Source of the DNA: an uncultured bacterium
GTDB lineage: Bacteria; Verrucomicrobiota; Lentisphaeria; Victivallales; UBA1829
Direction: 5' to 3'
Length of the DNA stretch: 64,000 nt
NCBI GenBank assembly: GCA_902802585.1
Contig: CADCMR010000017.1
Location: 1 to 64,000, forward strand
The notes beneath the pieces are model-generated. The model was not told where the DNA came from. It ran no database searches and saw nothing but the letters and a program-made list of their open reading frames with translations. Positions 1-64,000 of this stretch are shown piece by piece (positions within the stretch are counted from its first letter, which is position 1; each line of letters starts with the position of its first letter). The translations under genes were made by a program, and so were the position numbers.

Positions 1-250
1 CTCGCACGACATCGCCATGATCAACAACGTCGGCGTCGTGGGTATCTGGGGCGTGAACGACGGCTACCTCAGCTCGTGGTCCATCCTCAGCGCAGTGACT
101 TTCGAGTGGACGCTCGCGGGCGTCGCCGACTTCAACGGCGACGGCACCGACGACATCGCGTGGAGCAACTGTGACACCGGACTCACCGGCTACTGGCAGA
201 TCAACGACAAGCAGCTTACCACCTGGTCCAACCTCGCCGTGATCGGATAA
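1..250 (+). CDS. C-terminal end of an FG-GAP/VCBS-type surface protein (5' truncated by window)
   Basis: The frame is open from base 2 and ends at TAA 248-250, giving the last ~82 residues of a protein that starts outside the window. It contains a DFNGDGTDD calcium-loop-like blade and ends in GYWQINDKQLTTWSNLAVIG. Nearly the same ending occurs in the proteins at 22883-28264 and 35289-37427, and a diverged form ends the giant protein at 22251, so this is another member of the same family. Repeats of this type usually form beta-propeller blades with Asp/Asn-rich Ca2+ loops in extracellular proteins. Its N-terminal architecture is unknown. Confidence 0.85.
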   Translation, partial: SHDIAMINNVGVVGIWGVNDGYLSSWSILSAVTFEWTLAGVADFNGDGTDDIAWSNCDTGLTGYWQINDKQLTTWSNLAVIG

Positions 251-276
251 TCCGCTCAACAAACCACACAAACATG

Positions 277-317
277 AAAAAGCTCCGGTCCTTTGTTTCA
301 TGGGGCGGAGCTTTTTT
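277..317. terminator. Bidirectional intrinsic terminator
   Basis: An 11-bp stem (277-287 with 306-316) is flanked by an A run on the left and a T run on the right. It can therefore end the rightward surface-protein gene and the leftward transporter gene that stops at 363. Confidence 0.85.
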
Positions 318-362
318 CCCGCATCCGCGCACGGCGGCGGCACGAACCGTGCGATCGGACCG

Positions 363-2627
363 TTACGAATCCAGGTCGGTGTCGCCGGCGGACGCCGCGA
401 GGAAGGTGGTCGGCATCCCTTCGAGCTGCTTGTTGACGCGTTCGTAGAAGGAACGGCAGTCCTCGACGTGCGGGGGGATGAATCCGAGGAAAATGAGCGA
501 CGCGTGCGAGGAATACGCGCGGAAGGCGGTCTCGAAATCCACCTCCTGCGAGAGCACGAGGTGCTGCGCCTCGATGCGCGAATCATAGGAGAGCTGCGCG
601 AGCTCCTGTTCCGCCTCGGGACGGTGTTCCGGGTCCGCCAGGCGCAGGAGGCGGATCTTTGTCTTGTGCCATCCGCGGTTGCAGGTCAGCAGGTGCGCGA
701 GGATGAGCATGAGGGAGCCGTTCTGGCGTCCGCGCCACCATATGTCGATGGGGCCGTCGCCCGGCTCCTCGCTGGCGCGTTCGGGGTTGATGAGGACGAG
801 GGTGTTCATGCGGAGCAGGCGTATGGTCTGCAGGTGGCGGAAGAACGCCTCGACGCGGTCGGCGTTGACGGGCCATCCGGAGAGGACGATGTTCGGCGCG
901 AGCGGACCGAGCGAATGCGATTGCAGGAAGACGTTCAGCGCCTCGTCGAAATCGGTCTCCTCGGAGGTTGCGACCGCCACGGGGAAGAACGCCGTGCCGG
1001 ATTCTTCCGCGAGCTCGCGGAGCTTCGCCTCCTCCTGTTTGCGCTGGCGTTCGGCGGCGGCGGGATCGGGTCCGGGGTTCAGAAAGCGCGCCACGGACAT
1101 AATGCCGCGTTCGTTGTTCAGCAGCGAGCCGTAGCGGATGAGCGCGAGGTGCTTTTTGTCCGGTCCTGCGAGGATGAGGATCTGCGGACGCCAGTTTTTC
1201 GCGTCGGAGGGCATGGACGCCAGGCGGATGAGCGCCCGGCGGATGCGTTCGAAGTAGTAGCCGCGGCGGGCGTCGCCGAACGTGCTGGCGAGCGATTTCC
1301 TGCGCGCGACGAGGAAGAGGACGCCCACGATGAAGAACGCGACGAACAGCAGTTCGTAGTTGATGAAGAGCGCCACGGCGAAGCACGCCACGGCCCCGTA
1401 GCAGCCGACCGCCCAGTGGAAGAGGCGGAATTTCGGGCGGAAGGACGGGTTCGCGGCGAAATGCTCGACGGCGGCGGCGATGTTGATGATCGCGTAGGTG
1501 AAGAGAGTGAACATGGTCACGAGCTCGGCGACGGCGTTCAGCGCGGTACCGCCGCTCTGCCGGCTGCCCCAGAGCAGGATTCCCGCCGAGATCAGCAGGG
1601 TCAGGCACATGGCGGGGATCGGGTCGTTGTTCTTGCCGCGTCCCCAGGCGAAGAAGTTCAGCGGGCTGAAGATCCTGTCGGCGGCGAACGCCTGGAGGAT
1701 GCGCGGCGCGCCGATCAGCGTGCCGAGGGCGCTGGAGAGCGTGGCTGCGGCGACGCCCGCGAAAACGAGGAATCCGGTGTGGAGGACGGCGGTTTGTTTG
1801 AGCGTGTCATAATAGTCCAGCAGTTTTTCGCGCGGCCAGGTGGCGCCGAAGAGCAGAATCTCGGTCAGATAGATTACGAACCCGACGCCGATCGCCATGA
1901 TCGTGCCGCGCGGAATGGATTTGCGGGGGTCCTGCAGGTCGCCGGACATGTTCACCCCGGCGAGAAAACCTGTCACGGCGGGGAAGAAGATCGCGAACTG
2001 CGCGGCGAAGACGAGGACGTTTACTTTGATGTTGTCTTTCGCGTGGAGGTTCGCCTGGAACTGCCCCAAGGTGGGACCGCAGGCGACCGCGCTGACCAGG
2101 ATCACCACGATGGAGACCGCGAGGATCGCCATGATCACATACTGCGTGCGGATCGCCCAGTTCGCGCCGATGATCGCGATGGTGAAGAGGACGAGGAGCG
2201 GGACCATGCCCACCCAGAGCTGCATGGGCGCGAAGGAAGGAAACACCTTCACGAACGCTTCCGTGAAGCCGATTACGTAGAAGGGCACGGACAGCGACTG
2301 CGACACGTAGTAGGTCAGCCCGATCGATGTGCCGAAGCCCGGGCCCAGCGACCGCGAGATCAGGAAGTACGGACCGCCGCTCTTCACCGGCGTGTTCGTG
2401 GAGATCGCCGAGATGGAGAGACCCGTGGCGACCGCGATGCTTTCCGCCACCAGCAGGATGCCGAGCGCCCAGAGTATGCCGAGTTCCCCCGTGACCGTGC
2501 CCAGTCGCATGAACATCACCACGCCGAGGATGGTAAGGATGGACGGCAGGAAGACCCCGCTGAAGGTGTTGAAGCTGTATCCTTTTGCGGCGGGTTCCGC
2601 CGCCTGTTCGTTCTGTTCCGGTTTCAT
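363..2627 (-). CDS. SLC12/APC-superfamily transporter (cation-chloride-cotransporter-like permease)
   Basis: A 754-residue protein. Residues ~20-440 hold about twelve hydrophobic segments typical of the amino acid-polyamine-cation fold. The first segment (FSGVFLPSILTILGVVMFMR) and the following VKSGGPYFLISRSLGPGFG stretch match bacterial members of the SLC12 cation-chloride cotransporter family. Residues ~460-754 form a soluble C-terminal domain with Rossmann-like segments (PQILILAG, NTLVLINPE), as in SLC12 proteins. The likely role is secondary transport of ions or amino acids across the inner membrane; the substrate cannot be read from the sequence. It has its own promoter at 2682-2710 and shares the 277-317 terminator. 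Confidence 0.8.
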   Translation of the reverse strand: MKPEQNEQAAEPAAKGYSFNTFSGVFLPSILTILGVVMFMRLGTVTGELGILWALGILLVAESIAVATGLSISAISTNTPVKSGGPYFLISRSLGPGFGTSIGLTYYVSQSLSVPFYVIGFTEAFVKVFPSFAPMQLWVGMVPLLVLFTIAIIGANWAIRTQYVIMAILAVSIVVILVSAVACGPTLGQFQANLHAKDNIKVNVLVFAAQFAIFFPAVTGFLAGVNMSGDLQDPRKSIPRGTIMAIGVGFVIYLTEILLFGATWPREKLLDYYDTLKQTAVLHTGFLVFAGVAAATLSSALGTLIGAPRILQAFAADRIFSPLNFFAWGRGKNNDPIPAMCLTLLISAGILLWGSRQSGGTALNAVAELVTMFTLFTYAIINIAAAVEHFAANPSFRPKFRLFHWAVGCYGAVACFAVALFINYELLFVAFFIVGVLFLVARRKSLASTFGDARRGYYFERIRRALIRLASMPSDAKNWRPQILILAGPDKKHLALIRYGSLLNNERGIMSVARFLNPGPDPAAAERQRKQEEAKLRELAEESGTAFFPVAVATSEETDFDEALNVFLQSHSLGPLAPNIVLSGWPVNADRVEAFFRHLQTIRLLRMNTLVLINPERASEEPGDGPIDIWWRGRQNGSLMLILAHLLTCNRGWHKTKIRLLRLADPEHRPEAEQELAQLSYDSRIEAQHLVLSQEVDFETAFRAYSSHASLIFLGFIPPHVEDCRSFYERVNKQLEGMPTTFLAASAGDTDLDS

Positions 2628-2681
2628 CGTTTCACGGTCTTTCTGTCTGACGATTCTTTCTGGTTCGTTTTTTCATGGCTA

Positions 2682-2710
2682 ACTATACCACCCATTTTTG
2701 CCGTTTTCAA
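2682..2710 (-). promoter_or_regulatory. Promoter of the SLC12-type transporter gene
   Basis: On the minus strand TTGAAA (2705-2710) and TATAGT (2682-2687) are 17 bases apart. Transcription would start ~50 bases before the ATG at 2627. Confidence 0.6.
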
Positions 2711-2739
2711 GCTCGAAACGCATCTTTTTTGCTGAAAAC

Positions 2740-3426
2740 TCAGTATTCGAAATGCGGCTTCGTCTTCAGGACCTCGGCGTCGAGGACCGCCAGGACGCGC
2801 GCGAACGCCTCCCGCACGGCGAGCCGGACCCGGACTGATTGCGGTGCGCGTTCGTCCGCTTCGAACCCGACCGCGTCGATGCCGTGCCGCGCCGCCAGAT
2901 AGATCGCGCGTTCGCAGTGGAACCGCTGGGTGATGACCGTGAGCTCGGTCGCGCCGAAGAGGTTGCGGGCGCGGACGACTGAATCCAGCGTGCGGAATCC
3001 GGCGTAGTCGGAGAGGACGTCTTCCGGCGCGACGCCCTCCGCGATCAGTTCGCGTGCCATGTCGCCGGTCTCGTTGTAGTCCGTGCGGCCGTTGTCGCCC
3101 GACACGATGATCTTCCTGATCTTCTCCGCCTTGTAAAGCTCGACCGCCGCGTGGATCCGGTTGAAGAAATACGTGTTGAGGTGTTTCCCGTGCACCAGGC
3201 GCGATGTGCCGGGCAGCAGGCCGTATTCGCGGGCGGGGATGGCTTCGACTTCGCTGTAGACGCGTCCGGCGGAATAGCCTTCGACGTACCGGTCGGCGGC
3301 GAACAGTGCGAGGACTCCCAGAAACGCGGCGCCGACGAAGACCAGCAGAATTCTGCGGATGATCGTGCGCCTCTTCGTTTGCGGGGTTTTCGCGGGTGTT
3401 TTGTCCGGTTTGTTGTCGGGATTCAT
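2740..3426 (-). CDS. SanA/YdcF-like (DUF218) envelope protein
   Basis: A 228-residue protein if translation starts at ATG 3424-3426. The longer frame would need a GTG at 3487-3489 and adds 21 residues unlike the family. One transmembrane segment (IIRRILLVFVGAAFLGVLALFA without its ends) follows a basic N-terminus. The rest matches SanA-type DUF218 proteins: the IRKIIVSGDNG motif, YNETGDMARELIAEGVAPED, the DYAGFRTLDSVVRA segment and VITQRFHCERAI. In enterobacteria SanA affects envelope permeability and vancomycin resistance at high temperature; its biochemical activity is not settled. It lies 120 bases downstream of the esterase gene on the same strand and may be cotranscribed. A clear Shine-Dalgarno sequence is not visible. 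Confidence 0.8.
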   Translation of the reverse strand: MNPDNKPDKTPAKTPQTKRRTIIRRILLVFVGAAFLGVLALFAADRYVEGYSAGRVYSEVEAIPAREYGLLPGTSRLVHGKHLNTYFFNRIHAAVELYKAEKIRKIIVSGDNGRTDYNETGDMARELIAEGVAPEDVLSDYAGFRTLDSVVRARNLFGATELTVITQRFHCERAIYLAARHGIDAVGFEADERAPQSVRVRLAVREAFARVLAVLDAEVLKTKPHFEY

Positions 3427-3545
3427 TTGATGTGTGGAAAAGAAATAGCCGCGGATGTCTTTTGGAACGTCCGCGGCGTAGAAGTACACTTTGTCAGTCG
3501 TGCCCGAGCGTTGCCGGGCATTACCGCAGTGGAGGCTGCGCCTCC

Positions 3546-4982
3546 TCAGAGTTTGGAGAAGCTTTCATTCATCTTCTTCTCGTAATCGACGTCGATCTTG
3601 GTGTCGTGGATGGTCTTGCCGTTCTTGACCTTTTCGATCACGACGTCATCGAGCCACGCCTTGCCTTTTCCTTCGACCATGATGCCGATGCGGTCGCGGA
3701 TCGCCTGCGCCGGGATGTCGAATTCGCCGGAGAAGCTGGTCCATTCCTTGGCGTTGGTGGCGTCGAAGAGCTGGAGGTCGAGGCAGCGCTGGAATCCGGA
3801 GTTTTCGCCGCGGATGCGGATCGTGACCTTGCTGTAGCCTTCGTTCTTGACCTTGCAGGAGACCTTCACATGCGTGCCTGCCACGTCGCGGATCCAAGTG
3901 CCGATGCCGTCCGCGCCGGGAGCCGTTGAAATCTCCTGGACCGAGGGAAGGGCGGTCGCCGGATCAAGGTTTTCAATACGCAGCGAGGCGGGGGCGGAGG
4001 CGTATTCCTTGGTGTCGCGGTGGGGATTGATGCGGATGGGATCCCAGCGGCGGGCTTCCCAGCCGAGCGGACGGTCTTCGCCCATCGTCATGTCGCCGTT
4101 TTCGACGGTGATCCAGCGGGCGTCGTACTCCGCCATCTTCTTTTCGACTTCGGCGAGGATCGGCTCGAATTTCTTGGCGGTCGCGGGCTCGCGCATCTTC
4201 AGGTAGGCGTCGAGGTAACGGCAGCCGAAGATTTCGACGGAGTAGCCGGAGATGTGCAGCTCGTCGCCGCGGTGCATCAGACCCTTCGAACTGATGAGCT
4301 TGCAGTTCTCGATCTTGGACTCGACGTCCTGGATCATGCGGTTGAATCCGTCCGTCCAGTTCACGTAGCGGCCGAGCTCGCCCACGAAGAGCGGCAGATC
4401 GGCGATCCCGATGTCCGTGCGGACGTCGGTCACGAGCTTGTTCAGTTCGTTGATGTAGTTGCGGTTGCCGGTGTCGGACTCGCCCTGGTGCCAGAGCATC
4501 GCCTTGACCTCGCCCTGTTCCTGCGCGAATTTGATCTTCTTGATGAGGTTGTCGTAGTTCGGCGCGCGGTCGGTGTTGTCGCGGCCGCCCTTGCTCAGTT
4601 CACGCATGGAGCGTCCGCCGCGTGCCGCGTGAATCACGCCGACCGTCACGTCCGGATGCAGTTTCGCATAGTGAAGCGCGAAGGCTTCGCCCGGGCCGAA
4701 GCCGCGTCCGTACGGAGCGACGTTCTTCACCCACTCCATCTTGTCGGTCAGCTCGATCACCTGCGTCGTGCCGGTCAGGTACTGCGGCAGGACGGGGTAG
4801 CCCGCGCCTTCCATGTTGGACTGGCCGGTCAGCAGGAAGATGTGGAATTTCTGCTTGTCGGCGGGGATTTTGACGACGTTCGGATCGAACTGCGATTCGG
4901 CGGTCGTCTGCGCGCATGCGGTCGTGGCGGCGACCGCGGCGAGGATCGGCACGAGGCCTCTCATCATACGGAAGAACTTCAT
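3546..4982 (-). CDS. Secreted SGNH carbohydrate esterase (sialate O-acetylesterase-like) with C-terminal beta-sandwich
   Basis: A 478-residue protein with a signal peptide (hydrophobic ~8-22, cleavage likely near ACAQ). Residues ~45-260 carry the SASA/CE6 esterase blocks: GQSNMEG with nucleophile Ser55, HAARGGRSM, WHQGESD, and the DELH pair that supplies the catalytic Asp and His. Residues ~290-465 look like a jelly-roll or carbohydrate-binding-like domain (RIENLDPATA, VSCKVKNEGYSKVTIRIRG, WTSFSGEFDIPA). Family knowledge points to removal of acetyl groups from xylan or sialic acid in the periplasm or outside the cell. The precise substrate is not evident. With GH43 and GH2 elsewhere in the window it fits a glycan-degrading lifestyle. 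Confidence 0.83.
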   Translation of the reverse strand: MKFFRMMRGLVPILAAVAATTACAQTTAESQFDPNVVKIPADKQKFHIFLLTGQSNMEGAGYPVLPQYLTGTTQVIELTDKMEWVKNVAPYGRGFGPGEAFALHYAKLHPDVTVGVIHAARGGRSMRELSKGGRDNTDRAPNYDNLIKKIKFAQEQGEVKAMLWHQGESDTGNRNYINELNKLVTDVRTDIGIADLPLFVGELGRYVNWTDGFNRMIQDVESKIENCKLISSKGLMHRGDELHISGYSVEIFGCRYLDAYLKMREPATAKKFEPILAEVEKKMAEYDARWITVENGDMTMGEDRPLGWEARRWDPIRINPHRDTKEYASAPASLRIENLDPATALPSVQEISTAPGADGIGTWIRDVAGTHVKVSCKVKNEGYSKVTIRIRGENSGFQRCLDLQLFDATNAKEWTSFSGEFDIPAQAIRDRIGIMVEGKGKAWLDDVVIEKVKNGKTIHDTKIDVDYEKKMNESFSKL

Positions 4983-5744
4983 GATGTTGTCTCCTGTTAC
5001 GGGGTTGTATGGTGTTATGGGAAGATGTCTGCTTGCGTCCGTTTCCAGCTCAATTCAGGGCGGAACCTGGCTGGAAATCCTATTCAAACGAATAATATAC
5101 CACCTCGCCGGAAAAATAGAATGTATCTTTTGTTCGATTTTGTGTAGTATTTATGTGTATGAAAAGAAATAAAAGAGCGGAGTAGAAAATAAAACAGATG
5201 ATATATGAAAAATATAATGAGCAATATTTTCTAGAACGATAAAGATAATATTATAAGGCTTATAAGTCCTATAAGTCCTATGTGTCTTATTGGCTTTATT
5301 CCTTTTTCTCCGGTTGTCTTGCGTGAAAGATGCTTAAGAGGGGGTGGAAATGTACAGGATTTGACTGGAGAATACCTGGGCGGCAGCAAAGATGATGTTG
5401 TCTGGAGAATATGTGTGAAAACTGAAAAATAACAAAATAAAACAAGCAAAACTATGTCAAACTCTTTGTTGATTTGCTTTGTTGTTTCTTTGCCGTCTTT
5501 TCTTCCTGTTCTTTCTTTTCTGTCGCGATGCCGCCGGACGGTCATTCCGTCGATTGTCGGAACGCTTTCCCTTGTGCCTCCGGCGGAGTCGCTCCCATGC
5601 CGCAAAAAAATGCTTGTTCTTTTACTGTTCCGCCGGGATCCGGGATGGCTGAAATGAATGCCCCCGGTGATCGAATTTTTTAGGATTTATGTCAATAATC
5701 GGCATAATCAATAAAAACGACATGTTTTCTGATAAAAAATACAT
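4983..5744. other. Intergenic region without convincing genes
   Basis: This ~760-base stretch separates the divergent esterase and giant surface-protein genes. It is richer in A and T than its surroundings. I see no coding potential with family resemblance. It carries the 5253-5292 short repeat and, at the right end, the promoter of the giant gene. Confidence 0.5.
5253..5292. repeat. Intergenic ATAAGTCCT-type repeat cluster
   Basis: Imperfect 9-10 base units related to TATAAGTCC(TATAAGTCC) follow one another here. Variants of the same word family (ATAGGTCCCATAAGA) occur at 22834-22867 and 28330-28360, each time between genes. Confidence 0.6.
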
Positions 5745-5772
5745 TTGAAATTCGCCATTAGTCGTGTATAAT
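5745..5772 (+). promoter_or_regulatory. Strong promoter of the giant surface-protein gene
   Basis: TTGAAA (5745-5750) and a consensus TATAAT (5767-5772) are 16 bases apart. The start point predicted near 5779 leaves a leader of about 870 bases before the ATG at 6651. Confidence 0.7.
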
Positions 5773-5778
5773 ATACGC

Positions 5779-6650
5779 GAGAATATATAATTAAATCGCC
5801 TGTGAGCGGGCGCAACACAAGGACAAGCTCAAAAACGAAACGGACAAACGAAGACGGGAATGAACAAGAGGCGAACAGGAACCAGCGGAAACGAAACGAA
5901 CAGGACAGGCGAAACGGAACCGAACGGGAATTGAACGGAAAACAAGACAAACTGAACATAAAACGAACCTGAGAAACGAACCATGAACGAAACGAACAGC
6001 AAACGAACGGAACAGGAGGCAGGAGCCGGGTGGTAGGCCGGAAACCCCGGACGGCGCAAGCCGGGCGGTCCGAACTGAAACCGGGCTTCGCAGAAGCGGA
6101 GCAGGGCAGGGCGGAGACGAACGGGCGGGACGCCGGACGGAACGGACGGAAGCCGCGCAAGCGGCGTTGAACACAGCCTCGTGCTGAACATGATTTTCAC
6201 TGACTTGAACCCGGTCGAAGGGGCGTCGGAAAGACGACCCGGAGACGCAGTCCGGGAACCGAACCCCGGGCTGAAGAAGCAGCCGGAACAACAGCGGGAA
6301 ACCGCGGGAGACAAAAACGATGACGACGAACTGGAAACGGACGGAAACGGCGGACGGCGCCGGGGCGGATGCCCTGTACGCCGCCGTGTGCGCCTGTCCC
6401 GTGCCTGGAAGCCGCATCGTCCGGCCGCTCCGCCAGGGACATGGCGCCGCGTGCGGAAACGCATCGGCGGCATCCGCGGGTCCAAGCATAACCAGAACGA
6501 TTTTTTCTCACATCCCGCACTCAATTTCAACCACAAACCCGAAAGGAAACCCCAAACACAACCCAGAAAAGAAAGGCAAACAACTCAAGCAAGTAACAAT
6601 TTTCGCAAGAAACCCCGTAACCTTAGCTTACCAACCAAGGAGAAAAAGCT
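5779..6650 (+). promoter_or_regulatory. Long, T-poor 5' leader of the giant surface-protein gene
   Basis: The stretch between the 5745-5772 promoter and the ATG at 6651 contains no convincing gene. In 5821-6060 I count only 10 T in 240 bases; the text is built from words such as ACGAAACGAAC and GAACGGAAC. The leader ends with an AAGGAG ribosome-binding site (6637-6642) eight bases before the ATG. The 14-mer GAAAGGCAAACAAC at 6571-6584 also lies two bases before the ATG of the surface-protein gene starting at 28264. Confidence 0.55.
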
Positions 6651-9600
6651 ATGGCAATTCTAGATGGCAATGTGTATGTCAATCCGGCGTACACTTCCCA
6701 GGAAGCGATTGACGCCCTGGGCGGCACCAGTTCCATTACCGGAGAGGTTCTGGAGTTCGGTGTCAATGCGTTTGCTTCCGGCGGCACGACGTCCAACGTC
6801 CCCGCGGAAGGCGGCACGATTTTCTTCCAGGACGTCGACCGTTTCACCAGCAGTATCTACAACGACGGTACGTACGACGGCGTGTTCCTGAACACCCGTT
6901 CGAACTACCTGTACGCCCTTCCGAAAGTGGCCGGCACCGCTGATAAGAGCCTGAACTACACCCGCGACATCATCAAGATTTACGTCGACGGCGGCACGCA
7001 CCAGCACATCACCCTGCTCGGACGCAGCAACTACGTCAACCTGTACGGCGACCTCTCGTTCACCGCGAAGAACGCCGACCTCGGTCAGGACAACCAGAAC
7101 ATGGGCGGCGGCGACAGCACCGACAACAGCCACTGCTCGATCATCGGCGATGTCTCGTTCGACATTTCCAACTGCCAGAGCGGCGGTTCGTTCTATGTCC
7201 ACTACGGCAGCATCGGCACCGCCGAAGAGAAGGTGAAGATCACCGGCAAGGTCGTCAATTTCACCCTGAACAGAACCGACAACAACAGCCCGACCTTCCG
7301 CGGCGTCCGCACCGGCGACAACTACGGCGTCTGGGCCGACTACGACCTGACGGTGTCCTCCTCCTGGTTCAAGGGCAGCCTTGAAATGGGCTATGCCACC
7401 GACAACTCGACGTGGGAAGGCAACTTCGTGATGAACGTCTCGGCGACGACCGCGGCGAACATCTATGCGTTCGAGCGTGCGACCATGGAAGGCCTCAAGG
7501 GCGACCACAAGTTCACGCTGAACATCCTGGCGTCCGAAGCCACCACGCAGGCCGCCGTGATCGGCAATTTCAACGAGATCAACATCGCGGCGGGCGCGAC
7601 CCTGACGGCCACCGCGAGCGTCAACGACGCAGCCGACCTGAACATTGCGATCGGCGGTCTCATTGTCACTCCGGCTCTCTCCGGCATCGGCTGCATCAAT
7701 GTGACGGGCGAATTCGTCCAGGCCGACACCGTGATCATTTCCGGCCTGACCTCGTCCTCCATCGACAGCCTGATTATGTACGGCGACCAGGAGATCACGC
7801 AGGGCAAGTTCGGCGGCCAGTATGAAATCCTCGCCGGCAACCTTGTCATTCACAACCCGAGCAATGTCACGGTCCTCGTGAACAGCAACTACACGAACGG
7901 TCAGACGACCGACCTCGGCGTGAAGGGCTACTCCACGCTCGCCGCCGCTCAGACCGCGGTCACGGACAAGGCGAAGACCACCATCATGGTCACCACGCTG
8001 GACACCGATGTGGATCCCAGTGATTTCACCGCAGACCTCGTGACGAAGGACTATCTCACGGTCCTCGACGGCGCGAACGACGCTCTTGACCTCCAGGGCA
8101 TGAACCTCATCATCGGCGACACCGCCGCCGATATCGAAAACGCCAGCGTCTCGGTCTCCAATACTACCAATATTAATACTATTGCGTTCGGCAACGTGAC
8201 GGGCACCGCCTCTGTCGGCATCGTCGATTCCGATGAGATCGGAACCATCGACCTGACCGGCGCCGCGATCACTGACGCCCAGATCAGCGTCGAAGGCAGC
8301 GAGATCGGCGACGTGATTCTCGCCGACAACTCCGCGACCGGCGGCAAGATCACGATCAAGGATTCGGACATCGAGAACGTCTACGGCGGCGCGGCCAACC
8401 TCACGGCCGACCTGACCGGCAAGAACACGATCGAAAACGTCTATGCGGAAGGCCAGGGGAGCAAGATCAAGCTCGCCGGTTCCCATATCGGCACCTATAT
8501 GGCTGGTTCCAACACGGAAGGAACCGAGTTCGAAACCCTTACCTTCAACGACGGTTTTGACGCCGACAAACTGATCATCGGCGGCAATGAGAACATCATC
8601 GACAAGATCGACGCCACCATCACCGGCGGCGAAGTGAACGAACTGATCGTCGGCGGCGAAGATGACTCCATCGGCGACGTCGACCTCACGATCTCCGGCG
8701 GCAAGTTCTCCTCCGTCACCATCGGCGAAGAAGCCGAAATCACCGGCGCGATCAACGTCACCCTCGCCGGCGGCACGACCGCCCAGCGCGACAACGGCGT
8801 GTTCTACGGTCTGATCTACGGTGCGTCCGTGACCGGCACGCTCGACGGCAACGGCGGCGTCCTGACCGTCCTCGGCAATGCGAAAGTCAACGCGGTCGAG
8901 AACTTCGGCGGCCTGTTCGTCACCGGCGGCACCCTGAACGTGGCGGGCGGCACCGACAAGTCCGCCGTCTCCACCGGCAACACTCTCGCGATCAACGGCG
9001 ACATCCTGAACCGCCGCGGCATCAACGCGGGCGTCATCACCGCCACCGGCAACCTCATCAACTACGGCGTCGTCGGCACGATCCGCGACGGCGAAAACGC
9101 CGACGTCGTTGCCATCAACCTCACCGGCGACCTTGAAAACTATGACTATGTCATGACCGCCGGCATGAACGTCGACGGCTCCCTCACCAACACCGGCAAG
9201 ATCACCGCGACCGGCGACATCACCGTCGGCGGCGCCTTCTCGAACTCCGGCGAACTGTATTTCAAGGCCGTTTCCACCCAGGACGGTCAGTTCATCCAGG
9301 ACGGCGGTCTCTTCCTGGGCGGCGTCGATGTGGTCAATACCGGCTTCATCAGCGCGGGCTCCCTCAGCGGCGTCAAGAACCTGACGACCTCCAAGCTGTA
9401 CGTGACCGGCGGCGCCGAAATCACCGGCAACATCACCATCGATGCCGGCGCGGAAGTCGCGTTCACGAACAAGGCTGACAGCAGCGTCGAAAACGGCCTG
9501 ACCCTCGGCGGCTCCATCTACATGGGCGACACCTCCCGCCTCGTCGTTTCCGGCAACCTCAGCACCACCGGCACGAAGACCATCACGGTCAACGTCGGCG

Positions 9601-9989
9601 ACCTCGAAGGCGTCCAGGAAATCGTCCGTGCGGAAGGCGGCGTCAACGACTGGACCATCAAGCTCGCGGGCGACAATGCCGGTCTCTACACCTACACGAA
9701 GGACGACTACTCCGTCACGATCTACAGCGTCGACGAGCTCTATGTGAACTCCAAGTTCTCCGCCGACCAGAAGATCGTCATCAACGGCGAAACGCTCGTC
9801 TACGGCGTCAACGCGTTCTCCTCCGTCGATCGTCATCACCGGCGACAAGACCGGCATGGACGTCTCCGCCGCCGGCTACGACGTCGAGATCGAAGACTCC
9901 GTCGTCGGCACCGTTCAGGCGAAGACCATCTACATCGACGACGACAGCACGATCGACACGATCGCTTCCGCCACGTCTCTGATCATTGA
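6651..9989 (+). CDS. Giant repetitive surface protein, 5' part (frame broken near 9828)
   Basis: Starts at ATG 6651 with an AAGGAG site. About 1,060 residues are genuine (to NAFSSV at ~9827); the remaining Arg/His-rich tail to 9989 is out-of-frame readthrough. The protein starts MAILDGNVYVNPAYTS with no recognisable signal peptide. It opens with a module of the type YVN...YT...G...GVNAF and continues with Gly/Thr/Ala/Asp-rich strands (ITGGEVNELIVGG, NLINYG, GDLENY), consistent with a long beta-solenoid. A second YVNS...YGVNAF module begins at ~9740 and is cut by the frame break. The natural product was probably one ~5,200-residue protein spanning 6651-22251. Function is not known; an extracellular adhesin or cell-surface layer protein is an inference. 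Confidence 0.8.
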   Translation: MAILDGNVYVNPAYTSQEAIDALGGTSSITGEVLEFGVNAFASGGTTSNVPAEGGTIFFQDVDRFTSSIYNDGTYDGVFLNTRSNYLYALPKVAGTADKSLNYTRDIIKIYVDGGTHQHITLLGRSNYVNLYGDLSFTAKNADLGQDNQNMGGGDSTDNSHCSIIGDVSFDISNCQSGGSFYVHYGSIGTAEEKVKITGKVVNFTLNRTDNNSPTFRGVRTGDNYGVWADYDLTVSSSWFKGSLEMGYATDNSTWEGNFVMNVSATTAANIYAFERATMEGLKGDHKFTLNILASEATTQAAVIGNFNEINIAAGATLTATASVNDAADLNIAIGGLIVTPALSGIGCINVTGEFVQADTVIISGLTSSSIDSLIMYGDQEITQGKFGGQYEILAGNLVIHNPSNVTVLVNSNYTNGQTTDLGVKGYSTLAAAQTAVTDKAKTTIMVTTLDTDVDPSDFTADLVTKDYLTVLDGANDALDLQGMNLIIGDTAADIENASVSVSNTTNINTIAFGNVTGTASVGIVDSDEIGTIDLTGAAITDAQISVEGSEIGDVILADNSATGGKITIKDSDIENVYGGAANLTADLTGKNTIENVYAEGQGSKIKLAGSHIGTYMAGSNTEGTEFETLTFNDGFDADKLIIGGNENIIDKIDATITGGEVNELIVGGEDDSIGDVDLTISGGKFSSVTIGEEAEITGAINVTLAGGTTAQRDNGVFYGLIYGASVTGTLDGNGGVLTVLGNAKVNAVENFGGLFVTGGTLNVAGGTDKSAVSTGNTLAINGDILNRRGINAGVITATGNLINYGVVGTIRDGENADVVAINLTGDLENYDYVMTAGMNVDGSLTNTGKITATGDITVGGAFSNSGELYFKAVSTQDGQFIQDGGLFLGGVDVVNTGFISAGSLSGVKNLTTSKLYVTGGAEITGNITIDAGAEVAFTNKADSSVENGLTLGGSIYMGDTSRLVVSGNLSTTGTKTITVNVGDLEGVQEIVRAEGGVNDWTIKLAGDNAGLYTYTKDDYSVTIYSVDELYVNSKFSADQKIVINGETLVYGVNAFSSVDRHHRRQDRHGRLRRRLRRRDRRLRRRHRSGEDHLHRRRQHDRHDRFRHVSDH

Positions 9990-12900
9990 CGCGGACGCGG
10001 TCCTGACCCTCACCAACACCATGCCGTCCACGATGCATGTCGTCATCGACGCGGAAGAGGGCTTCGGCTCCCGCCTCGTCCTCGACGTCGATCCGGAAAA
10101 GGTCCAGCTCGATGCCGGCAGCGTCACGGTCATCAGCCCCGAAGGCAAGGCCTACACGGCCCTGGTCCTCGCGGGCGAAGGCGAAACGGTTCCCGCGCAC
10201 CTGGGCGACCTTTATCTTATCTCCAATGACTACGTTTACTTCCGCAAGGGCAATCCGGCATTCGTCGACGGCGATACCTTCGACGCTGCGACTGGCGACG
10301 CCCTGTTCGCGGGCGTGAACGTGTTTGAAACCCGTGCCGATGCCGAAGCGAAAGCTCTGGAAGTCGGCGGCGTCCTCGTCCTCGTCGGCTTCAACACCAG
10401 CGACACCGACGTGAAGGGCAGCTCCACCGTCACCACGGCGTTCGAGTTCGCTCCGGGCGGATCCTCCAGCCTCTACGGCACGGACGGCGACATCTACGAA
10501 GGCGGCGATCACACCACGATGATGATCGGCTCCACCGTCGGCACCACCGTCTACGGCCTGAACAAAGCCTTCAACACCTCCGGCAACTTCACGCTCATTG
10601 TGAAGGATTCCGTCTTCAGCGGCGCCAACTTCTACATCACGGGCAACACCTACGGCAGCGTGATGAACGGCAACATCAAGGCCGAGATCACCGGCAGCAC
10701 GATCGCCGGCCCCAGCGGAACCAACAACTACTCCGCCTACATCGGCTACGGCAACTTCGGCACCGACGAAGAGAACCCGATCGACATCGACGTGACGATC
10801 AAGGATTCCCGCCTCGGCGTCTTCCGCGGCATCAACATGAGCGGCACCACCGCCACCCAGATCAACGCCAACATCAACATCACGGTCCTCGACTCCACGA
10901 TCGGCGGCCACTTCTATGTGATCAACACGGCTGACTGGGTCGCCAATGCCGGCGCCAACATCTACCAGTCCACCTACACGGCCGGCAGCATCACCGTTAC
11001 GATGGGCGGCTCCTCCGTGACCAACACCGTGCGTCCCGGCGACTCCCTGACGCACGGCGCGAACGCCCTCCAGGTGTTCAACGCCCCGACGACCCTGCAC
11101 ATCGTCGCGACCGAAGACAGCGCCGTCACGCAGGCCGACTGGGTCATGGAATGGGATACCCTCATCATCGACGCTGACGCGAGACTCGAACTCGGTCACA
11201 ACCTGCAGTTCCAGACCGCGTACCGCGGCGAAAACGCCAACGCGTTCAACGGCCACGACCTCGACCTCGACATGGCGGGCACCCCGATCACGATCCTGGT
11301 CAACATGTCCGGCTACGAAGGCGGCACGCACACCGTGATCACCGCCGGTGAAATCTACACCGACGCCAACCTGAGCAGCATCTCCGTCATCGGCGACAAC
11401 GACCTCACCGGTCAGTGCCAGCTCATCTACAGCGGCTTCCGCCAGATCGACAGCAGATACGTCCTCAGCCGCATCGGCGTGTTCGACAAGACCGACGACA
11501 TGTACGTCAACGCCTCCTACACCGACGCCATCTCCGGCACGACCGTCGGCGGACAGGAACTCTTCTACGGCGGCAACGCCCACAGCGAGTTCGACCTGGC
11601 TGTCGAATACGCCTCCGAATGGGGCGGCACGATCGTCGTCACCGGCGGTAACTTCGAGGCCCAGAATTTCGGCGGCAACAACGTCGACTTCCAGAACGGC
11701 AACATCGGCGAAATCACGATGGGCAGCGAGGCGGATTCCCTCCTCAAGGTCGGCAAGAACGCCGTGTTCACCACCGCCGACGGTTCCGGCAAGGCCACCA
11801 TGGACATCGCGAAGGACGCCACGCTGGGCGCCGTCTCGAACTTCAAGGCCATCAAGTTCACGGCTGACGCCGAGATCACGGCCGGCACGCTCGACCTCTC
11901 CGGCACCTCGATCGTCGTCGACGTCGACGACTTCACCGGCAGCTCGCACATCGTGCTCACCGCCGACGCCATCTCCGGCTTCGACGCGGCGAACGCGGTC
12001 TTCATCGGCAAGGACGCTGACAAGTACAGCATGATCCAGGACGGCACCACCCTGGTGCTCAAGTCCGCGATCCAGTCCAACACCTATGTGAACAGCGAGT
12101 ACACCGTCGAGACCACCGGCACGATCCTCCCGGACGGCACCTACCTCGAATATGGCTTCAACGCGTTCAGCACGCTCGCTGAAGGCGCCGCCGCGCTCGG
12201 CGGATCCGCCAACACCCTGACCGTCACCGGCGGTTCCTTCGCCGATGATGTGTTCGAGCTCGCGTCCGGCAACCTGGCGCTCGCCGACGGCGTTGTGATC
12301 AACGGCGTCGTGGTCGGCAATGCCAAGAACGCCATCTCCGTCGACGGCAACGTCACGCTGGGCGGCATCGAAGCCATCTCCAACATCACCATCACGACCT
12401 CGAGCCTCCTCTCCGCCGACTACATCGACCTCGGCACGGGCGGCACGATCTACGTGACCGGCGCGCTCGGAGCGGGCAAGGTCGGCAACATGACCAAGAT
12501 CATCTCCACGCAGGCCGGCATCTCCGGCGCGTCGCTGGCTGGCGATCCCGGTTTCTACATCTATGCCCAGGGCAACGACGTCTACCTGCTCGACACGACC
12601 CGCATCTACCTCGATCCGACCTTCACGGAAGCCGTCACCGGCACCACCACGTTCACCGGCGACACCCTCATCTGGGGCGTCAACGCGTTCGCGGTTCCGA
12701 GCAACACCAACCTCGCCAATGCCACCGAGCTCAACAATGCGCTCGTCACCGGCGGCACGCTGTTCATCTCCAACTGGGGTACCGCGGGTTCGCAGGCCGG
12801 CGATGTCCGTACGCTCAAGGACGTCAGCATCGTCGCGCAGGGCCCGACCAACTTCTCCATCGTCTTCGGCAACAACGGCGGCGGCGGACATGTGGTCGAC

Positions 12901-15900
12901 AACGACATCAACATCACCGTCACCAATACCGGTACGCCGCAGGGCAACACCCGTGTCATCCATAGCAACAATGATAATGCGCGCTGGACCTTCAACGGCA
13001 ACGTCATCATCACGTTCAACGGAACCGGCAACTTCAACACGAACGCCAGCTTCGGCGTTATTGCCCGTTCCAAGTTCAATGGCGATCTGCTCCAGATCAA
13101 CATGGATGGCTCCAAAGGCATGAACAACGATGCCGACTACTGGCTGTTCCGTGACATCGCGGCCGGCGACTACGACAACGTCAAGCTGATCGAAGTCAAC
13201 ATTACCGGCGTGACCACCCCGAACTCCAAGTGGGCCGGCCTCTTCGCGGGCAACCCGAACGTTTCCGCCAAGCAGGTCGTCCTTAACATGACGGACTGCG
13301 TCTATCGCGGCGGCAACTGGTCCTACAGTCTTGTTGACAGCGGCGAACTCGCGAGAAACACGAACTTTACGGTTCACCTGAGCGGCACCACGATCGAAGG
13401 TCTCCTCTCCGGCCAGCGCAAGCGCGACCAGAACGTCCCGGGTACGACTTCCGTCTACGAAGGCGTGAGAACCCTGTACGTCGACGGCGACAAGATCAGC
13501 CGTGTCCAGCAGGCCCAGATGTTCAACCACTTCGTGCTCGACGCCAGAGCCCAGCTGATCGTCAACAACAACAACAATCCGAGACTTGGCGCGATCCAGT
13601 TCATGGCGCACAACTCCTCCGGCCAGGACAGCATCACCATCGACGTCACCAACTACGACGGCGCCGACAAGATGGTCCTGCAGGCCCCGAGCTTCTCCTA
13701 CGGCCAGCAGAATGCGTCCCTGGATGACATCGCGCTCTACCTCACCGGCGACACCGAAGGCAAGTTCGCCATTGGCCTCGGCCTGAGCCGCGGCGCGTTC
13801 ATCATCACGAAGAACGGCGATGTGCTGTACAACGCCCAGATCTCGACGGAAGACAACGGCCGTGCATTCGGCACATCCTTCATCCTCGCCGATCACGAAG
13901 ACGCCAACGCGTTCAACGACTACGACGCCGCGAAGGCAGCCTTCGACGCGCACGAAGCCGTCAATCCGGGTCGCAGCCTGTTCGTGTCCGGCAACGGCGA
14001 CCAGAGCCAGGCGTTCTACGCCGACGGCTATGCCGTGACGATCAACGGCGGCACCTATGACGAAGTCTACGGCAACGACGACGAAGGTTCCGTCGCTTCC
14101 GTCAGCATGAAGGTCACCGGCGGCCAGTTCTTCACCCTCGCGACCACCGACGGCGGCGATGTCACCGGCGATGCCCGCATCGAACTCGCCGGCGGCAAGT
14201 TCGGCATCCCGGCCACCTACACGACTCCGGACGATCCGGAAGAAGAGCCCGAAATCGACGAGCCCGAAGTTCCCGCCACCATCGACGGCGCCAAGGACAG
14301 CGTCGGCGGCGTCAGCTCGCTCGTTGTGAGCAATGACCTCTCGATCGCCGGCAGCGTCGTCAACTGGGATATCGCGTACGTGAACGCCAATACGTCCGTC
14401 ACCGGCAACTTCGAAGCCACCACGATCACGATCGACGCCGCCAAGACCCTGAAGGCCGAAGGCGACATCGTCGCCACCACGATCACGATCGACGCCACGG
14501 CCTACGAAGGCCCGACGAAGGTCATCGCGGTCTCCAAGAGCTTCGAGAGCGAGACTCCTGCCGTGACGATCGACGGCGACATCGACATCTACGACTACAG
14601 GTATGTGGAAGACACCCTGTACCTCGTGTCCAAGAACGCCGGCAACGTCTACCTGAACAGCGACTGGGATGAAAGCATCTCCGGTACCATCTACAACGGC
14701 GAACTCCTCGTCTGGGGCGTCAACGCCGTCGCCAGCATGGACACCGCGATCGGCATGCTCACCTCCGACTACACGCTGTTCGTCACCGGCGGCTCCTATG
14801 CCGGCACCTACACGTTCGCCGACAACTCCAAGATCTCCATCCGCGACGACGCAACCGCCATCACCGGTCTCATCCTCGGCGAAGGCACGAACCTCACGAT
14901 CTCCGGCGTCACCAGCGGCGCTGTCTCCATCGGCAGCATCGCCGCAGTGGAAGGCCAGACCGCCGGTTACAACGTGGTCGCGAACAGCGAAACCGCGTTC
15001 GGCACGATCGACGGCATCCGCGCCTTCACGTTCAAGGCCGGTCAGGACATCTCCGCCGACGGCATCACCTACCGTGAAAACGGCGGCTATCTCACCGTCG
15101 ACTTCGACGGCTACACGAACGGCGCGGGCGTCGGTCTCCAGACCGTCGACGGCATCAACAACTTCCTGCAGTACACCGTCGAACTTGCGGACGGCAGCAC
15201 TGTCAGCCGCACCACCGTCGGCGCCAGCAACAACACCGACAAGTTCATGCCGTACTATGACGAAGCCAAGAAGGCCGTCATCCTCGCCGCTCCGGGCGAA
15301 TTCGCGTTCCTCGATCCGAACGCCAGCGATGCCGACAACGGCGTTGTCGTCACCATCGACGGCAAGACCTCCACGAAGGTCTACGGCTACAACGAGTCCG
15401 AATGGAACGTGAACTCCGGTCGTTACACGATCTCCGGCGGCACGCTCTTCGCGGACGGCGGCGAAGACACCACGTTCTACTGGTTCTTCACGGCCGAACC
15501 GGTCAACATCAACATCGTCAACCTCCGCTGCGGCGCCTGCGTCGCCGGCTACAACGATGACAATCCGGGCCACACCCGCGACGGCGACTTCACGGTCTAC
15601 GCCGAAGGCTGCACCTTCACGTGGTTCACCGCGTTCGCCGGTCAGGGCACTGACGCCTCGCACCAGACCTTCATCGTCGCCAACCTCGTTCCGGACGATC
15701 CGGAAGATCCGGACACCGACTACCACTACGAGAACGGCGAGTGGAACCTGACCTTCAAGGGCGGTACCCACGACACGAACGACTTCCAGGTCACCAACTA
15801 CGCCAACATCTCCGGCGGCACCGTGAACATCACGTTCCAGGATTACCTCCTGCGCGGCGACCTGCAGCTCTTCCGCCGTGTCTACAAGAACGACGGCGAA

Positions 15901-18900
15901 GGTCTCGAAGAGGTCAACGTGGTCTTCGACAACGTCACGTCCCCCGCGGCCAAGTGGTGCTATGTCTGGGATCCGCGCGAAGGCACTGACACCAAGATCA
16001 CCATCACCGTGACCAACTCCACCTTCACCGGCGACGACCATACCCTCGGGTTCATGGGCGGCTCGACGGACGGCGGCTGGAGCGGCGACGGCGAATTCTA
16101 CATCAGCGGCTTCACCATGGGCGGCCGTCTCTCCGGCGCCCGCGGCAGAAACGACCAGGGCAACATCTCCAACATCACCGGTTTCCGTACGCTCTTTGTG
16201 GACGGCGACAACTATGCGCGCGTCATCCGTGACTTCTCGCGCATCGACGTTGCTGCGACCGCAGGCGTGCTCCGCGCGAATGATATCAACCTCTCCGAGG
16301 CTTCCGATATCATCCTCCGCGGCACGGAAGGCTACACCGGCGATGTCCGCGAGTACATCGTTGCCGGCAACACCATCAGCGGCATCCTCAAAGACAGTGC
16401 CTGGTTCCTCGACGAGAACAACAACGAGATCGAAGGCTACAAGGCCGCCATCGGCGACAAGACCGCCTTCATCTACAAGACCACCGGCGACGTCTACCTC
16501 AACAGTGACTACACCGTCGCGGTCAACGGCACCACCATCACGGATTCCGACGGAAAGTTGAACTACCTCGTGTTCGGCGACAACGCCGTCACCTCCTTCA
16601 ACGCCGCCATCGAATCCGCCAATGAACGTGTGGATGCCACGATCCAGATCGAGAACATCACTGCCAGAGACTTCTACACGAAGGGACAGAAGGTCTCCGT
16701 GAACGGCGGCCGTGTCACGAACGTGTACGGCGGCAACCAGCCGACCACCGAGAAGGTCGATTCCGGCGAAGTCGATCAGGAAACCGGCGAACCGATCATG
16801 GTCGACGTGACCGTCCCCGCTGATCCTGTCAGCGAGTCCGACATCACCATCACCAGCGGCGCGACCGTCTACAACGTCATTCTCGCCAACGAGAATTCCG
16901 CTGTTTCCGGCGACGCCACCCTCACCGTCGGCGACGGCGTTGCGTTCGTTACCGGCACCACCACTGGCGTCCTCGACGGCGGCATGGCCAACGTCGGCGG
17001 CGACAGCAGCCTGGTCTTCCTCGGCGATGCGTCCGCAAGGACGATCACCGGCTTCGACATGGTCACGCTCTCCGCGGACGGCATGGTCGAACTCGTCGGC
17101 GCCTTCGACGGCACCGCGATCACCATCGACGCCACGGACTACGTCGGCTCCACGAAGAAGGTCCTCGTTGCGGAAGGCGGCTTCGGCGACGTTTCCGCCA
17201 TCACGGTCACCGTGGAAGGCGACGCCAGCTACGGCTACCAGTTCCTCGACGACGGCAAGACCCTGGTGCTCACCACCACGTCCGTCAGCGACACCTTCGC
17301 GAACACCGCCTGGACCGAGGCTGATGTCCACAACCAGTTCGTCGGCGAAACCGCCCTCGTCTGGGGTGTGAACGCGTTCGACTCCTTCGCGGCGGCCGCG
17401 AACGCCATCGGTCAGGATGCCACCCTCACGCTCGACGGCGGCGCCTCCACCGAAGACGTTGTCCTGAAGAAGAACAACGACGTCATCGTCAACGCCGGCA
17501 CCGTTGCCACCTCGGTCGGTTCCATCACCGCTGACGGCGGCGCGCTCTTCGTCGAAAACGACTTCGTCGCCACCTCGATTGCCGGATTCTCCGCCCTGAA
17601 CCTCAATGCCAACAAGACCATCACGGTCAACGGCATGGAGATGGCGGCCGATTCCACGATCACGATCGACGTGACCGGCTATGTCCAGGAAGCCTCGGAC
17701 GTCGTGGTCATCTCCACGCAGGACGGCATCACCAACCTTGATACCGCGACCATCAGCGTGGCCGGTGAAAACGACAAGCTCTTCTACGCGTACTACGACA
17801 CCGAAGACAACGATGTGCACCTGATGCGCGTCGACAACTTCTACGTCGACGTCGCGTACGGCACCGCCGGCGAAAACATCCAGCCCGGCCAGGTCAACCC
17901 GATCACCGGCGAACCCCTGATCTGGGGCGTCAACGCGTTCTACTATCTCAACGATGGTCTCAACGCCATGAAGCCGGGCCAGTGCCTGTACATCAACGGC
18001 CGCATCGGCAACAACATCAATACCGGCGACCGGATGGGCAACATCTACATCACCAACAGCACCGTCCCGGTCCTGATCAACGGCTACACCTCCGGCGACC
18101 AGGTCTACACGGGCGGCGATGTCTGGCTGACTGTGGAAAACAGCACGATCGCCACGGCGGCCGGCAGCTTCCTGTTCGGCACCGTGACCATGGGCGAAGC
18201 CTGGAACCACAACCAGCACATCCTCGGCAACATGACGGTGAATGTGATCGGTTCTACGATCGGCGGCGACACCGGCGCGATCCTGGTTTCCGGCATGAAC
18301 TTCGTGAACGTCCTCGGCACGGCTGAAGAAGCCGCCACCATCACGTTCAACTTCGTCGACACCATCATCCGCGACGACTTCACGTTCGTCGGCGACTCCC
18401 CGCTCGGCAAGGATGAAACCTTCCAGGGCGTCACCCGCAAGGGCGCGAACCTTGTCATGAACTTTGACAATGTCCTCGTCCCGCAGGCCAAGTGGTGGAG
18501 AATCATGGATGGTGACCAGGAGTCCACCGGCACTGTCACTGTCAGCATCAAGGGCAGCACCATCGGCGACTTCGGTGGCGAAAATATGCGCTTCTCGCTG
18601 GGCAGCTGGCAGTATGGCGATCCGCGCAACCACCAGGACTTCAACTTCACGATCGAGGATTCGATCATCAACGGCTACCTGCAGTCCTCCAAGCACGACG
18701 ACGGCAACCACGCCGAACTGGTGAACTTCGACGGAAAGAAGTCCATCGTCCTCAAGGGCGACAACATCATTCGTCGCACCTACTGGTTCGATGAGATCAC
18801 CCTGACCGCGGGCGCGACCCTCACCGGCAGCGGCATCCGCATGGCCTCCAAGGGCGGCACGATCAACGTCGACGTCACCGGCTACACCGGAAAGAGCAAA

Positions 18901-21900
18901 GTCCTCGTCAGCATGAACGATGCTTTCGAGAACGTCTCCCAGATCAACGTGACCGGAGCCGAAGGTTCCGAGTACAAGGTCCTGACCTCCGACCGCGCCA
19001 TCGTCATCAAGGGCGCCGTCAAGGATATGTACGTGAACAGCACCTACACCGCTGAGACCTGCCCGGCCGGCACCGTCTACAACGGCGAGCTCCTGTTCTT
19101 CGGCGAAAACGCCTTCGCGCTCATCGACGAAGCCGTTCCGCTCCTGACGGACGACGCTGTCCTGTACATCACCGGCGGCACGAACCTCCTCGACCTCGCG
19201 ACCTGGACGCACAGCATCTCCATCGACGCCACCGCCGAGGTGGACTATGCCGGATCCGATGTGATCACGATCGCGGGCGATCTGGCGAACGCCGGTCTCT
19301 TCGTGATCTCCGCTGCTGGATTCGTCGGCTCCGCGGACATCACCGTCCTGACGGCGACCTCCATCACCGGCGACGGCACCTTCGCGACCGACGATGACAC
19401 CTACCTCGTCAAGGTCGTCGACGGCACCGAGGTGCACCTGATCCAGAAGAAGACCGATGTGTTCGTGAACACCGAATGGGCCGACCTCGCGGACGGCACC
19501 ACCGTCACCATCGGCGAAGTCCAGGCCACGGTCGGCATCGACGCATTCGCGACTGCCGATGCGGCTTCCGCGGCTGTTGCCGAAAACGGAACCATCATCC
19601 TCAACGGCGGTACGCTGAGCTTCAACGGCGCGATCGTCAACACGGTCGTCGCTCAGGACGGCGTCGTCGTCGAGAACACCAACGTCGGTACCGGCACCGC
19701 GATCGGTTCCCTCACGCTCCAGAGCGGCTCGGTCGGCAAGACCCTCGCCGTCCGCGGCAAGGGCATCCTGGCGGTCGAATCCGGCGTCAAGGTCTCCGGC
19801 CTCGGCATGGTCAAGGGCGCGTCCGTGACCTTCGCGGCCGGCTCCGTCCTCGACTTCGACATCTCCGGCACCACCGCCGGCGCGTCCCCGTCCGTGACGA
19901 ACTTCTCGGTTCTCCAGGGTACTCCGGACTACACGATCACGCTCCTCGCCGACCAGGCCGAAGGCGAATATCAGCTCGCAAGCGATGCCGCCAGCTTCAA
20001 CAGCGTCGTCACGCTGTTCGTCGGCGACTCCTCCATCGGCACTGCCTCGCTCGAAGCGGAACTCGTGACCACGAAGTACACCTACACGCTCGGCATCAAC
20101 GACGACAGCGTGCTCGTCCTCTCGGTCACCGAGAACGTCCTGCCTGAAGTCCCGACCCTGGCCTACGTGAACAGCGAATGGACCGGCCTCACCGACGGCA
20201 CGACCGTCACGGTCGGCACCGTCTCCGCCACGATCGGCTATGATGCGTTCGCGGACCTCGCGGCCGGCATCGCCGGTGTCACGGATGACGGTTCCGTCGA
20301 AGTTGTCGCCGGTACGGTCTCCTTCGCGGACGGCTACAGCAAGACCATCACGGTCGACGCTGAAGCCACCGTCGTCGGCACCGCCACCTTCGACAAGGCT
20401 CTCACGATCGACGGCACGATCCTGTTCGACACTGCGATCGCCACTGCGGAAGCCGCCCAGTTCGACGGCTTCAGCTACATCACCGGCGAGACGAAGTACG
20501 TGCTGGCGTCTCTCGACGCTGCCAAGGGCACCTACCTGCTCGCGTCCGATGCGGCCGACTTCGCCGGCAGCATCGTGTTCGGCGAATACACGCTGACCGT
20601 CGGCGGCGAAGCCGTCGTGGTTGGCGACCTCGCCTACTCGATCGGCATCACCGACAACAACGATCTCGCCCTCCTGATCGACGATGCGCCGGTCCCGCCG
20701 ACTCCGGATACTCCGGTTCACGCGTTCGTGAGCAGCGAGTGGACTGGTCTCGCCGACGGCACGATCGTTACGGTCGCAGGCGGCACCGCCAAGATCGGTT
20801 ACGATGCGTTCGCGACCCTCGCGGCTGGTATCGCCGGCGTCACCGCCGACGGTTCCGTCGAAGTTGTCGGTGGCGAAGTCTCCTTCGCTGACGGCTACTA
20901 CAAGACCATCACGGTTGATGCTGACGCTACCGTCATCGGTACCGCGTCCTTCCTCAACCTGCCGATCACGATCAACGGCACGATGGCCTTCGACGTCGCC
21001 CTCACGACCAGAACCGCCGCCCAGTTCGCGGACATCCAGTTCGTCTCCGGCGACACGCAGTACACGCTGACCGTCGACAACCCGACCGTCGGCACCTACA
21101 TGCTCGCCTCCGGCCTCTGGTACGACGCCAACTACCAGCCGGTCTTCACCGGCGTGGTGAAGTTCGGCGAAAACGAACTGACCGTCGGCAACGACATCAC
21201 CATCGGCGACTTCACCTACGGTCTCCGCACCACCGGCAACCTCGAGCTCATGCTCGTGGTCGACAAGGCTGTTGCTCCGACCGCCGAAGTGAGCTTCATC
21301 AACGCTTGCCTCGACGGTACCCAGAACATGATCGGCAAGATCTTCGCGTCCGAAGAGGCTGGCTTCTCGACCGAGATCAAGTTCTACACGCTCGACGGCA
21401 ACGTCTACGGCATGAGCGACCTGATCGAGGACGGCTGGACCTTCGCCGGCGTCGGCGACTTCAACGGCGACGGCATGGACGGCATGCTCCGCTTCAACAA
21501 CACCAACGGCCTGGTCGTTTCTGACAACGCCAACGGCAACGGCACGTTCACGCCGGCAGTCCTGAACCTGAAGAACGCCAGCTGGGATATCATCGGCACC
21601 GGCGACTTCAACGGCGATGGATTCGACGACGTCCTCGTTGCCAACCGCACTGCGTCGTCCGCGACGGTCGGCCTCCTCGGCTACTGGTCCAAGGGTACCG
21701 AATGGACGCTCATCAACGGCTACTCCGATGAGTGGACGCTCGTTGACACCGGCGACTACGACGGCAACGGCTGCTGCGACATGCTGTGGAAGAACAGCTT
21801 CGTCGGCGAAGGCGGCGGTACCTACAATGCGTACTGCACGTGGCGCCTCGGCGATCTCGCCGGCGGCATCGACTGGAGCATCGTCATGGTTGCCAAGGTC

Positions 21901-22251
21901 AACGAGACCGAGACGCCGGACACCGACGCCTGGAGTTACCTCACCACTGGCGACTTCAACGGCGACGGCATCTCCGACATCGCGATGATCAACGACGTTG
22001 GCACGGTTGCTGTTGCGACCATGGCCGCCGACGGCACCTCCAGTGCCTGGACGGTCCTCTCCGTCGTCGATACCAGCAGCTGGAACCTCGCCGGAACTAC
22101 CGACCTCAACCTCGATGGTGTCGACGACATCATCTGGTGCCAGGACGAAGTTGCTGGCGTCGGCTCGCTCGCCGGCTACTGGCAGATCAACGCTGATGAA
22201 TACAACCACCCGGTCATGACCTCGTGGCAGAACATCGGCTGGCTTGCCTGA
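9856..22251 (+). CDS. Giant repetitive surface protein, 3' part with C-terminal FG-GAP/VCBS module
   Basis: Open for ~4,131 codons from ATG 9856. That ATG has no Shine-Dalgarno sequence, so it is a continuation of the 6651 gene rather than an independent one. About fourteen further modules follow, each opening with a [LMV]YVNS.[YW]T...G...GVNAF...VTGG signature (for example at ~11500, 12090, 12600, 14650, 17310, 19025, 19460, 20160 and 20720) and followed by strands rich in G, T, N and D. Residues from ~21460 on form the propeller-like module: DFNGDGMDG, DFNGDGFDD, DYDGNGCCD, DFNGDGISD, DLNLDGVDD. The end GYWQINADEYNHPVMTSWQN resembles its sister proteins. The tandem hairpins at 22268-22337 end transcription. 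No anchor or sortase motif is visible. Confidence 0.85.
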   Translation: MDVSAAGYDVEIEDSVVGTVQAKTIYIDDDSTIDTIASATSLIIDADAVLTLTNTMPSTMHVVIDAEEGFGSRLVLDVDPEKVQLDAGSVTVISPEGKAYTALVLAGEGETVPAHLGDLYLISNDYVYFRKGNPAFVDGDTFDAATGDALFAGVNVFETRADAEAKALEVGGVLVLVGFNTSDTDVKGSSTVTTAFEFAPGGSSSLYGTDGDIYEGGDHTTMMIGSTVGTTVYGLNKAFNTSGNFTLIVKDSVFSGANFYITGNTYGSVMNGNIKAEITGSTIAGPSGTNNYSAYIGYGNFGTDEENPIDIDVTIKDSRLGVFRGINMSGTTATQINANINITVLDSTIGGHFYVINTADWVANAGANIYQSTYTAGSITVTMGGSSVTNTVRPGDSLTHGANALQVFNAPTTLHIVATEDSAVTQADWVMEWDTLIIDADARLELGHNLQFQTAYRGENANAFNGHDLDLDMAGTPITILVNMSGYEGGTHTVITAGEIYTDANLSSISVIGDNDLTGQCQLIYSGFRQIDSRYVLSRIGVFDKTDDMYVNASYTDAISGTTVGGQELFYGGNAHSEFDLAVEYASEWGGTIVVTGGNFEAQNFGGNNVDFQNGNIGEITMGSEADSLLKVGKNAVFTTADGSGKATMDIAKDATLGAVSNFKAIKFTADAEITAGTLDLSGTSIVVDVDDFTGSSHIVLTADAISGFDAANAVFIGKDADKYSMIQDGTTLVLKSAIQSNTYVNSEYTVETTGTILPDGTYLEYGFNAFSTLAEGAAALGGSANTLTVTGGSFADDVFELASGNLALADGVVINGVVVGNAKNAISVDGNVTLGGIEAISNITITTSSLLSADYIDLGTGGTIYVTGALGAGKVGNMTKIISTQAGISGASLAGDPGFYIYAQGNDVYLLDTTRIYLDPTFTEAVTGTTTFTGDTLIWGVNAFAVPSNTNLANATELNNALVTGGTLFISNWGTAGSQAGDVRTLKDVSIVAQGPTNFSIVFGNNGGGGHVVDNDINITVTNTGTPQGNTRVIHSNNDNARWTFNGNVIITFNGTGNFNTNASFGVIARSKFNGDLLQINMDGSKGMNNDADYWLFRDIAAGDYDNVKLIEVNITGVTTPNSKWAGLFAGNPNVSAKQVVLNMTDCVYRGGNWSYSLVDSGELARNTNFTVHLSGTTIEGLLSGQRKRDQNVPGTTSVYEGVRTLYVDGDKISRVQQAQMFNHFVLDARAQLIVNNNNNPRLGAIQFMAHNSSGQDSITIDVTNYDGADKMVLQAPSFSYGQQNASLDDIALYLTGDTEGKFAIGLGLSRGAFIITKNGDVLYNAQISTEDNGRAFGTSFILADHEDANAFNDYDAAKAAFDAHEAVNPGRSLFVSGNGDQSQAFYADGYAVTINGGTYDEVYGNDDEGSVASVSMKVTGGQFFTLATTDGGDVTGDARIELAGGKFGIPATYTTPDDPEEEPEIDEPEVPATIDGAKDSVGGVSSLVVSNDLSIAGSVVNWDIAYVNANTSVTGNFEATTITIDAAKTLKAEGDIVATTITIDATAYEGPTKVIAVSKSFESETPAVTIDGDIDIYDYRYVEDTLYLVSKNAGNVYLNSDWDESISGTIYNGELLVWGVNAVASMDTAIGMLTSDYTLFVTGGSYAGTYTFADNSKISIRDDATAITGLILGEGTNLTISGVTSGAVSIGSIAAVEGQTAGYNVVANSETAFGTIDGIRAFTFKAGQDISADGITYRENGGYLTVDFDGYTNGAGVGLQTVDGINNFLQYTVELADGSTVSRTTVGASNNTDKFMPYYDEAKKAVILAAPGEFAFLDPNASDADNGVVVTIDGKTSTKVYGYNESEWNVNSGRYTISGGTLFADGGEDTTFYWFFTAEPVNINIVNLRCGACVAGYNDDNPGHTRDGDFTVYAEGCTFTWFTAFAGQGTDASHQTFIVANLVPDDPEDPDTDYHYENGEWNLTFKGGTHDTNDFQVTNYANISGGTVNITFQDYLLRGDLQLFRRVYKNDGEGLEEVNVVFDNVTSPAAKWCYVWDPREGTDTKITITVTNSTFTGDDHTLGFMGGSTDGGWSGDGEFYISGFTMGGRLSGARGRNDQGNISNITGFRTLFVDGDNYARVIRDFSRIDVAATAGVLRANDINLSEASDIILRGTEGYTGDVREYIVAGNTISGILKDSAWFLDENNNEIEGYKAAIGDKTAFIYKTTGDVYLNSDYTVAVNGTTITDSDGKLNYLVFGDNAVTSFNAAIESANERVDATIQIENITARDFYTKGQKVSVNGGRVTNVYGGNQPTTEKVDSGEVDQETGEPIMVDVTVPADPVSESDITITSGATVYNVILANENSAVSGDATLTVGDGVAFVTGTTTGVLDGGMANVGGDSSLVFLGDASARTITGFDMVTLSADGMVELVGAFDGTAITIDATDYVGSTKKVLVAEGGFGDVSAITVTVEGDASYGYQFLDDGKTLVLTTTSVSDTFANTAWTEADVHNQFVGETALVWGVNAFDSFAAAANAIGQDATLTLDGGASTEDVVLKKNNDVIVNAGTVATSVGSITADGGALFVENDFVATSIAGFSALNLNANKTITVNGMEMAADSTITIDVTGYVQEASDVVVISTQDGITNLDTATISVAGENDKLFYAYYDTEDNDVHLMRVDNFYVDVAYGTAGENIQPGQVNPITGEPLIWGVNAFYYLNDGLNAMKPGQCLYINGRIGNNINTGDRMGNIYITNSTVPVLINGYTSGDQVYTGGDVWLTVENSTIATAAGSFLFGTVTMGEAWNHNQHILGNMTVNVIGSTIGGDTGAILVSGMNFVNVLGTAEEAATITFNFVDTIIRDDFTFVGDSPLGKDETFQGVTRKGANLVMNFDNVLVPQAKWWRIMDGDQESTGTVTVSIKGSTIGDFGGENMRFSLGSWQYGDPRNHQDFNFTIEDSIINGYLQSSKHDDGNHAELVNFDGKKSIVLKGDNIIRRTYWFDEITLTAGATLTGSGIRMASKGGTINVDVTGYTGKSKVLVSMNDAFENVSQINVTGAEGSEYKVLTSDRAIVIKGAVKDMYVNSTYTAETCPAGTVYNGELLFFGENAFALIDEAVPLLTDDAVLYITGGTNLLDLATWTHSISIDATAEVDYAGSDVITIAGDLANAGLFVISAAGFVGSADITVLTATSITGDGTFATDDDTYLVKVVDGTEVHLIQKKTDVFVNTEWADLADGTTVTIGEVQATVGIDAFATADAASAAVAENGTIILNGGTLSFNGAIVNTVVAQDGVVVENTNVGTGTAIGSLTLQSGSVGKTLAVRGKGILAVESGVKVSGLGMVKGASVTFAAGSVLDFDISGTTAGASPSVTNFSVLQGTPDYTITLLADQAEGEYQLASDAASFNSVVTLFVGDSSIGTASLEAELVTTKYTYTLGINDDSVLVLSVTENVLPEVPTLAYVNSEWTGLTDGTTVTVGTVSATIGYDAFADLAAGIAGVTDDGSVEVVAGTVSFADGYSKTITVDAEATVVGTATFDKALTIDGTILFDTAIATAEAAQFDGFSYITGETKYVLASLDAAKGTYLLASDAADFAGSIVFGEYTLTVGGEAVVVGDLAYSIGITDNNDLALLIDDAPVPPTPDTPVHAFVSSEWTGLADGTIVTVAGGTAKIGYDAFATLAAGIAGVTADGSVEVVGGEVSFADGYYKTITVDADATVIGTASFLNLPITINGTMAFDVALTTRTAAQFADIQFVSGDTQYTLTVDNPTVGTYMLASGLWYDANYQPVFTGVVKFGENELTVGNDITIGDFTYGLRTTGNLELMLVVDKAVAPTAEVSFINACLDGTQNMIGKIFASEEAGFSTEIKFYTLDGNVYGMSDLIEDGWTFAGVGDFNGDGMDGMLRFNNTNGLVVSDNANGNGTFTPAVLNLKNASWDIIGTGDFNGDGFDDVLVANRTASSATVGLLGYWSKGTEWTLINGYSDEWTLVDTGDYDGNGCCDMLWKNSFVGEGGGTYNAYCTWRLGDLAGGIDWSIVMVAKVNETETPDTDAWSYLTTGDFNGDGISDIAMINDVGTVAVATMAADGTSSAWTVLSVVDTSSWNLAGTTDLNLDGVDDIIWCQDEVAGVGSLAGYWQINADEYNHPVMTSWQNIGWLA
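20161..20971 (+). repeat. Duplicated module within the giant gene (561-bp offset)
   Basis: Segments 20161-20410 and 20722-20971 align without gaps at a constant 561-base (187-codon) offset. Both encode SEWTGL.DGT.VTV followed by GYDAFA.LAAGIAGVT and DGSVEVV. They are the most alike pair of modules in the protein, so this looks like a recent tandem duplication. Confidence 0.7.
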
Positions 22252-22267
22252 TAGCTCCCAGCAGCTG

Positions 22268-22337
22268 AGAGTTCAGTTCGCTGAACTCAACGCAACGGCC
22301 CCCGCATTCGGAAACGGATGCGGGGGCTTTTCCCTTT
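22268..22337 (+). terminator. Tandem hairpins with intrinsic terminator after the giant gene
   Basis: A perfect 8-bp stem with a TTCG tetraloop (22268-22287) is followed by a 10-bp GC-rich stem (22297-22306 with 22317-22326) and a T-rich tail. Confidence 0.85.
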
Positions 22338-22622
22338 TAAAAACATGCGTCGGGAGGAAGGGAAACGAAGCGGATCGCCGGGGGCAGGGGGGCAAGCCCT
22401 CCGGACGGTCAAACAGAAAGGTATATGCGCCAAGCCCATAATCCCGCCGGAGGCTGCCTGCTAGTCCGGTTAAGCAGATAAGGTATAGAATGCAGGGCAG
22501 ACGATTTCGCAGGACAAAACGAAGTCCGGTACTGACCGATAAATGCGTCGGGTGGACAACGAAAGCCAATGCACCTATCGCAGGACTTCAAGGGGACAGA
22601 GAATCCGGTCCACGCCGTGTCA

Positions 22623-22811
22623 AACCGCCGTATGCCGAATGGCAGGAACGGGGATGAAAGAAGGCGGCTGCCCTGCTAAGGACAATCGCCGTATGCCGAA
22701 TGGCAGGAACGGGGATGAAAGAAGGCGGCTGCCCCGCTAAGGACAACCGCCGTATGCCGAATGGCAGGAACGGGATGAAAGAAGGCGGCTGCCCTGCTAA
22801 GGACAACCGCC
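22623..22811. repeat. Three tandem 61-bp repeats with internal hairpins
   Basis: Units start at 22623, 22684 and 22745 (61, 61 and 60 bases), followed by a partial unit (AACCGCC, 22805-22811). Differences are a C/T or two and one missing G. Each unit can form an outer CCGCC/GGCGG stem and an inner TGCC-GAAT-GGCA hairpin. There is no spacer variation, so it is not a CRISPR array. The flanking ~290 bases (22338-22622) hold nothing I recognise. Confidence 0.85.
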
Positions 22812-22833
22812 TGTTTGATTGGTATGTCTGATT

Positions 22834-22867
22834 GGATAGGACCCATAGGTCCCATAAGACCAATATG
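22834..22867. repeat. Intergenic ATAGGTCCCATAAGA-type repeat
   Basis: Contains GGATAGGACCCATAGGTCCC followed by ATAAGACCAATATG. It is related to the clusters at 5253-5292 and 28330-28360. It sits just past the 3' end of the leftward gene that stops at 22883. Confidence 0.6.
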
Positions 22868-22882
22868 CCCAGTTTTCCCGGC

Positions 22883-25800
22883 TTACGAGATCATGGCGAT
22901 GTTCTGCCAGGTGGTGAGCTGCTTGTCATTGATCTGCCAGTAGCCCGCGAGACCGAGACTGTCGCTGTACCACGCGATGTCGTCCGTGCCGTCGGCGTTG
23001 AAGTCGCCGACGCCCGCGAGCGTCCAGGAGGACTGATCAACGGCGCTGAGGATGGACCAGGAATTGAGATAGCCGTCGCCGACGCCCCAGATACCCACGA
23101 CGCCGACGTCGTTGATCATGGCGATATCGTGCGAGCCGTTGCCGTCGAAGTCGCCCGAGCAGAGGAAATTCCACTCCTTCGGATTCGCGACGCTGACCAT
23201 GCGCCAGTCGACCGGATTATCCACGATCCACGTGCAGTACGCGTTGTAGGTCAATCCGCCTTCGCCGATGAAGCTGTTGCGCCAGAGCATGTCGCACTTG
23301 CCGTCGCCGTTGAAATCGCCGGTCGAGACGCATTCCCACTCCGGCGAATACCCGTTGATGAGCGTCCAGGTCACGCCGCTTTCCCAGTAGCCCAGCAGTC
23401 CGACGGTGTCGGATGCTCCGGTGGGGTTCGCGATCAGCACGTCGCCCGTTCCGTTGCCGTTGAAGTCGCCTGTGCCGAGGATGTTCCAGCCCGCGTTCTT
23501 CAAGTTCAGCACCTGCGGCGTGAACGTGCCGTTTCCGTTCGCCATCTCTCCGACCACATAGCCCTCTGTGTTCACGCGCAGGAAGTCGTCGAGTTTGTCG
23601 CCGTTGAAGTCACCGGTGCCGACGACCGTCCAGCCCGGATCAAGCGTGAGCCCGAGGCCCCACGCTTCGCCGTTCTGGTAGATCGTGACCGTGCTGTCTT
23701 TCTGCGCTGCGAGCGTGTCGAAGTGGTCGCCGTTGAAGTCGCCTTCGAAGAAGAGTTTGTCTCCTGCCGGAGGCGTGCTTCCCGAGACCGTGACGGTCAG
23801 CTTGTAGTCATTGCTCAGGTTCAGCGCGTAGGTCACGCCATTGATCTCCACCGTGCCGCCGACCGTGAGCGTGCCGAGCGTCGCGCCGGAGGTGCTCTTC
23901 ACCGTGAGCAGACTTTCGGCAGTGATGACCTTGGTGTCGAATTCGTAGGCATATTCCATGAGGTTGTACGTGCCGTTCGCCTGCGAGCCGTTGACCGTGA
24001 GCGTGCAGTTGAAATCCTCATTCGGATCGAAGTTCGCATCGTCGTCCATCAGGAATTCGCCGCCCGGGGCGGCATTCGAGATGTCGAGGTCGAGCGTACC
24101 GCCGTACATTCTGAAAACCGTATAGATATCGTGCAGGACGCCCGTGACGACGCCGCCAGTGCTGACCGTAAGCGCCCTCAGATAGCCGCCGGATTCCACT
24201 TTCACTGTGCCGCCCGAGCTGACGGTGCATCCCGCGGTGCCGCCGGATTCCACGACCATGACGCCGCCGTCCAGCAGGGTCGCACCCGCGGAGTCCGCAC
24301 CGGCCTTCACCGTGACGTCGCCATTGGTGACTGTGGCGGACCCGAAGTCGCCGCCGCTTTCGATGATGACATGGCCGCCGTCGGAAACGACCACGCCGGA
24401 GCAGAAACCGCCGTTGTTCACGATGACCGTGCCGCCGTTCTTCACGATGGTGTTGCTGGACACGAGTTTCCCTTTGGGCGCCTGATACGCCCAGCCGTCG
24501 CTTTCGATCACGAACACGCCGCCGTTCACGACCACATTCTTCGCCATGACGTCGTCGTAGATGAACATTGTGCCGCCGGAGTTCACAAGGGTGTCCACCG
24601 CATCGCCGTCGGAGCAGATCCTGAGCACGCCGCCGTAGTTGACCGCGGTGTTTCTCGCATCGCCGCCGGAGTACACTTCCATGACGCCGCCCGCGTTGAC
24701 GAGGGACTTATCCGCCAGGCCGCCGTCGTAGACCCGGAGCATGCCTTCCGCGTTGATCTCGGATTCGGTCGCCGTTCCGCCGGAGGAAACGACGAGTACG
24801 CCGCCGGAATTGACGATGATCCCGGAGACGGTCGTGCCGGATCCGATCGTTTTCGTCTCGTCGGACAGACCACCTTCGCCGAAGTCTTCTCCTGTGGCGC
24901 GGACCATCAATGTCAGCTCGTCGCCCACAAGATTCAGCAGACAGTCCGTATCGCCGATGGTCGTGATCTTGCCGACCGTGAGCGTACCGACAGCTCCGTT
25001 GCGGATCGTGTTGACGGTAATGGTCTTGTCGAATCCGGCGGCGCCCTTTGCCAGGCTGAACGTGCCGATCCACGGTCCGTTGCTGAATAAGACCGAATAC
25101 TCCGGAGCGCCCTGAATGAGGCTCAGGTCATTCACGCACGGAAGCTGCACGGCGCCGACAACGCTGTATGTAGGCATCGTAAACTTAACGACACCGCCGG
25201 ACGACACGACAAGCTGTGATTCCGGGGCCAGGACAAAGTCCTGCATTGCGATAACGCCGCCGGAAAGCACCGTGGCGCTTGAAAGCTGCGTCGAACTTGA
25301 AACATTCAGGGAACCGCCGGAACTGACCACGATATTGGATACGGATCCGTTTCCGACATAGAAACGTCCGCCGTTCAGGACATCGATCCGGTTCGCGGAG
25401 CACGGGGCGGCAAAATAAAGAGCCCCGGAATGCACCTGATAGGAGGAAATGAAGCCGTTCTGGAAGGCAAAGGCGGACCCGGCGTAGGAACCGGAAACGC
25501 TCTCCCCGTAGCGCAGATCGAGATTCAGCTCCGCACCGTCCTCGCAGGTGAGCCCCGTGACGGAGCCGTCGTACAAACCGAACGATCCGCCGGACAGGAC
25601 ATTGACCGTTTTCGCGGAGCACCCGCTCGACAGCAACAGATTGCATCCGGAATGGATGGTATAGCCCGAAACAATGCCGTCCTTGATCACGAAGGCGGAT
25701 CCGGCGTAGGAACCGGAAATGACCGTCTTCGTGTTGAAGCCGATGTTGAGCAGTGCTCCGGCATCGGCGGACAGTTGCGTGACGGTGGAATAGTCGGAGG

Positions 25801-28264
25801 CGGAGGCATTGGTGTTCTGGCGGATGTAGAACGATCCGCCGGACCGGACAGTCGCGCCGGAAACACTCGCGGTTGCGGAGTTGAGCCATAGTCTGCCGCC
25901 GGAACTGATCACGGTCCCATTGGCAATCGCGGTATAGTAAAGCGTCAGATCGCCGCCGGAAAGGATATTGACATTGTTCGCCGAGCAGCCGTCCGTAAGA
26001 GAGACACTTCCTTCATGGATGTCATAGTCGGAAAGCTTTCCGCCGGAGATCAGGAAGGCGGACCCCGCATAGGTGCCGGAAAGGAACGTGGCGCTGTTGA
26101 CGCCGATGCTCTGAACCGCGCCGGAATCCAGGACGATGCCCGTCGCGGAGGCATGGTTGCGGTTTATGAAGGAACCGCCGGACAGAACATGGATCCCGTT
26201 TGCGGACCCGGTGGACTCGATCAGAATGGAGCCGCCGGACGTGGCGGTCAGGTCGGAGGCATAGCCGCCTGAAATATCCACGCACCCGGAGAGACCGGCG
26301 GTGATCTGCGTGGCGGAACCGCCGTTGTTCAGTATGATCATGCCGTTCCGGAACGAGTAGCCGGTGATTTTGCCGTCATCGATCTCAAATGTGGAACCGT
26401 TGGACTTCCCGCTGATATAGGTGCCGGAAGCGATATGGATGGCGAGGTAGGCGCCCTCTTCGGCGTCGATGTTGGTCACGGATGCGCCGGAAGAAACACT
26501 GAGGTGGCCGACATTATGGACCGTGACGCTGTTGACGGATCCGCCCGAGGAAACATCGACATAGCCGAAGACCTCCAGATTTCTGACATTTCCGTCGTTG
26601 AAGACCGACATGCCGCCTTCTCCCATGACGGTTGCGGATCTGACCTGTCCGCCGCTGCTGACCATGACTTTCCCGGCGTTGTAGACCTTGCAGTCGGAGA
26701 AGACACCCTTGTTCCGAATGATGACGCTGCCGGCGGAAAAGACTTTGCAGTTGACCGCGGAAGCGCCGCTTTCGATGAAAAGCCTGGTCCTGGTGTAAAT
26801 GGAAGCGCCGGAACACAGACCGGACGAATACCGGATGTCATTCCCGTTGGAGACGACGTTGACGGAATTGTTCTGTCCGACGCACAGAAACAGCTCTGCG
26901 CCGTGCACCGCGGAAATCCCAGACGCATTCCCCGCGGCTCCGATCCAGAAAGACCCGCCGGAGGAAATCGTCGCTTCGGCAGCGGAGCCGCCGGAAACCC
27001 GCATGATGCCGCCGCGCAGCACCTCCGTCCGGGATGCCTTGCCGCCTGACACCTCGTACACGGCGCCGGCGGAAACCGTTGTCCTGCTGACAAGGCCGTT
27101 GGAAAGCGTCGCGAAAGCGGAGGAACATTTGAGGTGAACATTCTCAACCGTGCCGCCTACAACATTCAAGGAGCCCGAGTTTACCGTGACTCCGGACACG
27201 GATCCGCCGGAAGAAACGTGCGCGAAAGAGGATTTTATGATCGTAACATCCTGCGCGGTACCGCCGGAGGAAACATGCAGATAACTACTCATTTTATTAA
27301 TGTACGCATCAAGAGTGACGTCGGAGACCAGTCCGCCCTGGGAAACATAGATGAATCCGCCTTCAGCCTCGACGGCCTGCGCCGTTCCGCCGGAGAAAAC
27401 ATTGAGTCTGCCTGTATTGTTAAGCGTCGTACTGAGAGCAAGCGCATCGTCTCTGACGTTCATGAATCCGACGGATTCGACTCTTGTGTAATAAGCGGAT
27501 CCGCCTGAGATGACGGAGCAGGATGCCATGGTGCCGATTCTTGCACGTTTAATGATGCCGGACACCGTTACACTGGCACTCTGATAAAAAAAGCCGTTAT
27601 CCAGTATGCCGCCGGATAGAATCGTAATATAAGAAGCGGCTGATCCGGAGATGAAATTCGCAGTCCCTCCGGAGGAAATGATCAGCGAGGCGCCGGCTTC
27701 CAATACGACAGAACTTGCAGCGGCGTTGGATCCGAGCAGTGTGAGCGAGGCATACGGACCGACGGTAGCGTTGTTCACATATCCCCCGGCACTGCAGTAC
27801 AGACGGGCATACCGATTGGACATCCCGGAAATTAGGGCTTGTATGATAGTCCCGCTGGAAACATGGGCGCTTCCGTTCGACAGTGTCAAGTTGACGACGC
27901 TGCCGCTTATGACATCCAGTCGACCGTTGTCTTGGACCGTCGTATTGTTTGCCTGCGTCCTCAGAAGAACCATTTTCCCGTAGTTCAGGACCGTGTCGCC
28001 TTCCGTATAGGCTTTCTCGATATCCACGGATCCGCCGGAAGAAACGGTGCAGGACAGATTGATTCCGCCGGAACTGACTTTGAGATATCCTCCTGTCTTG
28101 ACAGTCGTGTTCGTTCCCGTGCCGCCGGAGAAAACGAACATCTGTCCGCCGGATAGAACGAACGTCTCGACCGCGAGGCCGCTGGCGTATACATTGAGGA
28201 TGTCCGACTGGTATCTGACCAGTCCGCTGACAGCTTGCCCGCTTGAAACGTTGTATGTTGACAT
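22883..28264 (-). CDS. AIDA-type repeat surface protein with C-terminal FG-GAP/VCBS module
   Basis: A 1,793-residue protein starting at ATG 28264 with an AAAGG ribosome-binding site. Residues 1-~1,450 are ~20-residue repeats of the AIDA/autotransporter-passenger type (VSSGG...V..GG, SSGGTA..), predicted to form a beta-solenoid. There is no autotransporter barrel. Residues ~1,490-1,793 carry the family's C-terminal module: DFNGDHFDT, DFNGDKLDD, DFNGNGTGD, DFNGDGKCD, DFDGNGSHD, DFNADGTDD, ending GYWQINDKQLTTWQNIAMIS. No signal peptide is visible at MSTYNVSSGQAVSG. Probable role: surface adhesin or matrix protein (inference). The N-terminal repeat part uses more A/T-ending codons than the C-terminal part, which suggests a mosaic origin. 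Confidence 0.85.
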   Translation of the reverse strand: MSTYNVSSGQAVSGLVRYQSDILNVYASGLAVETFVLSGGQMFVFSGGTGTNTTVKTGGYLKVSSGGINLSCTVSSGGSVDIEKAYTEGDTVLNYGKMVLLRTQANNTTVQDNGRLDVISGSVVNLTLSNGSAHVSSGTIIQALISGMSNRYARLYCSAGGYVNNATVGPYASLTLLGSNAAASSVVLEAGASLIISSGGTANFISGSAASYITILSGGILDNGFFYQSASVTVSGIIKRARIGTMASCSVISGGSAYYTRVESVGFMNVRDDALALSTTLNNTGRLNVFSGGTAQAVEAEGGFIYVSQGGLVSDVTLDAYINKMSSYLHVSSGGTAQDVTIIKSSFAHVSSGGSVSGVTVNSGSLNVVGGTVENVHLKCSSAFATLSNGLVSRTTVSAGAVYEVSGGKASRTEVLRGGIMRVSGGSAAEATISSGGSFWIGAAGNASGISAVHGAELFLCVGQNNSVNVVSNGNDIRYSSGLCSGASIYTRTRLFIESGASAVNCKVFSAGSVIIRNKGVFSDCKVYNAGKVMVSSGGQVRSATVMGEGGMSVFNDGNVRNLEVFGYVDVSSGGSVNSVTVHNVGHLSVSSGASVTNIDAEEGAYLAIHIASGTYISGKSNGSTFEIDDGKITGYSFRNGMIILNNGGSATQITAGLSGCVDISGGYASDLTATSGGSILIESTGSANGIHVLSGGSFINRNHASATGIVLDSGAVQSIGVNSATFLSGTYAGSAFLISGGKLSDYDIHEGSVSLTDGCSANNVNILSGGDLTLYYTAIANGTVISSGGRLWLNSATASVSGATVRSGGSFYIRQNTNASASDYSTVTQLSADAGALLNIGFNTKTVISGSYAGSAFVIKDGIVSGYTIHSGCNLLLSSGCSAKTVNVLSGGSFGLYDGSVTGLTCEDGAELNLDLRYGESVSGSYAGSAFAFQNGFISSYQVHSGALYFAAPCSANRIDVLNGGRFYVGNGSVSNIVVSSGGSLNVSSSTQLSSATVLSGGVIAMQDFVLAPESQLVVSSGGVVKFTMPTYSVVGAVQLPCVNDLSLIQGAPEYSVLFSNGPWIGTFSLAKGAAGFDKTITVNTIRNGAVGTLTVGKITTIGDTDCLLNLVGDELTLMVRATGEDFGEGGLSDETKTIGSGTTVSGIIVNSGGVLVVSSGGTATESEINAEGMLRVYDGGLADKSLVNAGGVMEVYSGGDARNTAVNYGGVLRICSDGDAVDTLVNSGGTMFIYDDVMAKNVVVNGGVFVIESDGWAYQAPKGKLVSSNTIVKNGGTVIVNNGGFCSGVVVSDGGHVIIESGGDFGSATVTNGDVTVKAGADSAGATLLDGGVMVVESGGTAGCTVSSGGTVKVESGGYLRALTVSTGGVVTGVLHDIYTVFRMYGGTLDLDISNAAPGGEFLMDDDANFDPNEDFNCTLTVNGSQANGTYNLMEYAYEFDTKVITAESLLTVKSTSGATLGTLTVGGTVEINGVTYALNLSNDYKLTVTVSGSTPPAGDKLFFEGDFNGDHFDTLAAQKDSTVTIYQNGEAWGLGLTLDPGWTVVGTGDFNGDKLDDFLRVNTEGYVVGEMANGNGTFTPQVLNLKNAGWNILGTGDFNGNGTGDVLIANPTGASDTVGLLGYWESGVTWTLINGYSPEWECVSTGDFNGDGKCDMLWRNSFIGEGGLTYNAYCTWIVDNPVDWRMVSVANPKEWNFLCSGDFDGNGSHDIAMINDVGVVGIWGVGDGYLNSWSILSAVDQSSWTLAGVGDFNADGTDDIAWYSDSLGLAGYWQINDKQLTTWQNIAMIS

Positions 28265-28293
28265 GGTTGTTTGCCTTTCGTTTTGTGTTTGTG

Positions 28294-28470
28294 TTATATG
28301 TTATGTTGTTTTGAGTTCAAATCTGGGGGGATAGGTCCCATAGGACGTATCGGCCGTACAGGAAATATAGCTAAATGCCTGATGTGCGTGAACGCAGCCC
28401 GGCTTTTGAGGATGGCGGCCTTGATGACCTTCACATCCTCAACAAAATCTGGCACGTTGTTTTTACTCAT
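28294..28470 (-). pseudogene. Possible remnant of a DUF1016/YhcG-type nuclease N-terminus
   Basis: A 58-codon frame begins MSKNNVPDFVEDVKVIKAAI and continues LKSR. This resembles the N-terminal helices of PDDEXK DUF1016 proteins, where a D(I/V)K..I..SR pattern is usual. The resemblance ends after ~25 residues and the rest is translated intergenic repeat. It lies just upstream of the surface-protein gene on the same strand, so it could instead be a short leader ORF. The assignment is weak. Confidence 0.3.
28330..28360. repeat. Intergenic ATAGGTCCCATAGGA-type repeat
   Basis: Contains GGATAGGTCCCATAGGACGT, the same word family as at 5253-5292 and 22834-22867. Confidence 0.55.
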
Positions 28471-28754
28471 GGTGAAAAAGGGATGGGGTTACGGGCAGGC
28501 TGGTTCCATTCGTTGTCGCACATTGCATTTGCATAAGATACACCCGCACGCGCGAGAATACAAGCGCCGGGAATGAAAAATAACGAAAAAAACGGAGGAA
28601 AACCCCTTCAATACGGAATCAATCCCGCCGGACTGTCAGGTCATTTAGAAAGGATGACCGGGATTGCGCGCCGCGACCGCCCGGAGACGAGCAAAAACGA
28701 GATTGCGCGACCGCCGCTTTTCCGGCTTTTTCTTTACTATTCGTGCGCGCGCCC

Positions 28755-28783
28755 TTGAAATATCGCCCGACCTATGCTATTTT
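28755..28783 (+). promoter_or_regulatory. Promoter of the aromatic amino acid operon
   Basis: TTGAAA (28755-28760) and TATTTT (28778-28783) are 17 bases apart, ~97 bases before the ATG at 28881. The 28471-28754 stretch to its left holds nothing else I can name. Confidence 0.55.
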
Positions 28784-28880
28784 ATCTACGGATTTTTATC
28801 AACGCAATTTCGGGCCGCGACCATCCGGCGTCCGCACGGGCGCTCCTCAAAACGGTCCGCAACAAGGACAGGGTCCCATC

Positions 28881-29900
28881 ATGATCATCATTCTGAAAGA
28901 AAACGCCGACGCGGCGCAGTTCGACGCGCTGAAAGACTGGCTCACCAAACAGAACGTCTCGCTCCACATCAGCGAAGGCATCCAGCAGACCATCATCGGG
29001 CTGATCGGCGACACCTCGCATATCGACCTCGACATCATCAAGCAGTTCGACATCGTCGACGATGTGAAGCGCATTCAGGAACCGTTCAAGAACGCCAACC
29101 GCAAGTTCCATCCGCTCGACACGGTTGTCCAGGTCGGCACGGGCGGCGTGAAGGTCGGCGGCGGTGGATTCGCGGTCATCGCGGGTCCATGCTCCGTTGA
29201 GAACGAGGCGCAGATCATCGCCATCGCCGAAGCCGTGAAGAAGTCCGGCGCGAACATGCTCCGCGGCGGCGCGTTCAAGCCGCGCACGTCCCCATACTCT
29301 TTCCAGGGGCTCCGCGCCGAGGGGCTGCGCCTCCTGCTTGAGGCGAAAAAAGCCACCGGCCTGCCCATCGTGACCGAGCTGATGGACCTCTCCCAGCTCG
29401 ACCTCTTTGCCGACGTCGATGTCATCCAGATCGGCGCGCGCAACATGCAGAACTTCGAACTCCTGAAGCAGATCGGAAAATGCGACAAGCCCATCCTCCT
29501 GAAGCGCGGTCTCGCGAACACCTACCAGGAGCTCCTCATGAGCGCCGAATACATCATGGCGTCCGGCAACCGGAACGTGATCCTCTGCGAACGCGGCATC
29601 CGCACGTTCGAGACCTACACGCGGAACACCCTCGACATCTCCGCCATCCCGGCGCTGAAGACGCTCTCCCACCTGCCCGTGATCATCGACCCGAGCCACG
29701 CCGCCGGCATCGCCCGGTTCGTCGCGCCGCTCTCCCTCGCGGCGGCGGCCGCCGGAGCGGACGGCATCATCGTGGAGGTGCACAACAACCCGTCCTGCGC
29801 GCTGTGCGACGGCGCCCAGTCCATCACGCCGCCGGTCTTCGACGACCTCATGGAGAAGATCCGCCACATCCTGCCTTTCCGCTGCACGATCAAGGCGTGA
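28881..29900 (+). CDS. aroF: 3-deoxy-7-phosphoheptulonate (DAHP) synthase
   Basis: A 339-residue protein. ATG 28881 was chosen because the sequence starts MIIILKENADAAQFDALKDW, the usual start of the Thermotoga-type enzyme with an N-terminal ferredoxin/ACT-like regulatory domain (residues 1-~70). The class I barrel follows with AGPCSVE, the PEP/E4P-binding KPRTSPYSFQG, QIGARNMQNFELL, LLKRGLANT and IIDPSHAAG. It condenses PEP and erythrose-4-phosphate, the first step of the shikimate pathway. The N-terminal domain suggests feedback control by an aromatic amino acid. First gene of a three-gene operon; only 9 bases separate it from the next. Confidence 0.93.
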   Translation: MIIILKENADAAQFDALKDWLTKQNVSLHISEGIQQTIIGLIGDTSHIDLDIIKQFDIVDDVKRIQEPFKNANRKFHPLDTVVQVGTGGVKVGGGGFAVIAGPCSVENEAQIIAIAEAVKKSGANMLRGGAFKPRTSPYSFQGLRAEGLRLLLEAKKATGLPIVTELMDLSQLDLFADVDVIQIGARNMQNFELLKQIGKCDKPILLKRGLANTYQELLMSAEYIMASGNRNVILCERGIRTFETYTRNTLDISAIPALKTLSHLPVIIDPSHAAGIARFVAPLSLAAAAAGADGIIVEVHNNPSCALCDGAQSITPPVFDDLMEKIRHILPFRCTIKA

Positions 29901-29909
29901 GGCTGGTCC

Positions 29910-30743
29910 ATGCCCGACCTTCCGGACAATCCGTCTCCGCTTGATGCTCTCCGCGGCAGGATCGACGAGATCGACGCGGAACTGCTTCCGGCGTTCATCC
30001 GCCGTATGGAGACCGCCGTCCGCGTCGCCGACTGCAAGCTCGCGTCCGACACGCCGGTGAGCCGACCCGGACGCGAACACGTCATCCTCGACCGGATCCG
30101 CGCCTCGGTCCCGCCGGAATTTGCCGACGACGCCGTGCGCCTCTACCGCACGATTCTCGCGATCAGCTGTTCCCGGCAGCGCGTCCGCATCCTGTCCGCG
30201 AAGCTCGGACGACGCGTCGCGCTCTGCGGTATCAAGCACTGCGGCAAATCCTGCCTCGGCGTCGCGCTCGCGAAGACGCTCGGCGTGCCGTTCTTCGACA
30301 CTGACGCCCTGCTGGAAGCCGATGCGGGCAAACCCGTCCGCGCGCTCTACCGGGAGGTCGGCGAAACGCGTTTCCGCGAACTTGAGACGGAATCCGTCCG
30401 CAAGTTCACCTCGTCCGCCCCATCCCACGCGGTCGTCGCGCTCGGCGGCGGTGTGGTCTCCAATCCGTTCCTCACCCCGGACGACCTGCGTGCGCTCGGA
30501 CTCATCGTCTGGCTGGACGTCCCCGTCCCTACGGCGTTTGAACGCATGGCGCGCGAGGGCTTCCCGCCGTTCCTGGCGGACAAGCCCGATCCGTTCGGCG
30601 AGTTCAACCGCATCTGCGACGCCCGCCGCCCGGTTTTCCGCGCCGCCGCCGACGCCGTGCTCGACCTGCCCGAAGTCCTCCCCGTGGAGGAGGCTGTCGA
30701 CCGCATGCTTACCGTCCTTGAATCGAAAGTGAATTCAAAATGA
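29910..30743 (+). CDS. Fused chorismate mutase (AroQ type) - shikimate kinase
   Basis: A 277-residue protein. Residues ~8-95 match the AroQ chorismate mutase helices (LDALRGRIDEIDAELLPAFI, RVADCK, RPGREHVILDRI). Residues ~100-270 are a shikimate kinase: P-loop GIKHCGKS (107-114), substrate-binding DTD (130-132), RFRELE (154-159) and the GGG motif (179-181), with a REGFPPFLADKPDP lid region. One chain would thus phosphorylate shikimate and rearrange chorismate to prephenate, two steps flanking chorismate synthase, which is encoded next. Its stop overlaps the start of aroC by four bases (ATGA), indicating translational coupling. Confidence 0.88.
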   Translation: MPDLPDNPSPLDALRGRIDEIDAELLPAFIRRMETAVRVADCKLASDTPVSRPGREHVILDRIRASVPPEFADDAVRLYRTILAISCSRQRVRILSAKLGRRVALCGIKHCGKSCLGVALAKTLGVPFFDTDALLEADAGKPVRALYREVGETRFRELETESVRKFTSSAPSHAVVALGGGVVSNPFLTPDDLRALGLIVWLDVPVPTAFERMAREGFPPFLADKPDPFGEFNRICDARRPVFRAAADAVLDLPEVLPVEEAVDRMLTVLESKVNSK

Positions 30744-31801
30744 GCTCCAACACCTTCGGTACCCTGTTCCGCGTCACCACCTTCGGCGAATCCCATGGAG
30801 CCGCGCTCGGATGCGTCGTCGACGGCGTCCCCGCCGGGCTTCCGATCGACCTCGACGCGCTCAAATCCGAACTCGCACGCCGCAGACCCGGTCAGTCCGG
30901 CATGACCACGCCGCGCCAGGAGGCCGACGAACCCGAACTCCTTTCCGGCGTACTGAACGGCGTTGCGACCGGCGCGCCGCTCGCCATCCTCTTCCGCAAT
31001 ACCAACCAGCACAGCGCCGACTACGATTCCATCGCCAACCTTTTCCGACCCGGACACGCCGACTTCACGTGGGAACGCAAGTTCGGATTCCGCGACGCGC
31101 GCGGAGGCGGGCGCACCTCGGGACGCGAGACCGTCGCCCGGGTGGCTGCCGGAGCCATCGCGAAACAGCTCCTCGCCCGCCACGGCGTGACCGTCCGCGC
31201 CTGTGCGCTTGAAATCGCCGGGATCAAGGCGCGGAATATCGACTGGGACCAGGTCGAACGCAATCCCGTGCGCGCCCCGGATGCCGAAGCGGCTGTTCGC
31301 ATGGCGGATGCGGTCAACGCCGCGCGCGCCGACCATGACAGCGTAGGCGGCGTTATCCTCTGCGAAGCGCTCGGGTTGCCCGCCGGTCTCGGCGAACCCG
31401 TCTTCGACAAGCTGGACGCACTCACCGCTCATGCCATCCTCTCCATCGGCGGCGTGAAGGGAATCGAGTTCGGCGCGGGATTCGACGCCGCCGCCATGCG
31501 CGGCAGCGCCCACAACGACCCGATCCTGCCCGGCGGCAAGTTCGCCACAAACAACGCGGGCGGCGTGCTCGGCGGCATCTCCAACGGCGACGTCTTCACG
31601 TTCCGTTGCGCCGTGAAGCCAACGGCGTCCATCAACCGCCCGCAGAATACCATCGACCGCGGCGGCGCGCCCGCCGAAATCTCCACGCCAGGACGGCACG
31701 ACCCGTGCCTCGTTCCGCGCATGGTCCCGGTCGTCGAGGCAATGCCCGCCATCGTCCTCGCCGACCTCATGCTCCTCGAGAAGAACAGCTGTCTCGGCTG
31801 A
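30740..31801 (+). CDS. aroC: Chorismate synthase
   Basis: A 353-residue protein of normal family length. It has the N-terminal FRVTTFGESHG signature, RRPGQSGMTTPRQE, the GRTSGRETVARVAAGA segment and the C-terminal RHDPCLVPRMVPVVEAM. It converts 5-enolpyruvylshikimate-3-phosphate to chorismate using reduced FMN. Last gene of the operon, overlapping the preceding fusion gene by four bases. No clear terminator follows. Confidence 0.95.
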   Translation: MSSNTFGTLFRVTTFGESHGAALGCVVDGVPAGLPIDLDALKSELARRRPGQSGMTTPRQEADEPELLSGVLNGVATGAPLAILFRNTNQHSADYDSIANLFRPGHADFTWERKFGFRDARGGGRTSGRETVARVAAGAIAKQLLARHGVTVRACALEIAGIKARNIDWDQVERNPVRAPDAEAAVRMADAVNAARADHDSVGGVILCEALGLPAGLGEPVFDKLDALTAHAILSIGGVKGIEFGAGFDAAAMRGSAHNDPILPGGKFATNNAGGVLGGISNGDVFTFRCAVKPTASINRPQNTIDRGGAPAEISTPGRHDPCLVPRMVPVVEAMPAIVLADLMLLEKNSCLG

Positions 31802-31917
31802 CCCCCGCTTGCCGGGCACATACGGCTTATGTGATATATGTTGCTTGTTTGTCCTCCCTGTGTCCGAGCGGAGCCGGACACTGCCCAATGGGAGGACTTG
31901 TCCTCCGGGGCAGGGGG

Positions 31918-32808
31918 TTACTTCGCGAGGGCGAGGATGACCACGCCGAGCAGGATCAGCGCCAGCGCGCACGCCTTCTTTTTGACATGGACGTCGCGGA
32001 AATACCACGCGCCCGCCGTGAACGAGACGATGCAGTTGCATCGGCGCACCAGCGAGACGAGCGAAATCTTGATGTCCGGCAGGCTGACCGCGTAGAAATA
32101 CAGGAAGTCGGCAAGGATGAGCAGGACTCCCGTGAGCGGGATGGTCCAGCGCCAGATGAACTTGTGTTTCTGTCCGAAGCATTTCGCACGGACCAGACAC
32201 CCCGCGCCGAGGATGAAGACGAGATCGACGGAGAACCAGAACTGGACGGTGCGCGGCGGGATGTGGAGGGAGTTCAGGAGGTATTTGTCGTAGAGCGCGG
32301 ATGCGGCGCCGAGGACCGTGCCGAGCAGGATCAGATGCACTTCGCGGGCGCGCCGGAAGGAGATGCCTTCGAGCTTTCCGAAAACGGAAAAGAGGTAGTA
32401 GCCCGTGAAGATCAGGAGCATGGCGACGCCCTGCCAGAGCGTGGGTATCTCGTGGAAAAGCAGCAATCCGCCGAGGAAGGTCCAGACGGGGCTGCTGGCG
32501 CGGATGGGCGCAGCGATGGAGATCGGCAGGTCGCGCATGGCGTAGTAGACGCAGGTCCAGCTGGAAGACACGAGCAGGGATTTGAGGACGATGAGGGCGA
32601 AGTCGCGTCCGGAGCAATGCGCGTCGGCGAACGATCCGGTCCACAGCACGGTCGCGAGCAGATAGAACGCCGAGCCGCAGAGCGTGGCGAAGAAGAGCAC
32701 GTGCATCACGGAGTTCTTGTCGACGGCGTGTTTCTTGCAGAGGTCGTAGAACCCGAGCGCGAACGCGGAACCGAGGACGGGCAGAAGCCACGCGGGAAGG
32801 GAGGGCAT
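31918..32808 (-). CDS. DMT-superfamily (EamA-like) membrane transporter
   Basis: A 296-residue protein with about ten hydrophobic segments arranged as two similar halves, typical of EamA drug/metabolite transporters. Characteristic stretches are APIRASSPVWTFLGGLLLFHE at the end of the first half and ISLVSLVRRCNCIVSFTAG in the second. The substrate is unknown. It lies 50 bases downstream of ptsI on the same strand and might be the last gene of that transcript. No obvious ribosome-binding site. Confidence 0.8.
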   Translation of the reverse strand: MPSLPAWLLPVLGSAFALGFYDLCKKHAVDKNSVMHVLFFATLCGSAFYLLATVLWTGSFADAHCSGRDFALIVLKSLLVSSSWTCVYYAMRDLPISIAAPIRASSPVWTFLGGLLLFHEIPTLWQGVAMLLIFTGYYLFSVFGKLEGISFRRAREVHLILLGTVLGAASALYDKYLLNSLHIPPRTVQFWFSVDLVFILGAGCLVRAKCFGQKHKFIWRWTIPLTGVLLILADFLYFYAVSLPDIKISLVSLVRRCNCIVSFTAGAWYFRDVHVKKKACALALILLGVVILALAK

Positions 32809-32858
32809 AATCGGATCAGCTTTCTGGATTCATCATCCGGCGGGGGGAGGGGCTGCGG

Positions 32859-34697
32859 TCAGCCGAGGATGGACGCGATGTCTGGCGCGACCGACTGGAT
32901 GTGCTCCTTCGCGAGGACCATGACGTCCTCCGGATCGGCGGCGGTGAGGGCGATCTTCGCGAGCTGTTCCGAGGCGAGCATGGAGGTCTTGCGGATGACG
33001 CCGCGGACCTCCGCGAGGGCGTTCGGGCTCATGCTCAGTTCCAGCACGCCGAGTCCGAGCAGGATGGGCGTGAACCGCGGATCGGCAGCGATCTCGCCGC
33101 AGACGCAAACCGGGATGCGGTGTTTCTTCGCCGCCTCGACCGTGAGGCGGATCAGCTCCATGACGGCGGGGTGGCTGGGACGGTAGAGATAGGCGACGCG
33201 TTCGTTCAGGCGGTCGACTGCGAGCGTGTACTGGACCAGGTCGTTCGAGCCGATGCTGAAGAAATCGACCTTCGCGGCAAGCGCGTCGGCGATGAGGCAT
33301 GCGGACGGTATCTCGATCATGGCGCCGATCCGGACTTTCGGATCGAACGGGATGTTCGCGAGCTTCAGTTCCTCCATGACCTCGTCGCGGATGGAGAGCA
33401 GTTCCTCGATTTCGGAGAGAGAGGAGACCATCGGGAACATGATCCGCAGGTCGCCTTCCGTGCCGGCGCGGAGCAGGGCACGGAGCTGGGTGCGGATGAG
33501 CTGCGGCTTCTCATGGCAGAGGCGGATCGCGCGGAGCCCGAGGAACGGGTTCGGTTCGCGCGAGGCGGACGCCGAGGCGAAATCGAGCTTGTCGCCGCCG
33601 AGGTCGACGGTGCGGATGGTCACGGCGCGTCCGCGCATGGCGCGCAGGAGCTTGGCGTAGATCTGGTATTGCGTTTCCTCGTCGGGCGCGACCGGGGTGT
33701 TCATGAAGAGGTATTCGGTGCGGAAGAGCCCGATGCCCTCCGCGCCGCAGCGGGAGACCTCCTCCAGGTCGTCCGCGCCTTCGATGTTGGCGCAGAGCTT
33801 CACGCGGTAGCCGTCGGTGGTCTCGGCGGCGCGGGAGCTTTCCTTCCGCAGGATGCTGTAGAGTTCGTCCTTGCGGCTGATCTTCTCGCGGTAGAATGCC
33901 AGTGTGTCGCGGCTGGGATTGCGGATGACCATGCCGAGGAAGCCGTCTACAATCACCTCGTCGCCGTTGGCGAACTTGCCCGCGATGTTCCTCATGCCGA
34001 CGACCGCCGGGATGCGCAGGGAGCGCGCGAGAATGGATGTGTGGCAGGTCTTGCTGCCGGTCTCAATTGCAAATCCGAGGATGTTCCTGCGGTCGAGCAT
34101 GGCGGTGTCGGACGGGGTCAGGTCGTGCGCGATAACGACGGTGTTTTCGGGGAGGTTGTCGAGCGAGGGACCGCCGTCCTTGTCGCCGTTCAGGTTGCGG
34201 AGGATGCGGTTCGCGATGTCGCGGATGTCGCCGGCGCGTTCGTTCAGGTAGGTGTCGTTCGTGCCGGAGATGGCGTCGAGGTATCGGCGTACGGTGAGCA
34301 GGAAGGACGACTGCGCGTTGCAGAGTTCGTTGCGGATGCGCGAGACGACCTCCTTGTGCAGAAGCTTGTCCTCCACGATCAGCAGATGCGCGTCGAAGAT
34401 TTTAGCGTCGCGTTTTTCGATGGTCCGTTGCATCCGGTTCTGGATGGTCTTGATTTCGGATTTCGTCTTTTCGATGGCGGACTGGAAACGCGCGATTTCG
34501 GCGTCGATTTCGGACGCGTCGATCGGGATCGGGTCGATCTCGTGGAAGTCGGTATGGGCGGCGCCGAAGACCAGCACGCGACCGCGGCAGATGCCCGGAG
34601 ACGCCGGGAGACCATGGAAAAGGACTTCCTTCTTTTCAACCGGGGGTGCGACCGGCGCAGCGGCCGGAAGAGGATCCGCGGAGGCTGTATCCATCAT
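32859..34697 (-). CDS. ptsI: Phosphotransferase system enzyme I (PEP-protein phosphotransferase)
   Basis: A 612-residue protein. The EI N-terminal domain begins near residue 28 (FHGLPASPGICRGRV) after an Ala/Pro-rich extension of ~25 residues. The phosphorylated His lies in GSKTCHTSILARS (His219), a slight variant of the usual TSHTAI. The PEP-binding barrel shows EGIGLFRTEYLFM, MFPMVSSLSEIEE, IGSNDLVQYTLAVDR and the C-terminal VCGEIAADP with active-site Cys. It passes phosphate from PEP to HPr. ATG 34697 overlaps the HPr stop (ATGA). No EII permease is seen in the window, so phosphate could go to sugar uptake or to a regulatory branch elsewhere. Confidence 0.93.
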   Translation of the reverse strand: MMDTASADPLPAAAPVAPPVEKKEVLFHGLPASPGICRGRVLVFGAAHTDFHEIDPIPIDASEIDAEIARFQSAIEKTKSEIKTIQNRMQRTIEKRDAKIFDAHLLIVEDKLLHKEVVSRIRNELCNAQSSFLLTVRRYLDAISGTNDTYLNERAGDIRDIANRILRNLNGDKDGGPSLDNLPENTVVIAHDLTPSDTAMLDRRNILGFAIETGSKTCHTSILARSLRIPAVVGMRNIAGKFANGDEVIVDGFLGMVIRNPSRDTLAFYREKISRKDELYSILRKESSRAAETTDGYRVKLCANIEGADDLEEVSRCGAEGIGLFRTEYLFMNTPVAPDEETQYQIYAKLLRAMRGRAVTIRTVDLGGDKLDFASASASREPNPFLGLRAIRLCHEKPQLIRTQLRALLRAGTEGDLRIMFPMVSSLSEIEELLSIRDEVMEELKLANIPFDPKVRIGAMIEIPSACLIADALAAKVDFFSIGSNDLVQYTLAVDRLNERVAYLYRPSHPAVMELIRLTVEAAKKHRIPVCVCGEIAADPRFTPILLGLGVLELSMSPNALAEVRGVIRKTSMLASEQLAKIALTAADPEDVMVLAKEHIQSVAPDIASILG

Positions 34698-34975
34698 TCG
34701 TCGAACCCTCCTTCAATGAGCGCGGAAAGGACATCCATTGCCTTGTCCGCGTCGCGCCCGCTGATCTCAACGCGGAGGCGGGTTCCCTTTGGCGCGGAGA
34801 GCATGAGCATGGACATGACGCTTTTGCCGTCGGCAACGTTCCCGGAATCGAGATTCGTGACGGAGATCTCGGACTCGAAATCGGCCGCAGCCTGCACAAA
34901 AACAGACGCAGGACGGGCATGTATCCCGAGTGGATTGCTTACGACAAAATCTTTCGCGAGGTTCTTTGGATCCAT
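34694..34975 (-). CDS. ptsH: Phosphocarrier protein HPr
   Basis: A 93-residue protein. ATG 34975 was chosen over an upstream ATG at 35044, which would lie before the transcription start predicted from the 35020-35048 promoter. The active site GIHARPAS carries His19. The regulatory-serine region reads DGKSVMSMLMLSAPKGT (Ser52), so control by HPr kinase/phosphorylase is possible. First gene of the ptsH-ptsI pair; it overlaps ptsI by four bases. Confidence 0.92.
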   Translation of the reverse strand: MDPKNLAKDFVVSNPLGIHARPASVFVQAAADFESEISVTNLDSGNVADGKSVMSMLMLSAPKGTRLRVEISGRDADKAMDVLSALIEGGFDE

Positions 34976-35019
34976 ATCTTTGGTTCGACCCTTTCCAAAA
35001 ACGATGAGGCTGGTATAAT

Positions 35020-35048
35020 AATATACACCTGTTTTGCCGTTCATTCAA
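35020..35048 (-). promoter_or_regulatory. Promoter of ptsH-ptsI
   Basis: On the minus strand TTGAAT (35043-35048) and TATATT (35020-35025) are 17 bases apart, ~45 bases before the HPr start. Confidence 0.6.
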
Positions 35049-35147
35049 ATCGCGCGCGCAAAAAACACAATAAAATAGGGGAGGCGGAGCCTCAACTTGA
35101 GCAGTGCGCGGCTAACGCTCGCGCATGAGAAAGTCCCCGGAAAGCAA

Positions 35148-35183
35148 GAGAAAGCCCCCGTACCGAAAATACGGTACAGGGGC
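35148..35183 (-). terminator. Intrinsic terminator of the third surface-protein gene
   Basis: On the minus strand a ~12-bp stem (GCCCCTGTACCG / CGGTACGGGGGC) with a short loop is followed by TTTCTC. It lies ~100 bases past the stop at 35289. Confidence 0.75.
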
Positions 35184-35288
35184 GAGGGGCGGGAGGGCAA
35201 GACCTTGGGTAGTACTTGGCTCCGCGCAAGCACATGGCAAGCCATGCAGAGGTTAGTGCCTGGCGGCACAGACCTCTAATTTTCCAGC

Positions 35289-37427
35289 TTATGACAGGGT
35301 GGCGATGTTCTGCCAATCGGTGAGCTGCTTGTCGTTGATCTGCCAGTAACCGACGATTTCGAGCGAGTCGCTCGCCCAGGCGATGTCGTCCGTGCCGTCG
35401 GCATTGAAGTCGCCGACGCTCGCGAGCGTCCAGACCGAGGTGTCGACCGCGCTGAGGATCGACCACGAGTTGAGGTAACCGTCCTCGATGCCCCAGATGC
35501 CAACCACGCCTTCGACATTGATCATGGCGATGTCGTGCGAGCCGTTGCCGTCGAAGTCGCCCGAGCAGAGGAAATCCCATTCATCCGGGTTCGAGACGCT
35601 GACCATGCGCCAGTCGACCGGATCGTCCATGATCCATGTGCAGTAGGCGTTGTAGACGAGGTCGCCTTCGCCCATGAAGGTATTGCGCCACAGTATGTCG
35701 CATTTGCCGTCGCCGTTGAAGTCGCCGGTCGAGACGCATTCCCATTCGGCGGAGTAGCCGTTGATGAGCGTCCAGGTCACGCCGCTCTCCCAATACCCGA
35801 GCAGTCCGACCGTTTCCGAAGCGCCGAACGGGTTCGCGATCAGCACATCGGACGAGCCGTTGCCGTTGAAGTCGCCGATGCCGAGGATGTCCCAGCCGTC
35901 GCTCTTGAAGTTCAGCACCTGCGGAACGAACGTGCCGTCCTCCTGCGTCATTTCGCCGACCACATAGCCTTCCTCGCTGAAGCGCAGGAAATCGTCGCGT
36001 CCGTCGGCATTGAAGTCACCGGAGCCGCTAACCGTCCAGCCTGTATCGACCTGGATGTCCTGCATGGCTGCGCCAGTGACGTAGACGTGGATCATGTCGT
36101 TGAAATCGGAACTGGACACATCCAGCATCTCCCTGGCGAGGTAGGACTGCGCGCCGCCCATGTAGCGTCCGGAGTAGTATCCCATGGTGTAGTAAACGGG
36201 TCCCGGTTCCGGTCCGGGGGGTTCAGGACCGGGGCCGGGGGAGATGCCTTCCACTGTGACGGAGAGCGTCCCGTCGTACAGCGACAGCGAGTATTCCAGT
36301 TCGCCCACGTACGCGTGCTGGTACAGGGAGAGCATGCCGTATTCGACGCCGCTTTCGTCGACGACCGAGATCACGCCGTCGAACATGCCCGCGCCTTCCG
36401 CGAGTGTGTAAGTGCCGGACGTCTGCAAGGCGGAGGTCGTGAGCGTGTAGTCCGGGGTTCCGCCGACGGCGCTCAGGTTGCTGATCAGCGCAGCGTTTTC
36501 CGTCACGGCCGATGTGATCTCGAAGTCGATCACGCCGCCCGATTCCGCGATTACGAAGGCTCCGGGCGTGAGGTCCCAGCCGCCGGTGATTCTGCCGCCG
36601 GAGGAAATATAGATGTTGCCGTTGGACGCCACGGAGCCGTTGCTCATGACGCCGCCGCTGTACACGTTCGCAATCGCGCCGCCGTCCATGACCGTGGTAT
36701 CGTTCATCGAGCCGTAGACATAGGCGGACCCGCCGCTGCTGACCATAGTATCGTTCGCGGTGCCGCCGACCTGAAAGGATGCGGCGGTACTGACCGTGGT
36801 ATTGTTCGCGATGCCGCCGTCAAGAACTCTCACCTCGGTGTATAGGCCGCGGTATTCCGGTCTCAAAATGGTATCGTTCGCCGTGCCGCCGGAGGAAACC
36901 GTCAGCAATCCGCCGGCGGAAACCGTGGCGCTGTTCACCACGCCGCCGTAAACGGCTGTTTTGTCTGCAATGGCGTTGGCGGAGACGCCCATGCTGCCGC
37001 CGTTATACAACTTGCAGTTCCACACATAGCCGCCGGAAAAGACATTGAATGTGCCTCCGTCGTTAACCGTTACGTTGGACGCCGAACCATCTGAACAGAC
37101 CAGCGCCGAGGCGCCGTTGTAGACCGTGACGTCATCGACCGCGGTCCCCGAGAAAAGGACTGCCATGGTGCCGCCGCTGTTCACCTGAACATTGCTCGCC
37201 GAGCCGCCGGAGACGCGGACGACTCCGCGGGATTTGACCTCAATCCAATTCGCTGTGCCGCCGGAGGAGACATGCATTACGCCCCAGGCATTGACCGCGG
37301 TTCTGTTCGCCACCCCGGTCGATCTGACATGCATCATCGCCTCGGAGTTCAACGTGGTGCTGGTTGCCTTGCCGCCGGGCAGGACGTAGACCGTACTGCT
37401 GCTTAGGATCAGTCCTGAATTGGTCAC
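35289..37427 (-). CDS. AIDA-type repeat surface protein with FG-GAP/VCBS module (probable frameshift at the start)
   Basis: A 712-residue frame from GTG 37427. Residues 1-~290 are AIDA-like repeats (VSSGGTAN, VNSGGTMAV). A Pro/Gly hinge (GPGPEPPGPEPGP) lies at ~400. Residues ~440-712 form the family's C-terminal module: DFNADGRDD, DFNGNGSSD, DFNGDGKCD, DFDGNGSHD, DFNADGTDD, ending GYWQINDKQLTDWQNIATLS. The GTG has no ribosome-binding site. An ATG at 37466-37468 lies one base out of frame; one extra A in the A5 tract at 37453-37457 would give MTDPKKADIYISSGVTNSG, which fits the start of the sister protein at 28264. So the gene may be out of phase in this sequence. No signal peptide. Confidence 0.8.
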   Translation of the reverse strand: MTNSGLILSSSTVYVLPGGKATSTTLNSEAMMHVRSTGVANRTAVNAWGVMHVSSGGTANWIEVKSRGVVRVSGGSASNVQVNSGGTMAVLFSGTAVDDVTVYNGASALVCSDGSASNVTVNDGGTFNVFSGGYVWNCKLYNGGSMGVSANAIADKTAVYGGVVNSATVSAGGLLTVSSGGTANDTILRPEYRGLYTEVRVLDGGIANNTTVSTAASFQVGGTANDTMVSSGGSAYVYGSMNDTTVMDGGAIANVYSGGVMSNGSVASNGNIYISSGGRITGGWDLTPGAFVIAESGGVIDFEITSAVTENAALISNLSAVGGTPDYTLTTSALQTSGTYTLAEGAGMFDGVISVVDESGVEYGMLSLYQHAYVGELEYSLSLYDGTLSVTVEGISPGPGPEPPGPEPGPVYYTMGYYSGRYMGGAQSYLAREMLDVSSSDFNDMIHVYVTGAAMQDIQVDTGWTVSGSGDFNADGRDDFLRFSEEGYVVGEMTQEDGTFVPQVLNFKSDGWDILGIGDFNGNGSSDVLIANPFGASETVGLLGYWESGVTWTLINGYSAEWECVSTGDFNGDGKCDILWRNTFMGEGDLVYNAYCTWIMDDPVDWRMVSVSNPDEWDFLCSGDFDGNGSHDIAMINVEGVVGIWGIEDGYLNSWSILSAVDTSVWTLASVGDFNADGTDDIAWASDSLEIVGYWQINDKQLTDWQNIATLS

Positions 37428-37735
37428 GCCGCTTGAGATGTAGATATCCGCCTTTTTGGATCGGTCATCCTTTCATTCATCTCGCGGGTTCGATACCCCG
37501 CTGCTTGCGGCGAGTCCGCATAGAGAATGTTTTTGCGCCCGGCTCGGGAACGAGCCGTGTACGGTCGGGCGTAATACCGCGTAGCTTGCTGCGCGGATAG
37601 CCTGACCGGAAGCAAAAACTTTATTGGTGAGGTTGCTATGTGATTGTTGAAAACAGGAAAACGCCATGTGGTGTCCGCGGAGAGCAGAGAAGAACGGACA
37701 TTTGTTTCCAGTTTGTTTTCGTGATCTTTTGCAAT
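37428..37735 (-). promoter_or_regulatory. Structured leader upstream of the third surface-protein gene
   Basis: Between the promoter at 37736-37763 and the coding frame lie several hairpins: a perfect 7-bp stem with a 4-base loop at 37540-37557 enclosed by GCCCG/CGGGC, and two related palindromic words, CCCGCTGCTTGCGGCG near 37496-37511 and CCGCGTAGCTTGCTGCGCGG near 37578-37597. They may be dispersed intergenic repeats or a regulatory leader. Confidence 0.4.
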
Positions 37736-37763
37736 AATATAATCTCGGAACAGGAAGAATCAA
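37736..37763 (-). promoter_or_regulatory. Promoter of the third surface-protein gene
   Basis: On the minus strand TTGATT (37758-37763) and TATATT (37736-37741) are 16 bases apart. Predicted start near 37729. Confidence 0.55.
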
Positions 37764-37861
37764 GTATCATTTTTTAGAAGAAGAGAAAAAGCGGCGGATT
37801 ATTCTGTATGACTGGAGATGTCCGGAAACAGGATACGATTCTGTGAATCCGAACAAGAAAT

Positions 37862-37910
37862 GGGCGTCCGGGACTCTGCGAATGGAGCCGGGGACGCCCG
37901 TTGTTTTTTT
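37862..37910. terminator. Hairpin downstream of serS, probable terminator
   Basis: A GGGCGTCC/GGACGCCC stem (37862-37870 with 37891-37899) lies just after the serS stop. The T7 run is on the plus strand (37904-37910); on the minus strand the stem is followed only by ATTTCTTG. Its position still suggests that it ends serS transcription. Confidence 0.5.
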
Positions 37911-37933
37911 GTGTTTGCCGTACGATCGCGAAC

Positions 37934-39226
37934 TTACTTTTTCTTGTTCGGCACGAGCTTGTCGAAGCCGCAGTAGGGTTTCAGAACGTCGGGAATCGTG
38001 ACGGATCCGTCCGCCTGGAGACGGTTCTCCAGGAACGCAATGAGCATGCGCGGCGGCGCGACGACGGTGTTGTTCAGCGTGTGCGCGAAATACTTCTTGC
38101 CGTCCTTGCCGTTCACGCGGATGCGGAGGCGGCGCGCCTGTGCGTCGCCGAGCGTGGAGCAGGAGCCGACCTCGAAATACTTCTTCTGGCGCGGGGACCA
38201 GGCTTCGACGTCGAGCGACTTGACCTTCAGGTCGGCGAGGTCGCCGGAGCAGCATTCGAGCGTGCGGACGGGGATGTCCATGGAACGGAAGAAATCGACG
38301 GTGTTATGCCAGAGGCGGTCGAACCACATCATGCTGTCCTCGGGCTTGCAGATCACGATCATCTCCTGTTTCTCGAACTGGTGGATGCGGTAGACGCCGC
38401 GTTCCTCGATGCCGTGCGCGCCTTTTTCCTTGCGGAAGCAAGGGGAATAGCTGGTGAGCGCGAGGGGGAGGGAATCCTCGGGGAGGATCTGGTCGATGAA
38501 ACGTCCGATCATGGAGTGTTCGCTGGTGCCGATGAGATAGAGGTCTTCCCCCTCGATCTTGTACATCATGGAATCCATTTCGGCGAAGCTCATGACGCCG
38601 GAGACGACATTGCTGCGGATCATGAAGGGCGGCACGCAGTAGGTGAAGCCGCGGTTGACCATGAAGTCGCGGGCATAGGAGAGAATGCCGGAGTGGAGGC
38701 GAGCGACGTCGCCGACGAGGTAGTAGAAGCCGTTTCCGGCGACGCGGCGTGCGCTGTCCAGGTCGATGCCGCAGAAGCTCTCCATGATGTCGGTGTGGTA
38801 CGGGATCTCGAAGTCCGGCACGACGGGCTCGCCGAAGCGTTCCAGCTCGACGTTCTCCGTATCGTTCTTTCCGATGGGCACGGAGGGGTCGATGATGTTC
38901 GGGATGACCATCATGGTCTTGAGGAGTTCGTCCTCGACGAGTGTTTCCTCGTAGGAAAGCTTGTCGATGAGTTCGGCGTCGCCCGCCATTTCGTCCTTGA
39001 TCTTTTCCGCCTCGTCCTTTTTGCCCTGCGCCATGAGCTTTCCGATCTCCTTGGAGACGGTCTTGCGTTTTGCGCGGAGGGATTCGACCTGGGTCTTGAT
39101 CTCGCGGTTGCGGATGTCGAGGTCCAGGACCTTGTCGACGAGCGGGAGTTTGTCATCCTGGAATTTCTTGCGGATGTTCTCGCGGACCAGTTCCGGATAA
39201 TCGCGTACGAATTTGATGTCAAGCAT
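37934..39226 (-). CDS. serS: Seryl-tRNA synthetase
   Basis: A 430-residue protein of normal length. Residues 1-~110 form the tRNA-binding coiled-coil arm (LDIKFVRDYPELVRENI, ESLRAKRKTVSKEIGKLMAQ). The class II catalytic core follows: TSEHS, motif 2 CFRKEKGAHGIEERGVYRIH, FEVGSCSTLGDAQARR, and motif 3 NNTVVAPPRMLIAFLEN. It charges tRNA-Ser. AGGAG precedes ATG 39226. It lies 22 bases after the RpiB-SHMT gene, so the two are very likely cotranscribed; both concern serine. Confidence 0.95.
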   Translation of the reverse strand: MLDIKFVRDYPELVRENIRKKFQDDKLPLVDKVLDLDIRNREIKTQVESLRAKRKTVSKEIGKLMAQGKKDEAEKIKDEMAGDAELIDKLSYEETLVEDELLKTMMVIPNIIDPSVPIGKNDTENVELERFGEPVVPDFEIPYHTDIMESFCGIDLDSARRVAGNGFYYLVGDVARLHSGILSYARDFMVNRGFTYCVPPFMIRSNVVSGVMSFAEMDSMMYKIEGEDLYLIGTSEHSMIGRFIDQILPEDSLPLALTSYSPCFRKEKGAHGIEERGVYRIHQFEKQEMIVICKPEDSMMWFDRLWHNTVDFFRSMDIPVRTLECCSGDLADLKVKSLDVEAWSPRQKKYFEVGSCSTLGDAQARRLRIRVNGKDGKKYFAHTLNNTVVAPPRMLIAFLENRLQADGSVTIPDVLKPYCGFDKLVPNKKK

Positions 39227-39248
39227 GTCTGGAGTCTCCTATGGATGC

Positions 39249-40970
39249 TCAGAATTCCGGCATCGGGAAGTCGGCGCAGAAGTCGATCACTTCGGCGCGG
39301 ATCGCGGCGAGTGCGGCATCATCGTCCTTCGCGGCGGCGGCACGGTCGATGAAGTCGGCGATGCGGAGCATTTCCGGCTCCTTCATGCCGCGCGTGGTGA
39401 CGGCGGGGGTGCCGATGCGGATGCCGCTGGTGACGAACGGTTTTTCGGGATCGAAGGGGATCATGTTCTTGTTGACGGTGATCGCGGCCTTGTCGAGGGC
39501 GGTGGCGATCTCCTTGCCGGTGGCGTGGCGCGGACGCAGGTCGACGAGCATCAGGTGGTTGTCGGTACCGCCGGAGACAATGCGGAATCCCTTGTCTGCG
39601 AGCGCGGCGGCGAGCGCGGCGGCGTTCTTCACAATCTGCTGCTGGTATGCCTTGAATTCGGGGGTCATGGCTTCCTTGAAGCAGATCGCCTTCGCTGCGA
39701 TCACGTGCATGAGCGGACCGCCCTGGAGGCCGGGGAAGACCTTGGAGTTGATCGCCTTGATGTATTTTTCCTTGCAGAGGATGAGGCCGGAACGCGGACC
39801 GCGGAGGGTCTTGTGCGTGGTGGTGGTGACGACGTCGCAATACGGGACCGGGTTCTGGTGGAGACCGGCGGCGACGAGGCCGGCGATGTGCGCCATGTCG
39901 ACGAAGAGGAAGGCGTTCGCCTTGTCCGCGATCTGGCGGAGGCGGGCGAAGTCGATGGCGCGCGGATAGGCGGACGCGCCGGCGAGGATCATGCGGGGCT
40001 TGTGCTCCATGGCGAGGCGTTCGATCTCGTCGTAGTCGAGGCGTTCGGTCTCGGCTGAGACGCCGTAGGGCACGATGTGGAAGAGGTTGCCGCTGAAATT
40101 CATCGGGTGGCCGTGCGTGAGGTGTCCGCCGTGGTCGAGGCTCATGGAGAGGACGGTGTCGCCGGGGTTCAGGAGGGCGAAATAGACCGCCATGTTTGCC
40201 TGGCTGCCCGCGTGGGGCTGCACGTTGGCGGCTTCGGCGCCGAAGAGTTCCTTCGCGCGGTCGATGGCGAGCTGTTCGACTTCGTCCACGAATTCGCAGC
40301 CGTTGTAGTAGCGCTTGCGAGGATAGCCTTCGGCATACTTGTTGGTGAGGACGGAGCCCTGGGCGGCGCGGATGGCGGTGCTGGTGAAGTTCTCGGAGGC
40401 GATCAGCTCAATGCCGTTGAACTGGCGGTCGGCTTCCTTGTCGATCAGCGCGGCAATCTCCGGGTCGGCGGAACGGACCGCGGCGATGTCGTCGTAGGTG
40501 CGCTTTTCGAGGATTTCGAGACGGCGCACATGGCGGGCGTCGCCGGAGAACGGGGTGGAGAGCCAGACCTCGATGAGTTCCTTCATCTTCGCCTCGTCCA
40601 TATAGTCGGCGGGGAGGACCAGCACATTGGAACAGTTGTGGGCGCGGCTGGCGGCGGCGTTTTCCTTGCAGAACGCGACGACGGCGCGGACGCCGTGGAA
40701 CCGGTCGGCGGTGATGACCATACCCGCACCGCTGCGGCACAGCAGGACGCCGAGCTGGATTTCTCCCTTGGAGACGGCCTTCGCCATCGCGGATCCGAAG
40801 ACGGAATAGTCGTCGCCGGCGTCGTACACGGTCGGACCGAAGTCGCGCACGGTGAAGCCCTTGCTTTCGAGGAACGGGATGAGTTTCGCTTTCAGTTCAA
40901 ATCCGCCGTGGTCGGCGGCGATGCCCATGGTAAGCCCCGTGGAGCCGTACCAGTCCGTGATCTTGTTCAT
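39249..40970 (-). CDS. Fused ribose-5-phosphate isomerase B - serine hydroxymethyltransferase
   Basis: A 573-residue protein with two complete enzyme domains. Residues ~12-150 are RpiB-like: [16 protein letters not shown], catalytic-Cys motif [18 protein letters not shown]. Residues ~165-573 are a full [21 protein letters not shown], the [14 protein letters not shown] signature, [12 protein letters not shown], the PLP lysine in [12 protein letters not shown] (Lys387), and [15 protein letters not shown]. It would interconvert ribose- and ribulose-5-phosphate and make glycine plus 5,10-methylene-THF from serine. AAGGAC precedes the ATG. There is no stop or start between the domains, so this is a true fusion in this sequence. 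serS follows. Confidence 0.9.
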
Positions 40971-41223
40971 GGTGTTTGTCCTTATTGATTGGCTGTTTGC
41001 CGTTGAAAAAAGCGCATGTCAATGTCTGTTTTTCGCTCATTTTGGAGCCAGAAAAAAACAGACGCATATAATATACAGCATTTTCCGGAAATAACCAGTC
41101 GTTTCCCCGCCTTTTTATAGAGTTTATAGATTTTTCACGCACGACCCCCCCAGGGCGCCCGCGCATGGGACGGCGCACGGGAATCCTGTTTCCGGAAAAA
41201 AGCTCGCGGGGCAGGGGGCGGAT

Positions 41224-42024
41224 TCAGCGGACCGGATAGTCGAAATAAGTGTCCGGATACGGCTCGTTTTCGAGCGTGAAATGCCACCATTCCGTGTCGA
41301 CCGGTTTGAAGCCGTACTTCAGCATGACCGTGCGGAGCAGCATGCGGTTGCGGAACTGCGCGGCGCTGATCTTCCGGCTGTTCGGCGTGCCGACGGGGAA
41401 ATCGCCCGTGAACGTCCTTGTCTCGGGATTGCCGCCCCAGTCGGGATGGCTTTCCCGTCCGAACCAGTCGAACGTGCCGCCCATGTCAACCTCCTTTTCG
41501 GTCTTCATGTCGAAGAGTGTGAGGTCGACGGTGCTGCCGCGGCTGTGTCCGGAGTTCTCGGCGATGTATCCCTGCGGGAACAGGACGGTCTTGTCGAGGT
41601 CGGGGTAGAAATACGTCTTCATCCTCGTGTCGTTCGGCCGCTTCGACCATTCGACGAAGTGGTCGACGGCGCGCTGGGGACGGTAGGAGTCGTAGATTTT
41701 CAGGCGGTATCCCATCGGAAGGAGTTCGTCGCCGACCGCCTTCAATGCGGTCGCCGCTTCGACGGTGAGCATGGGTGTCGGGCGTTCGTAGCCGCGGATG
41801 CGGTCTCCGATAAAGTTGTAGGTGGAGTAGTAGCGGACTTCGAGGATGGCGTCCGGCACGGCTTCGGCGAGGTGGACGAATCCGGGCGGAGTCACGTCCG
41901 TGCAGTCCGTCCTGCACGCGGAAACAGCCAGCATGACAGCCGTCGTCACGAAAACAGCAAGCATTCTTTTCAGATTGTTAAAAGCTTTATGTGCTGAAAG
42001 CGATTGACCGTGAGATTGTTTCAT
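41224..42024 (-). CDS. VanX/DdpX-type D-alanyl-D-alanine dipeptidase, lipoprotein
   Basis: A 266-residue protein from ATG 42024, two bases after the stop of the upstream gene and preceded by AGGGAAAGG. The N-terminus is a lipoprotein signal (LAVFVTTAVMLAVSAC, lipobox VSAC). The peptidase M15D domain starts near residue 50: LEVRYYSTYNFIGDRIRGY, KIYDSYRPQRAVDHF, zinc-binding SGHSRGSTVDLTL and EWWHF. Family members hydrolyse D-Ala-D-Ala, for vancomycin resistance or for cell-wall dipeptide recycling. No VanH/VanA partners are present, which favours recycling. Third gene of a three-gene operon. Confidence 0.87.
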   Translation of the reverse strand: MKQSHGQSLSAHKAFNNLKRMLAVFVTTAVMLAVSACRTDCTDVTPPGFVHLAEAVPDAILEVRYYSTYNFIGDRIRGYERPTPMLTVEAATALKAVGDELLPMGYRLKIYDSYRPQRAVDHFVEWSKRPNDTRMKTYFYPDLDKTVLFPQGYIAENSGHSRGSTVDLTLFDMKTEKEVDMGGTFDWFGRESHPDWGGNPETRTFTGDFPVGTPNSRKISAAQFRNRMLLRTVMLKYGFKPVDTEWWHFTLENEPYPDTYFDYPVR

Positions 42025-42026
42025 GT

Positions 42027-42641
42027 TCAGACCTTTCCCTGTTTTTCCATCCATTCCTTTTTCAGAATGGCGTACTGCATGGTGTTTTCATAGACCGGAT
42101 TGCCATCGGCGTCCCGGACGAAGGAGACGAACTCCAGGAACAGTCCCTCGCGGCGCATCCCGAGTTTCTCGCAGAGGTGCTGGCTGCGCACGTTGTAGTC
42201 TTCCGTATAGGCGAAGATCCGGCGGATGCCTTTCCGCATGAAGAGATAGTCGAAGAACGCGTTCGCCGCCTCGTACGCGTAGCCTTTTCCCCGGTAGGCG
42301 GCGTTCAGCATCCAGCTCGGGCTGAACGTGTCTTTCCGGGGCGCGTCATCCTTCTGTGCCGCTCCCGTCTCGTCGTGTGAGCACAGCTTCGGCGGTTCGT
42401 AGGTGGTCGACTCGGCGTCGATCTCCCCGATCACCTTGCCGGATTCCTTCAGCACGATGGCGAAACTGTATTCCTTATCTTCTGCGCGTCTCGCCATTTC
42501 CGCCCGTGCCTGGTCGAGCGAGTCGAGTTTCAGTCCGACGAAGCAGTTCGGCTCCGGCTTGCGGAGGTACTCCAGGACATCCGCTGCGTCGCTTTCACGG
42601 AACGGACGAAGGATAAGTCTTTCGGTTTCAATCGTGCTCAT
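42027..42641 (-). CDS. GNAT-family N-acetyltransferase (RimJ/RimL-like)
   Basis: A 204-residue protein. It opens with IETERLILRPFRESDAADV and has the acetyl-CoA-binding region NAAYRGKGYAYEAANAFFDY and the C-terminal RSQHLCEKLGMRREG, all typical of RimJ/RimL-type GNATs. Residues ~80-105 hold an insert before strand 4 (PKLCSHDETGAAQKDD). The substrate is unknown. It sits seven bases after the RyR-domain gene and two bases before the VanX-type gene. Confidence 0.85.
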   Translation of the reverse strand: MSTIETERLILRPFRESDAADVLEYLRKPEPNCFVGLKLDSLDQARAEMARRAEDKEYSFAIVLKESGKVIGEIDAESTTYEPPKLCSHDETGAAQKDDAPRKDTFSPSWMLNAAYRGKGYAYEAANAFFDYLFMRKGIRRIFAYTEDYNVRSQHLCEKLGMRREGLFLEFVSFVRDADGNPVYENTMQYAILKKEWMEKQGKV

Positions 42642-42648
42642 AGTTTCT

Positions 42649-44706
42649 TCATTTCGTCGTTATAACGTCGGGAACGTTCTGGACAAGCTTCCGGTTGTTG
42701 TCCTGCAAGTGGTCCGGATCCCTGTTGAAACGCCGGTCGACTTCCGGCAGATTCCTGAAATCCGTCAATGCGGCATGGCGCATGTGCCCGATGTCGTTTG
42801 GCTTCCTGGCATCGTCCCCGACTTCGGACAGCGGCCACTTCCTGATTCCGCGCATCATGAGGAAGGCGCACCAGCGCATGTGCTCCGTTTCGGCAAGCGC
42901 GTTCAGGATTTCCCCGGAGGAGATTGTTTCTTTCCATTTCCCGGAATCGAACGTCGCTTCATTCATCCCGGCCAGTAGCAGGAGATTGTTCATGCCGGAT
43001 GCGCAGGAGCGCGCTTTTTCCCGTTCGAACATGGACACTCTTTTCCATTCCCGGTCTTCGTCGGATTCCATGTCCGGGTGTGTTTGCGCGATATGGTTCC
43101 TGTTGATGATTTTTGCCCTGCGGTCGAGCGTTTCGTTGATGATGACGTCGCGGCAGTAGCATTCGTCCAGCACGCCGAAGAAGACGTCTTCGGTCTGGCT
43201 GTTCTGCGTCGGGTCGCGCAGGACTTTTGCCGTGGTGCTGTCCGAAACGCGTATCATCATCCTGGCGCTCGCCTGCGCGGAGTTCCCGAACACGATGTCC
43301 TTCCGCCTTGCGAGCATTTTGATGCGCGTCGCCGTTTCCAGGTTCAGGGAGTCGTCGCCGAACGCGATGACGATCCGGTTGTAGGACGACAGCTCGGGCT
43401 CGATCCGGCGGTAGAACGCGCTGGTGCACGCGTCCTCCTGGATGAAACGCACGTTGTATTCCTCCATCGCATCCTCGAAAAATGCGCCCCAGAGGTCAAA
43501 CGAGGCGGGATCGCGGTCAACGACGTCCACGCGGAACGGAATCCTGCCGTCCGAGCCGCTTTGCAGGAACTGTCCGTCGCAGATGGTCTCCCGAAGGATC
43601 GCCTTTCCGACTTCGCCGAATCCGAGCAGCAGGATGTTGAAATGCCCGGAAATTTTCCCTGTTTTATCCATGATCTGGACCTTCGGCGACTTCAGCAGCG
43701 GATAGCGGTTGACCAGGATGCGGGCGAGCAATGCTGCCTCGTTGATCAGGTGGATGTCGATGCTCGCCTTTTTCTGGATGCCTTCCGCCCAGCTTTCCGC
43801 CCAGGCTTTCCGGACGTCGTCCGAAAAGCGGACGTAGAAGTCAAGTTTTTTGTGGGGTATGGTCTGGTATTTCTCCCACAGCTGGTTTGCCATCCTGATG
43901 TTCCAGTTGTAGTCGTCCGTCAGGAAGAAATGTTTCGTCGCCCCCAGGCAGACTTTGTGAATCTGCATCGGCTTGCGCAGGCAAAGCAGATGCCCGAGGT
44001 AATTCAGTTTTTCCTGAAGCTCGGACGCATTGTCGATGCTGGCTTCCTCCGCGGAGAAGATGCTGTGCTCGTCGATGCTGTTCAGATAGATGTCGTTTGC
44101 CAGCATGATTTCTTTCCGGCTCGGCACGTCGCACCAGAACACGTTTCTCTTCTGCCGCAGGAACCGCAGCAGGAAAAGACGCCAGCGGTTGGTGATCTTG
44201 CCGCCCCAGATCGCGATGACGATCGAGATGGAGAATCCGCAGCTCAGATAGTAGAACAGAAGCTTGGTCCAGGCAAAATCGCCGGAAGGCGTATCGTATC
44301 TGCCGCGCGACGGGAAAAACTCCGCGATGGAGATGCAATAGCTGATCAGAATGCGGGACAGGGTCGTGCCGCCGGTCATCTCCTCGCTCCTGTCCGGAAG
44401 GTCGGAGAAGAAATTGGCAAGGCACCCGATCACGAAGATCACGAGGAAAAGCAGGATCCGGACCCTGGTCCGCCTCAGATACTGCATCATCGACAAAATG
44501 GCGATGCAGCTGAAGCAGAGGAGCCCCAGGACCATGATGACCGTTCCCGTCAACGGGAAGCTGTTGAACAGGAAGAATCCGGCATTCCAGAGCAAGCCGC
44601 ACTCCAGGAGCAGGATCAGCGGCATCGCGACCGTCAGCAGCTTGCGTGTCCGGCGGATTTTTTTTCGTTCGACTTCCCGTTTGTTGTCATGGTTGGAGCT
44701 GGACAT
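42649..44706 (-). CDS. Membrane protein with Rossmann-type NAD-binding and RyR domains
   Basis: A 685-residue protein from ATG 44706 (a TTG at 44715 is possible). Four hydrophobic segments lie in residues ~25-180, a layout like a small ion channel or membrane anchor. A Rossmann motif (ILLLGFGEVGKAIL) near residue 360 and IVIAFGDDSLN further on resemble TrkA-N/RCK nucleotide-binding domains. The C-terminus (~590-660) has the RyR-domain pattern: ETEHMRWCAFLMMRGIRKWP, then RHAALTDFRNLPEVDRR. Bacterial RyR domains occur with nucleotide-dependent and K+-transport-like modules. A ligand-gated channel or sensor is an inference. First gene of an operon with the GNAT and VanX-type genes. Confidence 0.65.
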   Translation of the reverse strand: MSSSNHDNKREVERKKIRRTRKLLTVAMPLILLLECGLLWNAGFFLFNSFPLTGTVIMVLGLLCFSCIAILSMMQYLRRTRVRILLFLVIFVIGCLANFFSDLPDRSEEMTGGTTLSRILISYCISIAEFFPSRGRYDTPSGDFAWTKLLFYYLSCGFSISIVIAIWGGKITNRWRLFLLRFLRQKRNVFWCDVPSRKEIMLANDIYLNSIDEHSIFSAEEASIDNASELQEKLNYLGHLLCLRKPMQIHKVCLGATKHFFLTDDYNWNIRMANQLWEKYQTIPHKKLDFYVRFSDDVRKAWAESWAEGIQKKASIDIHLINEAALLARILVNRYPLLKSPKVQIMDKTGKISGHFNILLLGFGEVGKAILRETICDGQFLQSGSDGRIPFRVDVVDRDPASFDLWGAFFEDAMEEYNVRFIQEDACTSAFYRRIEPELSSYNRIVIAFGDDSLNLETATRIKMLARRKDIVFGNSAQASARMMIRVSDSTTAKVLRDPTQNSQTEDVFFGVLDECYCRDVIINETLDRRAKIINRNHIAQTHPDMESDEDREWKRVSMFEREKARSCASGMNNLLLLAGMNEATFDSGKWKETISSGEILNALAETEHMRWCAFLMMRGIRKWPLSEVGDDARKPNDIGHMRHAALTDFRNLPEVDRRFNRDPDHLQDNNRKLVQNVPDVITTK

Positions 44707-44797
44707 GGTCAACAATTCTCAATCGGAAAAAAGAGGGGCATTTGTTAAGGCTTGTATGATCTTGCGTTTTAAAAATAATACAGGAATCCGGCAGAGG

Positions 44798-44830
44798 AAA
44801 AAGGCGGACCCGATATTGCGGGGCCCGCCC
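44798..44830 (-). terminator. Intrinsic terminator of the GH43 gene
   Basis: On the minus strand a ~10-bp GC stem (GGCGGGCCCCG / CGGGTCCGCC) is followed by TTTTT. It starts ~12 bases past the stop at 44841. Confidence 0.75.
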
Positions 44831-44840
44831 TGGATTCGGC

Positions 44841-45812
44841 TTATTTGTAGGGGAAGATCGTCACGATCCTGCCCGACGCGTCGAAGTTCAGCTCGGTGAA
44901 TTTCACGTTGCGCCGGTGGTTGATGCCGTTTGACAGTTCGCAGTCGTGGTAGAAGAGATACCACTTGCCGTGGTACTCCAGGATGGAGTGGTGCGTGGTC
45001 CAGCCGAGCACGGGCTCCAGGATGCGGCCCTGGTATGTGAACGGTCCGTACGGATTGTCCGCCACGGCGTAGACGATGTAGTGTGTGGTGCCGGTGGAAT
45101 AGGTGAAATAATACTTGCCGTTGTACTTGAACATCCACGGATCCTCGAAGTAGCGGCGGTCCTCGTCGCCCGCCTTGAGCGGCTCGCCGTTTTCGTCCAG
45201 GATCACGATGTCGCGCGGTGTCTCGGCGAACTCGAGCATGTTGTCCTTCATGAGCGCGATCTTCGGGCAGACGGCGTTCTCGTCCTTCGCGGGCTCCGTG
45301 CCGTTCGGATCGAACTTGCCGGTGCGGTATTTTTCGAGCTGGCCGCCCCAGAGTCCGCCGAAGCACATGTAGACTTTGCCGTCCTCGTCCTCGAACGCGC
45401 ACGGGTCGATGCTGAAACTCCCCTTGATGCACTCGGGTTCCGGCTTGAACGGGCCTTCCGGCACCTTGCTGGTCGCGATGCCGAGGCGGAAATTGCCGTC
45501 CTTGTCGCGGGCGGGGAAAACGAGGTAGTAGGTATCGTTTTTGAACGCGACGTCCGGCGCCCACATCTGAGTGCTGACCCACGGCACGTCGTACTGCGAC
45601 AGCGCCATGCCGCAGTCCACCGGATCGGCGGTTTCGTTGTCCATGCGGAAGACGTGGTAATCCTCCATCTGGTACTCGTCGCCGTTGTCGTTGTCCTCGC
45701 CGTCGTGCGGGATGTCGTGCGACGGGTAGATGTAGAGCTTGTCGTTGAAGACGTGGGCGGACGGGTCCGCGGTGAAAATGTGGGTGATGAGCGGTTTTCT
45801 CTGCTGCGCCAT
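44841..45812 (-). CDS. Glycoside hydrolase family 43 (arabinosidase/xylosidase-like)
   Basis: A 323-residue protein from ATG 45812, chosen for the AAGGAG seven bases upstream. The five-bladed propeller of GH43 is recognisable: TADPSAHVFNDKLYIYPSHD (candidate catalytic base Asp), MWAPDVAFKNDTYYLVFPA, FSIDPCAFEDEDGKVYMCFG, YFEDPWMFKYNGKYYFTYS (candidate acid), THHSILEYHGKWYLFYH. There is no signal peptide, so it would act in the cytoplasm on imported oligosaccharides. Family members remove arabinose or xylose from plant glycans; the exact specificity is not clear. Confidence 0.88.
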   Translation of the reverse strand: MAQQRKPLITHIFTADPSAHVFNDKLYIYPSHDIPHDGEDNDNGDEYQMEDYHVFRMDNETADPVDCGMALSQYDVPWVSTQMWAPDVAFKNDTYYLVFPARDKDGNFRLGIATSKVPEGPFKPEPECIKGSFSIDPCAFEDEDGKVYMCFGGLWGGQLEKYRTGKFDPNGTEPAKDENAVCPKIALMKDNMLEFAETPRDIVILDENGEPLKAGDEDRRYFEDPWMFKYNGKYYFTYSTGTTHYIVYAVADNPYGPFTYQGRILEPVLGWTTHHSILEYHGKWYLFYHDCELSNGINHRRNVKFTELNFDASGRIVTIFPYK

Positions 45813-45916
45813 GATGGGTCTCCTTGTCGGAACTCCGCCCGGCTTGCCCGTGGCGGGCACGCGTTGAGCAGATCGTTCCGGTTCTTATGTTGTTGTTTGC
45901 GAAACGTTGTCAGGTT

Positions 45917-45944
45917 ACTATAGCAGAAATCAGATGAAAATCAA
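45917..45944 (-). promoter_or_regulatory. Promoter of the GH43 gene
   Basis: On the minus strand TTGATT (45939-45944) and TATAGT (45917-45922) are 16 bases apart, ~105 bases before the start at 45812. Confidence 0.55.
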
Positions 45945-46105
45945 GCGGGAAACCGCGTTATTTTATGGTTGCCGTACGACGATCCGCCGATGCGAACACG
46001 ACGCGGATCGAAAATCCATGTTTTTCGAATTGGCGCGGATTGCTTTTTCCGTCAAATGGGAGTACATTATAGCGTATCTTTGAACCGAAACCACAGGAGA
46101 GCCGG

Positions 46106-48577
46106 ATGCAGGACAGAATGGTGGTGCGCGGAGCGCGCGTTCATAACTTGAAGAATATCGACGTCGAAATTCCGCTTTATCAGATCGTCGGGATCGCGGG
46201 CGTGTCCGGGTCCGGCAAATCGTCGCTCGCGCTCGGCGTGCTGTATGCGGAGGGCTCGCGCCGTTACCTGGAATCGCTCTCGACGTACACGCGGCGGCGC
46301 ATGACGCAGGCGGCGAAGGCGCAGGTGGACGACGTGCTGTACGTGCCGGCGGCGCTGGCGTTGCACCAGCGGCCGGGCGTGCCGGGTATCCGAAGCACGT
46401 TCGGCACCGGGACGGAACTGCTCAACAGCCTGCGCCTGATGTTCTCGCGGCTCGCCTGCCACCGCTGCCCGAACGGGCATTACCACCCGCCGACGCTGGC
46501 GGTCGCGGCGGAACAGGAGCTAGTCTGCCCGGAGTGCGGCGAGAAGTTCTTCCCGCCGGGCGCGGAGGAACTGGCGTTCAACAGCCAGGGCGCGTGCCGG
46601 AAGTGTGACGGGACGGGCGTCGTGAATGTGGTGGACGAATCCACGTTGGTGCCGGACGAATCGCTGACGATCGACGAGGGCGCGGTGCGTCCGTGGCAGA
46701 CGCTCATGTGGTCGCTGATGAAGGACATCGCGCGCGAACTCGGCGTGCGGACTGACGTGCCGTTCCGCGAGCTGACTGCGAAGGAGCGCGACATCGTGTT
46801 CCACGGACCGCCCGTCAAACAGCACATGATCTACCAGAACCGCACCAACGGGGCGGCTGGCGAGATGGATTTCACTTATTTCAACGCCACATACACGGTG
46901 GAAAACGCGCTCGCGAAGGTCAAGGACGAAAACGGGATGAAACGTGTGGAGAAGTTTCTGCGCCAGAGCGTGTGCCCGGAGTGCGGCGGCTCGAGGCTGT
47001 CCGACAGGGCGCGCGCCCCGCGTCTGCGCGACGTCTCCCTCGCCGACGTGTGCCGCATGACGCTGTCTGAGTTGATGGATTGGGTGGGCGGCGTGCCCGG
47101 TTCCCTGCCGGAACCGATGCGTCCGATGGCGGAAAGCATCTGCGAATCGTTTTTCTCCGCCGCGAAACGACTGATCGACCTCGGGCTGGACTACCTCACG
47201 CTCGACCGCGCGGCATCCACGCTCTCCACAGGCGAACGCCAGCGCATGCAGCTGGCGCGGGCGGTCCGCAACCGGACGACAGGCGTGCTGTACGTGCTGG
47301 ACGAACCGAGCATCGGGCTGCATCCTGCGAACATCGAGGGGCTGAAAGGCGTGATGCGCGACCTTATCGCCGACGGGAACTCCGTGATCCTGGTCGATCA
47401 CGACACTCAGATCCTGTCCGAGGCGGACTACCTCATTGAGATGGGACCGAACGCGGGCGCGGACGGCGGACGCGTGATCGCCGAGGGACCGATTGAAACG
47501 GTCCTGCACTTGAAGGCGTCCAAGATCGCACCGTTCCTGACCGGGTGCGCGAAATTGACCCGGAAAAAAGCCGGTGGAGCGCTGTTCGAGAATGGCAGAA
47601 TCCACCTCGAAACAAAGCAGATCTATACGGTGAAGCCATTGCGCGTCGACATCCCGAAGGGACGGCTTACGGTCGTGACAGGTGTGTCCGGGTCCGGCAA
47701 GACGACGCTCATTCTGGAGAGCCTGATTCCGGCGCTGGAGGCAGCGACGGGGCAGGGGCGGGCGCCGGACCACATCATGACGGTCGAACCGGACGGCATC
47801 CGCCAGGTTAAGCTCATCGACGCCACGCCCATCGGCATCAACGTGCGTTCGACCGTGGCGACGTACGCGAACGTCCATGACGAACTGCGGAAGATTTTCG
47901 CGCGGACACCCGAGGCGAAAGCGCACGGGTTCAAGGCGGGCGATTTCAGCTACAATACCGGGAAACTCCGCTGTCCGGTCTGCGACGGCACGGGCGAAAT
48001 CAATCTTGACGTGCAGTTCCTGCCGGATGTCGACATCCCGTGTCCCTCGTGCCGCGGGTCGCGTTACGGAAAGGAGGCTGGCGCGGTGCGTCTCGCCGGG
48101 AAGAACGGCGAATCGCGCACGATGCCGGAGCTGATGGACATGGACATCCATTCCGCGCTGGAATTCTGCAAGGGCATGAAACTGGTGTATGAACGCATGA
48201 AGACGCTCGACGACCTCGGGCTGGGCTACCTGACGCTCGGCGAGGAGACGCCGAGCCTGTCCGGCGGCGAGGCGCAGCGGTTGAAGCTTTCCGGCGAGAT
48301 CGGGCGCGGTCAGGATGACGCCATGTTCGTCTTCGACGAGCCGACGATCGGGCTGCATCCGCTGGACGTGCAGACACTGCTTGATGTGTTCCAGAAGCTC
48401 ATCGACCGCGGCGCGACGGTCGTCGTGATCGAGCACGACCTCGACGTGATCCGCAATGCGGACTATGTGATCGACATGGGACCGGGCGGCGGCGAGGCGG
48501 GCGGCAGGATCGTTGCGTGCGGCACGCCGGACGAGATTCGGCGGTGCAAGGAAAGCCGGACCGGCGGATTCCTCTGA
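46106..48577 (+). CDS. UvrA paralogue lacking the UvrB-binding insert
   Basis: An 823-residue double ABC ATPase preceded by AGGAGA. Two Walker A motifs (GVSGSGKSS near 35 and GVSGSGKTT near 530), two signatures (LSTGERQRMQLARAV and LSGGEAQRLKLSGEI) and two Walker B (VLDEPSIGLHP, VFDEPTIGLHP) are intact. Zn-type cysteines occur in CHRC...CPECG, CRKCDGTG, CPECGG and CPVCDGTG. It is over 100 residues shorter than housekeeping UvrA: it runs from ARLACHRC almost directly to AFNSQGACRKCDG, where UvrA normally carries the UvrB-binding domain. Such UvrA2-like proteins are linked to DNA-damage tolerance or drug resistance. No uvrB or uvrC is nearby. Confidence 0.88.
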   Translation: MQDRMVVRGARVHNLKNIDVEIPLYQIVGIAGVSGSGKSSLALGVLYAEGSRRYLESLSTYTRRRMTQAAKAQVDDVLYVPAALALHQRPGVPGIRSTFGTGTELLNSLRLMFSRLACHRCPNGHYHPPTLAVAAEQELVCPECGEKFFPPGAEELAFNSQGACRKCDGTGVVNVVDESTLVPDESLTIDEGAVRPWQTLMWSLMKDIARELGVRTDVPFRELTAKERDIVFHGPPVKQHMIYQNRTNGAAGEMDFTYFNATYTVENALAKVKDENGMKRVEKFLRQSVCPECGGSRLSDRARAPRLRDVSLADVCRMTLSELMDWVGGVPGSLPEPMRPMAESICESFFSAAKRLIDLGLDYLTLDRAASTLSTGERQRMQLARAVRNRTTGVLYVLDEPSIGLHPANIEGLKGVMRDLIADGNSVILVDHDTQILSEADYLIEMGPNAGADGGRVIAEGPIETVLHLKASKIAPFLTGCAKLTRKKAGGALFENGRIHLETKQIYTVKPLRVDIPKGRLTVVTGVSGSGKTTLILESLIPALEAATGQGRAPDHIMTVEPDGIRQVKLIDATPIGINVRSTVATYANVHDELRKIFARTPEAKAHGFKAGDFSYNTGKLRCPVCDGTGEINLDVQFLPDVDIPCPSCRGSRYGKEAGAVRLAGKNGESRTMPELMDMDIHSALEFCKGMKLVYERMKTLDDLGLGYLTLGEETPSLSGGEAQRLKLSGEIGRGQDDAMFVFDEPTIGLHPLDVQTLLDVFQKLIDRGATVVVIEHDLDVIRNADYVIDMGPGGGEAGGRIVACGTPDEIRRCKESRTGGFL

Positions 48578-48621
48578 GTTTGCTGAGTTTTGAGGATCAT
48601 TCCTTTTTTCTACATATACAC

Positions 48622-48650
48622 TTGTAATTCAGAGAAAACAAACCTATATT
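48622..48650 (+). promoter_or_regulatory. Promoter of the GH2 gene
   Basis: TTGTAA (48622-48627) and TATATT (48645-48650) are 17 bases apart. The start predicted near 48657 excludes the ATG at 48651 and supports ATG 48705. Confidence 0.6.
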
Positions 48651-48704
48651 ATGGGGAACAGTATCAACTGGCTTGAACCCGCTAAAACCAGGAAAGGCTC
48701 CCCG

Positions 48705-51700
48705 ATGAAAACAACGTCCGCCGCTTCCATGACCTTCCCCGCCCGTTCCTTTTTCCGTATGTTCGCCATCATGCTCTGCGCGGCGCTTTGCCTGTGCGGA
48801 ACATTTTTATATGCAAATGACGCCAGACCTGGATACGCATGGAATCTGGGCATGAACGTCGACTGGAAGTTCTCGAAGGCGAAGGGCGCGACGTTCCCGC
48901 TCGCGGACGCCCTGAAGGGCATGGAGAAGGACGGGAAGCAGTTCTATGACGTCGACTACGACGATTCGGACTGGCAGACCGTCAGCGTGCCGCACGCGGT
49001 CAACGCGGACGATTCCTTCGACTCGCTGATCGCGGACGCGGGCGAACAGGACCTCTACCGCGGTTTCATGTTCTACCGGAAGAAGATCAAGATCGAGTCC
49101 TACTACAGGGAGGTGAAAAAGTATTTTCTGGAGTTCGAAAGCGTCCGCCAGACGATTTATCTGTACGTGAACGGCGAGTTCGCGGGATACTACGAAGCGG
49201 GCGTCGCGCCCGCCGGATTCGACATCACGCCGTGGATCAGGAAAGGCGAAAACCTGATCGCGGTCGCCACGGACAACACCTCGTCGCGCGGGATGACAAG
49301 TTATGTGCGGGAGACCCGGCCCGGCCACACGCCCGGCGACAATTCGGGCGAGGGCTTCCAGTGGAACCAGAAGGATTTCAACCCCGTGCAGGGCGGCATC
49401 ACGGGCAACGTGATCCTGCACATGAAGCCGTCCATATACTTCACGCTGCCGCTGTACAACAACCTGAAGACCGTCGGCACGTACATCACCGCGTCCGACT
49501 TCGATTTCGAGGAGAAATCCGCCGTGATCACCGTCCGGGCCGAGGTCCGCAACGAATCCGGTGCCGCTGCCGATCTCCGCGTCAGATGTATGATCGATCA
49601 TCCTGTAAGCGGGACTCTGGGACTCGTCATGGAAAAATTTACCAGCGAGCCAGTCCGCGTCCCGGCCGCGAAGGACGCGGGAAAGGTCTTCCCGACCGCG
49701 GTCGAGTCCGATGTTTACGGCCGTGATCCCGCGCCGACCGGAGTCCATTCGCCCGAAACGACCGTGATCGAGTTCAAACAGAAAGTCACCGGGTTGAAGT
49801 TCTGGTCGCCGGAAACCCCGGAACTCTACGGGATCAGGCTCTGGCTGTGGAACGGCGACGAGCTCGTCGAGGAGTACCGGCTCCGGACCGGATTCCGCAA
49901 GGTCGAGTACGACCGAGCACGCGGAGGACTCCTGATCAACGGGCGTCCGTACTATCTGAAAGGCTACGCGCAGCGTTCCACCGACGAGTGGGCGGTGATC
50001 GGCGTGGCAAACCAGTGGCTCCACGACTTCGACGCCGCGCTGGTCCGTGAGTCCGGCGCGAACTACATCCGCTGGATGCACGTCGCCCCGAAGCCCGCCG
50101 CGATCCGCTCCTGCGATAAGTACGGCATCGTGTCCGTATGTCCCGCCGGCGACAAGGAAAAAGACATCGAGGGCCGCGCCTGGAACCAGCGCGTCGAGGC
50201 CATGCGCGACGCCATCATCTACTTCCGCAATTCGCCGTCCGTGCTCTTCTGGGAGGCGGGCAACAACGAGATCACGCCCGCTCACATGCGCGAGATGACC
50301 GCGCTGAAACGCCGCCTCGATCCCGACGGCGGACGCTTCATAGGCTGCCGCACGATCTCCTCGCCGGAACAGGTCGCCGAGGCGGAATGGGTCGGCACCA
50401 TGATCTACCGCCATGGCGCGAAGGCGCTCGAATCCATGAAGAAGATCGGGAAGTTCATGCCGATCCTGGAGACCGAATACAAGCGTGACGAATCGCCCCG
50501 CCGTGCCTGGGACCGCTACTCGCCGCCGGACTACGACTACGTGAACAAGTGGCTCGGCCCCGGCGCGAAGAAGACGGACGGCTACGACGTGTGGGACGCC
50601 ACGCAGGAGGACCTGAGCCGCACGCTCGCCGACCGCATCGACGGGTATTCGTATTTCTACGACAACCGCGTGACCGGAGCGGACACGGGCACATACTCCG
50701 GCGCGGCCATGATGGTCTGGTCCGACTCCAACATGCACGGTCGCAACGCCGGTTCCGAGAACTGCCGCACCTCCGGTCGCGTGGACCCGGTCCGCATCCC
50801 GAAGGGGACGTTCTACGCCGTGCAGGTGTACCATTCCGAGGTACCGAAGGTGAAGATCGTCGGCCACTGGAACTACCCCGCGCTCACCGACACGAATTAT
50901 TTCTATCAGGAACGCAAAAACGACGGCACGTACATGAAGCATACCGGGAACCTGCTCCGGCGCGACCCGACGAAGAAGAGCGTCTACGCCGTCGCCGCGA
51001 AGTGCGACAAGGTCGAGCTCGTCGTGAACGGGAAAAAAGTCTCCGAATGCACGAAGCCGCGCGACGGATTCGTGTATGATTTCCCGAACGTCGACGTCAC
51101 GCAGTCCGGCGTGGTGGAGGCCGTGGCGTGGGCGAACGGCAGGATCGTCGCCCGCGACCGCATCGAAAGCGCCGGACCCGCCGCCGGGATCCGCCTCACG
51201 CCCGTAACCGGCCCCAGCGGTTTCTTTGCGGACGGCGCGGACATCGCGTTCTTCGACGTCGCCGTGGTCGACGACAAGGGACGCGTCTGCCCGTGCGATT
51301 CCCGACGGATCGACTTCACGCTCGAAGGTCCCGGCGTCTTCCTCGGCGGCTACAATTCCGGCAAGTTCGGCAAGGAATCCGTCATCCACAAGAATTATGT
51401 GTTCGCGGAATGCGGCGTGAACCGGGTGTTCGTCCGCGCCACACGCGAGAAGGGCAAGATCACGCTCAAGGCGCGTTCCGCCGCAATCGACACCCCGGAC
51501 ATGAAGTCGCCCGCGTTCGAAGCGGAGGCGACGATCGAGGCACGCGCCGCCGATCTGTCGGACGGCGGGTTCGGCTCGTATAACGATGAAATCCCGCCCG
51601 GCCGTTTCAAGCCCGTCGAATACGTCGCCGCGTCCGGGTCCGGTCCCGCGCCCGTGCTGGACGATCCGAACGCAAGGTCCTGCGCGGTCTACGTCGGCTC

Positions 51701-52085
51701 GAAGCCGGTTGAGTTCCCGACCTATTGCAAGCCGTTCCGCCCCGATTCCGCCACGGGCGTCGTCTGTCCCATCCTCACCGTGCTGGATGAACTGATCAAA
51801 CAGGGCGTACCTGTAAGTTACAAGATGATATTCGGCCGCGAATCGCCGATCCCGCAGCTCAAGTACGCCCGGGGCCGCATCTATGTGGTGAAAGCCGGAA
51901 AACGCACGCTCTACCTCGCTGAAGGATTCACCGAGATATTCCTCGACGACGGTTCGGAATCCAGCCTGACCAACTTCGAGTTCGAAGTGCGGAGTCTCGA
52001 ATTCATCGGCGAGCTCAGCGCCGTACTCGCGTTCCTCCCGGTCAAGACCGACTTCGCGGAGAACGTCATCTACATCACCCCGTGA
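48705..52085 (+). CDS. Large secreted glycoside hydrolase family 2 (beta-galactosidase-like)
   Basis: An 1,126-residue protein; ATG 48705 follows AGGAAAGG. Signal peptide ~residues 18-37 (MFAIMLCAALCLCGTFLYAN). The GH2 sugar-binding jelly roll follows (DSDWQTVSVPHAVN, YLYVNGEFAGYYEAG), then the immunoglobulin-like domain, then the TIM barrel (LLINGRPYYLKGYAQRST). The acid/base candidate is Glu522 in GNNE and the nucleophile candidate Glu591 in LETEYK. Residues ~770-1,000 look like DUF4982/Big-type beta-sandwiches. The last ~120 residues (MIFGRESPIPQLKYARGRIY onward) are unassigned. It likely cleaves beta-galactosides or related glycans outside the cytoplasm. The specificity is unknown. Confidence 0.88.
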   Translation: MKTTSAASMTFPARSFFRMFAIMLCAALCLCGTFLYANDARPGYAWNLGMNVDWKFSKAKGATFPLADALKGMEKDGKQFYDVDYDDSDWQTVSVPHAVNADDSFDSLIADAGEQDLYRGFMFYRKKIKIESYYREVKKYFLEFESVRQTIYLYVNGEFAGYYEAGVAPAGFDITPWIRKGENLIAVATDNTSSRGMTSYVRETRPGHTPGDNSGEGFQWNQKDFNPVQGGITGNVILHMKPSIYFTLPLYNNLKTVGTYITASDFDFEEKSAVITVRAEVRNESGAAADLRVRCMIDHPVSGTLGLVMEKFTSEPVRVPAAKDAGKVFPTAVESDVYGRDPAPTGVHSPETTVIEFKQKVTGLKFWSPETPELYGIRLWLWNGDELVEEYRLRTGFRKVEYDRARGGLLINGRPYYLKGYAQRSTDEWAVIGVANQWLHDFDAALVRESGANYIRWMHVAPKPAAIRSCDKYGIVSVCPAGDKEKDIEGRAWNQRVEAMRDAIIYFRNSPSVLFWEAGNNEITPAHMREMTALKRRLDPDGGRFIGCRTISSPEQVAEAEWVGTMIYRHGAKALESMKKIGKFMPILETEYKRDESPRRAWDRYSPPDYDYVNKWLGPGAKKTDGYDVWDATQEDLSRTLADRIDGYSYFYDNRVTGADTGTYSGAAMMVWSDSNMHGRNAGSENCRTSGRVDPVRIPKGTFYAVQVYHSEVPKVKIVGHWNYPALTDTNYFYQERKNDGTYMKHTGNLLRRDPTKKSVYAVAAKCDKVELVVNGKKVSECTKPRDGFVYDFPNVDVTQSGVVEAVAWANGRIVARDRIESAGPAAGIRLTPVTGPSGFFADGADIAFFDVAVVDDKGRVCPCDSRRIDFTLEGPGVFLGGYNSGKFGKESVIHKNYVFAECGVNRVFVRATREKGKITLKARSAAIDTPDMKSPAFEAEATIEARAADLSDGGFGSYNDEIPPGRFKPVEYVAASGSGPAPVLDDPNARSCAVYVGSKPVEFPTYCKPFRPDSATGVVCPILTVLDELIKQGVPVSYKMIFGRESPIPQLKYARGRIYVVKAGKRTLYLAEGFTEIFLDDGSESSLTNFEFEVRSLEFIGELSAVLAFLPVKTDFAENVIYITP

Positions 52086-52102
52086 GAAGAACAAGTCTTC
52101 TC
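52084..52102. terminator. Hairpin between convergent genes
   Basis: A perfect 7-bp stem GAGAAGA/TCTTCTC with a 5-base loop overlaps the GH2 stop. No T run follows, so it may act as a bidirectional stop or 3'-end protector only. Confidence 0.35.
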
Positions 52103-52122
52103 CCTCGGCAGTGTCCGGCTGA

Positions 52123-53229
52123 TTACTTTTTGACTTCGGCGGAAGCCGATTTCGTTTCGGAGGGGGCGTCCAGGAGTGATTTGATGAGCTTTTCGAGTTC
52201 GTCCAGACTGTCGCCGGATTCGAAACGCTTCACGACCTTGCCATTGCGGTCGACGAGGAATTTCGTGAAGTTCCAGCGGATGTCCGCCTTGTTCGTTTCC
52301 TCCTTCAGGAACTTGTAAAGCGGAATCTGCTTTTCGCCGTTCACGTCGCACTTCGTCATCCGCGGGAACGTGGTGCTGTAGCGCGAGGTGCAGAACGTGT
52401 TGATCTCCTCGTCGCTGCCGGGCGCCTGCCCGCCGAACTGGTTGCAGGGGATGTCGATGAGCTCGAAGCCCTTGCCGTTGTATTCCTTGTAAATCTTTTC
52501 GAGCTGCGTGTACTGCTGCGTGAATCCGCAGCGCGTGGCAGTGTTCACCACGAGCACGACCTTGCCCTTGAAATCGGCGGTCTTTACATCCTTGCCGTCC
52601 CAGGATTTGAGTTCAAAACCATAGAAACCGGATGCCGCCGCGTCTTTTGTGACGGTGAGCGTGGATTCGATCCAGCCGGCGATCTCCTTGTCCGCCTGGC
52701 GGACGTTTGCGCCGCGAATGGCTTTCGCGGGAAGCACGGATTTTGCTTTCTCCGCAATCTTCTTCGTGTCGCGTTCGCAGTTCTGCATGCCGCCGCTGCC
52801 GTAGGTGAAGAACGGGACCACGGTCTTTCCCGCGAGGTCGGCGGAGGCGAGGAAGCTTGCCGCCGGCGGCGCGATCGTGCCGAACCAGTTCGGGGAGCCG
52901 ATGAAGATGACATCATATTTCTTGAAGTCGACGGGATCATTTGCGAGTTCGATGCGGACGCCGTCGCGGATTTCCTTCTGCGCCTGCGTCAGACATGCGT
53001 TGTAGTCCTTCGGATAAGCGTTTTTCGGCTTGATCTCAAGCAGTTCGCCGCCGGTTGCCTTCTGAATCTGTTCGGCGGCGTATTTCGTGTTCCCGGATTC
53101 GCTCCAGGTGTAATACGCTACGAGAATGCGGCTGGATTTCACAGATGCCTTTTCGGGCGCATCCGCGGCGAACGAGCTGAGCACAGCGAACGCGGCGAAC
53201 GTAATGGCGACCATTTTTTTGAACAACAT
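52123..53229 (-). CDS. Exported flavodoxin - glutathione peroxidase fusion
   Basis: A 368-residue protein; ATG 53229 follows AGGAGG by five bases. A signal peptide (AITFAAFAVLSSFAADA) precedes two domains. Residues ~34-190 are flavodoxin-like (ILVAYYTWSESGNTKYAAEQI, FIGSPNWFGTIAPPAASFL, PFFTYGSGG). Residues ~202-345 are a Cys-type glutathione peroxidase: Cys234 in NTATRCGFTQQY, Gln268 in NQFGGQAPGS, Trp319-Asn320 in WNFTKFLVDRNG, and a probable resolving Cys280, as in thioredoxin-dependent enzymes. It would detoxify peroxides in the envelope, perhaps with electrons from the flavin domain (inference). It has its own promoter. Confidence 0.88.
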   Translation of the reverse strand: MLFKKMVAITFAAFAVLSSFAADAPEKASVKSSRILVAYYTWSESGNTKYAAEQIQKATGGELLEIKPKNAYPKDYNACLTQAQKEIRDGVRIELANDPVDFKKYDVIFIGSPNWFGTIAPPAASFLASADLAGKTVVPFFTYGSGGMQNCERDTKKIAEKAKSVLPAKAIRGANVRQADKEIAGWIESTLTVTKDAAASGFYGFELKSWDGKDVKTADFKGKVVLVVNTATRCGFTQQYTQLEKIYKEYNGKGFELIDIPCNQFGGQAPGSDEEINTFCTSRYSTTFPRMTKCDVNGEKQIPLYKFLKEETNKADIRWNFTKFLVDRNGKVVKRFESGDSLDELEKLIKSLLDAPSETKSASAEVKK

Positions 53230-53278
53230 AACAACCTCCTGTTTTGGTGAAAGATGCGGCAAAATAGCCGACTAAATT

Positions 53279-53306
53279 AATATACTTTCATTCGTGGCGA
53301 TTTCAA
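53279..53306 (-). promoter_or_regulatory. Promoter of the flavodoxin-peroxidase gene
   Basis: On the minus strand TTGAAA (53301-53306) and TATATT (53279-53284) are 16 bases apart, 50 bases before the ATG. Confidence 0.65.
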
Positions 53307-53370
53307 GTGAAAAATGAAACACTGCGGCGGATGAAAAAACAGACCGGGGCTGTCCGTCCGTGAAACCGGG

Positions 53371-54537
53371 TCATTTCAGCCCGGCGATGGTCTCCTCGTA
53401 GATGGAGATCAGCTTCGGATACGTGAATCCCTCCAGGACTTTTTCGCGTCCTTTCCGCCCCATTTCCGGCAGCTGTGCGCGCTTTTCATAGCTTTCCGCC
53501 AGGCGTTCCGCCAGTTCGCCGCTCTGCTCCGAACGGAACCGCCAGCCGTTGACGCCCTGGTCGATCAGGTCGGGATCGACCGCGTCGCTCTGGATGACCG
53601 GGGTACCCGCCGCCCACGACTCCACGATCACCGCGCCGGAGTTCATGAAGCGGACCGGCGCGAGCATCACGTCGGAGGTCTTCAGGAAGCCGATCACGTC
53701 GGCGCGCGGGATCATGCCGGTGAAGACGACGCGGTCTTCGAGTCCGGCGTCATGGATTGCCGACTTCATCCCTTCGAGGAATTCCGGTTCGTAGTCGCTT
53801 CGACCGACGACGGCGAGAATGGAGCCCGGCATTTTCGGCGCGGCCTCGATAAACGCCTTGACCGCGATGTCCTGCCCCTTGATCCGGGAGACGCGCCCGA
53901 GCACGAGAAACACCATCGCGTCCTCCACGATGCCGTAACGCTTCCGGAACGCCGCCCGGTCGACCTCGGCCTCGTATTCCGACGTCTCCACGGGAACAGG
54001 CGAGAAGGAAACGTGTGGATTATAGCGGCGGAAGACGTCCATTTCACGGTTCGAGATCGCGAAAATGTGGCTGCATTTTTTGAAAAGCCTCTGCCGCGTC
54101 CGGCTCGGTGTGTACTGTTTCAGGCAGTTCGGATCGATCTTTCCGGTCTTTTTCTGAATCTCGGCGTAGTCAAGCAGGTCGAACGAGCAGAGGATGAACG
54201 GAATACCGCGGATCTTCGATGCGAGCAGCGCCAGCATGTTGTTGTGGTTCAGCGCGGGAAACGCCATCACCGCGTCGAAATCGCCGAAAAGGATCCGGAA
54301 AAAGATCCCCGGCATGAACGTGTCGCGTCCGATGTTCGGCAGGCGGTTCCGAACATCCAGCAGACGCCGCACGGAGAATGCACCGATGTTTTCCTTTTTC
54401 GGTGTTTCGGGAAGACGCCTCGGGGTGAACACTGTCACCCTGTGACGTTTCGAGAGTTCCTGCGCCTGGAAATAGAGATTGGTTTCCGCGCCTCCCACTT
54501 CGGGATAAAACCGGTTAAGGACTAAGGCGATCTTCAT
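53371..54537 (-). CDS. GT4-family glycosyltransferase
   Basis: A 388-residue protein with a GT-B fold. The acceptor half opens MKIALVLNRFYPEVGGAETN, the typical family start with GGAE. The donor half has FLVLGRVSRIKGQDIAVKAF, VVGRSDYEPEFLEGM, VVFTGMIPRADVIGFLKTSD and a nucleotide-sugar E-x7-E-like region SGAVIVESWAAGTPVI. It transfers a sugar from an activated donor to an envelope glycan, glycolipid or protein; donor and acceptor cannot be read. Single gene with its own promoter; no polysaccharide cluster around it. Confidence 0.9.
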   Translation of the reverse strand: MKIALVLNRFYPEVGGAETNLYFQAQELSKRHRVTVFTPRRLPETPKKENIGAFSVRRLLDVRNRLPNIGRDTFMPGIFFRILFGDFDAVMAFPALNHNNMLALLASKIRGIPFILCSFDLLDYAEIQKKTGKIDPNCLKQYTPSRTRQRLFKKCSHIFAISNREMDVFRRYNPHVSFSPVPVETSEYEAEVDRAAFRKRYGIVEDAMVFLVLGRVSRIKGQDIAVKAFIEAAPKMPGSILAVVGRSDYEPEFLEGMKSAIHDAGLEDRVVFTGMIPRADVIGFLKTSDVMLAPVRFMNSGAVIVESWAAGTPVIQSDAVDPDLIDQGVNGWRFRSEQSGELAERLAESYEKRAQLPEMGRKGREKVLEGFTYPKLISIYEETIAGLK

Positions 54538-54585
54538 GCTGCGTGATCCGTTTGTCGACTGGTTGTGGTTGTTTTACTGCAAATA

Positions 54586-54614
54586 AATATAGTCCGTCCA
54601 TTATAAAAAGTCAA
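54586..54614 (-). promoter_or_regulatory. Promoter of the GT4 gene
   Basis: On the minus strand TTGACT (54609-54614) and TATATT (54586-54591) are 17 bases apart, ~50 bases before the ATG at 54537. Confidence 0.6.
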
Positions 54615-54676
54615 GAAAAGACATCCAATCTCATGGGAGGAACGACAGCGCAGGGGAACGTTTTTTCCCGGAACGG

Positions 54677-54704
54677 TTGTTTTCCGGGGAAGGTGTGCTA
54701 TATT
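54677..54704 (+). promoter_or_regulatory. Promoter of the ZIP transporter gene
   Basis: TTGTTT (54677-54682) and TATATT (54699-54704) are 16 bases apart. The start codon follows ~30 bases further. Confidence 0.5.
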
Positions 54705-54739
54705 AAAAGTCGGAAAAGGACCAAAAAGGAGTTTGGAAC

Positions 54740-55519
54740 GTGGGAAATGTCGTAATAGGACTCTTGATCCCGCTTGCCGGGACGGTCGCGGGAGCGGGAT
54801 GTGTATTCTTCATGAGGCGGGCGCTGAACGACACGCTTCAGCGCATCATGACAGGATTCGCGGCTGGCGTGATGGTGGCGGCGTCCGTGTGGAGCCTGCT
54901 GGTCCCCGCCATGGAACAGTCGGGCGATATGGGGCGGCTGTCGTTTCTTCCTGCCGTGGCGGGTTTCCTGCTCGGGATGATGTTTCTGCTGTTGCTGGAC
55001 CGCCTGACGCCGCACCTGCACCGGAACGAGACGCGCGCGGAGGGGCCGGAAAGCCGGCTTTCGCGCACGGCGAAGATGGTGCTCGCCGTGACGCTGCACA
55101 ATATCCCGGAGGGGATGGCGGTCGGCGTGGTCTACGCGGGGCTTCTTGCCGGATCGGGCGACATCACGGCGGGCGGCGCGCTCGCGCTTTCGGTTGGCAT
55201 CGCCATCCAGAATTTCCCCGAGGGGGCGATCGTTTCCATGCCGCTGCATTTCGAGGGGAAAAGCCTTACGCGGGCGTTCCTGTACGGCGGAATGTCGGGC
55301 GTCGTGGAGCCTGTCTTCGCCGTGCTGACGCTTGCCGCCGCCGGGTTCATCGTCCCCGCCATGCCGTACCTGCTGAGCTTCGCCGCCGGCGCGATGCTGT
55401 ATGTGGTGGTGGAGGAGCTGATCCCGGAGATGTCCGCGGGCAGGCACTCCGACGCGGGCGTCGTTTCGTTCGCCGCCGGATTCGCACTCATGATGGCGCT
55501 CGACGTGGCGCTGGGATGA
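54740..55519 (+). CDS. ZIP-family metal transporter (GufA-like)
   Basis: A 259-residue protein starting with GTG 54740; AAAAGGAG lies eight bases upstream. About eight hydrophobic segments are visible. The metal-binding signatures are in segment 4 (VTLHNIPEGMAVGV) and segment 5 (IAIQNFPEGAIVSMPL), with VVVEELIPE in segment 7. A His/Arg-rich loop (PHLHRNETRAEG) follows segment 3. ZIP proteins move Zn2+ or other divalent cations into the cytoplasm. Confidence 0.92.
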   Translation: MGNVVIGLLIPLAGTVAGAGCVFFMRRALNDTLQRIMTGFAAGVMVAASVWSLLVPAMEQSGDMGRLSFLPAVAGFLLGMMFLLLLDRLTPHLHRNETRAEGPESRLSRTAKMVLAVTLHNIPEGMAVGVVYAGLLAGSGDITAGGALALSVGIAIQNFPEGAIVSMPLHFEGKSLTRAFLYGGMSGVVEPVFAVLTLAAAGFIVPAMPYLLSFAAGAMLYVVVEELIPEMSAGRHSDAGVVSFAAGFALMMALDVALG

Positions 55520-56030
55520 CGCCGGAAGAAGCCGGTTTTTCCCTCAGGGTGGCGCTCGACTTGGTGCCGGGGTGACGCAGGGGAAAACAGGGAGTCCGAC
55601 ACGGAAAAGAGGGGAAGAAACGGGGAAGAAAGCCCGTTTTTGAGCGTAAAAATGGCGGAGAGAGGGTGCGTCTCCCGCGATTTGCCAAATTTCGCTCAAA
55701 AAACCGCAAAATCGTCGTTTCTACCTCAGATGATGTACATAATGGCACATTTTTAGGCGCTTTTTCTTTGATGAAGCGGGGAAAAAATGGGCCATTTCCC
55801 ATCCCTTATGGGGAAAAAATGGGGAAGAAATGGGGAAGTTTTTTTGAGTTGTATATCAGCCATCAGACAGCGAGTTGATCACCGCGATCTTCTCTTTGAA
55901 CTGCCCGACATGATACTATACCACGAAAAATCGTTAATTCAAGGTCGAATACCTGCGGAAAGAAGAAAAAAACTACCCGATGCGCCTCACGCACCGGATA
56001 GGGATATGCTGTCCGATATGGCAGTCAGGG
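55520..56030. other. Intergenic region at the presumed edge of the mobile element
   Basis: There is no convincing gene in these ~510 bases. An imperfect copy of the 3' end of the ZIP gene (55494-55525 compared with 55541-55572, offset 47) lies directly after it. Further on are purine-rich words (GGGGAAGAAA repeated around 55,600 and 55,820) and an imperfect palindrome near 55790-55815. Composition becomes more A/T-rich toward the right. Confidence 0.45.
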
Positions 56031-56150
56031 TTACATAATCATCCAAGACCTCCTGGACGAGACGGTCAGACCTGCGATTCCAACTGCGACGATTACAGCA
56101 AGCGCAAGCCTTTCGACATTGGGTGCGGGAAATAACGGCGGGATCAACAT
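56031..56150 (-). CDS. Tiny predicted membrane protein (39 aa)
   Basis: ATG 56150 is preceded by AAGGAGG ten bases upstream and the frame ends at TAA 56031. The peptide MLIPPLFPAPNVERL continues ALAVIVAVGIAGLTV, one transmembrane-length hydrophobic stretch, then a basic SSRRSW end. No family recognised. It follows a similar small gene on the same strand. Confidence 0.5.
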   Translation of the reverse strand: MLIPPLFPAPNVERLALAVIVAVGIAGLTVSSRRSWMIM

Positions 56151-56169
56151 AGAGACGTTTCCTCCTTGT

Positions 56170-56310
56170 TCAGAATTTGATGTCGTCGGGCAATTTGACT
56201 CCAAATTGACTTAGGATAATTCCGGCAGCAATTGTTATAACGATCCTTCCGATCCATTTCCAGGTGTCGGACTCGTCGGGCGAAGTGAAGCTGTTTGCGG
56301 TTTTGAACAT
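56170..56310 (-). CDS. Small predicted membrane protein (46 aa)
   Basis: ATG 56310 is preceded by AGGAGGG eight bases upstream; the stop is TGA 56170-56172. The peptide begins MFKTANSFTSPDESDTWKWI and continues GRIVITIAAGIILSQFGV, a single transmembrane-length helix, then KLPDDIKF. No family recognised. It lies 87 bases downstream of the methyltransferase gene and 20 bases before the next tiny gene. Confidence 0.6.
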   Translation of the reverse strand: MFKTANSFTSPDESDTWKWIGRIVITIAAGIILSQFGVKLPDDIKF

Positions 56311-56396
56311 GATTGGTTTCCCTCCTGTAGGATTTGAGTTTGTTTTGGATGTGGCGGCAGCATCGTGCTGCCGTCACGGTTGAATTGTTTTTTAGT

Positions 56397-58109
56397 TCAG
56401 ATGGAGAGAGGCAACGGGATCTCTTCCTGTTCTTCCCCGGAACAGTCGTCCGTTGCTTCAGGCGGGGGGCAGAGGAGCTTCTGCACCTTGGAGACGTCGA
56501 GCAGCCGGAAGCAGTCGAAATACCGTTCGGCACCCTTGGCCATTTCGGGCGGGAACTCCTGCGCGATATCGCTCGGTTTGCGAATCCATCCGAGCTTGCG
56601 AGCTACGGCAACATTCAGAGCTTTCATCAGCTCGATGTTGAACTTGATGTGAACGTTGTTGTTGAGATAGCACCGGAAGGCAAAGAGGACCGTCTTATAA
56701 TCGTCCATGAAGACCGTACCGCGTTTTCCCCAGGTCTCCGGCATCTGGATAAAACCTGTCTTGAATCCGAGGTTGAACGCCACGGCACAGACGTCCTCGA
56801 TTTTACGCTGACACGAATCCCTGACTCTGGGCTCGCAGCAGCTGTGCCATCCCTCACCCGGCAGAGCGTATTCCGTACAGACGATGCGGTAGTCGAGCGT
56901 GTAGTGCGTGGAACGCGGCTTTTCGCCCCATCTGGAACGGAACTCCTCGAAGACACGCTTGTTCGAGGCATAGTTCTGCACGTTCGCCGGACAAGAGAGA
57001 GCACAGAACAGGTCGATCATCTGCTGCTCGGAGAACTTGTTGTAGTTCTTGATGACCCAGACGATCATCGCGTACAAGTTCGACGGTGTGAAATCCACGC
57101 TTTTCAGGATGGCGAAGCGTTCCAGCATATTCCGTCTTGAGGTTGACGTCAGGCGGGATGTGATCTCTTCGAGGCAGTCGAAAGCGGCTTTCCAGTAAAG
57201 GGCCTTCAGGCCGCTGAACCTCATCTTCAGGGCTTCCTTGACCTTTTTCTTGTGAACGCCGATCGATTCCAGCACAGCAGAATCAAGCCCGGCAATCGTT
57301 TTGAAGTGATTGAAGAGCTCGGTTCGCGCCTCCTCATAGCCGTTGCAGAGAAGCTCCACCTTGTTCTTTGCTGCGGCCAGTTCAGATTTCAGCTTGCGTT
57401 CCTGCTGTTCCACCGCCTTAAACTCAGCGTCCCATTTGTCGCCGTTGTCGTCGGGCATCCCGAAGATCTCGTCGAACATGTAGCTGAATCCGGCATCGTC
57501 ATCCATCCAGCTCTTGTCGATGTGGAGGATGTCAACTTTTGCCCGTGCATTACGTTCGGCGTTCATGAAATCCGCATGACCGAGCACACTGACGAGCTTT
57601 GTTCCAGCCGGAGCTTTCAATGACCTCAACGCGAGCTGAATCGTCCTGCTCTGTTTCCAGCGGCTCGGAATGATGAGAAAGATATCGTCGCAGTTGCTTT
57701 CGAGGATAATCCGGCGAGTCCACTCCTCGTATTCCGAATACGGTGGATTGCAGAAGATCGTATCGACCTCTTTGTCGATGAGCGTTGCCTCGTTGAAGTC
57801 CGTACCGAGCACGATCACGTCCGGGTCAAGCCTGTCGATCAGGATATGGCTCTTCTCGATCACGTAATACTCGTAAATATCCACGGACGAACGTTCTCCC
57901 GCTTCCTGATTGAGCTCGCCGATCCATTTGCGGAAGTCGCATTTGCCACAGCCGATGTCCAGCACTTTTCCGAAACGGTAATGACCGGAACGGTTTTTGC
58001 TCTGAAATCTCCAAATCCGGCGAATCATATCGCGTGTGGTCGGGTAGAATTCAAAATCTTCTCCGTTCTCTTTGAGCTCTGCGATCAGCCCGTACATTTG
58101 CTTGTTCAT
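56397..58109 (-). CDS. N6-adenine-type DNA methyltransferase with DUF4942 C-terminal region
   Basis: A 570-residue protein. ATG 58109 has AAGGA at proper spacing; an ATG two codons earlier (58115) is possible. Residues ~20-220 hold a SAM methyltransferase fold: EFYPTTRDMIRRIWRF, motif I VLDIGCGKCDF, and the adenine-methylase NPPY in IFCNPPYSEYEEW. A basic coiled stretch follows (AVEQQERKLKSELAAAKNKV). The rest matches DUF4942-type regions of phage and plasmid proteins. It may protect element DNA from restriction; no cognate nuclease gene lies next to it, though the Fe-S nuclease at 58913 is close. Confidence 0.78.
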   Translation of the reverse strand: MNKQMYGLIAELKENGEDFEFYPTTRDMIRRIWRFQSKNRSGHYRFGKVLDIGCGKCDFRKWIGELNQEAGERSSVDIYEYYVIEKSHILIDRLDPDVIVLGTDFNEATLIDKEVDTIFCNPPYSEYEEWTRRIILESNCDDIFLIIPSRWKQSRTIQLALRSLKAPAGTKLVSVLGHADFMNAERNARAKVDILHIDKSWMDDDAGFSYMFDEIFGMPDDNGDKWDAEFKAVEQQERKLKSELAAAKNKVELLCNGYEEARTELFNHFKTIAGLDSAVLESIGVHKKKVKEALKMRFSGLKALYWKAAFDCLEEITSRLTSTSRRNMLERFAILKSVDFTPSNLYAMIVWVIKNYNKFSEQQMIDLFCALSCPANVQNYASNKRVFEEFRSRWGEKPRSTHYTLDYRIVCTEYALPGEGWHSCCEPRVRDSCQRKIEDVCAVAFNLGFKTGFIQMPETWGKRGTVFMDDYKTVLFAFRCYLNNNVHIKFNIELMKALNVAVARKLGWIRKPSDIAQEFPPEMAKGAERYFDCFRLLDVSKVQKLLCPPPEATDDCSGEEQEEIPLPLSI

Positions 58110-58134
58110 GGGCATGTCCTTTTGTTTGAAAACG

Positions 58135-58161
58135 CCGGAGGGGGATTCGTTCCCCCTCCGG
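58135..58161 (-). terminator. Perfect hairpin between the DUF932 and methyltransferase genes
   Basis: An 11-bp stem CCGGAGGGGGA/TCCCCCTCCGG with a 5-base loop. On the minus strand it is followed by CGTTTTC. It may attenuate transcription into the methyltransferase gene. Confidence 0.55.
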
Positions 58162-58177
58162 TTGAGGTTGGTCAGGT

Positions 58178-58909
58178 TCAGGCGGCGAAGAGAGCCGCAG
58201 GACGACCGTCAAGGCCAAAGGCTCGGTTGAGCGCGCGGTAGCTGAAGTCCACGCGTTGCGGAGTGTACTTTTTCACGATCTCCGAAAGCGCGTTCATCAA
58301 GCTCCAGCGGGTCGGCTCTTTGAACTCGATATGCGAGGGCTTTTTGAACTCGTTGAACACGGGCAGGATGTCGCTCGAATTGATCACGCCGAGCTCGGCA
58401 GCTCGGACAATTGAACTCCGGGCTTCGTCGTCGTTCTTCAGGTACACGTCCTTCAGGTCCTCGCAGACAGTTTCCATCGTCAGGAAGTCGTCTTCGAGCG
58501 AAGCGACAGCCCGGTCGATCAGCTCGGACAGGACAATGCCGCTCGTATGACGGCGTTTCACGACCGTGGTTCCGCCGAAAGCGAGATTCGTGCAGACGCA
58601 TACGGCGATTCCAGCCGAGAGACCAACCGCAATGCTCTTGTCGTGGCTGTTTCGCAGGCCAATGCAGCGATGCCATTCAGGGGATATCGAGGAAGTTATT
58701 TCCATCACTCCGAAGAGGCGTTTCCCCTCGTTGACGAGGCCGAACTTTTCGCCTTCGATATCCCAATTATGGGCTTTGATGACGTTGGTCACGGCTTCGA
58801 TTACGTCGATGTGCGGCACAGGCCGCCAAGTAGCGGTTGAGCTCGGGGTGTCGGTTCTTGCGACTTCATCCCTGCTCACGTATTTGCCTTCTGCCATGAT
58901 GAGTCCCAT
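58178..58909 (-). CDS. DUF932 family protein
   Basis: A 243-residue protein. Stretches PVPHIDVIEAVTNVIKAHNW, KLFGVMEI-like KRLFGVMEIT, IGLRNSHDKSIAVGLSAGIAV and VCTNLAFGG are typical of DUF932 proteins, which are common on plasmids, phages and integrative elements. Their function is not firmly known. The start is three bases after the stop of the nuclease gene, so the two are translated from one transcript. Confidence 0.82.
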   Translation of the reverse strand: MGLIMAEGKYVSRDEVARTDTPSSTATWRPVPHIDVIEAVTNVIKAHNWDIEGEKFGLVNEGKRLFGVMEITSSISPEWHRCIGLRNSHDKSIAVGLSAGIAVCVCTNLAFGGTTVVKRRHTSGIVLSELIDRAVASLEDDFLTMETVCEDLKDVYLKNDDEARSSIVRAAELGVINSSDILPVFNEFKKPSHIEFKEPTRWSLMNALSEIVKKYTPQRVDFSYRALNRAFGLDGRPAALFAA

Positions 58910-58912
58910 AGT

Positions 58913-59704
58913 TCACGCGACCTTTCTGTGAACCGCCTTGCAGCGGCTACCATAAGCGCACTCGGCGCAGTTCATGCATGATTCGACCGGGAGAAAGATG
59001 CCGGTATTGACGGCTTTCTCGATCTTTCCCGCGAGGAAGACGAAACGTTCGAAGTCATCGTGCGACCTGAGCGTGTAGAACTGGTGATGGGCGGGCTTCT
59101 GGCCCTTGGTGAAGACATCGAACCGGAACACAGGATTTGTGCCGTACTTCTTCTGGTAGGCATAGCAGAACGTCGTAGCCTGAAGATCCCGGTCAGCCTT
59201 GCCGTTCGGCCACTTCATTGAAGCGGTCTTCCAGTCACAGATCGTCTCGTCTCCACCGTCAACGGTAACGAGGTCGAATTCTCCGACCAGCGGTTTCGAG
59301 AGTCCGGGCACGTCCACGCTGAAGGCTTCGGCCACGCTTTTGACCGTGTAATCGTCCGGCCATTCGGCGAGGGCCACTTCGAGCATGTCGCAGCCACGTT
59401 TGTCCCAGAACCAGTAGTCTTCATCCGGCTTGTATGTCAGGTTCTCACTGACCTCGGTCTCACCTCGGAAGTAGACGGCGAAATCTTCCTTCGCGTCCTG
59501 GATGGTGTAGCTGGTGCCTTTGCGAGCACGGTCGGACAGCACCATGTGAAAGGCTCGACCGAACGGAATGCTGATCGAGGTGCGCTCCACCTCGGCATGT
59601 TCGATGTATCGGAAATAGTACCGCATCGGACACGTGAGGTAGGTATTGAACGCCGAATACGACCAATGAGGCGTCTCGCGCATGGTTTCGATTTGTCGTT
59701 CCAT
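58913..59704 (-). CDS. Cas4/RecB-like PD-(D/E)XK nuclease with Fe-S cluster cysteines
   Basis: A 263-residue protein from ATG 59704, four bases after the preceding stop (ATG 59743 would overlap that gene). WSYSAFNTYLTCPMRYYFRY gives the first cysteine. The nuclease core shows SIPFGRAFH, GEFDLVTVDGGDETICDWKT (the D...(E/D)xK signature) and ATTFCYAYQKKYG. The C-terminal CMNCAECAYGSRC supplies the remaining cluster cysteines, as in Cas4 and AddB-type nucleases. No CRISPR array or cas gene is near, so a role in element recombination or end processing is more likely. Confidence 0.85.
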   Translation of the reverse strand: MERQIETMRETPHWSYSAFNTYLTCPMRYYFRYIEHAEVERTSISIPFGRAFHMVLSDRARKGTSYTIQDAKEDFAVYFRGETEVSENLTYKPDEDYWFWDKRGCDMLEVALAEWPDDYTVKSVAEAFSVDVPGLSKPLVGEFDLVTVDGGDETICDWKTASMKWPNGKADRDLQATTFCYAYQKKYGTNPVFRFDVFTKGQKPAHHQFYTLRSHDDFERFVFLAGKIEKAVNTGIFLPVESCMNCAECAYGSRCKAVHRKVA

Positions 59705-59708
59705 GAGG

Positions 59709-60176
59709 TCACGCCGCCTTTCCGCTGAGCTCGTCGATGGCACGACTGCACTGCGTTTTGGTGAGGCTTTCGAGCGCGGGCACGTTGAACTTCGCCTTGA
59801 TCTGCTCCGGATTGATTCCGAACTGCCTGGCGAGGTCGAGAAGGTACTTGACCTGTTTCGGACTTGCGGGAGCCTCGGAGGTCGTGCCGTTCTTCTTGCC
59901 GTAACCGTTTTTGTTCTGCTGTGCAGGGTTCATCTGCGGAGCATTCGGGACGTTTTCTGCAGGGAGAAGAGCAGGCTGATTCGGGGTGGAATTGTTCTTC
60001 AGTTCGTCTTCCACGCTTTTGCGGAGCAAATCGAAGTTTTCGTGAATCTTCGCTTCGATCTGTTCGGGCGTGAGTCCGTCAGAAAGCTCGACTTCCATAC
60101 AGACGTGGTACGACTGGCTGGAGTATTCGGTTTCGGCCGGGACTTTCTTTGCGTATGCGGTGTTGAGTTTGAGCAT
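59709..60176 (-). CDS. Hypothetical element protein with C-terminal shared helical motif (A)
   Basis: A 155-residue protein. ATG 60176 has AAAGGA upstream. The N-terminal ~60 residues (TEYSSQSYHVCMEVELSDGL, then TPEQIEAKIHENFDLL) resemble small proteins seen beside phage recombination genes. A low-complexity Asn/Pro/Gln linker follows. The last ~50 residues (SPKQVKYLLDLARQFGINPE, then LESLTKTQCSRAIDEL) form a small helical domain that recurs in the two genes upstream. A role in DNA binding or recombination is a guess. Confidence 0.65.
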   Translation of the reverse strand: MLKLNTAYAKKVPAETEYSSQSYHVCMEVELSDGLTPEQIEAKIHENFDLLRKSVEDELKNNSTPNQPALLPAENVPNAPQMNPAQQNKNGYGKKNGTTSEAPASPKQVKYLLDLARQFGINPEQIKAKFNVPALESLTKTQCSRAIDELSGKAA

Positions 60177-60213
60177 GATTTGGGTTCCTTTCGTTTTTTT
60201 GGAGTGAATAGAG

Positions 60214-60243
60214 CATCCCCGACTGCTTGCGCAGTCAGGGATG
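60214..60243. other. Intergenic hairpin
   Basis: CATCCCCGACTGC pairs with GCAGTCAGGGATG around a TTGC loop (one mismatch). No T run follows on either strand. It lies between the 60270 and 59709 genes and could be a processing or attenuation site. Confidence 0.45.
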
Positions 60244-60269
60244 TTTGCATGCTGTATTACGGTTTGAGG

Positions 60270-60653
60270 TTATTCGTTTTCGGAGCGTTTCTGTTTGCGT
60301 TTCATTTTCGGCAGGATGTCTTTGACAATGACGTCTAAAGCATCACTCCCGGTAAGATCGTTGATACAGTCGGCCCCGTACCTTTTACAAACTGCTTTTT
60401 CCGAAAGATGGTGTTCCTTCAGGATTTTCTTGAATTGCCGGGCAAGCTTCGAGGTGAGCGTCTGATCCAGGCGTTCGAAGAAGTCGGGTTCAGTGGAGGA
60501 GGCATCCAGATCACCGGGCCATAGACCACTGTTTTTATACGCTTCAAGCGCGTTTGAGATCAGCGTCAGCAGCGCAGATATTTTTTGGACGTTCATTTTG
60601 AACTTGACCAGATTATGATTCGGCGGAGCATTGAGAGAAATTAAAACTTGCAT
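60270..60653 (-). CDS. Hypothetical element protein with shared C-terminal motif (B)
   Basis: A 127-residue protein preceded by AAAGGA. Its C-terminal part (SKLARQFKKILKEHHLSEKA, VCKRYGADCINDLTGSDALD) aligns with the ends of the proteins encoded at 59709-60176 and 60683-61108. The N-terminal ~75 residues resemble nothing I know. The C-terminus is very basic (KMKRKQKRSENE). Confidence 0.6.
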   Translation of the reverse strand: MQVLISLNAPPNHNLVKFKMNVQKISALLTLISNALEAYKNSGLWPGDLDASSTEPDFFERLDQTLTSKLARQFKKILKEHHLSEKAVCKRYGADCINDLTGSDALDVIVKDILPKMKRKQKRSENE

Positions 60654-60682
60654 TTTTTAATCCTTTATGTTGAATGATGAGA

Positions 60683-61108
60683 TCAGGGTTTACGTTTGAT
60701 CTCGCTGACAATATCAGTAGCGACACTTTTCGGGAGGTCTTCCAGATGGTTCACGCCGTACGCCTGACAAAAAGCGGTTTCGTCAAGGTTCCGCTTTCCC
60801 AGAGATTCCTTGATGCAATACAACTGCTTTTCGGTGATTTTTTCAACGGGCCCCGGTTGGAACGCTCGTGCTTTTGACGTTGACGTCTTCCTGTTCAAAA
60901 CAGGAACATCCTGCACATTAACCTCATCGTTCGACAGAAGGCGGGCCGGAGGAACACCTTTCAAGGACTCGGCAATAGGTTCAGGAAGATCATTCATCAT
61001 CTCCTGTATCTTGTCCTTGACGCTTCCTTCAACGACCTCAGTGACATGGATCTGAACCGAGGGCTGACCGTTTTTGATTGCGTAAAATAGTTCGATTGTT
61101 TTTGCCAT
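60683..61108 (-). CDS. Hypothetical element protein with shared C-terminal motif (C)
   Basis: A 141-residue protein preceded by AAGGAG. The N-terminal ~45 residues (AKTIELFYAIKNGQPSVQIH) look like a small beta-rich domain. A polar linker follows, then ITEKQLYCIKESLGKRNLDE and FCQAYGVNHLEDLPKSVATD, the same C-terminal motif as the next two genes. No known family recognised. Confidence 0.6.
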   Translation of the reverse strand: MAKTIELFYAIKNGQPSVQIHVTEVVEGSVKDKIQEMMNDLPEPIAESLKGVPPARLLSNDEVNVQDVPVLNRKTSTSKARAFQPGPVEKITEKQLYCIKESLGKRNLDETAFCQAYGVNHLEDLPKSVATDIVSEIKRKP

Positions 61109-61241
61109 GGTTTTTTTCTCCTTGGGCTATGTTAATGTATTCAAAGACAATAACTTTGTCTATATAATGAATACTATTTCATACAATAAAAACGGTAGCT
61201 TTTTTTTAGCTCAGATCCATGTCTGGGGGAGCCGATTGGGG

Positions 61242-61505
61242 TCAGGCGGCTCCGGTTGCCACACGGACACGTTCAAGCGTGCGCTTAGTCTGCTGGTACT
61301 CGCGTTCTTTCTGCCGCTGCGAGATTGCGACCTCGCGAACTTTGCGGGCCAGGGCCGCGGATTCGTCGAACATGGTTTTCAGCTTGGCCTTCATATCTTC
61401 GATGTTGGCGGTCAGCTCGTCGAGCGGATTTGCAGGTTCCTGGTTCTGGGCGGACGTCCGCATGGGAGTGGACACGGTGTGGGTGATGGTGGTGGATTCG
61501 TTCAT
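61242..61505 (-). CDS. Possible internal start yielding a separate coiled-coil protein
   Basis: Inside the clamp frame an ATG at 61503-61505 (Met416) follows a strong AAGGAG by eight bases. Starting here gives an 87-residue protein (MNESTTITHTVSTPMRTSAQ onward) made of the coiled-coil part alone. It is in frame with the clamp, so both products could be made. Confidence 0.4.
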   Translation of the reverse strand: MNESTTITHTVSTPMRTSAQNQEPANPLDELTANIEDMKAKLKTMFDESAALARKVREVAISQRQKEREYQQTKRTLERVRVATGAA

Positions 61506-62750
61506 GGTGGGTTTCTCCTTTGTTGATTGGGTATTGGGTATGGCGGGATTATCTTGCGGGGGAGGAGGAATCTGTTCGGTGACGGATTCCGAGGTTTCGG
61601 GTACGGGCTGAGGTCCGTTCTGCTCGGTCTGGTTTTCGGGCTTTACACCCGTTTGGGCGGATGCGGTCTGTTCCGGCTGCGCTTCAGTTTGAACATGCGG
61701 TTTCTTGATATACAGGGGCATCGCGACATACTGTCCGATACCACCAGTTCCGACAAACGGACCGAGGGTGTCGCTGAATCTGAGCTTCGTGTGGCCTTCG
61801 TCCAGCATGTGTAAGAGTATTTCCTTGCGGATGACAATGCTGAACTCGCCCCAGTTCGAATCGAACTCGGCCGGAATACTGAAATCATGTCCGTCCGCGT
61901 CACGAAGCGTGAACAGCCCCGCCGTATCGCGGTAGAGCGTGATGCCGTTCAGCATCCTGGTGTTCGCAATGCTTTTCAGGAAGGACTTCAAGCGGTTGGC
62001 CTGCTCCTCGGTGAAGCTGACGGAATACTTCAGGTTAATGGTCTTCGGCATAACGCGCTTCCATTCAGGATACGCGCCGGGAAGAGCCTTTGCCGTCCAG
62101 CTCCACTTGTCGATCTTGACCATGAAGAACACGTTGAAATCGTTCTTCCACGTTTTCAGCTCGCCCGAACCGATTGCCCTGGTCGCCATCAGCGCTAACG
62201 GGAATGGGATCGTCAAGTCGTCGAGAGAAAACCGATAAGGGCAGTTGAATAGCTCCTTGCCGTTTGTGGCGGTGATGCCATCCTGACTGAGATTGATCCC
62301 GTGGAGGATCTTTCGCGGTTCTTTCAAGTCGACCAACTGAGCAGCAGCAGAAAGGGTATTGACGAAAGTCCACGGTAACGGCATCGTTGCTACCGAATCC
62401 CCTTCCATAGGCCCGGCAACATCCCAATCTCCTTCCATCGGGGCAATCGAAACGCCGTCTATGCTGAGTTTACCATCGGCGAACTCGAACTTGATGTTCT
62501 TGTTGCGGCTGTTCTTCACGATTGACCGGAAAAGATCGAAGTCCATGGCGATCTTGAAGGGGTCCATCCCCTCGGCATCCATTCTGAACTCGATTTCCTC
62601 GTCTGAGTTATGCGTTCGGAAGAAGAGCGCGTTGTTGATTGATTCGATCTGTACGGCATGATACATCGGGATTGGCGATGTGCGACAGACCAGTTTCCCC
62701 AGAGCCGATAATGCTCCGGCCAGTTCTGTTTTATTAAGTGTATTTTCCAT
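61242..62750 (-). CDS. DnaN-like sliding clamp with Pro-rich linker and coiled-coil C-terminal extension
   Basis: A 502-residue protein; GGAGG lies seven bases before ATG 62750. Residues 1-~385 follow the beta-clamp pattern: KTELAGALSALGKLV and FEFADGKLSI in domain I; GITATNGKELFNCPY, equivalent to the ATDGHRL strand, in domain II; GAYPEWKRVMPK, equivalent to GRFPDYRRVLP; and the C-terminal YVAMPLYIKK, equivalent to YVVMPMRL. Residues ~386-415 form a Gln/Pro/Thr-rich linker (VPETSESVTEQIPPPPQDNP) and ~440-500 a charged coiled coil. The clamp tethers polymerases and other proteins to DNA. An element-encoded copy implies dedicated replication. Confidence 0.78.
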   Translation of the reverse strand: MENTLNKTELAGALSALGKLVCRTSPIPMYHAVQIESINNALFFRTHNSDEEIEFRMDAEGMDPFKIAMDFDLFRSIVKNSRNKNIKFEFADGKLSIDGVSIAPMEGDWDVAGPMEGDSVATMPLPWTFVNTLSAAAQLVDLKEPRKILHGINLSQDGITATNGKELFNCPYRFSLDDLTIPFPLALMATRAIGSGELKTWKNDFNVFFMVKIDKWSWTAKALPGAYPEWKRVMPKTINLKYSVSFTEEQANRLKSFLKSIANTRMLNGITLYRDTAGLFTLRDADGHDFSIPAEFDSNWGEFSIVIRKEILLHMLDEGHTKLRFSDTLGPFVGTGGIGQYVAMPLYIKKPHVQTEAQPEQTASAQTGVKPENQTEQNGPQPVPETSESVTEQIPPPPQDNPAIPNTQSTKEKPTMNESTTITHTVSTPMRTSAQNQEPANPLDELTANIEDMKAKLKTMFDESAALARKVREVAISQRQKEREYQQTKRTLERVRVATGAA

Positions 62751-62785
62751 GTAATTCCTCCATGGGGTTAAGGTGATAGTGAAAT

Positions 62786-62797
62786 ATCAAATTTGAT
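62786..62797. promoter_or_regulatory. 12-bp perfect palindrome upstream of the clamp gene
   Basis: ATCAAATTTGAT is its own reverse complement and lies 36 bases before the clamp ATG, next to a TATATT box (62807-62812 region, minus strand). It is a candidate operator. Confidence 0.35.
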
Positions 62798-62950
62798 TTC
62801 TACAGGAGGAATATATACACGTTTTATTTCGATTTGCATATTTGAGATAAAAATAGAAACTATTACACTCAATCTTGCTGAATTTTAATCAGAATCATTA
62901 TCTTTTTTCATTCTTAATATTTGAAACATTGTTTTTTTGCGTAAAGGATA

Positions 62951-63421
62951 TTAATTCACTCTGGAACAAGAGAAAGCACGTTGATGAGAAGGAAGGATTT
63001 TCTGTGGATGCTTAGGAAAAAAGGAAGATGAGAATAATGTATTAAAGATTCTTTCTTTATCATTTTGCAAAGTATCTGCTTTGATTGGTATATCTGCAAT
63101 AAACTCTATAGGATCAGTGGAATACAATCTCCAAATACGTTGTGCTGCTTCTGTAATATCACGCACATCATTACGGAAATATCCATTTACAACGAGTATA
63201 AAGTTGTAACAATCTCTGTTTGAGTCAAAAGACCATGAATAGACTGGACGCAAATCTGCACGACGCAGGAGAGACAGAAAGGAACCGAGATACCTTACAA
63301 ATGCAGAGTGGTCATGTACATTAGGGAAGCAGTAGATGGCTGCTCTGGCAGAACCGAATGCTATTGCAAAAGCATCGATCATTGAACTGATTCTTTCGAC
63401 TTGAGTTGTTTCATCGGTCAT
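62951..63421 (-). CDS. Inovirus Gp2/YagK-YfjJ-like protein
   Basis: A 156-residue protein. The central part, FVRYLGSFLSLLRRADLRPV followed by YSWSFDSNRDCYNFILVVNG and ITEAAQRIWRL, resembles YagK/YfjJ (DUF3296) and inovirus Gp2-type proteins, which are suspected replication or mobilisation proteins. The usual His-rich HYH motif is replaced by YNF, so catalytic activity is doubtful, and the C-terminal region is shorter than usual. It faces away from a second, similar gene at 63822. More A/T-rich than the chromosomal genes to the left. Confidence 0.5.
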   Translation of the reverse strand: MTDETTQVERISSMIDAFAIAFGSARAAIYCFPNVHDHSAFVRYLGSFLSLLRRADLRPVYSWSFDSNRDCYNFILVVNGYFRNDVRDITEAAQRIWRLYSTDPIEFIADIPIKADTLQNDKERIFNTLFSSSFFPKHPQKILPSHQRAFSCSRVN

Positions 63422-63490
63422 AGGCGATAACTCCTTTTGATAGTGGTTGTACTATATGATGAAATAACTAATCATGTAATTCGTTATTTT

Positions 63491-63518
63491 TTTGTAAGTA
63501 CTATCTCACGCATTATAC
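63491..63518 (+). promoter_or_regulatory. Candidate promoter of the rightward Gp2-like gene
   Basis: TTGTAA (63491-63496) and TATACT (63513-63518) are 16 bases apart. The transcript would include the 63620-63735 repeats as a ~300-base leader. Confidence 0.4.
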
Positions 63519-63619
63519 TATGCGATAATCTAAGTTCAAATCGTGATTGCTGATTCCTTGTATATCGAGACCATTCCTATTCGGTCTATGTCGGATTAAG
63601 TAATAGTATTATTAATGTA

Positions 63620-63735
63620 TATATCTACTGTATATCTACTGTATATCTTCTGTTTGTTTACGGTATGTCTGTCTATCATGTGTCTTCTATATATCTGCTG
63701 TGTATCTACCGTATATATCTACTGTATCTGTCTAC
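63620..63735. repeat. 11-bp degenerate tandem repeats (iteron-like)
   Basis: TATATCTACTG at 63620-63630 and 63631-63641 is followed by TATATCTTCTG (63642-63652), two weaker units, TATATCTGCTG (63690-63700), TGTATCTACCG (63701-63711), a 13-base variant (63712-63724) and TATCTGTCTAC (63725-63735). The 11-base period and AT-rich setting between two divergent genes suit an iteron-type origin or multi-site operator. Confidence 0.6.
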
Positions 63736-63821
63736 CTATACTACACCACATGTAGAACTTATATTCTTCTTGATCTATAGAACTTTTTACCATTAACCAT
63801 TTTTATATAACAGGTGAACCT

Positions 63822-64000
63822 ATGAAACTTCTAAATCCTAATGAGCAAATGAAATATTCCATGAACAACAAGATATTTGAAAGAGCAGATGCTCTCTTGT
63901 CTCAAGCATTAGATAAACACAGTCAATTGACTATAACGAGATTTGAAGTGCATCCAGTGAAAGAAGATATAAACATAATGAGATTTAATCAAAGGCTTGT
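63822..64000 (+). CDS. N-terminus of a second Gp2/YagK-like protein (3' truncated by window)
   Basis: The ATG at 63822 follows AGGTG and the frame stays open for 59 codons to the window edge. The peptide includes FERADALLSQALDKHSQLTI and TRFEVHPVKEDINIMRFNQR, a pattern of the N-terminal region of Gp2/YagK-type proteins (a helix ending in LLERAL followed by a hydrophobic RFDL-like strand). It may be the replication initiator of the element. Confidence 0.45.
   Translation, partial: MKLLNPNEQMKYSMNNKIFERADALLSQALDKHSQLTITRFEVHPVKEDINIMRFNQRL

Follow-up and report, generated by a model that had tools for sequence, protein, structure and literature searches.

Introduction

Few proteins of DNA replication have been studied as thoroughly as sliding clamps. 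The bacterial β sliding clamp (DnaN; PF00712/PF02767/PF02768, TIGR00663) has a three-domain fold, and phage processivity factors of the family phrog_947 are a further group of clamp relatives that bears on the protein described here. In the literature that we searched, no clamp is described with a conserved internal start for a free tail partner, and neither internal starts in clamps nor the clamps of Lentisphaerae are the subject of any paper relevant to the present case.

Single genes that give rise to a full-length protein and a separately translated part of it are known from other systems. In the phage endolysins LysIME-EF1 (PMC7098653) and LysP7951 (PMC9430671), an internal ribosome-binding site leads to the production of free C-terminal domains, which assemble with the full-length chain in ratios of 1:3 and 1:5, respectively. 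In the type I-D CRISPR pair Cas10d/Cas11d, as this is described within PMC10327210, an internally translated part partners the full-length protein on DNA and joins it in the active complex. RpnS, a C-terminal oligomerisation domain translated separately from a ribosome-binding site and start inside a horizontally moving gene, inhibits the full-length nuclease RpnL (PMC10327210). The separate part in these known pairs either builds an active complex (the endolysins and Cas10d/Cas11d) or acts as an inhibitor (RpnS).

Here we describe a gene for a divergent clamp with a coiled-coil tail, found in a 64,000-nucleotide stretch of DNA (the window) from an uncultured bacterium of the class Lentisphaeria. 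Like the endolysin genes it has an internal ribosome-binding site and start predicted to give extra C-terminal domains, although the proteins and their function are unrelated and co-assembly is a prediction for the clamp tail. It resembles RpnL/RpnS in that a C-terminal oligomerisation domain has its own ribosome-binding site and start, and in that the gene appears to move horizontally. However, the N-terminal part here is a clamp rather than a PD-(D/E)XK nuclease, which is encoded by a separate gene (58913-59743); the tail is conserved rather than hypervariable, and no toxicity is known for the clamp gene. Cas10d/Cas11d belong to an unrelated protein family and system.

A Divergent Three-domain Clamp

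The gene (61242..62750, minus strand) encodes a protein of 502 residues, which the open reading frame, profile and PDB searches, AlphaFold, and Foldseek divide into a clamp body, a linker, and a coiled-coil tail. In profile searches residues 1-345 matched phrog_947 with an E-value of 7.5e-16. Scores for the 502-residue protein against TIGR00663 (43.5 bits, cutoff 137.65) and PF00712 (22.4 bits, cutoff 24.4) fell below the curated cutoffs. A sequence search of the PDB matched the protein to entry 4trt (E 1.2e-8), and the clamp family profile matched 41 PDB clamp sequences.

A single-chain AlphaFold model, run with 21 homologues, gave a confident DnaN-like body of three tandem domains at residues 1-350 (61701..62750, minus strand; pLDDT mostly 80-94), an unstructured linker at residues 351-439 (pLDDT ∼30), and a single helix at residues 442-499. 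The closest Foldseek match to the model was the Escherichia coli β clamp (PDB 3q4j) with an E-value of 7.3e-24, a probability of 1.00, and a TM of 0.72-0.77 on the target. The original prediction had been made to depend on structure prediction yielding the three-domain clamp fold, and in this model it did so; the clamp was, however, thought to extend over ∼385 residues, whereas it ends near residue 350. By alignment, the T-x-G-x-x-L and M-P motifs of the clamp peptide-binding pocket are largely retained, but the position equivalent to E. coli Arg176 is occupied by an invariant glutamate, Glu166.

By fold the 502-residue protein is a member of the β sliding clamp superfamily, and by its sub-cutoff scores it is a divergent member rather than an ortholog of replicative DnaN. 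Its likeness to clamps is one of fold and sequence, from which ring formation and DNA binding are predicted. A standard host DnaN is encoded on another contig (G000:C3:153032), so the protein at this locus is an extra clamp and not the single standard clamp of the genome. It differs from DnaN also in the added linker and coiled-coil tail, and in adjoining nuclease and DUF932 genes while the host retains its own DnaN. With respect to phrog_947 the difference again lies in the tail, as the phage and viral-contig collections searched held no relative with a coiled-coil tail. In one relative (L191:3539-5342, G170:C116) the clamp body runs in frame into ∼250 unrelated residues, with no coiled-coil tail.

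The Linker and the Coiled-coil Tail

The linker (residues 351-441; 61428..61700, minus strand) is predicted to be disordered and is rich in proline, threonine, and glutamine, with 15 Pro, 15 Thr, and 12 Gln in residues 351-440. The part ahead of the internal start discussed below is highly variable in length, the distance from P345 to the start methionine being 12-73 amino acids in relatives, and has a dN/dS of 0.49 (residues 351-410). The following helix comprises 58 residues (442-499; 61254..61427, minus strand) and has a clean heptad pattern, with a mean hydropathy of +2.2 at positions a/d and of −1.1 to −2.4 in the other five registers. The Pro-rich linker and the coiled coil of ∼60 residues read from the sequence at the outset are thus both borne out.

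In the main set of relatives the dN/dS is 0.14 for the coiled coil and 0.12 for the clamp. These ratios indicate purifying selection on the tail about as strong as that on the clamp body. Five polar residues of the tail are invariant (R469, E473, Q478, Q480, and R483), which could mean that the coiled coil has a partner other than the tail itself.

A Conserved Start Codon and Shine-Dalgarno Sequence inside the Linker

Codons 411-412 contain the sequence AAGGAG (61515..61520, minus strand), which precedes Met416, as had been noticed at first sight of the DNA; 9 nt separate it from the ATG (61505..61503, minus strand). The 3′ end of the host 16S rRNA, GGATCACCTCCTTT, carries an anti-Shine-Dalgarno sequence that matches it. 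Translation from Met416 would give a second product, a free tail of 87 residues (61242..61505, minus strand).

Conservation of this signal was followed through three sets of relatives. Among 21 aligned relatives, the linker has only two invariant columns, E412 and M416. All 55 close relatives that cover the linker (51 distinct) have an ATG with Shine-Dalgarno-like bases upstream, the variants being AAGGAG, AAGGAA, CAGGAGG, ACGGAGG, and similar sequences. An out-of-sample set was drawn from other families once the pattern was known; its 21 distant relatives with a tail have ATG (19) or GTG (2; AAGGAGCCCATCGTG) at the boundary, each with a Shine-Dalgarno sequence. A third set consisted of 10 clamps from further families, of which eight were reached through the neighboring nuclease and two were extra copies in one genome (G188), and the internal start signal was present in every one, once with GTG. 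It is also found (AAGGAGAACAGCGCC-ATG) in the one distant relative outside the class Lentisphaeria that a phylum-wide search detected (G264). Altogether, an in-frame start with a Shine-Dalgarno sequence stands at the linker/tail boundary in 88 of 88 distinct clamp-plus-tail frames (85 ATG and 3 GTG).

These 88 counts are not independent events; the probability of the pattern was estimated over the 18 clusters below 40% identity into which the frames fall, the lowest identity to the window protein being 16%. Inside the clamp body, which served as a control, a Shine-Dalgarno-like 4-mer precedes only 19% of in-frame ATGs; on a conservative estimate, the probability that all 18 clusters have the internal start by chance is ∼2e-7. 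Among the 18 cluster representatives, ATGs with a Shine-Dalgarno sequence near the boundary number 20 in frame and 5 and 0 in the other two frames. Since clusters this far apart share the start, shared neutral inheritance is implausible. A conserved in-frame start codon with a properly spaced Shine-Dalgarno sequence, as in described genes within genes, is what this boundary contains.

Selection Acts on the Nucleotides of the Start Region

Residue 411 is mostly Lys, Gln, or Thr and more rarely Asn, Met, Glu, or Pro. The third base of its codon is nevertheless G in 48 of the 55 close relatives, where the codon usage of the genes themselves predicts 27.4 and that of the linker 21.8. Likewise, 45 of the 55 have GAG as codon 412, with 23 expected. 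The amino acids under the Shine-Dalgarno sequence vary, whereas its bases are conserved. We considered and rejected KExxxM as a protein motif, since residue 411 changes where the underlying bases do not, and since three frames have GTG in place of ATG.

Just upstream lies a stretch nearly devoid of synonymous G (61521..61550, minus strand). Wobble G at positions −45 to −16 is about 10-fold depleted, with 18 observed and 169 expected in 375 codons from 55 sequences, whereas a control region 30-90 bases downstream is normal (330 observed, 363 expected). The distant set behaves likewise, with 16 synonymous G observed upstream against 59 expected and 112 against 113 in the downstream control. On the approach to the start, the base profile is rich in A/C and almost without G; a block of purines follows from −14 to −9, and the segment over the start is A-rich. 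Both the clamp and the coiled coil have dS values of 0.6-0.8, whereas just past the internal ATG the value is 0.27. The wobble statistics and dS together identify selection at the nucleotide level on the start region.

One locus of the cassette (L031) lacks the clamp body and has the tail as a separate gene for 87 amino acids. This gene has AAGGAG and ATG where Met416 would lie, and the same neighbors flank it. This layout shows that the linker/tail boundary can, to judge from the DNA, serve as a gene start. The locus has no nuclease gene and the C terminus of its tail has diverged, so it may be decaying. Truncated copies of both kinds, tail-only and clamp-only, also exist (L093, L097, L098, L099, and L033); we set these aside as evidence for a separate tail, since they look like decay, deletions, or contig junctions.

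Two explanations of the signal would make a second protein unnecessary. SD-like sequences within genes can slow ribosomes, and a Shine-Dalgarno sequence placed just past the clamp body, within a flexible linker, might make ribosomes pause, giving the clamp time to fold ahead of tail synthesis. Pausing would not call for a start codon at a constant distance, yet all 88 frames keep one, GTG in three and ATG in the others; moreover, the G-poor, A/C-rich flank and the low dS past the ATG are features of initiation sites, and in L031 a separate gene begins at this start. We regard pausing as a very improbable explanation. Alternatively, the start might be an unused relic of an old fusion between a clamp gene and a separate tail gene, a history to which the separate tail gene at the same cassette position in L031 and the truncated forms of both kinds would lend themselves. 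A relic should decay, but the Shine-Dalgarno bases have been kept through amino-acid substitutions and at 16-20% protein identity, and codon choice at this site runs opposite to the surrounding trend; we give a relic hardly any credence. Either explanation accounts poorly for the start codon, the GTG substitutes, and the codon pattern.

The conserved start with its Shine-Dalgarno sequence, the kept bases, the depletion of G, and the separate tail gene of L031 argue that the gene very probably encodes two proteins, the clamp-tail fusion and an 87-residue free tail. That the internal start is used, taken by itself, seems to us very probable. The suggestion in the original prediction that a separate coiled-coil protein may also be made gains support at the sequence level from the 88 conserved starts, the wobble bias, and the L031 gene. 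What was most speculative in that prediction has become its best-supported element.

Operon Organization and Neighboring Genes

The clamp gene heads a conserved operon and is followed on the minus strand by genes for small proteins of 141 (60683..61108), 127 (60270..60653), and 155 residues (59709..60176). By open reading frame and gene order the first two are present in some copies of the cassette; the third is the most conserved small cassette gene, conserved in its first 60 residues and its C-terminal region. Next come a PD-(D/E)XK nuclease (PDDEXK_1; 58913..59743; PF12705, E 4e-22), which adjoins the clamp across the class, and a DUF932 protein (58178..58909; PF06067, E 1.2e-11), a partner gene in nearly every copy. 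A DNA methyltransferase-like/DUF4942 protein (56397..58115), found in few copies, occupies the variable end of the cassette. The order in most complete copies is clamp-tail, 155-residue protein, nuclease, DUF932, and then variable genes. Upstream of the clamp are a gene for 156 residues (62951..63421, minus strand), present there in many same-genus copies, and the start of a divergent Rep-like gene (REP_ORF2-G2P/YagK_YfjJ; PF23343, E 1.6e-6) on the plus strand (63822..64000, running on to contig base 64364).

A promoter-like site, TTCAAA-17-GATAAT, identified by consensus match only, lies upstream of the clamp (62897..62925, minus strand), and a terminator-like hairpin of 13 pairs with a T-rich tail follows the methyltransferase gene (55973..56001, minus strand) at the likely end of the operon. 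The two are compatible with one operon. A sequence scan of the linker found no minus-strand promoter-like site, and a single message is therefore the simplest source of both products.

Most full-length nucleases of the PDDEXK_1 family across the class sit within a few kb of a clamp; no clamp was detected beside those at L194, L199, L204-L208, and L211, several of which are near contig ends. The idea that the arm recruits the nuclease is thus a suggestion drawn from conserved gene order. The methyltransferase, also named at the start as a candidate partner, is not a general one, being present in only few copies. No clamp-loader gene was recognized in the cassette. A search of the PDB with a model of the DUF932 protein, asking whether it is an annealing protein, gave no match below E 0.001, and papers on DUF932 give no function in their titles or abstracts. 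Intact cassette DUF932 proteins end in or near GLDG-x(3-4)-[LI]-[FW], which is loosely like a C-terminal clamp-binding motif. The three small proteins (60683-61108, 60270-60653, and 59709-60176) seem by eye to share a C-terminal region of ∼45 residues, which Pfam did not recognize and which suggests duplicated partners.

Three further open reading frames were recorded around the cassette or elsewhere in the window. A SLFN_AlbA_2/HATPase_c_4 protein is encoded a little outside the window, beside the Rep-like gene (L002:2219-4066, contig bases 65219-67066). A 101-residue reading frame, 83-98% identical among copies and with no Pfam match, lies beside several copies of the cassette (L002:4024-4329, L023:12967-13245, L049, and L055). 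A 4131-residue reading frame at 9856-22251 (plus strand) has FG-GAP repeats near its C terminus, and an open frame of almost equal extent (9808-22209) runs along the opposite strand.

Distribution and Possible Mobility of the Cassette

The clamp-tail protein occurs in Lentisphaeria from gut and rumen genomes and in the isolate Victivallis vadensis DSM 14823, whose relative (L086) bears the internal start signal too. There are two copies in the genome of the window, five in G005, and about eight in G188. A search of the class at E ≤ 1e-8 matched 125 of 198 genomes, with ordinary DnaN matches included at the weak end. A metagenome-assembled genome titled Anaerolineaceae (L092) has a distant clamp that is truncated at the end of its contig and neighbors a D5/DUF5906-type primase-helicase; this contig is possibly misbinned.

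In one genome (G034) a 4.8-kb block from the clamp to DUF932 is duplicated at 98% identity. The same genome has a reverse-transcriptase reading frame, similar in appearance to those of group II introns, that terminates immediately ahead of a clamp copy, at the edge of the duplicated block (L038 with flank L118, G034:C1). Comparison of cassette copies revealed shared blocks but no element-end repeats and no integrase, and a search of the 64-kb window for tRNA genes marking element ends found none. The clamp has no relatives in IMG/VR or in the phage and plasmid collections searched, and the nuclease none in viral contigs, so no virus or plasmid identity can be assigned.

The several copies per genome and the 98%-identical duplicate suggest mobility, and to that extent they agree with the original description of a mobile element, of which the integrase and the ends were not found. 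The absence of matches in the virus, phage, and plasmid collections and of an identified integrase or element ends would also suit a second host clamp for ordinary chromosomal replication or repair, a possibility that concerns the setting only. We think this improbable: copy number ranges from 0 to about 8 per genome, the copies are in unrelated places and patchy even within a genus, and the recent 4.8-kb duplicate at 98% identity, the decayed copies, and the Rep-related neighbors all speak for an element clamp.

Discussion

We propose that ribosomes starting at the first ATG would make the 502-residue DnaN-like clamp with its disordered linker and coiled-coil tail, and that ribosomes starting at Met416, through the Shine-Dalgarno sequence embedded in the linker codons, would produce the free tail of 87 residues from that one message. 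The coiled-coil nature of the tail makes pairing between free tails and clamp tails the likeliest arrangement. If both products accumulate, the ring would carry a mixed bundle of arms, their number set by the ratio of the two products. The bundle may then recruit operon proteins, serving as a scaffold for the small proteins, the PD-(D/E)XK nuclease, and DUF932 in replication or recombination of the carrying element. For this mechanism as a whole, comprising two products, their co-assembly, and a ring-borne scaffold for operon proteins, we judge the balance to be slightly favorable.

The same two products could be put to the opposite use, with the free tail as an antagonist that caps clamp tails or occupies their partner and so keeps the clamp-nuclease machinery off until needed. 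The layout of RpnL/RpnS, in which a separate C-terminal oligomerisation domain inhibits the full-length protein (PMC10327210), matches closely, and the operon here includes a nuclease gene. On the other hand, the harmful enzyme would in this case be another polypeptide and not the gene's own N-terminal part, and the tail is strongly conserved rather than hypervariable. By analogy with the known pairs, complex-building would suit a coiled coil that is conserved, within a cassette of several genes that is conserved as well, better than inhibition would, and we consider an antagonist unlikely.

In the scaffold mechanism that we prefer, the clamp would represent a hitherto undescribed class carried by mobile cassettes in which one gene yields an armed clamp and free arms, a ring of tunable valency tethering the PD-(D/E)XK nuclease and DUF932. 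We advance this class tentatively, at a little short of an even chance. Joined to it, and held with the same reserve, is the view that the internal start is older than the split between the Lentisphaeria families and has been retained ever since.

The comparative evidence for the internal start is unusually strong. The locus brings the study of clamp-tethered nucleases together with that of genes within genes, in a class of bacteria that has received little molecular work. The nuclease-clamp-DUF932 operon has had no name, and ordinary gene finding would miss the second product of the clamp gene everywhere it occurs.
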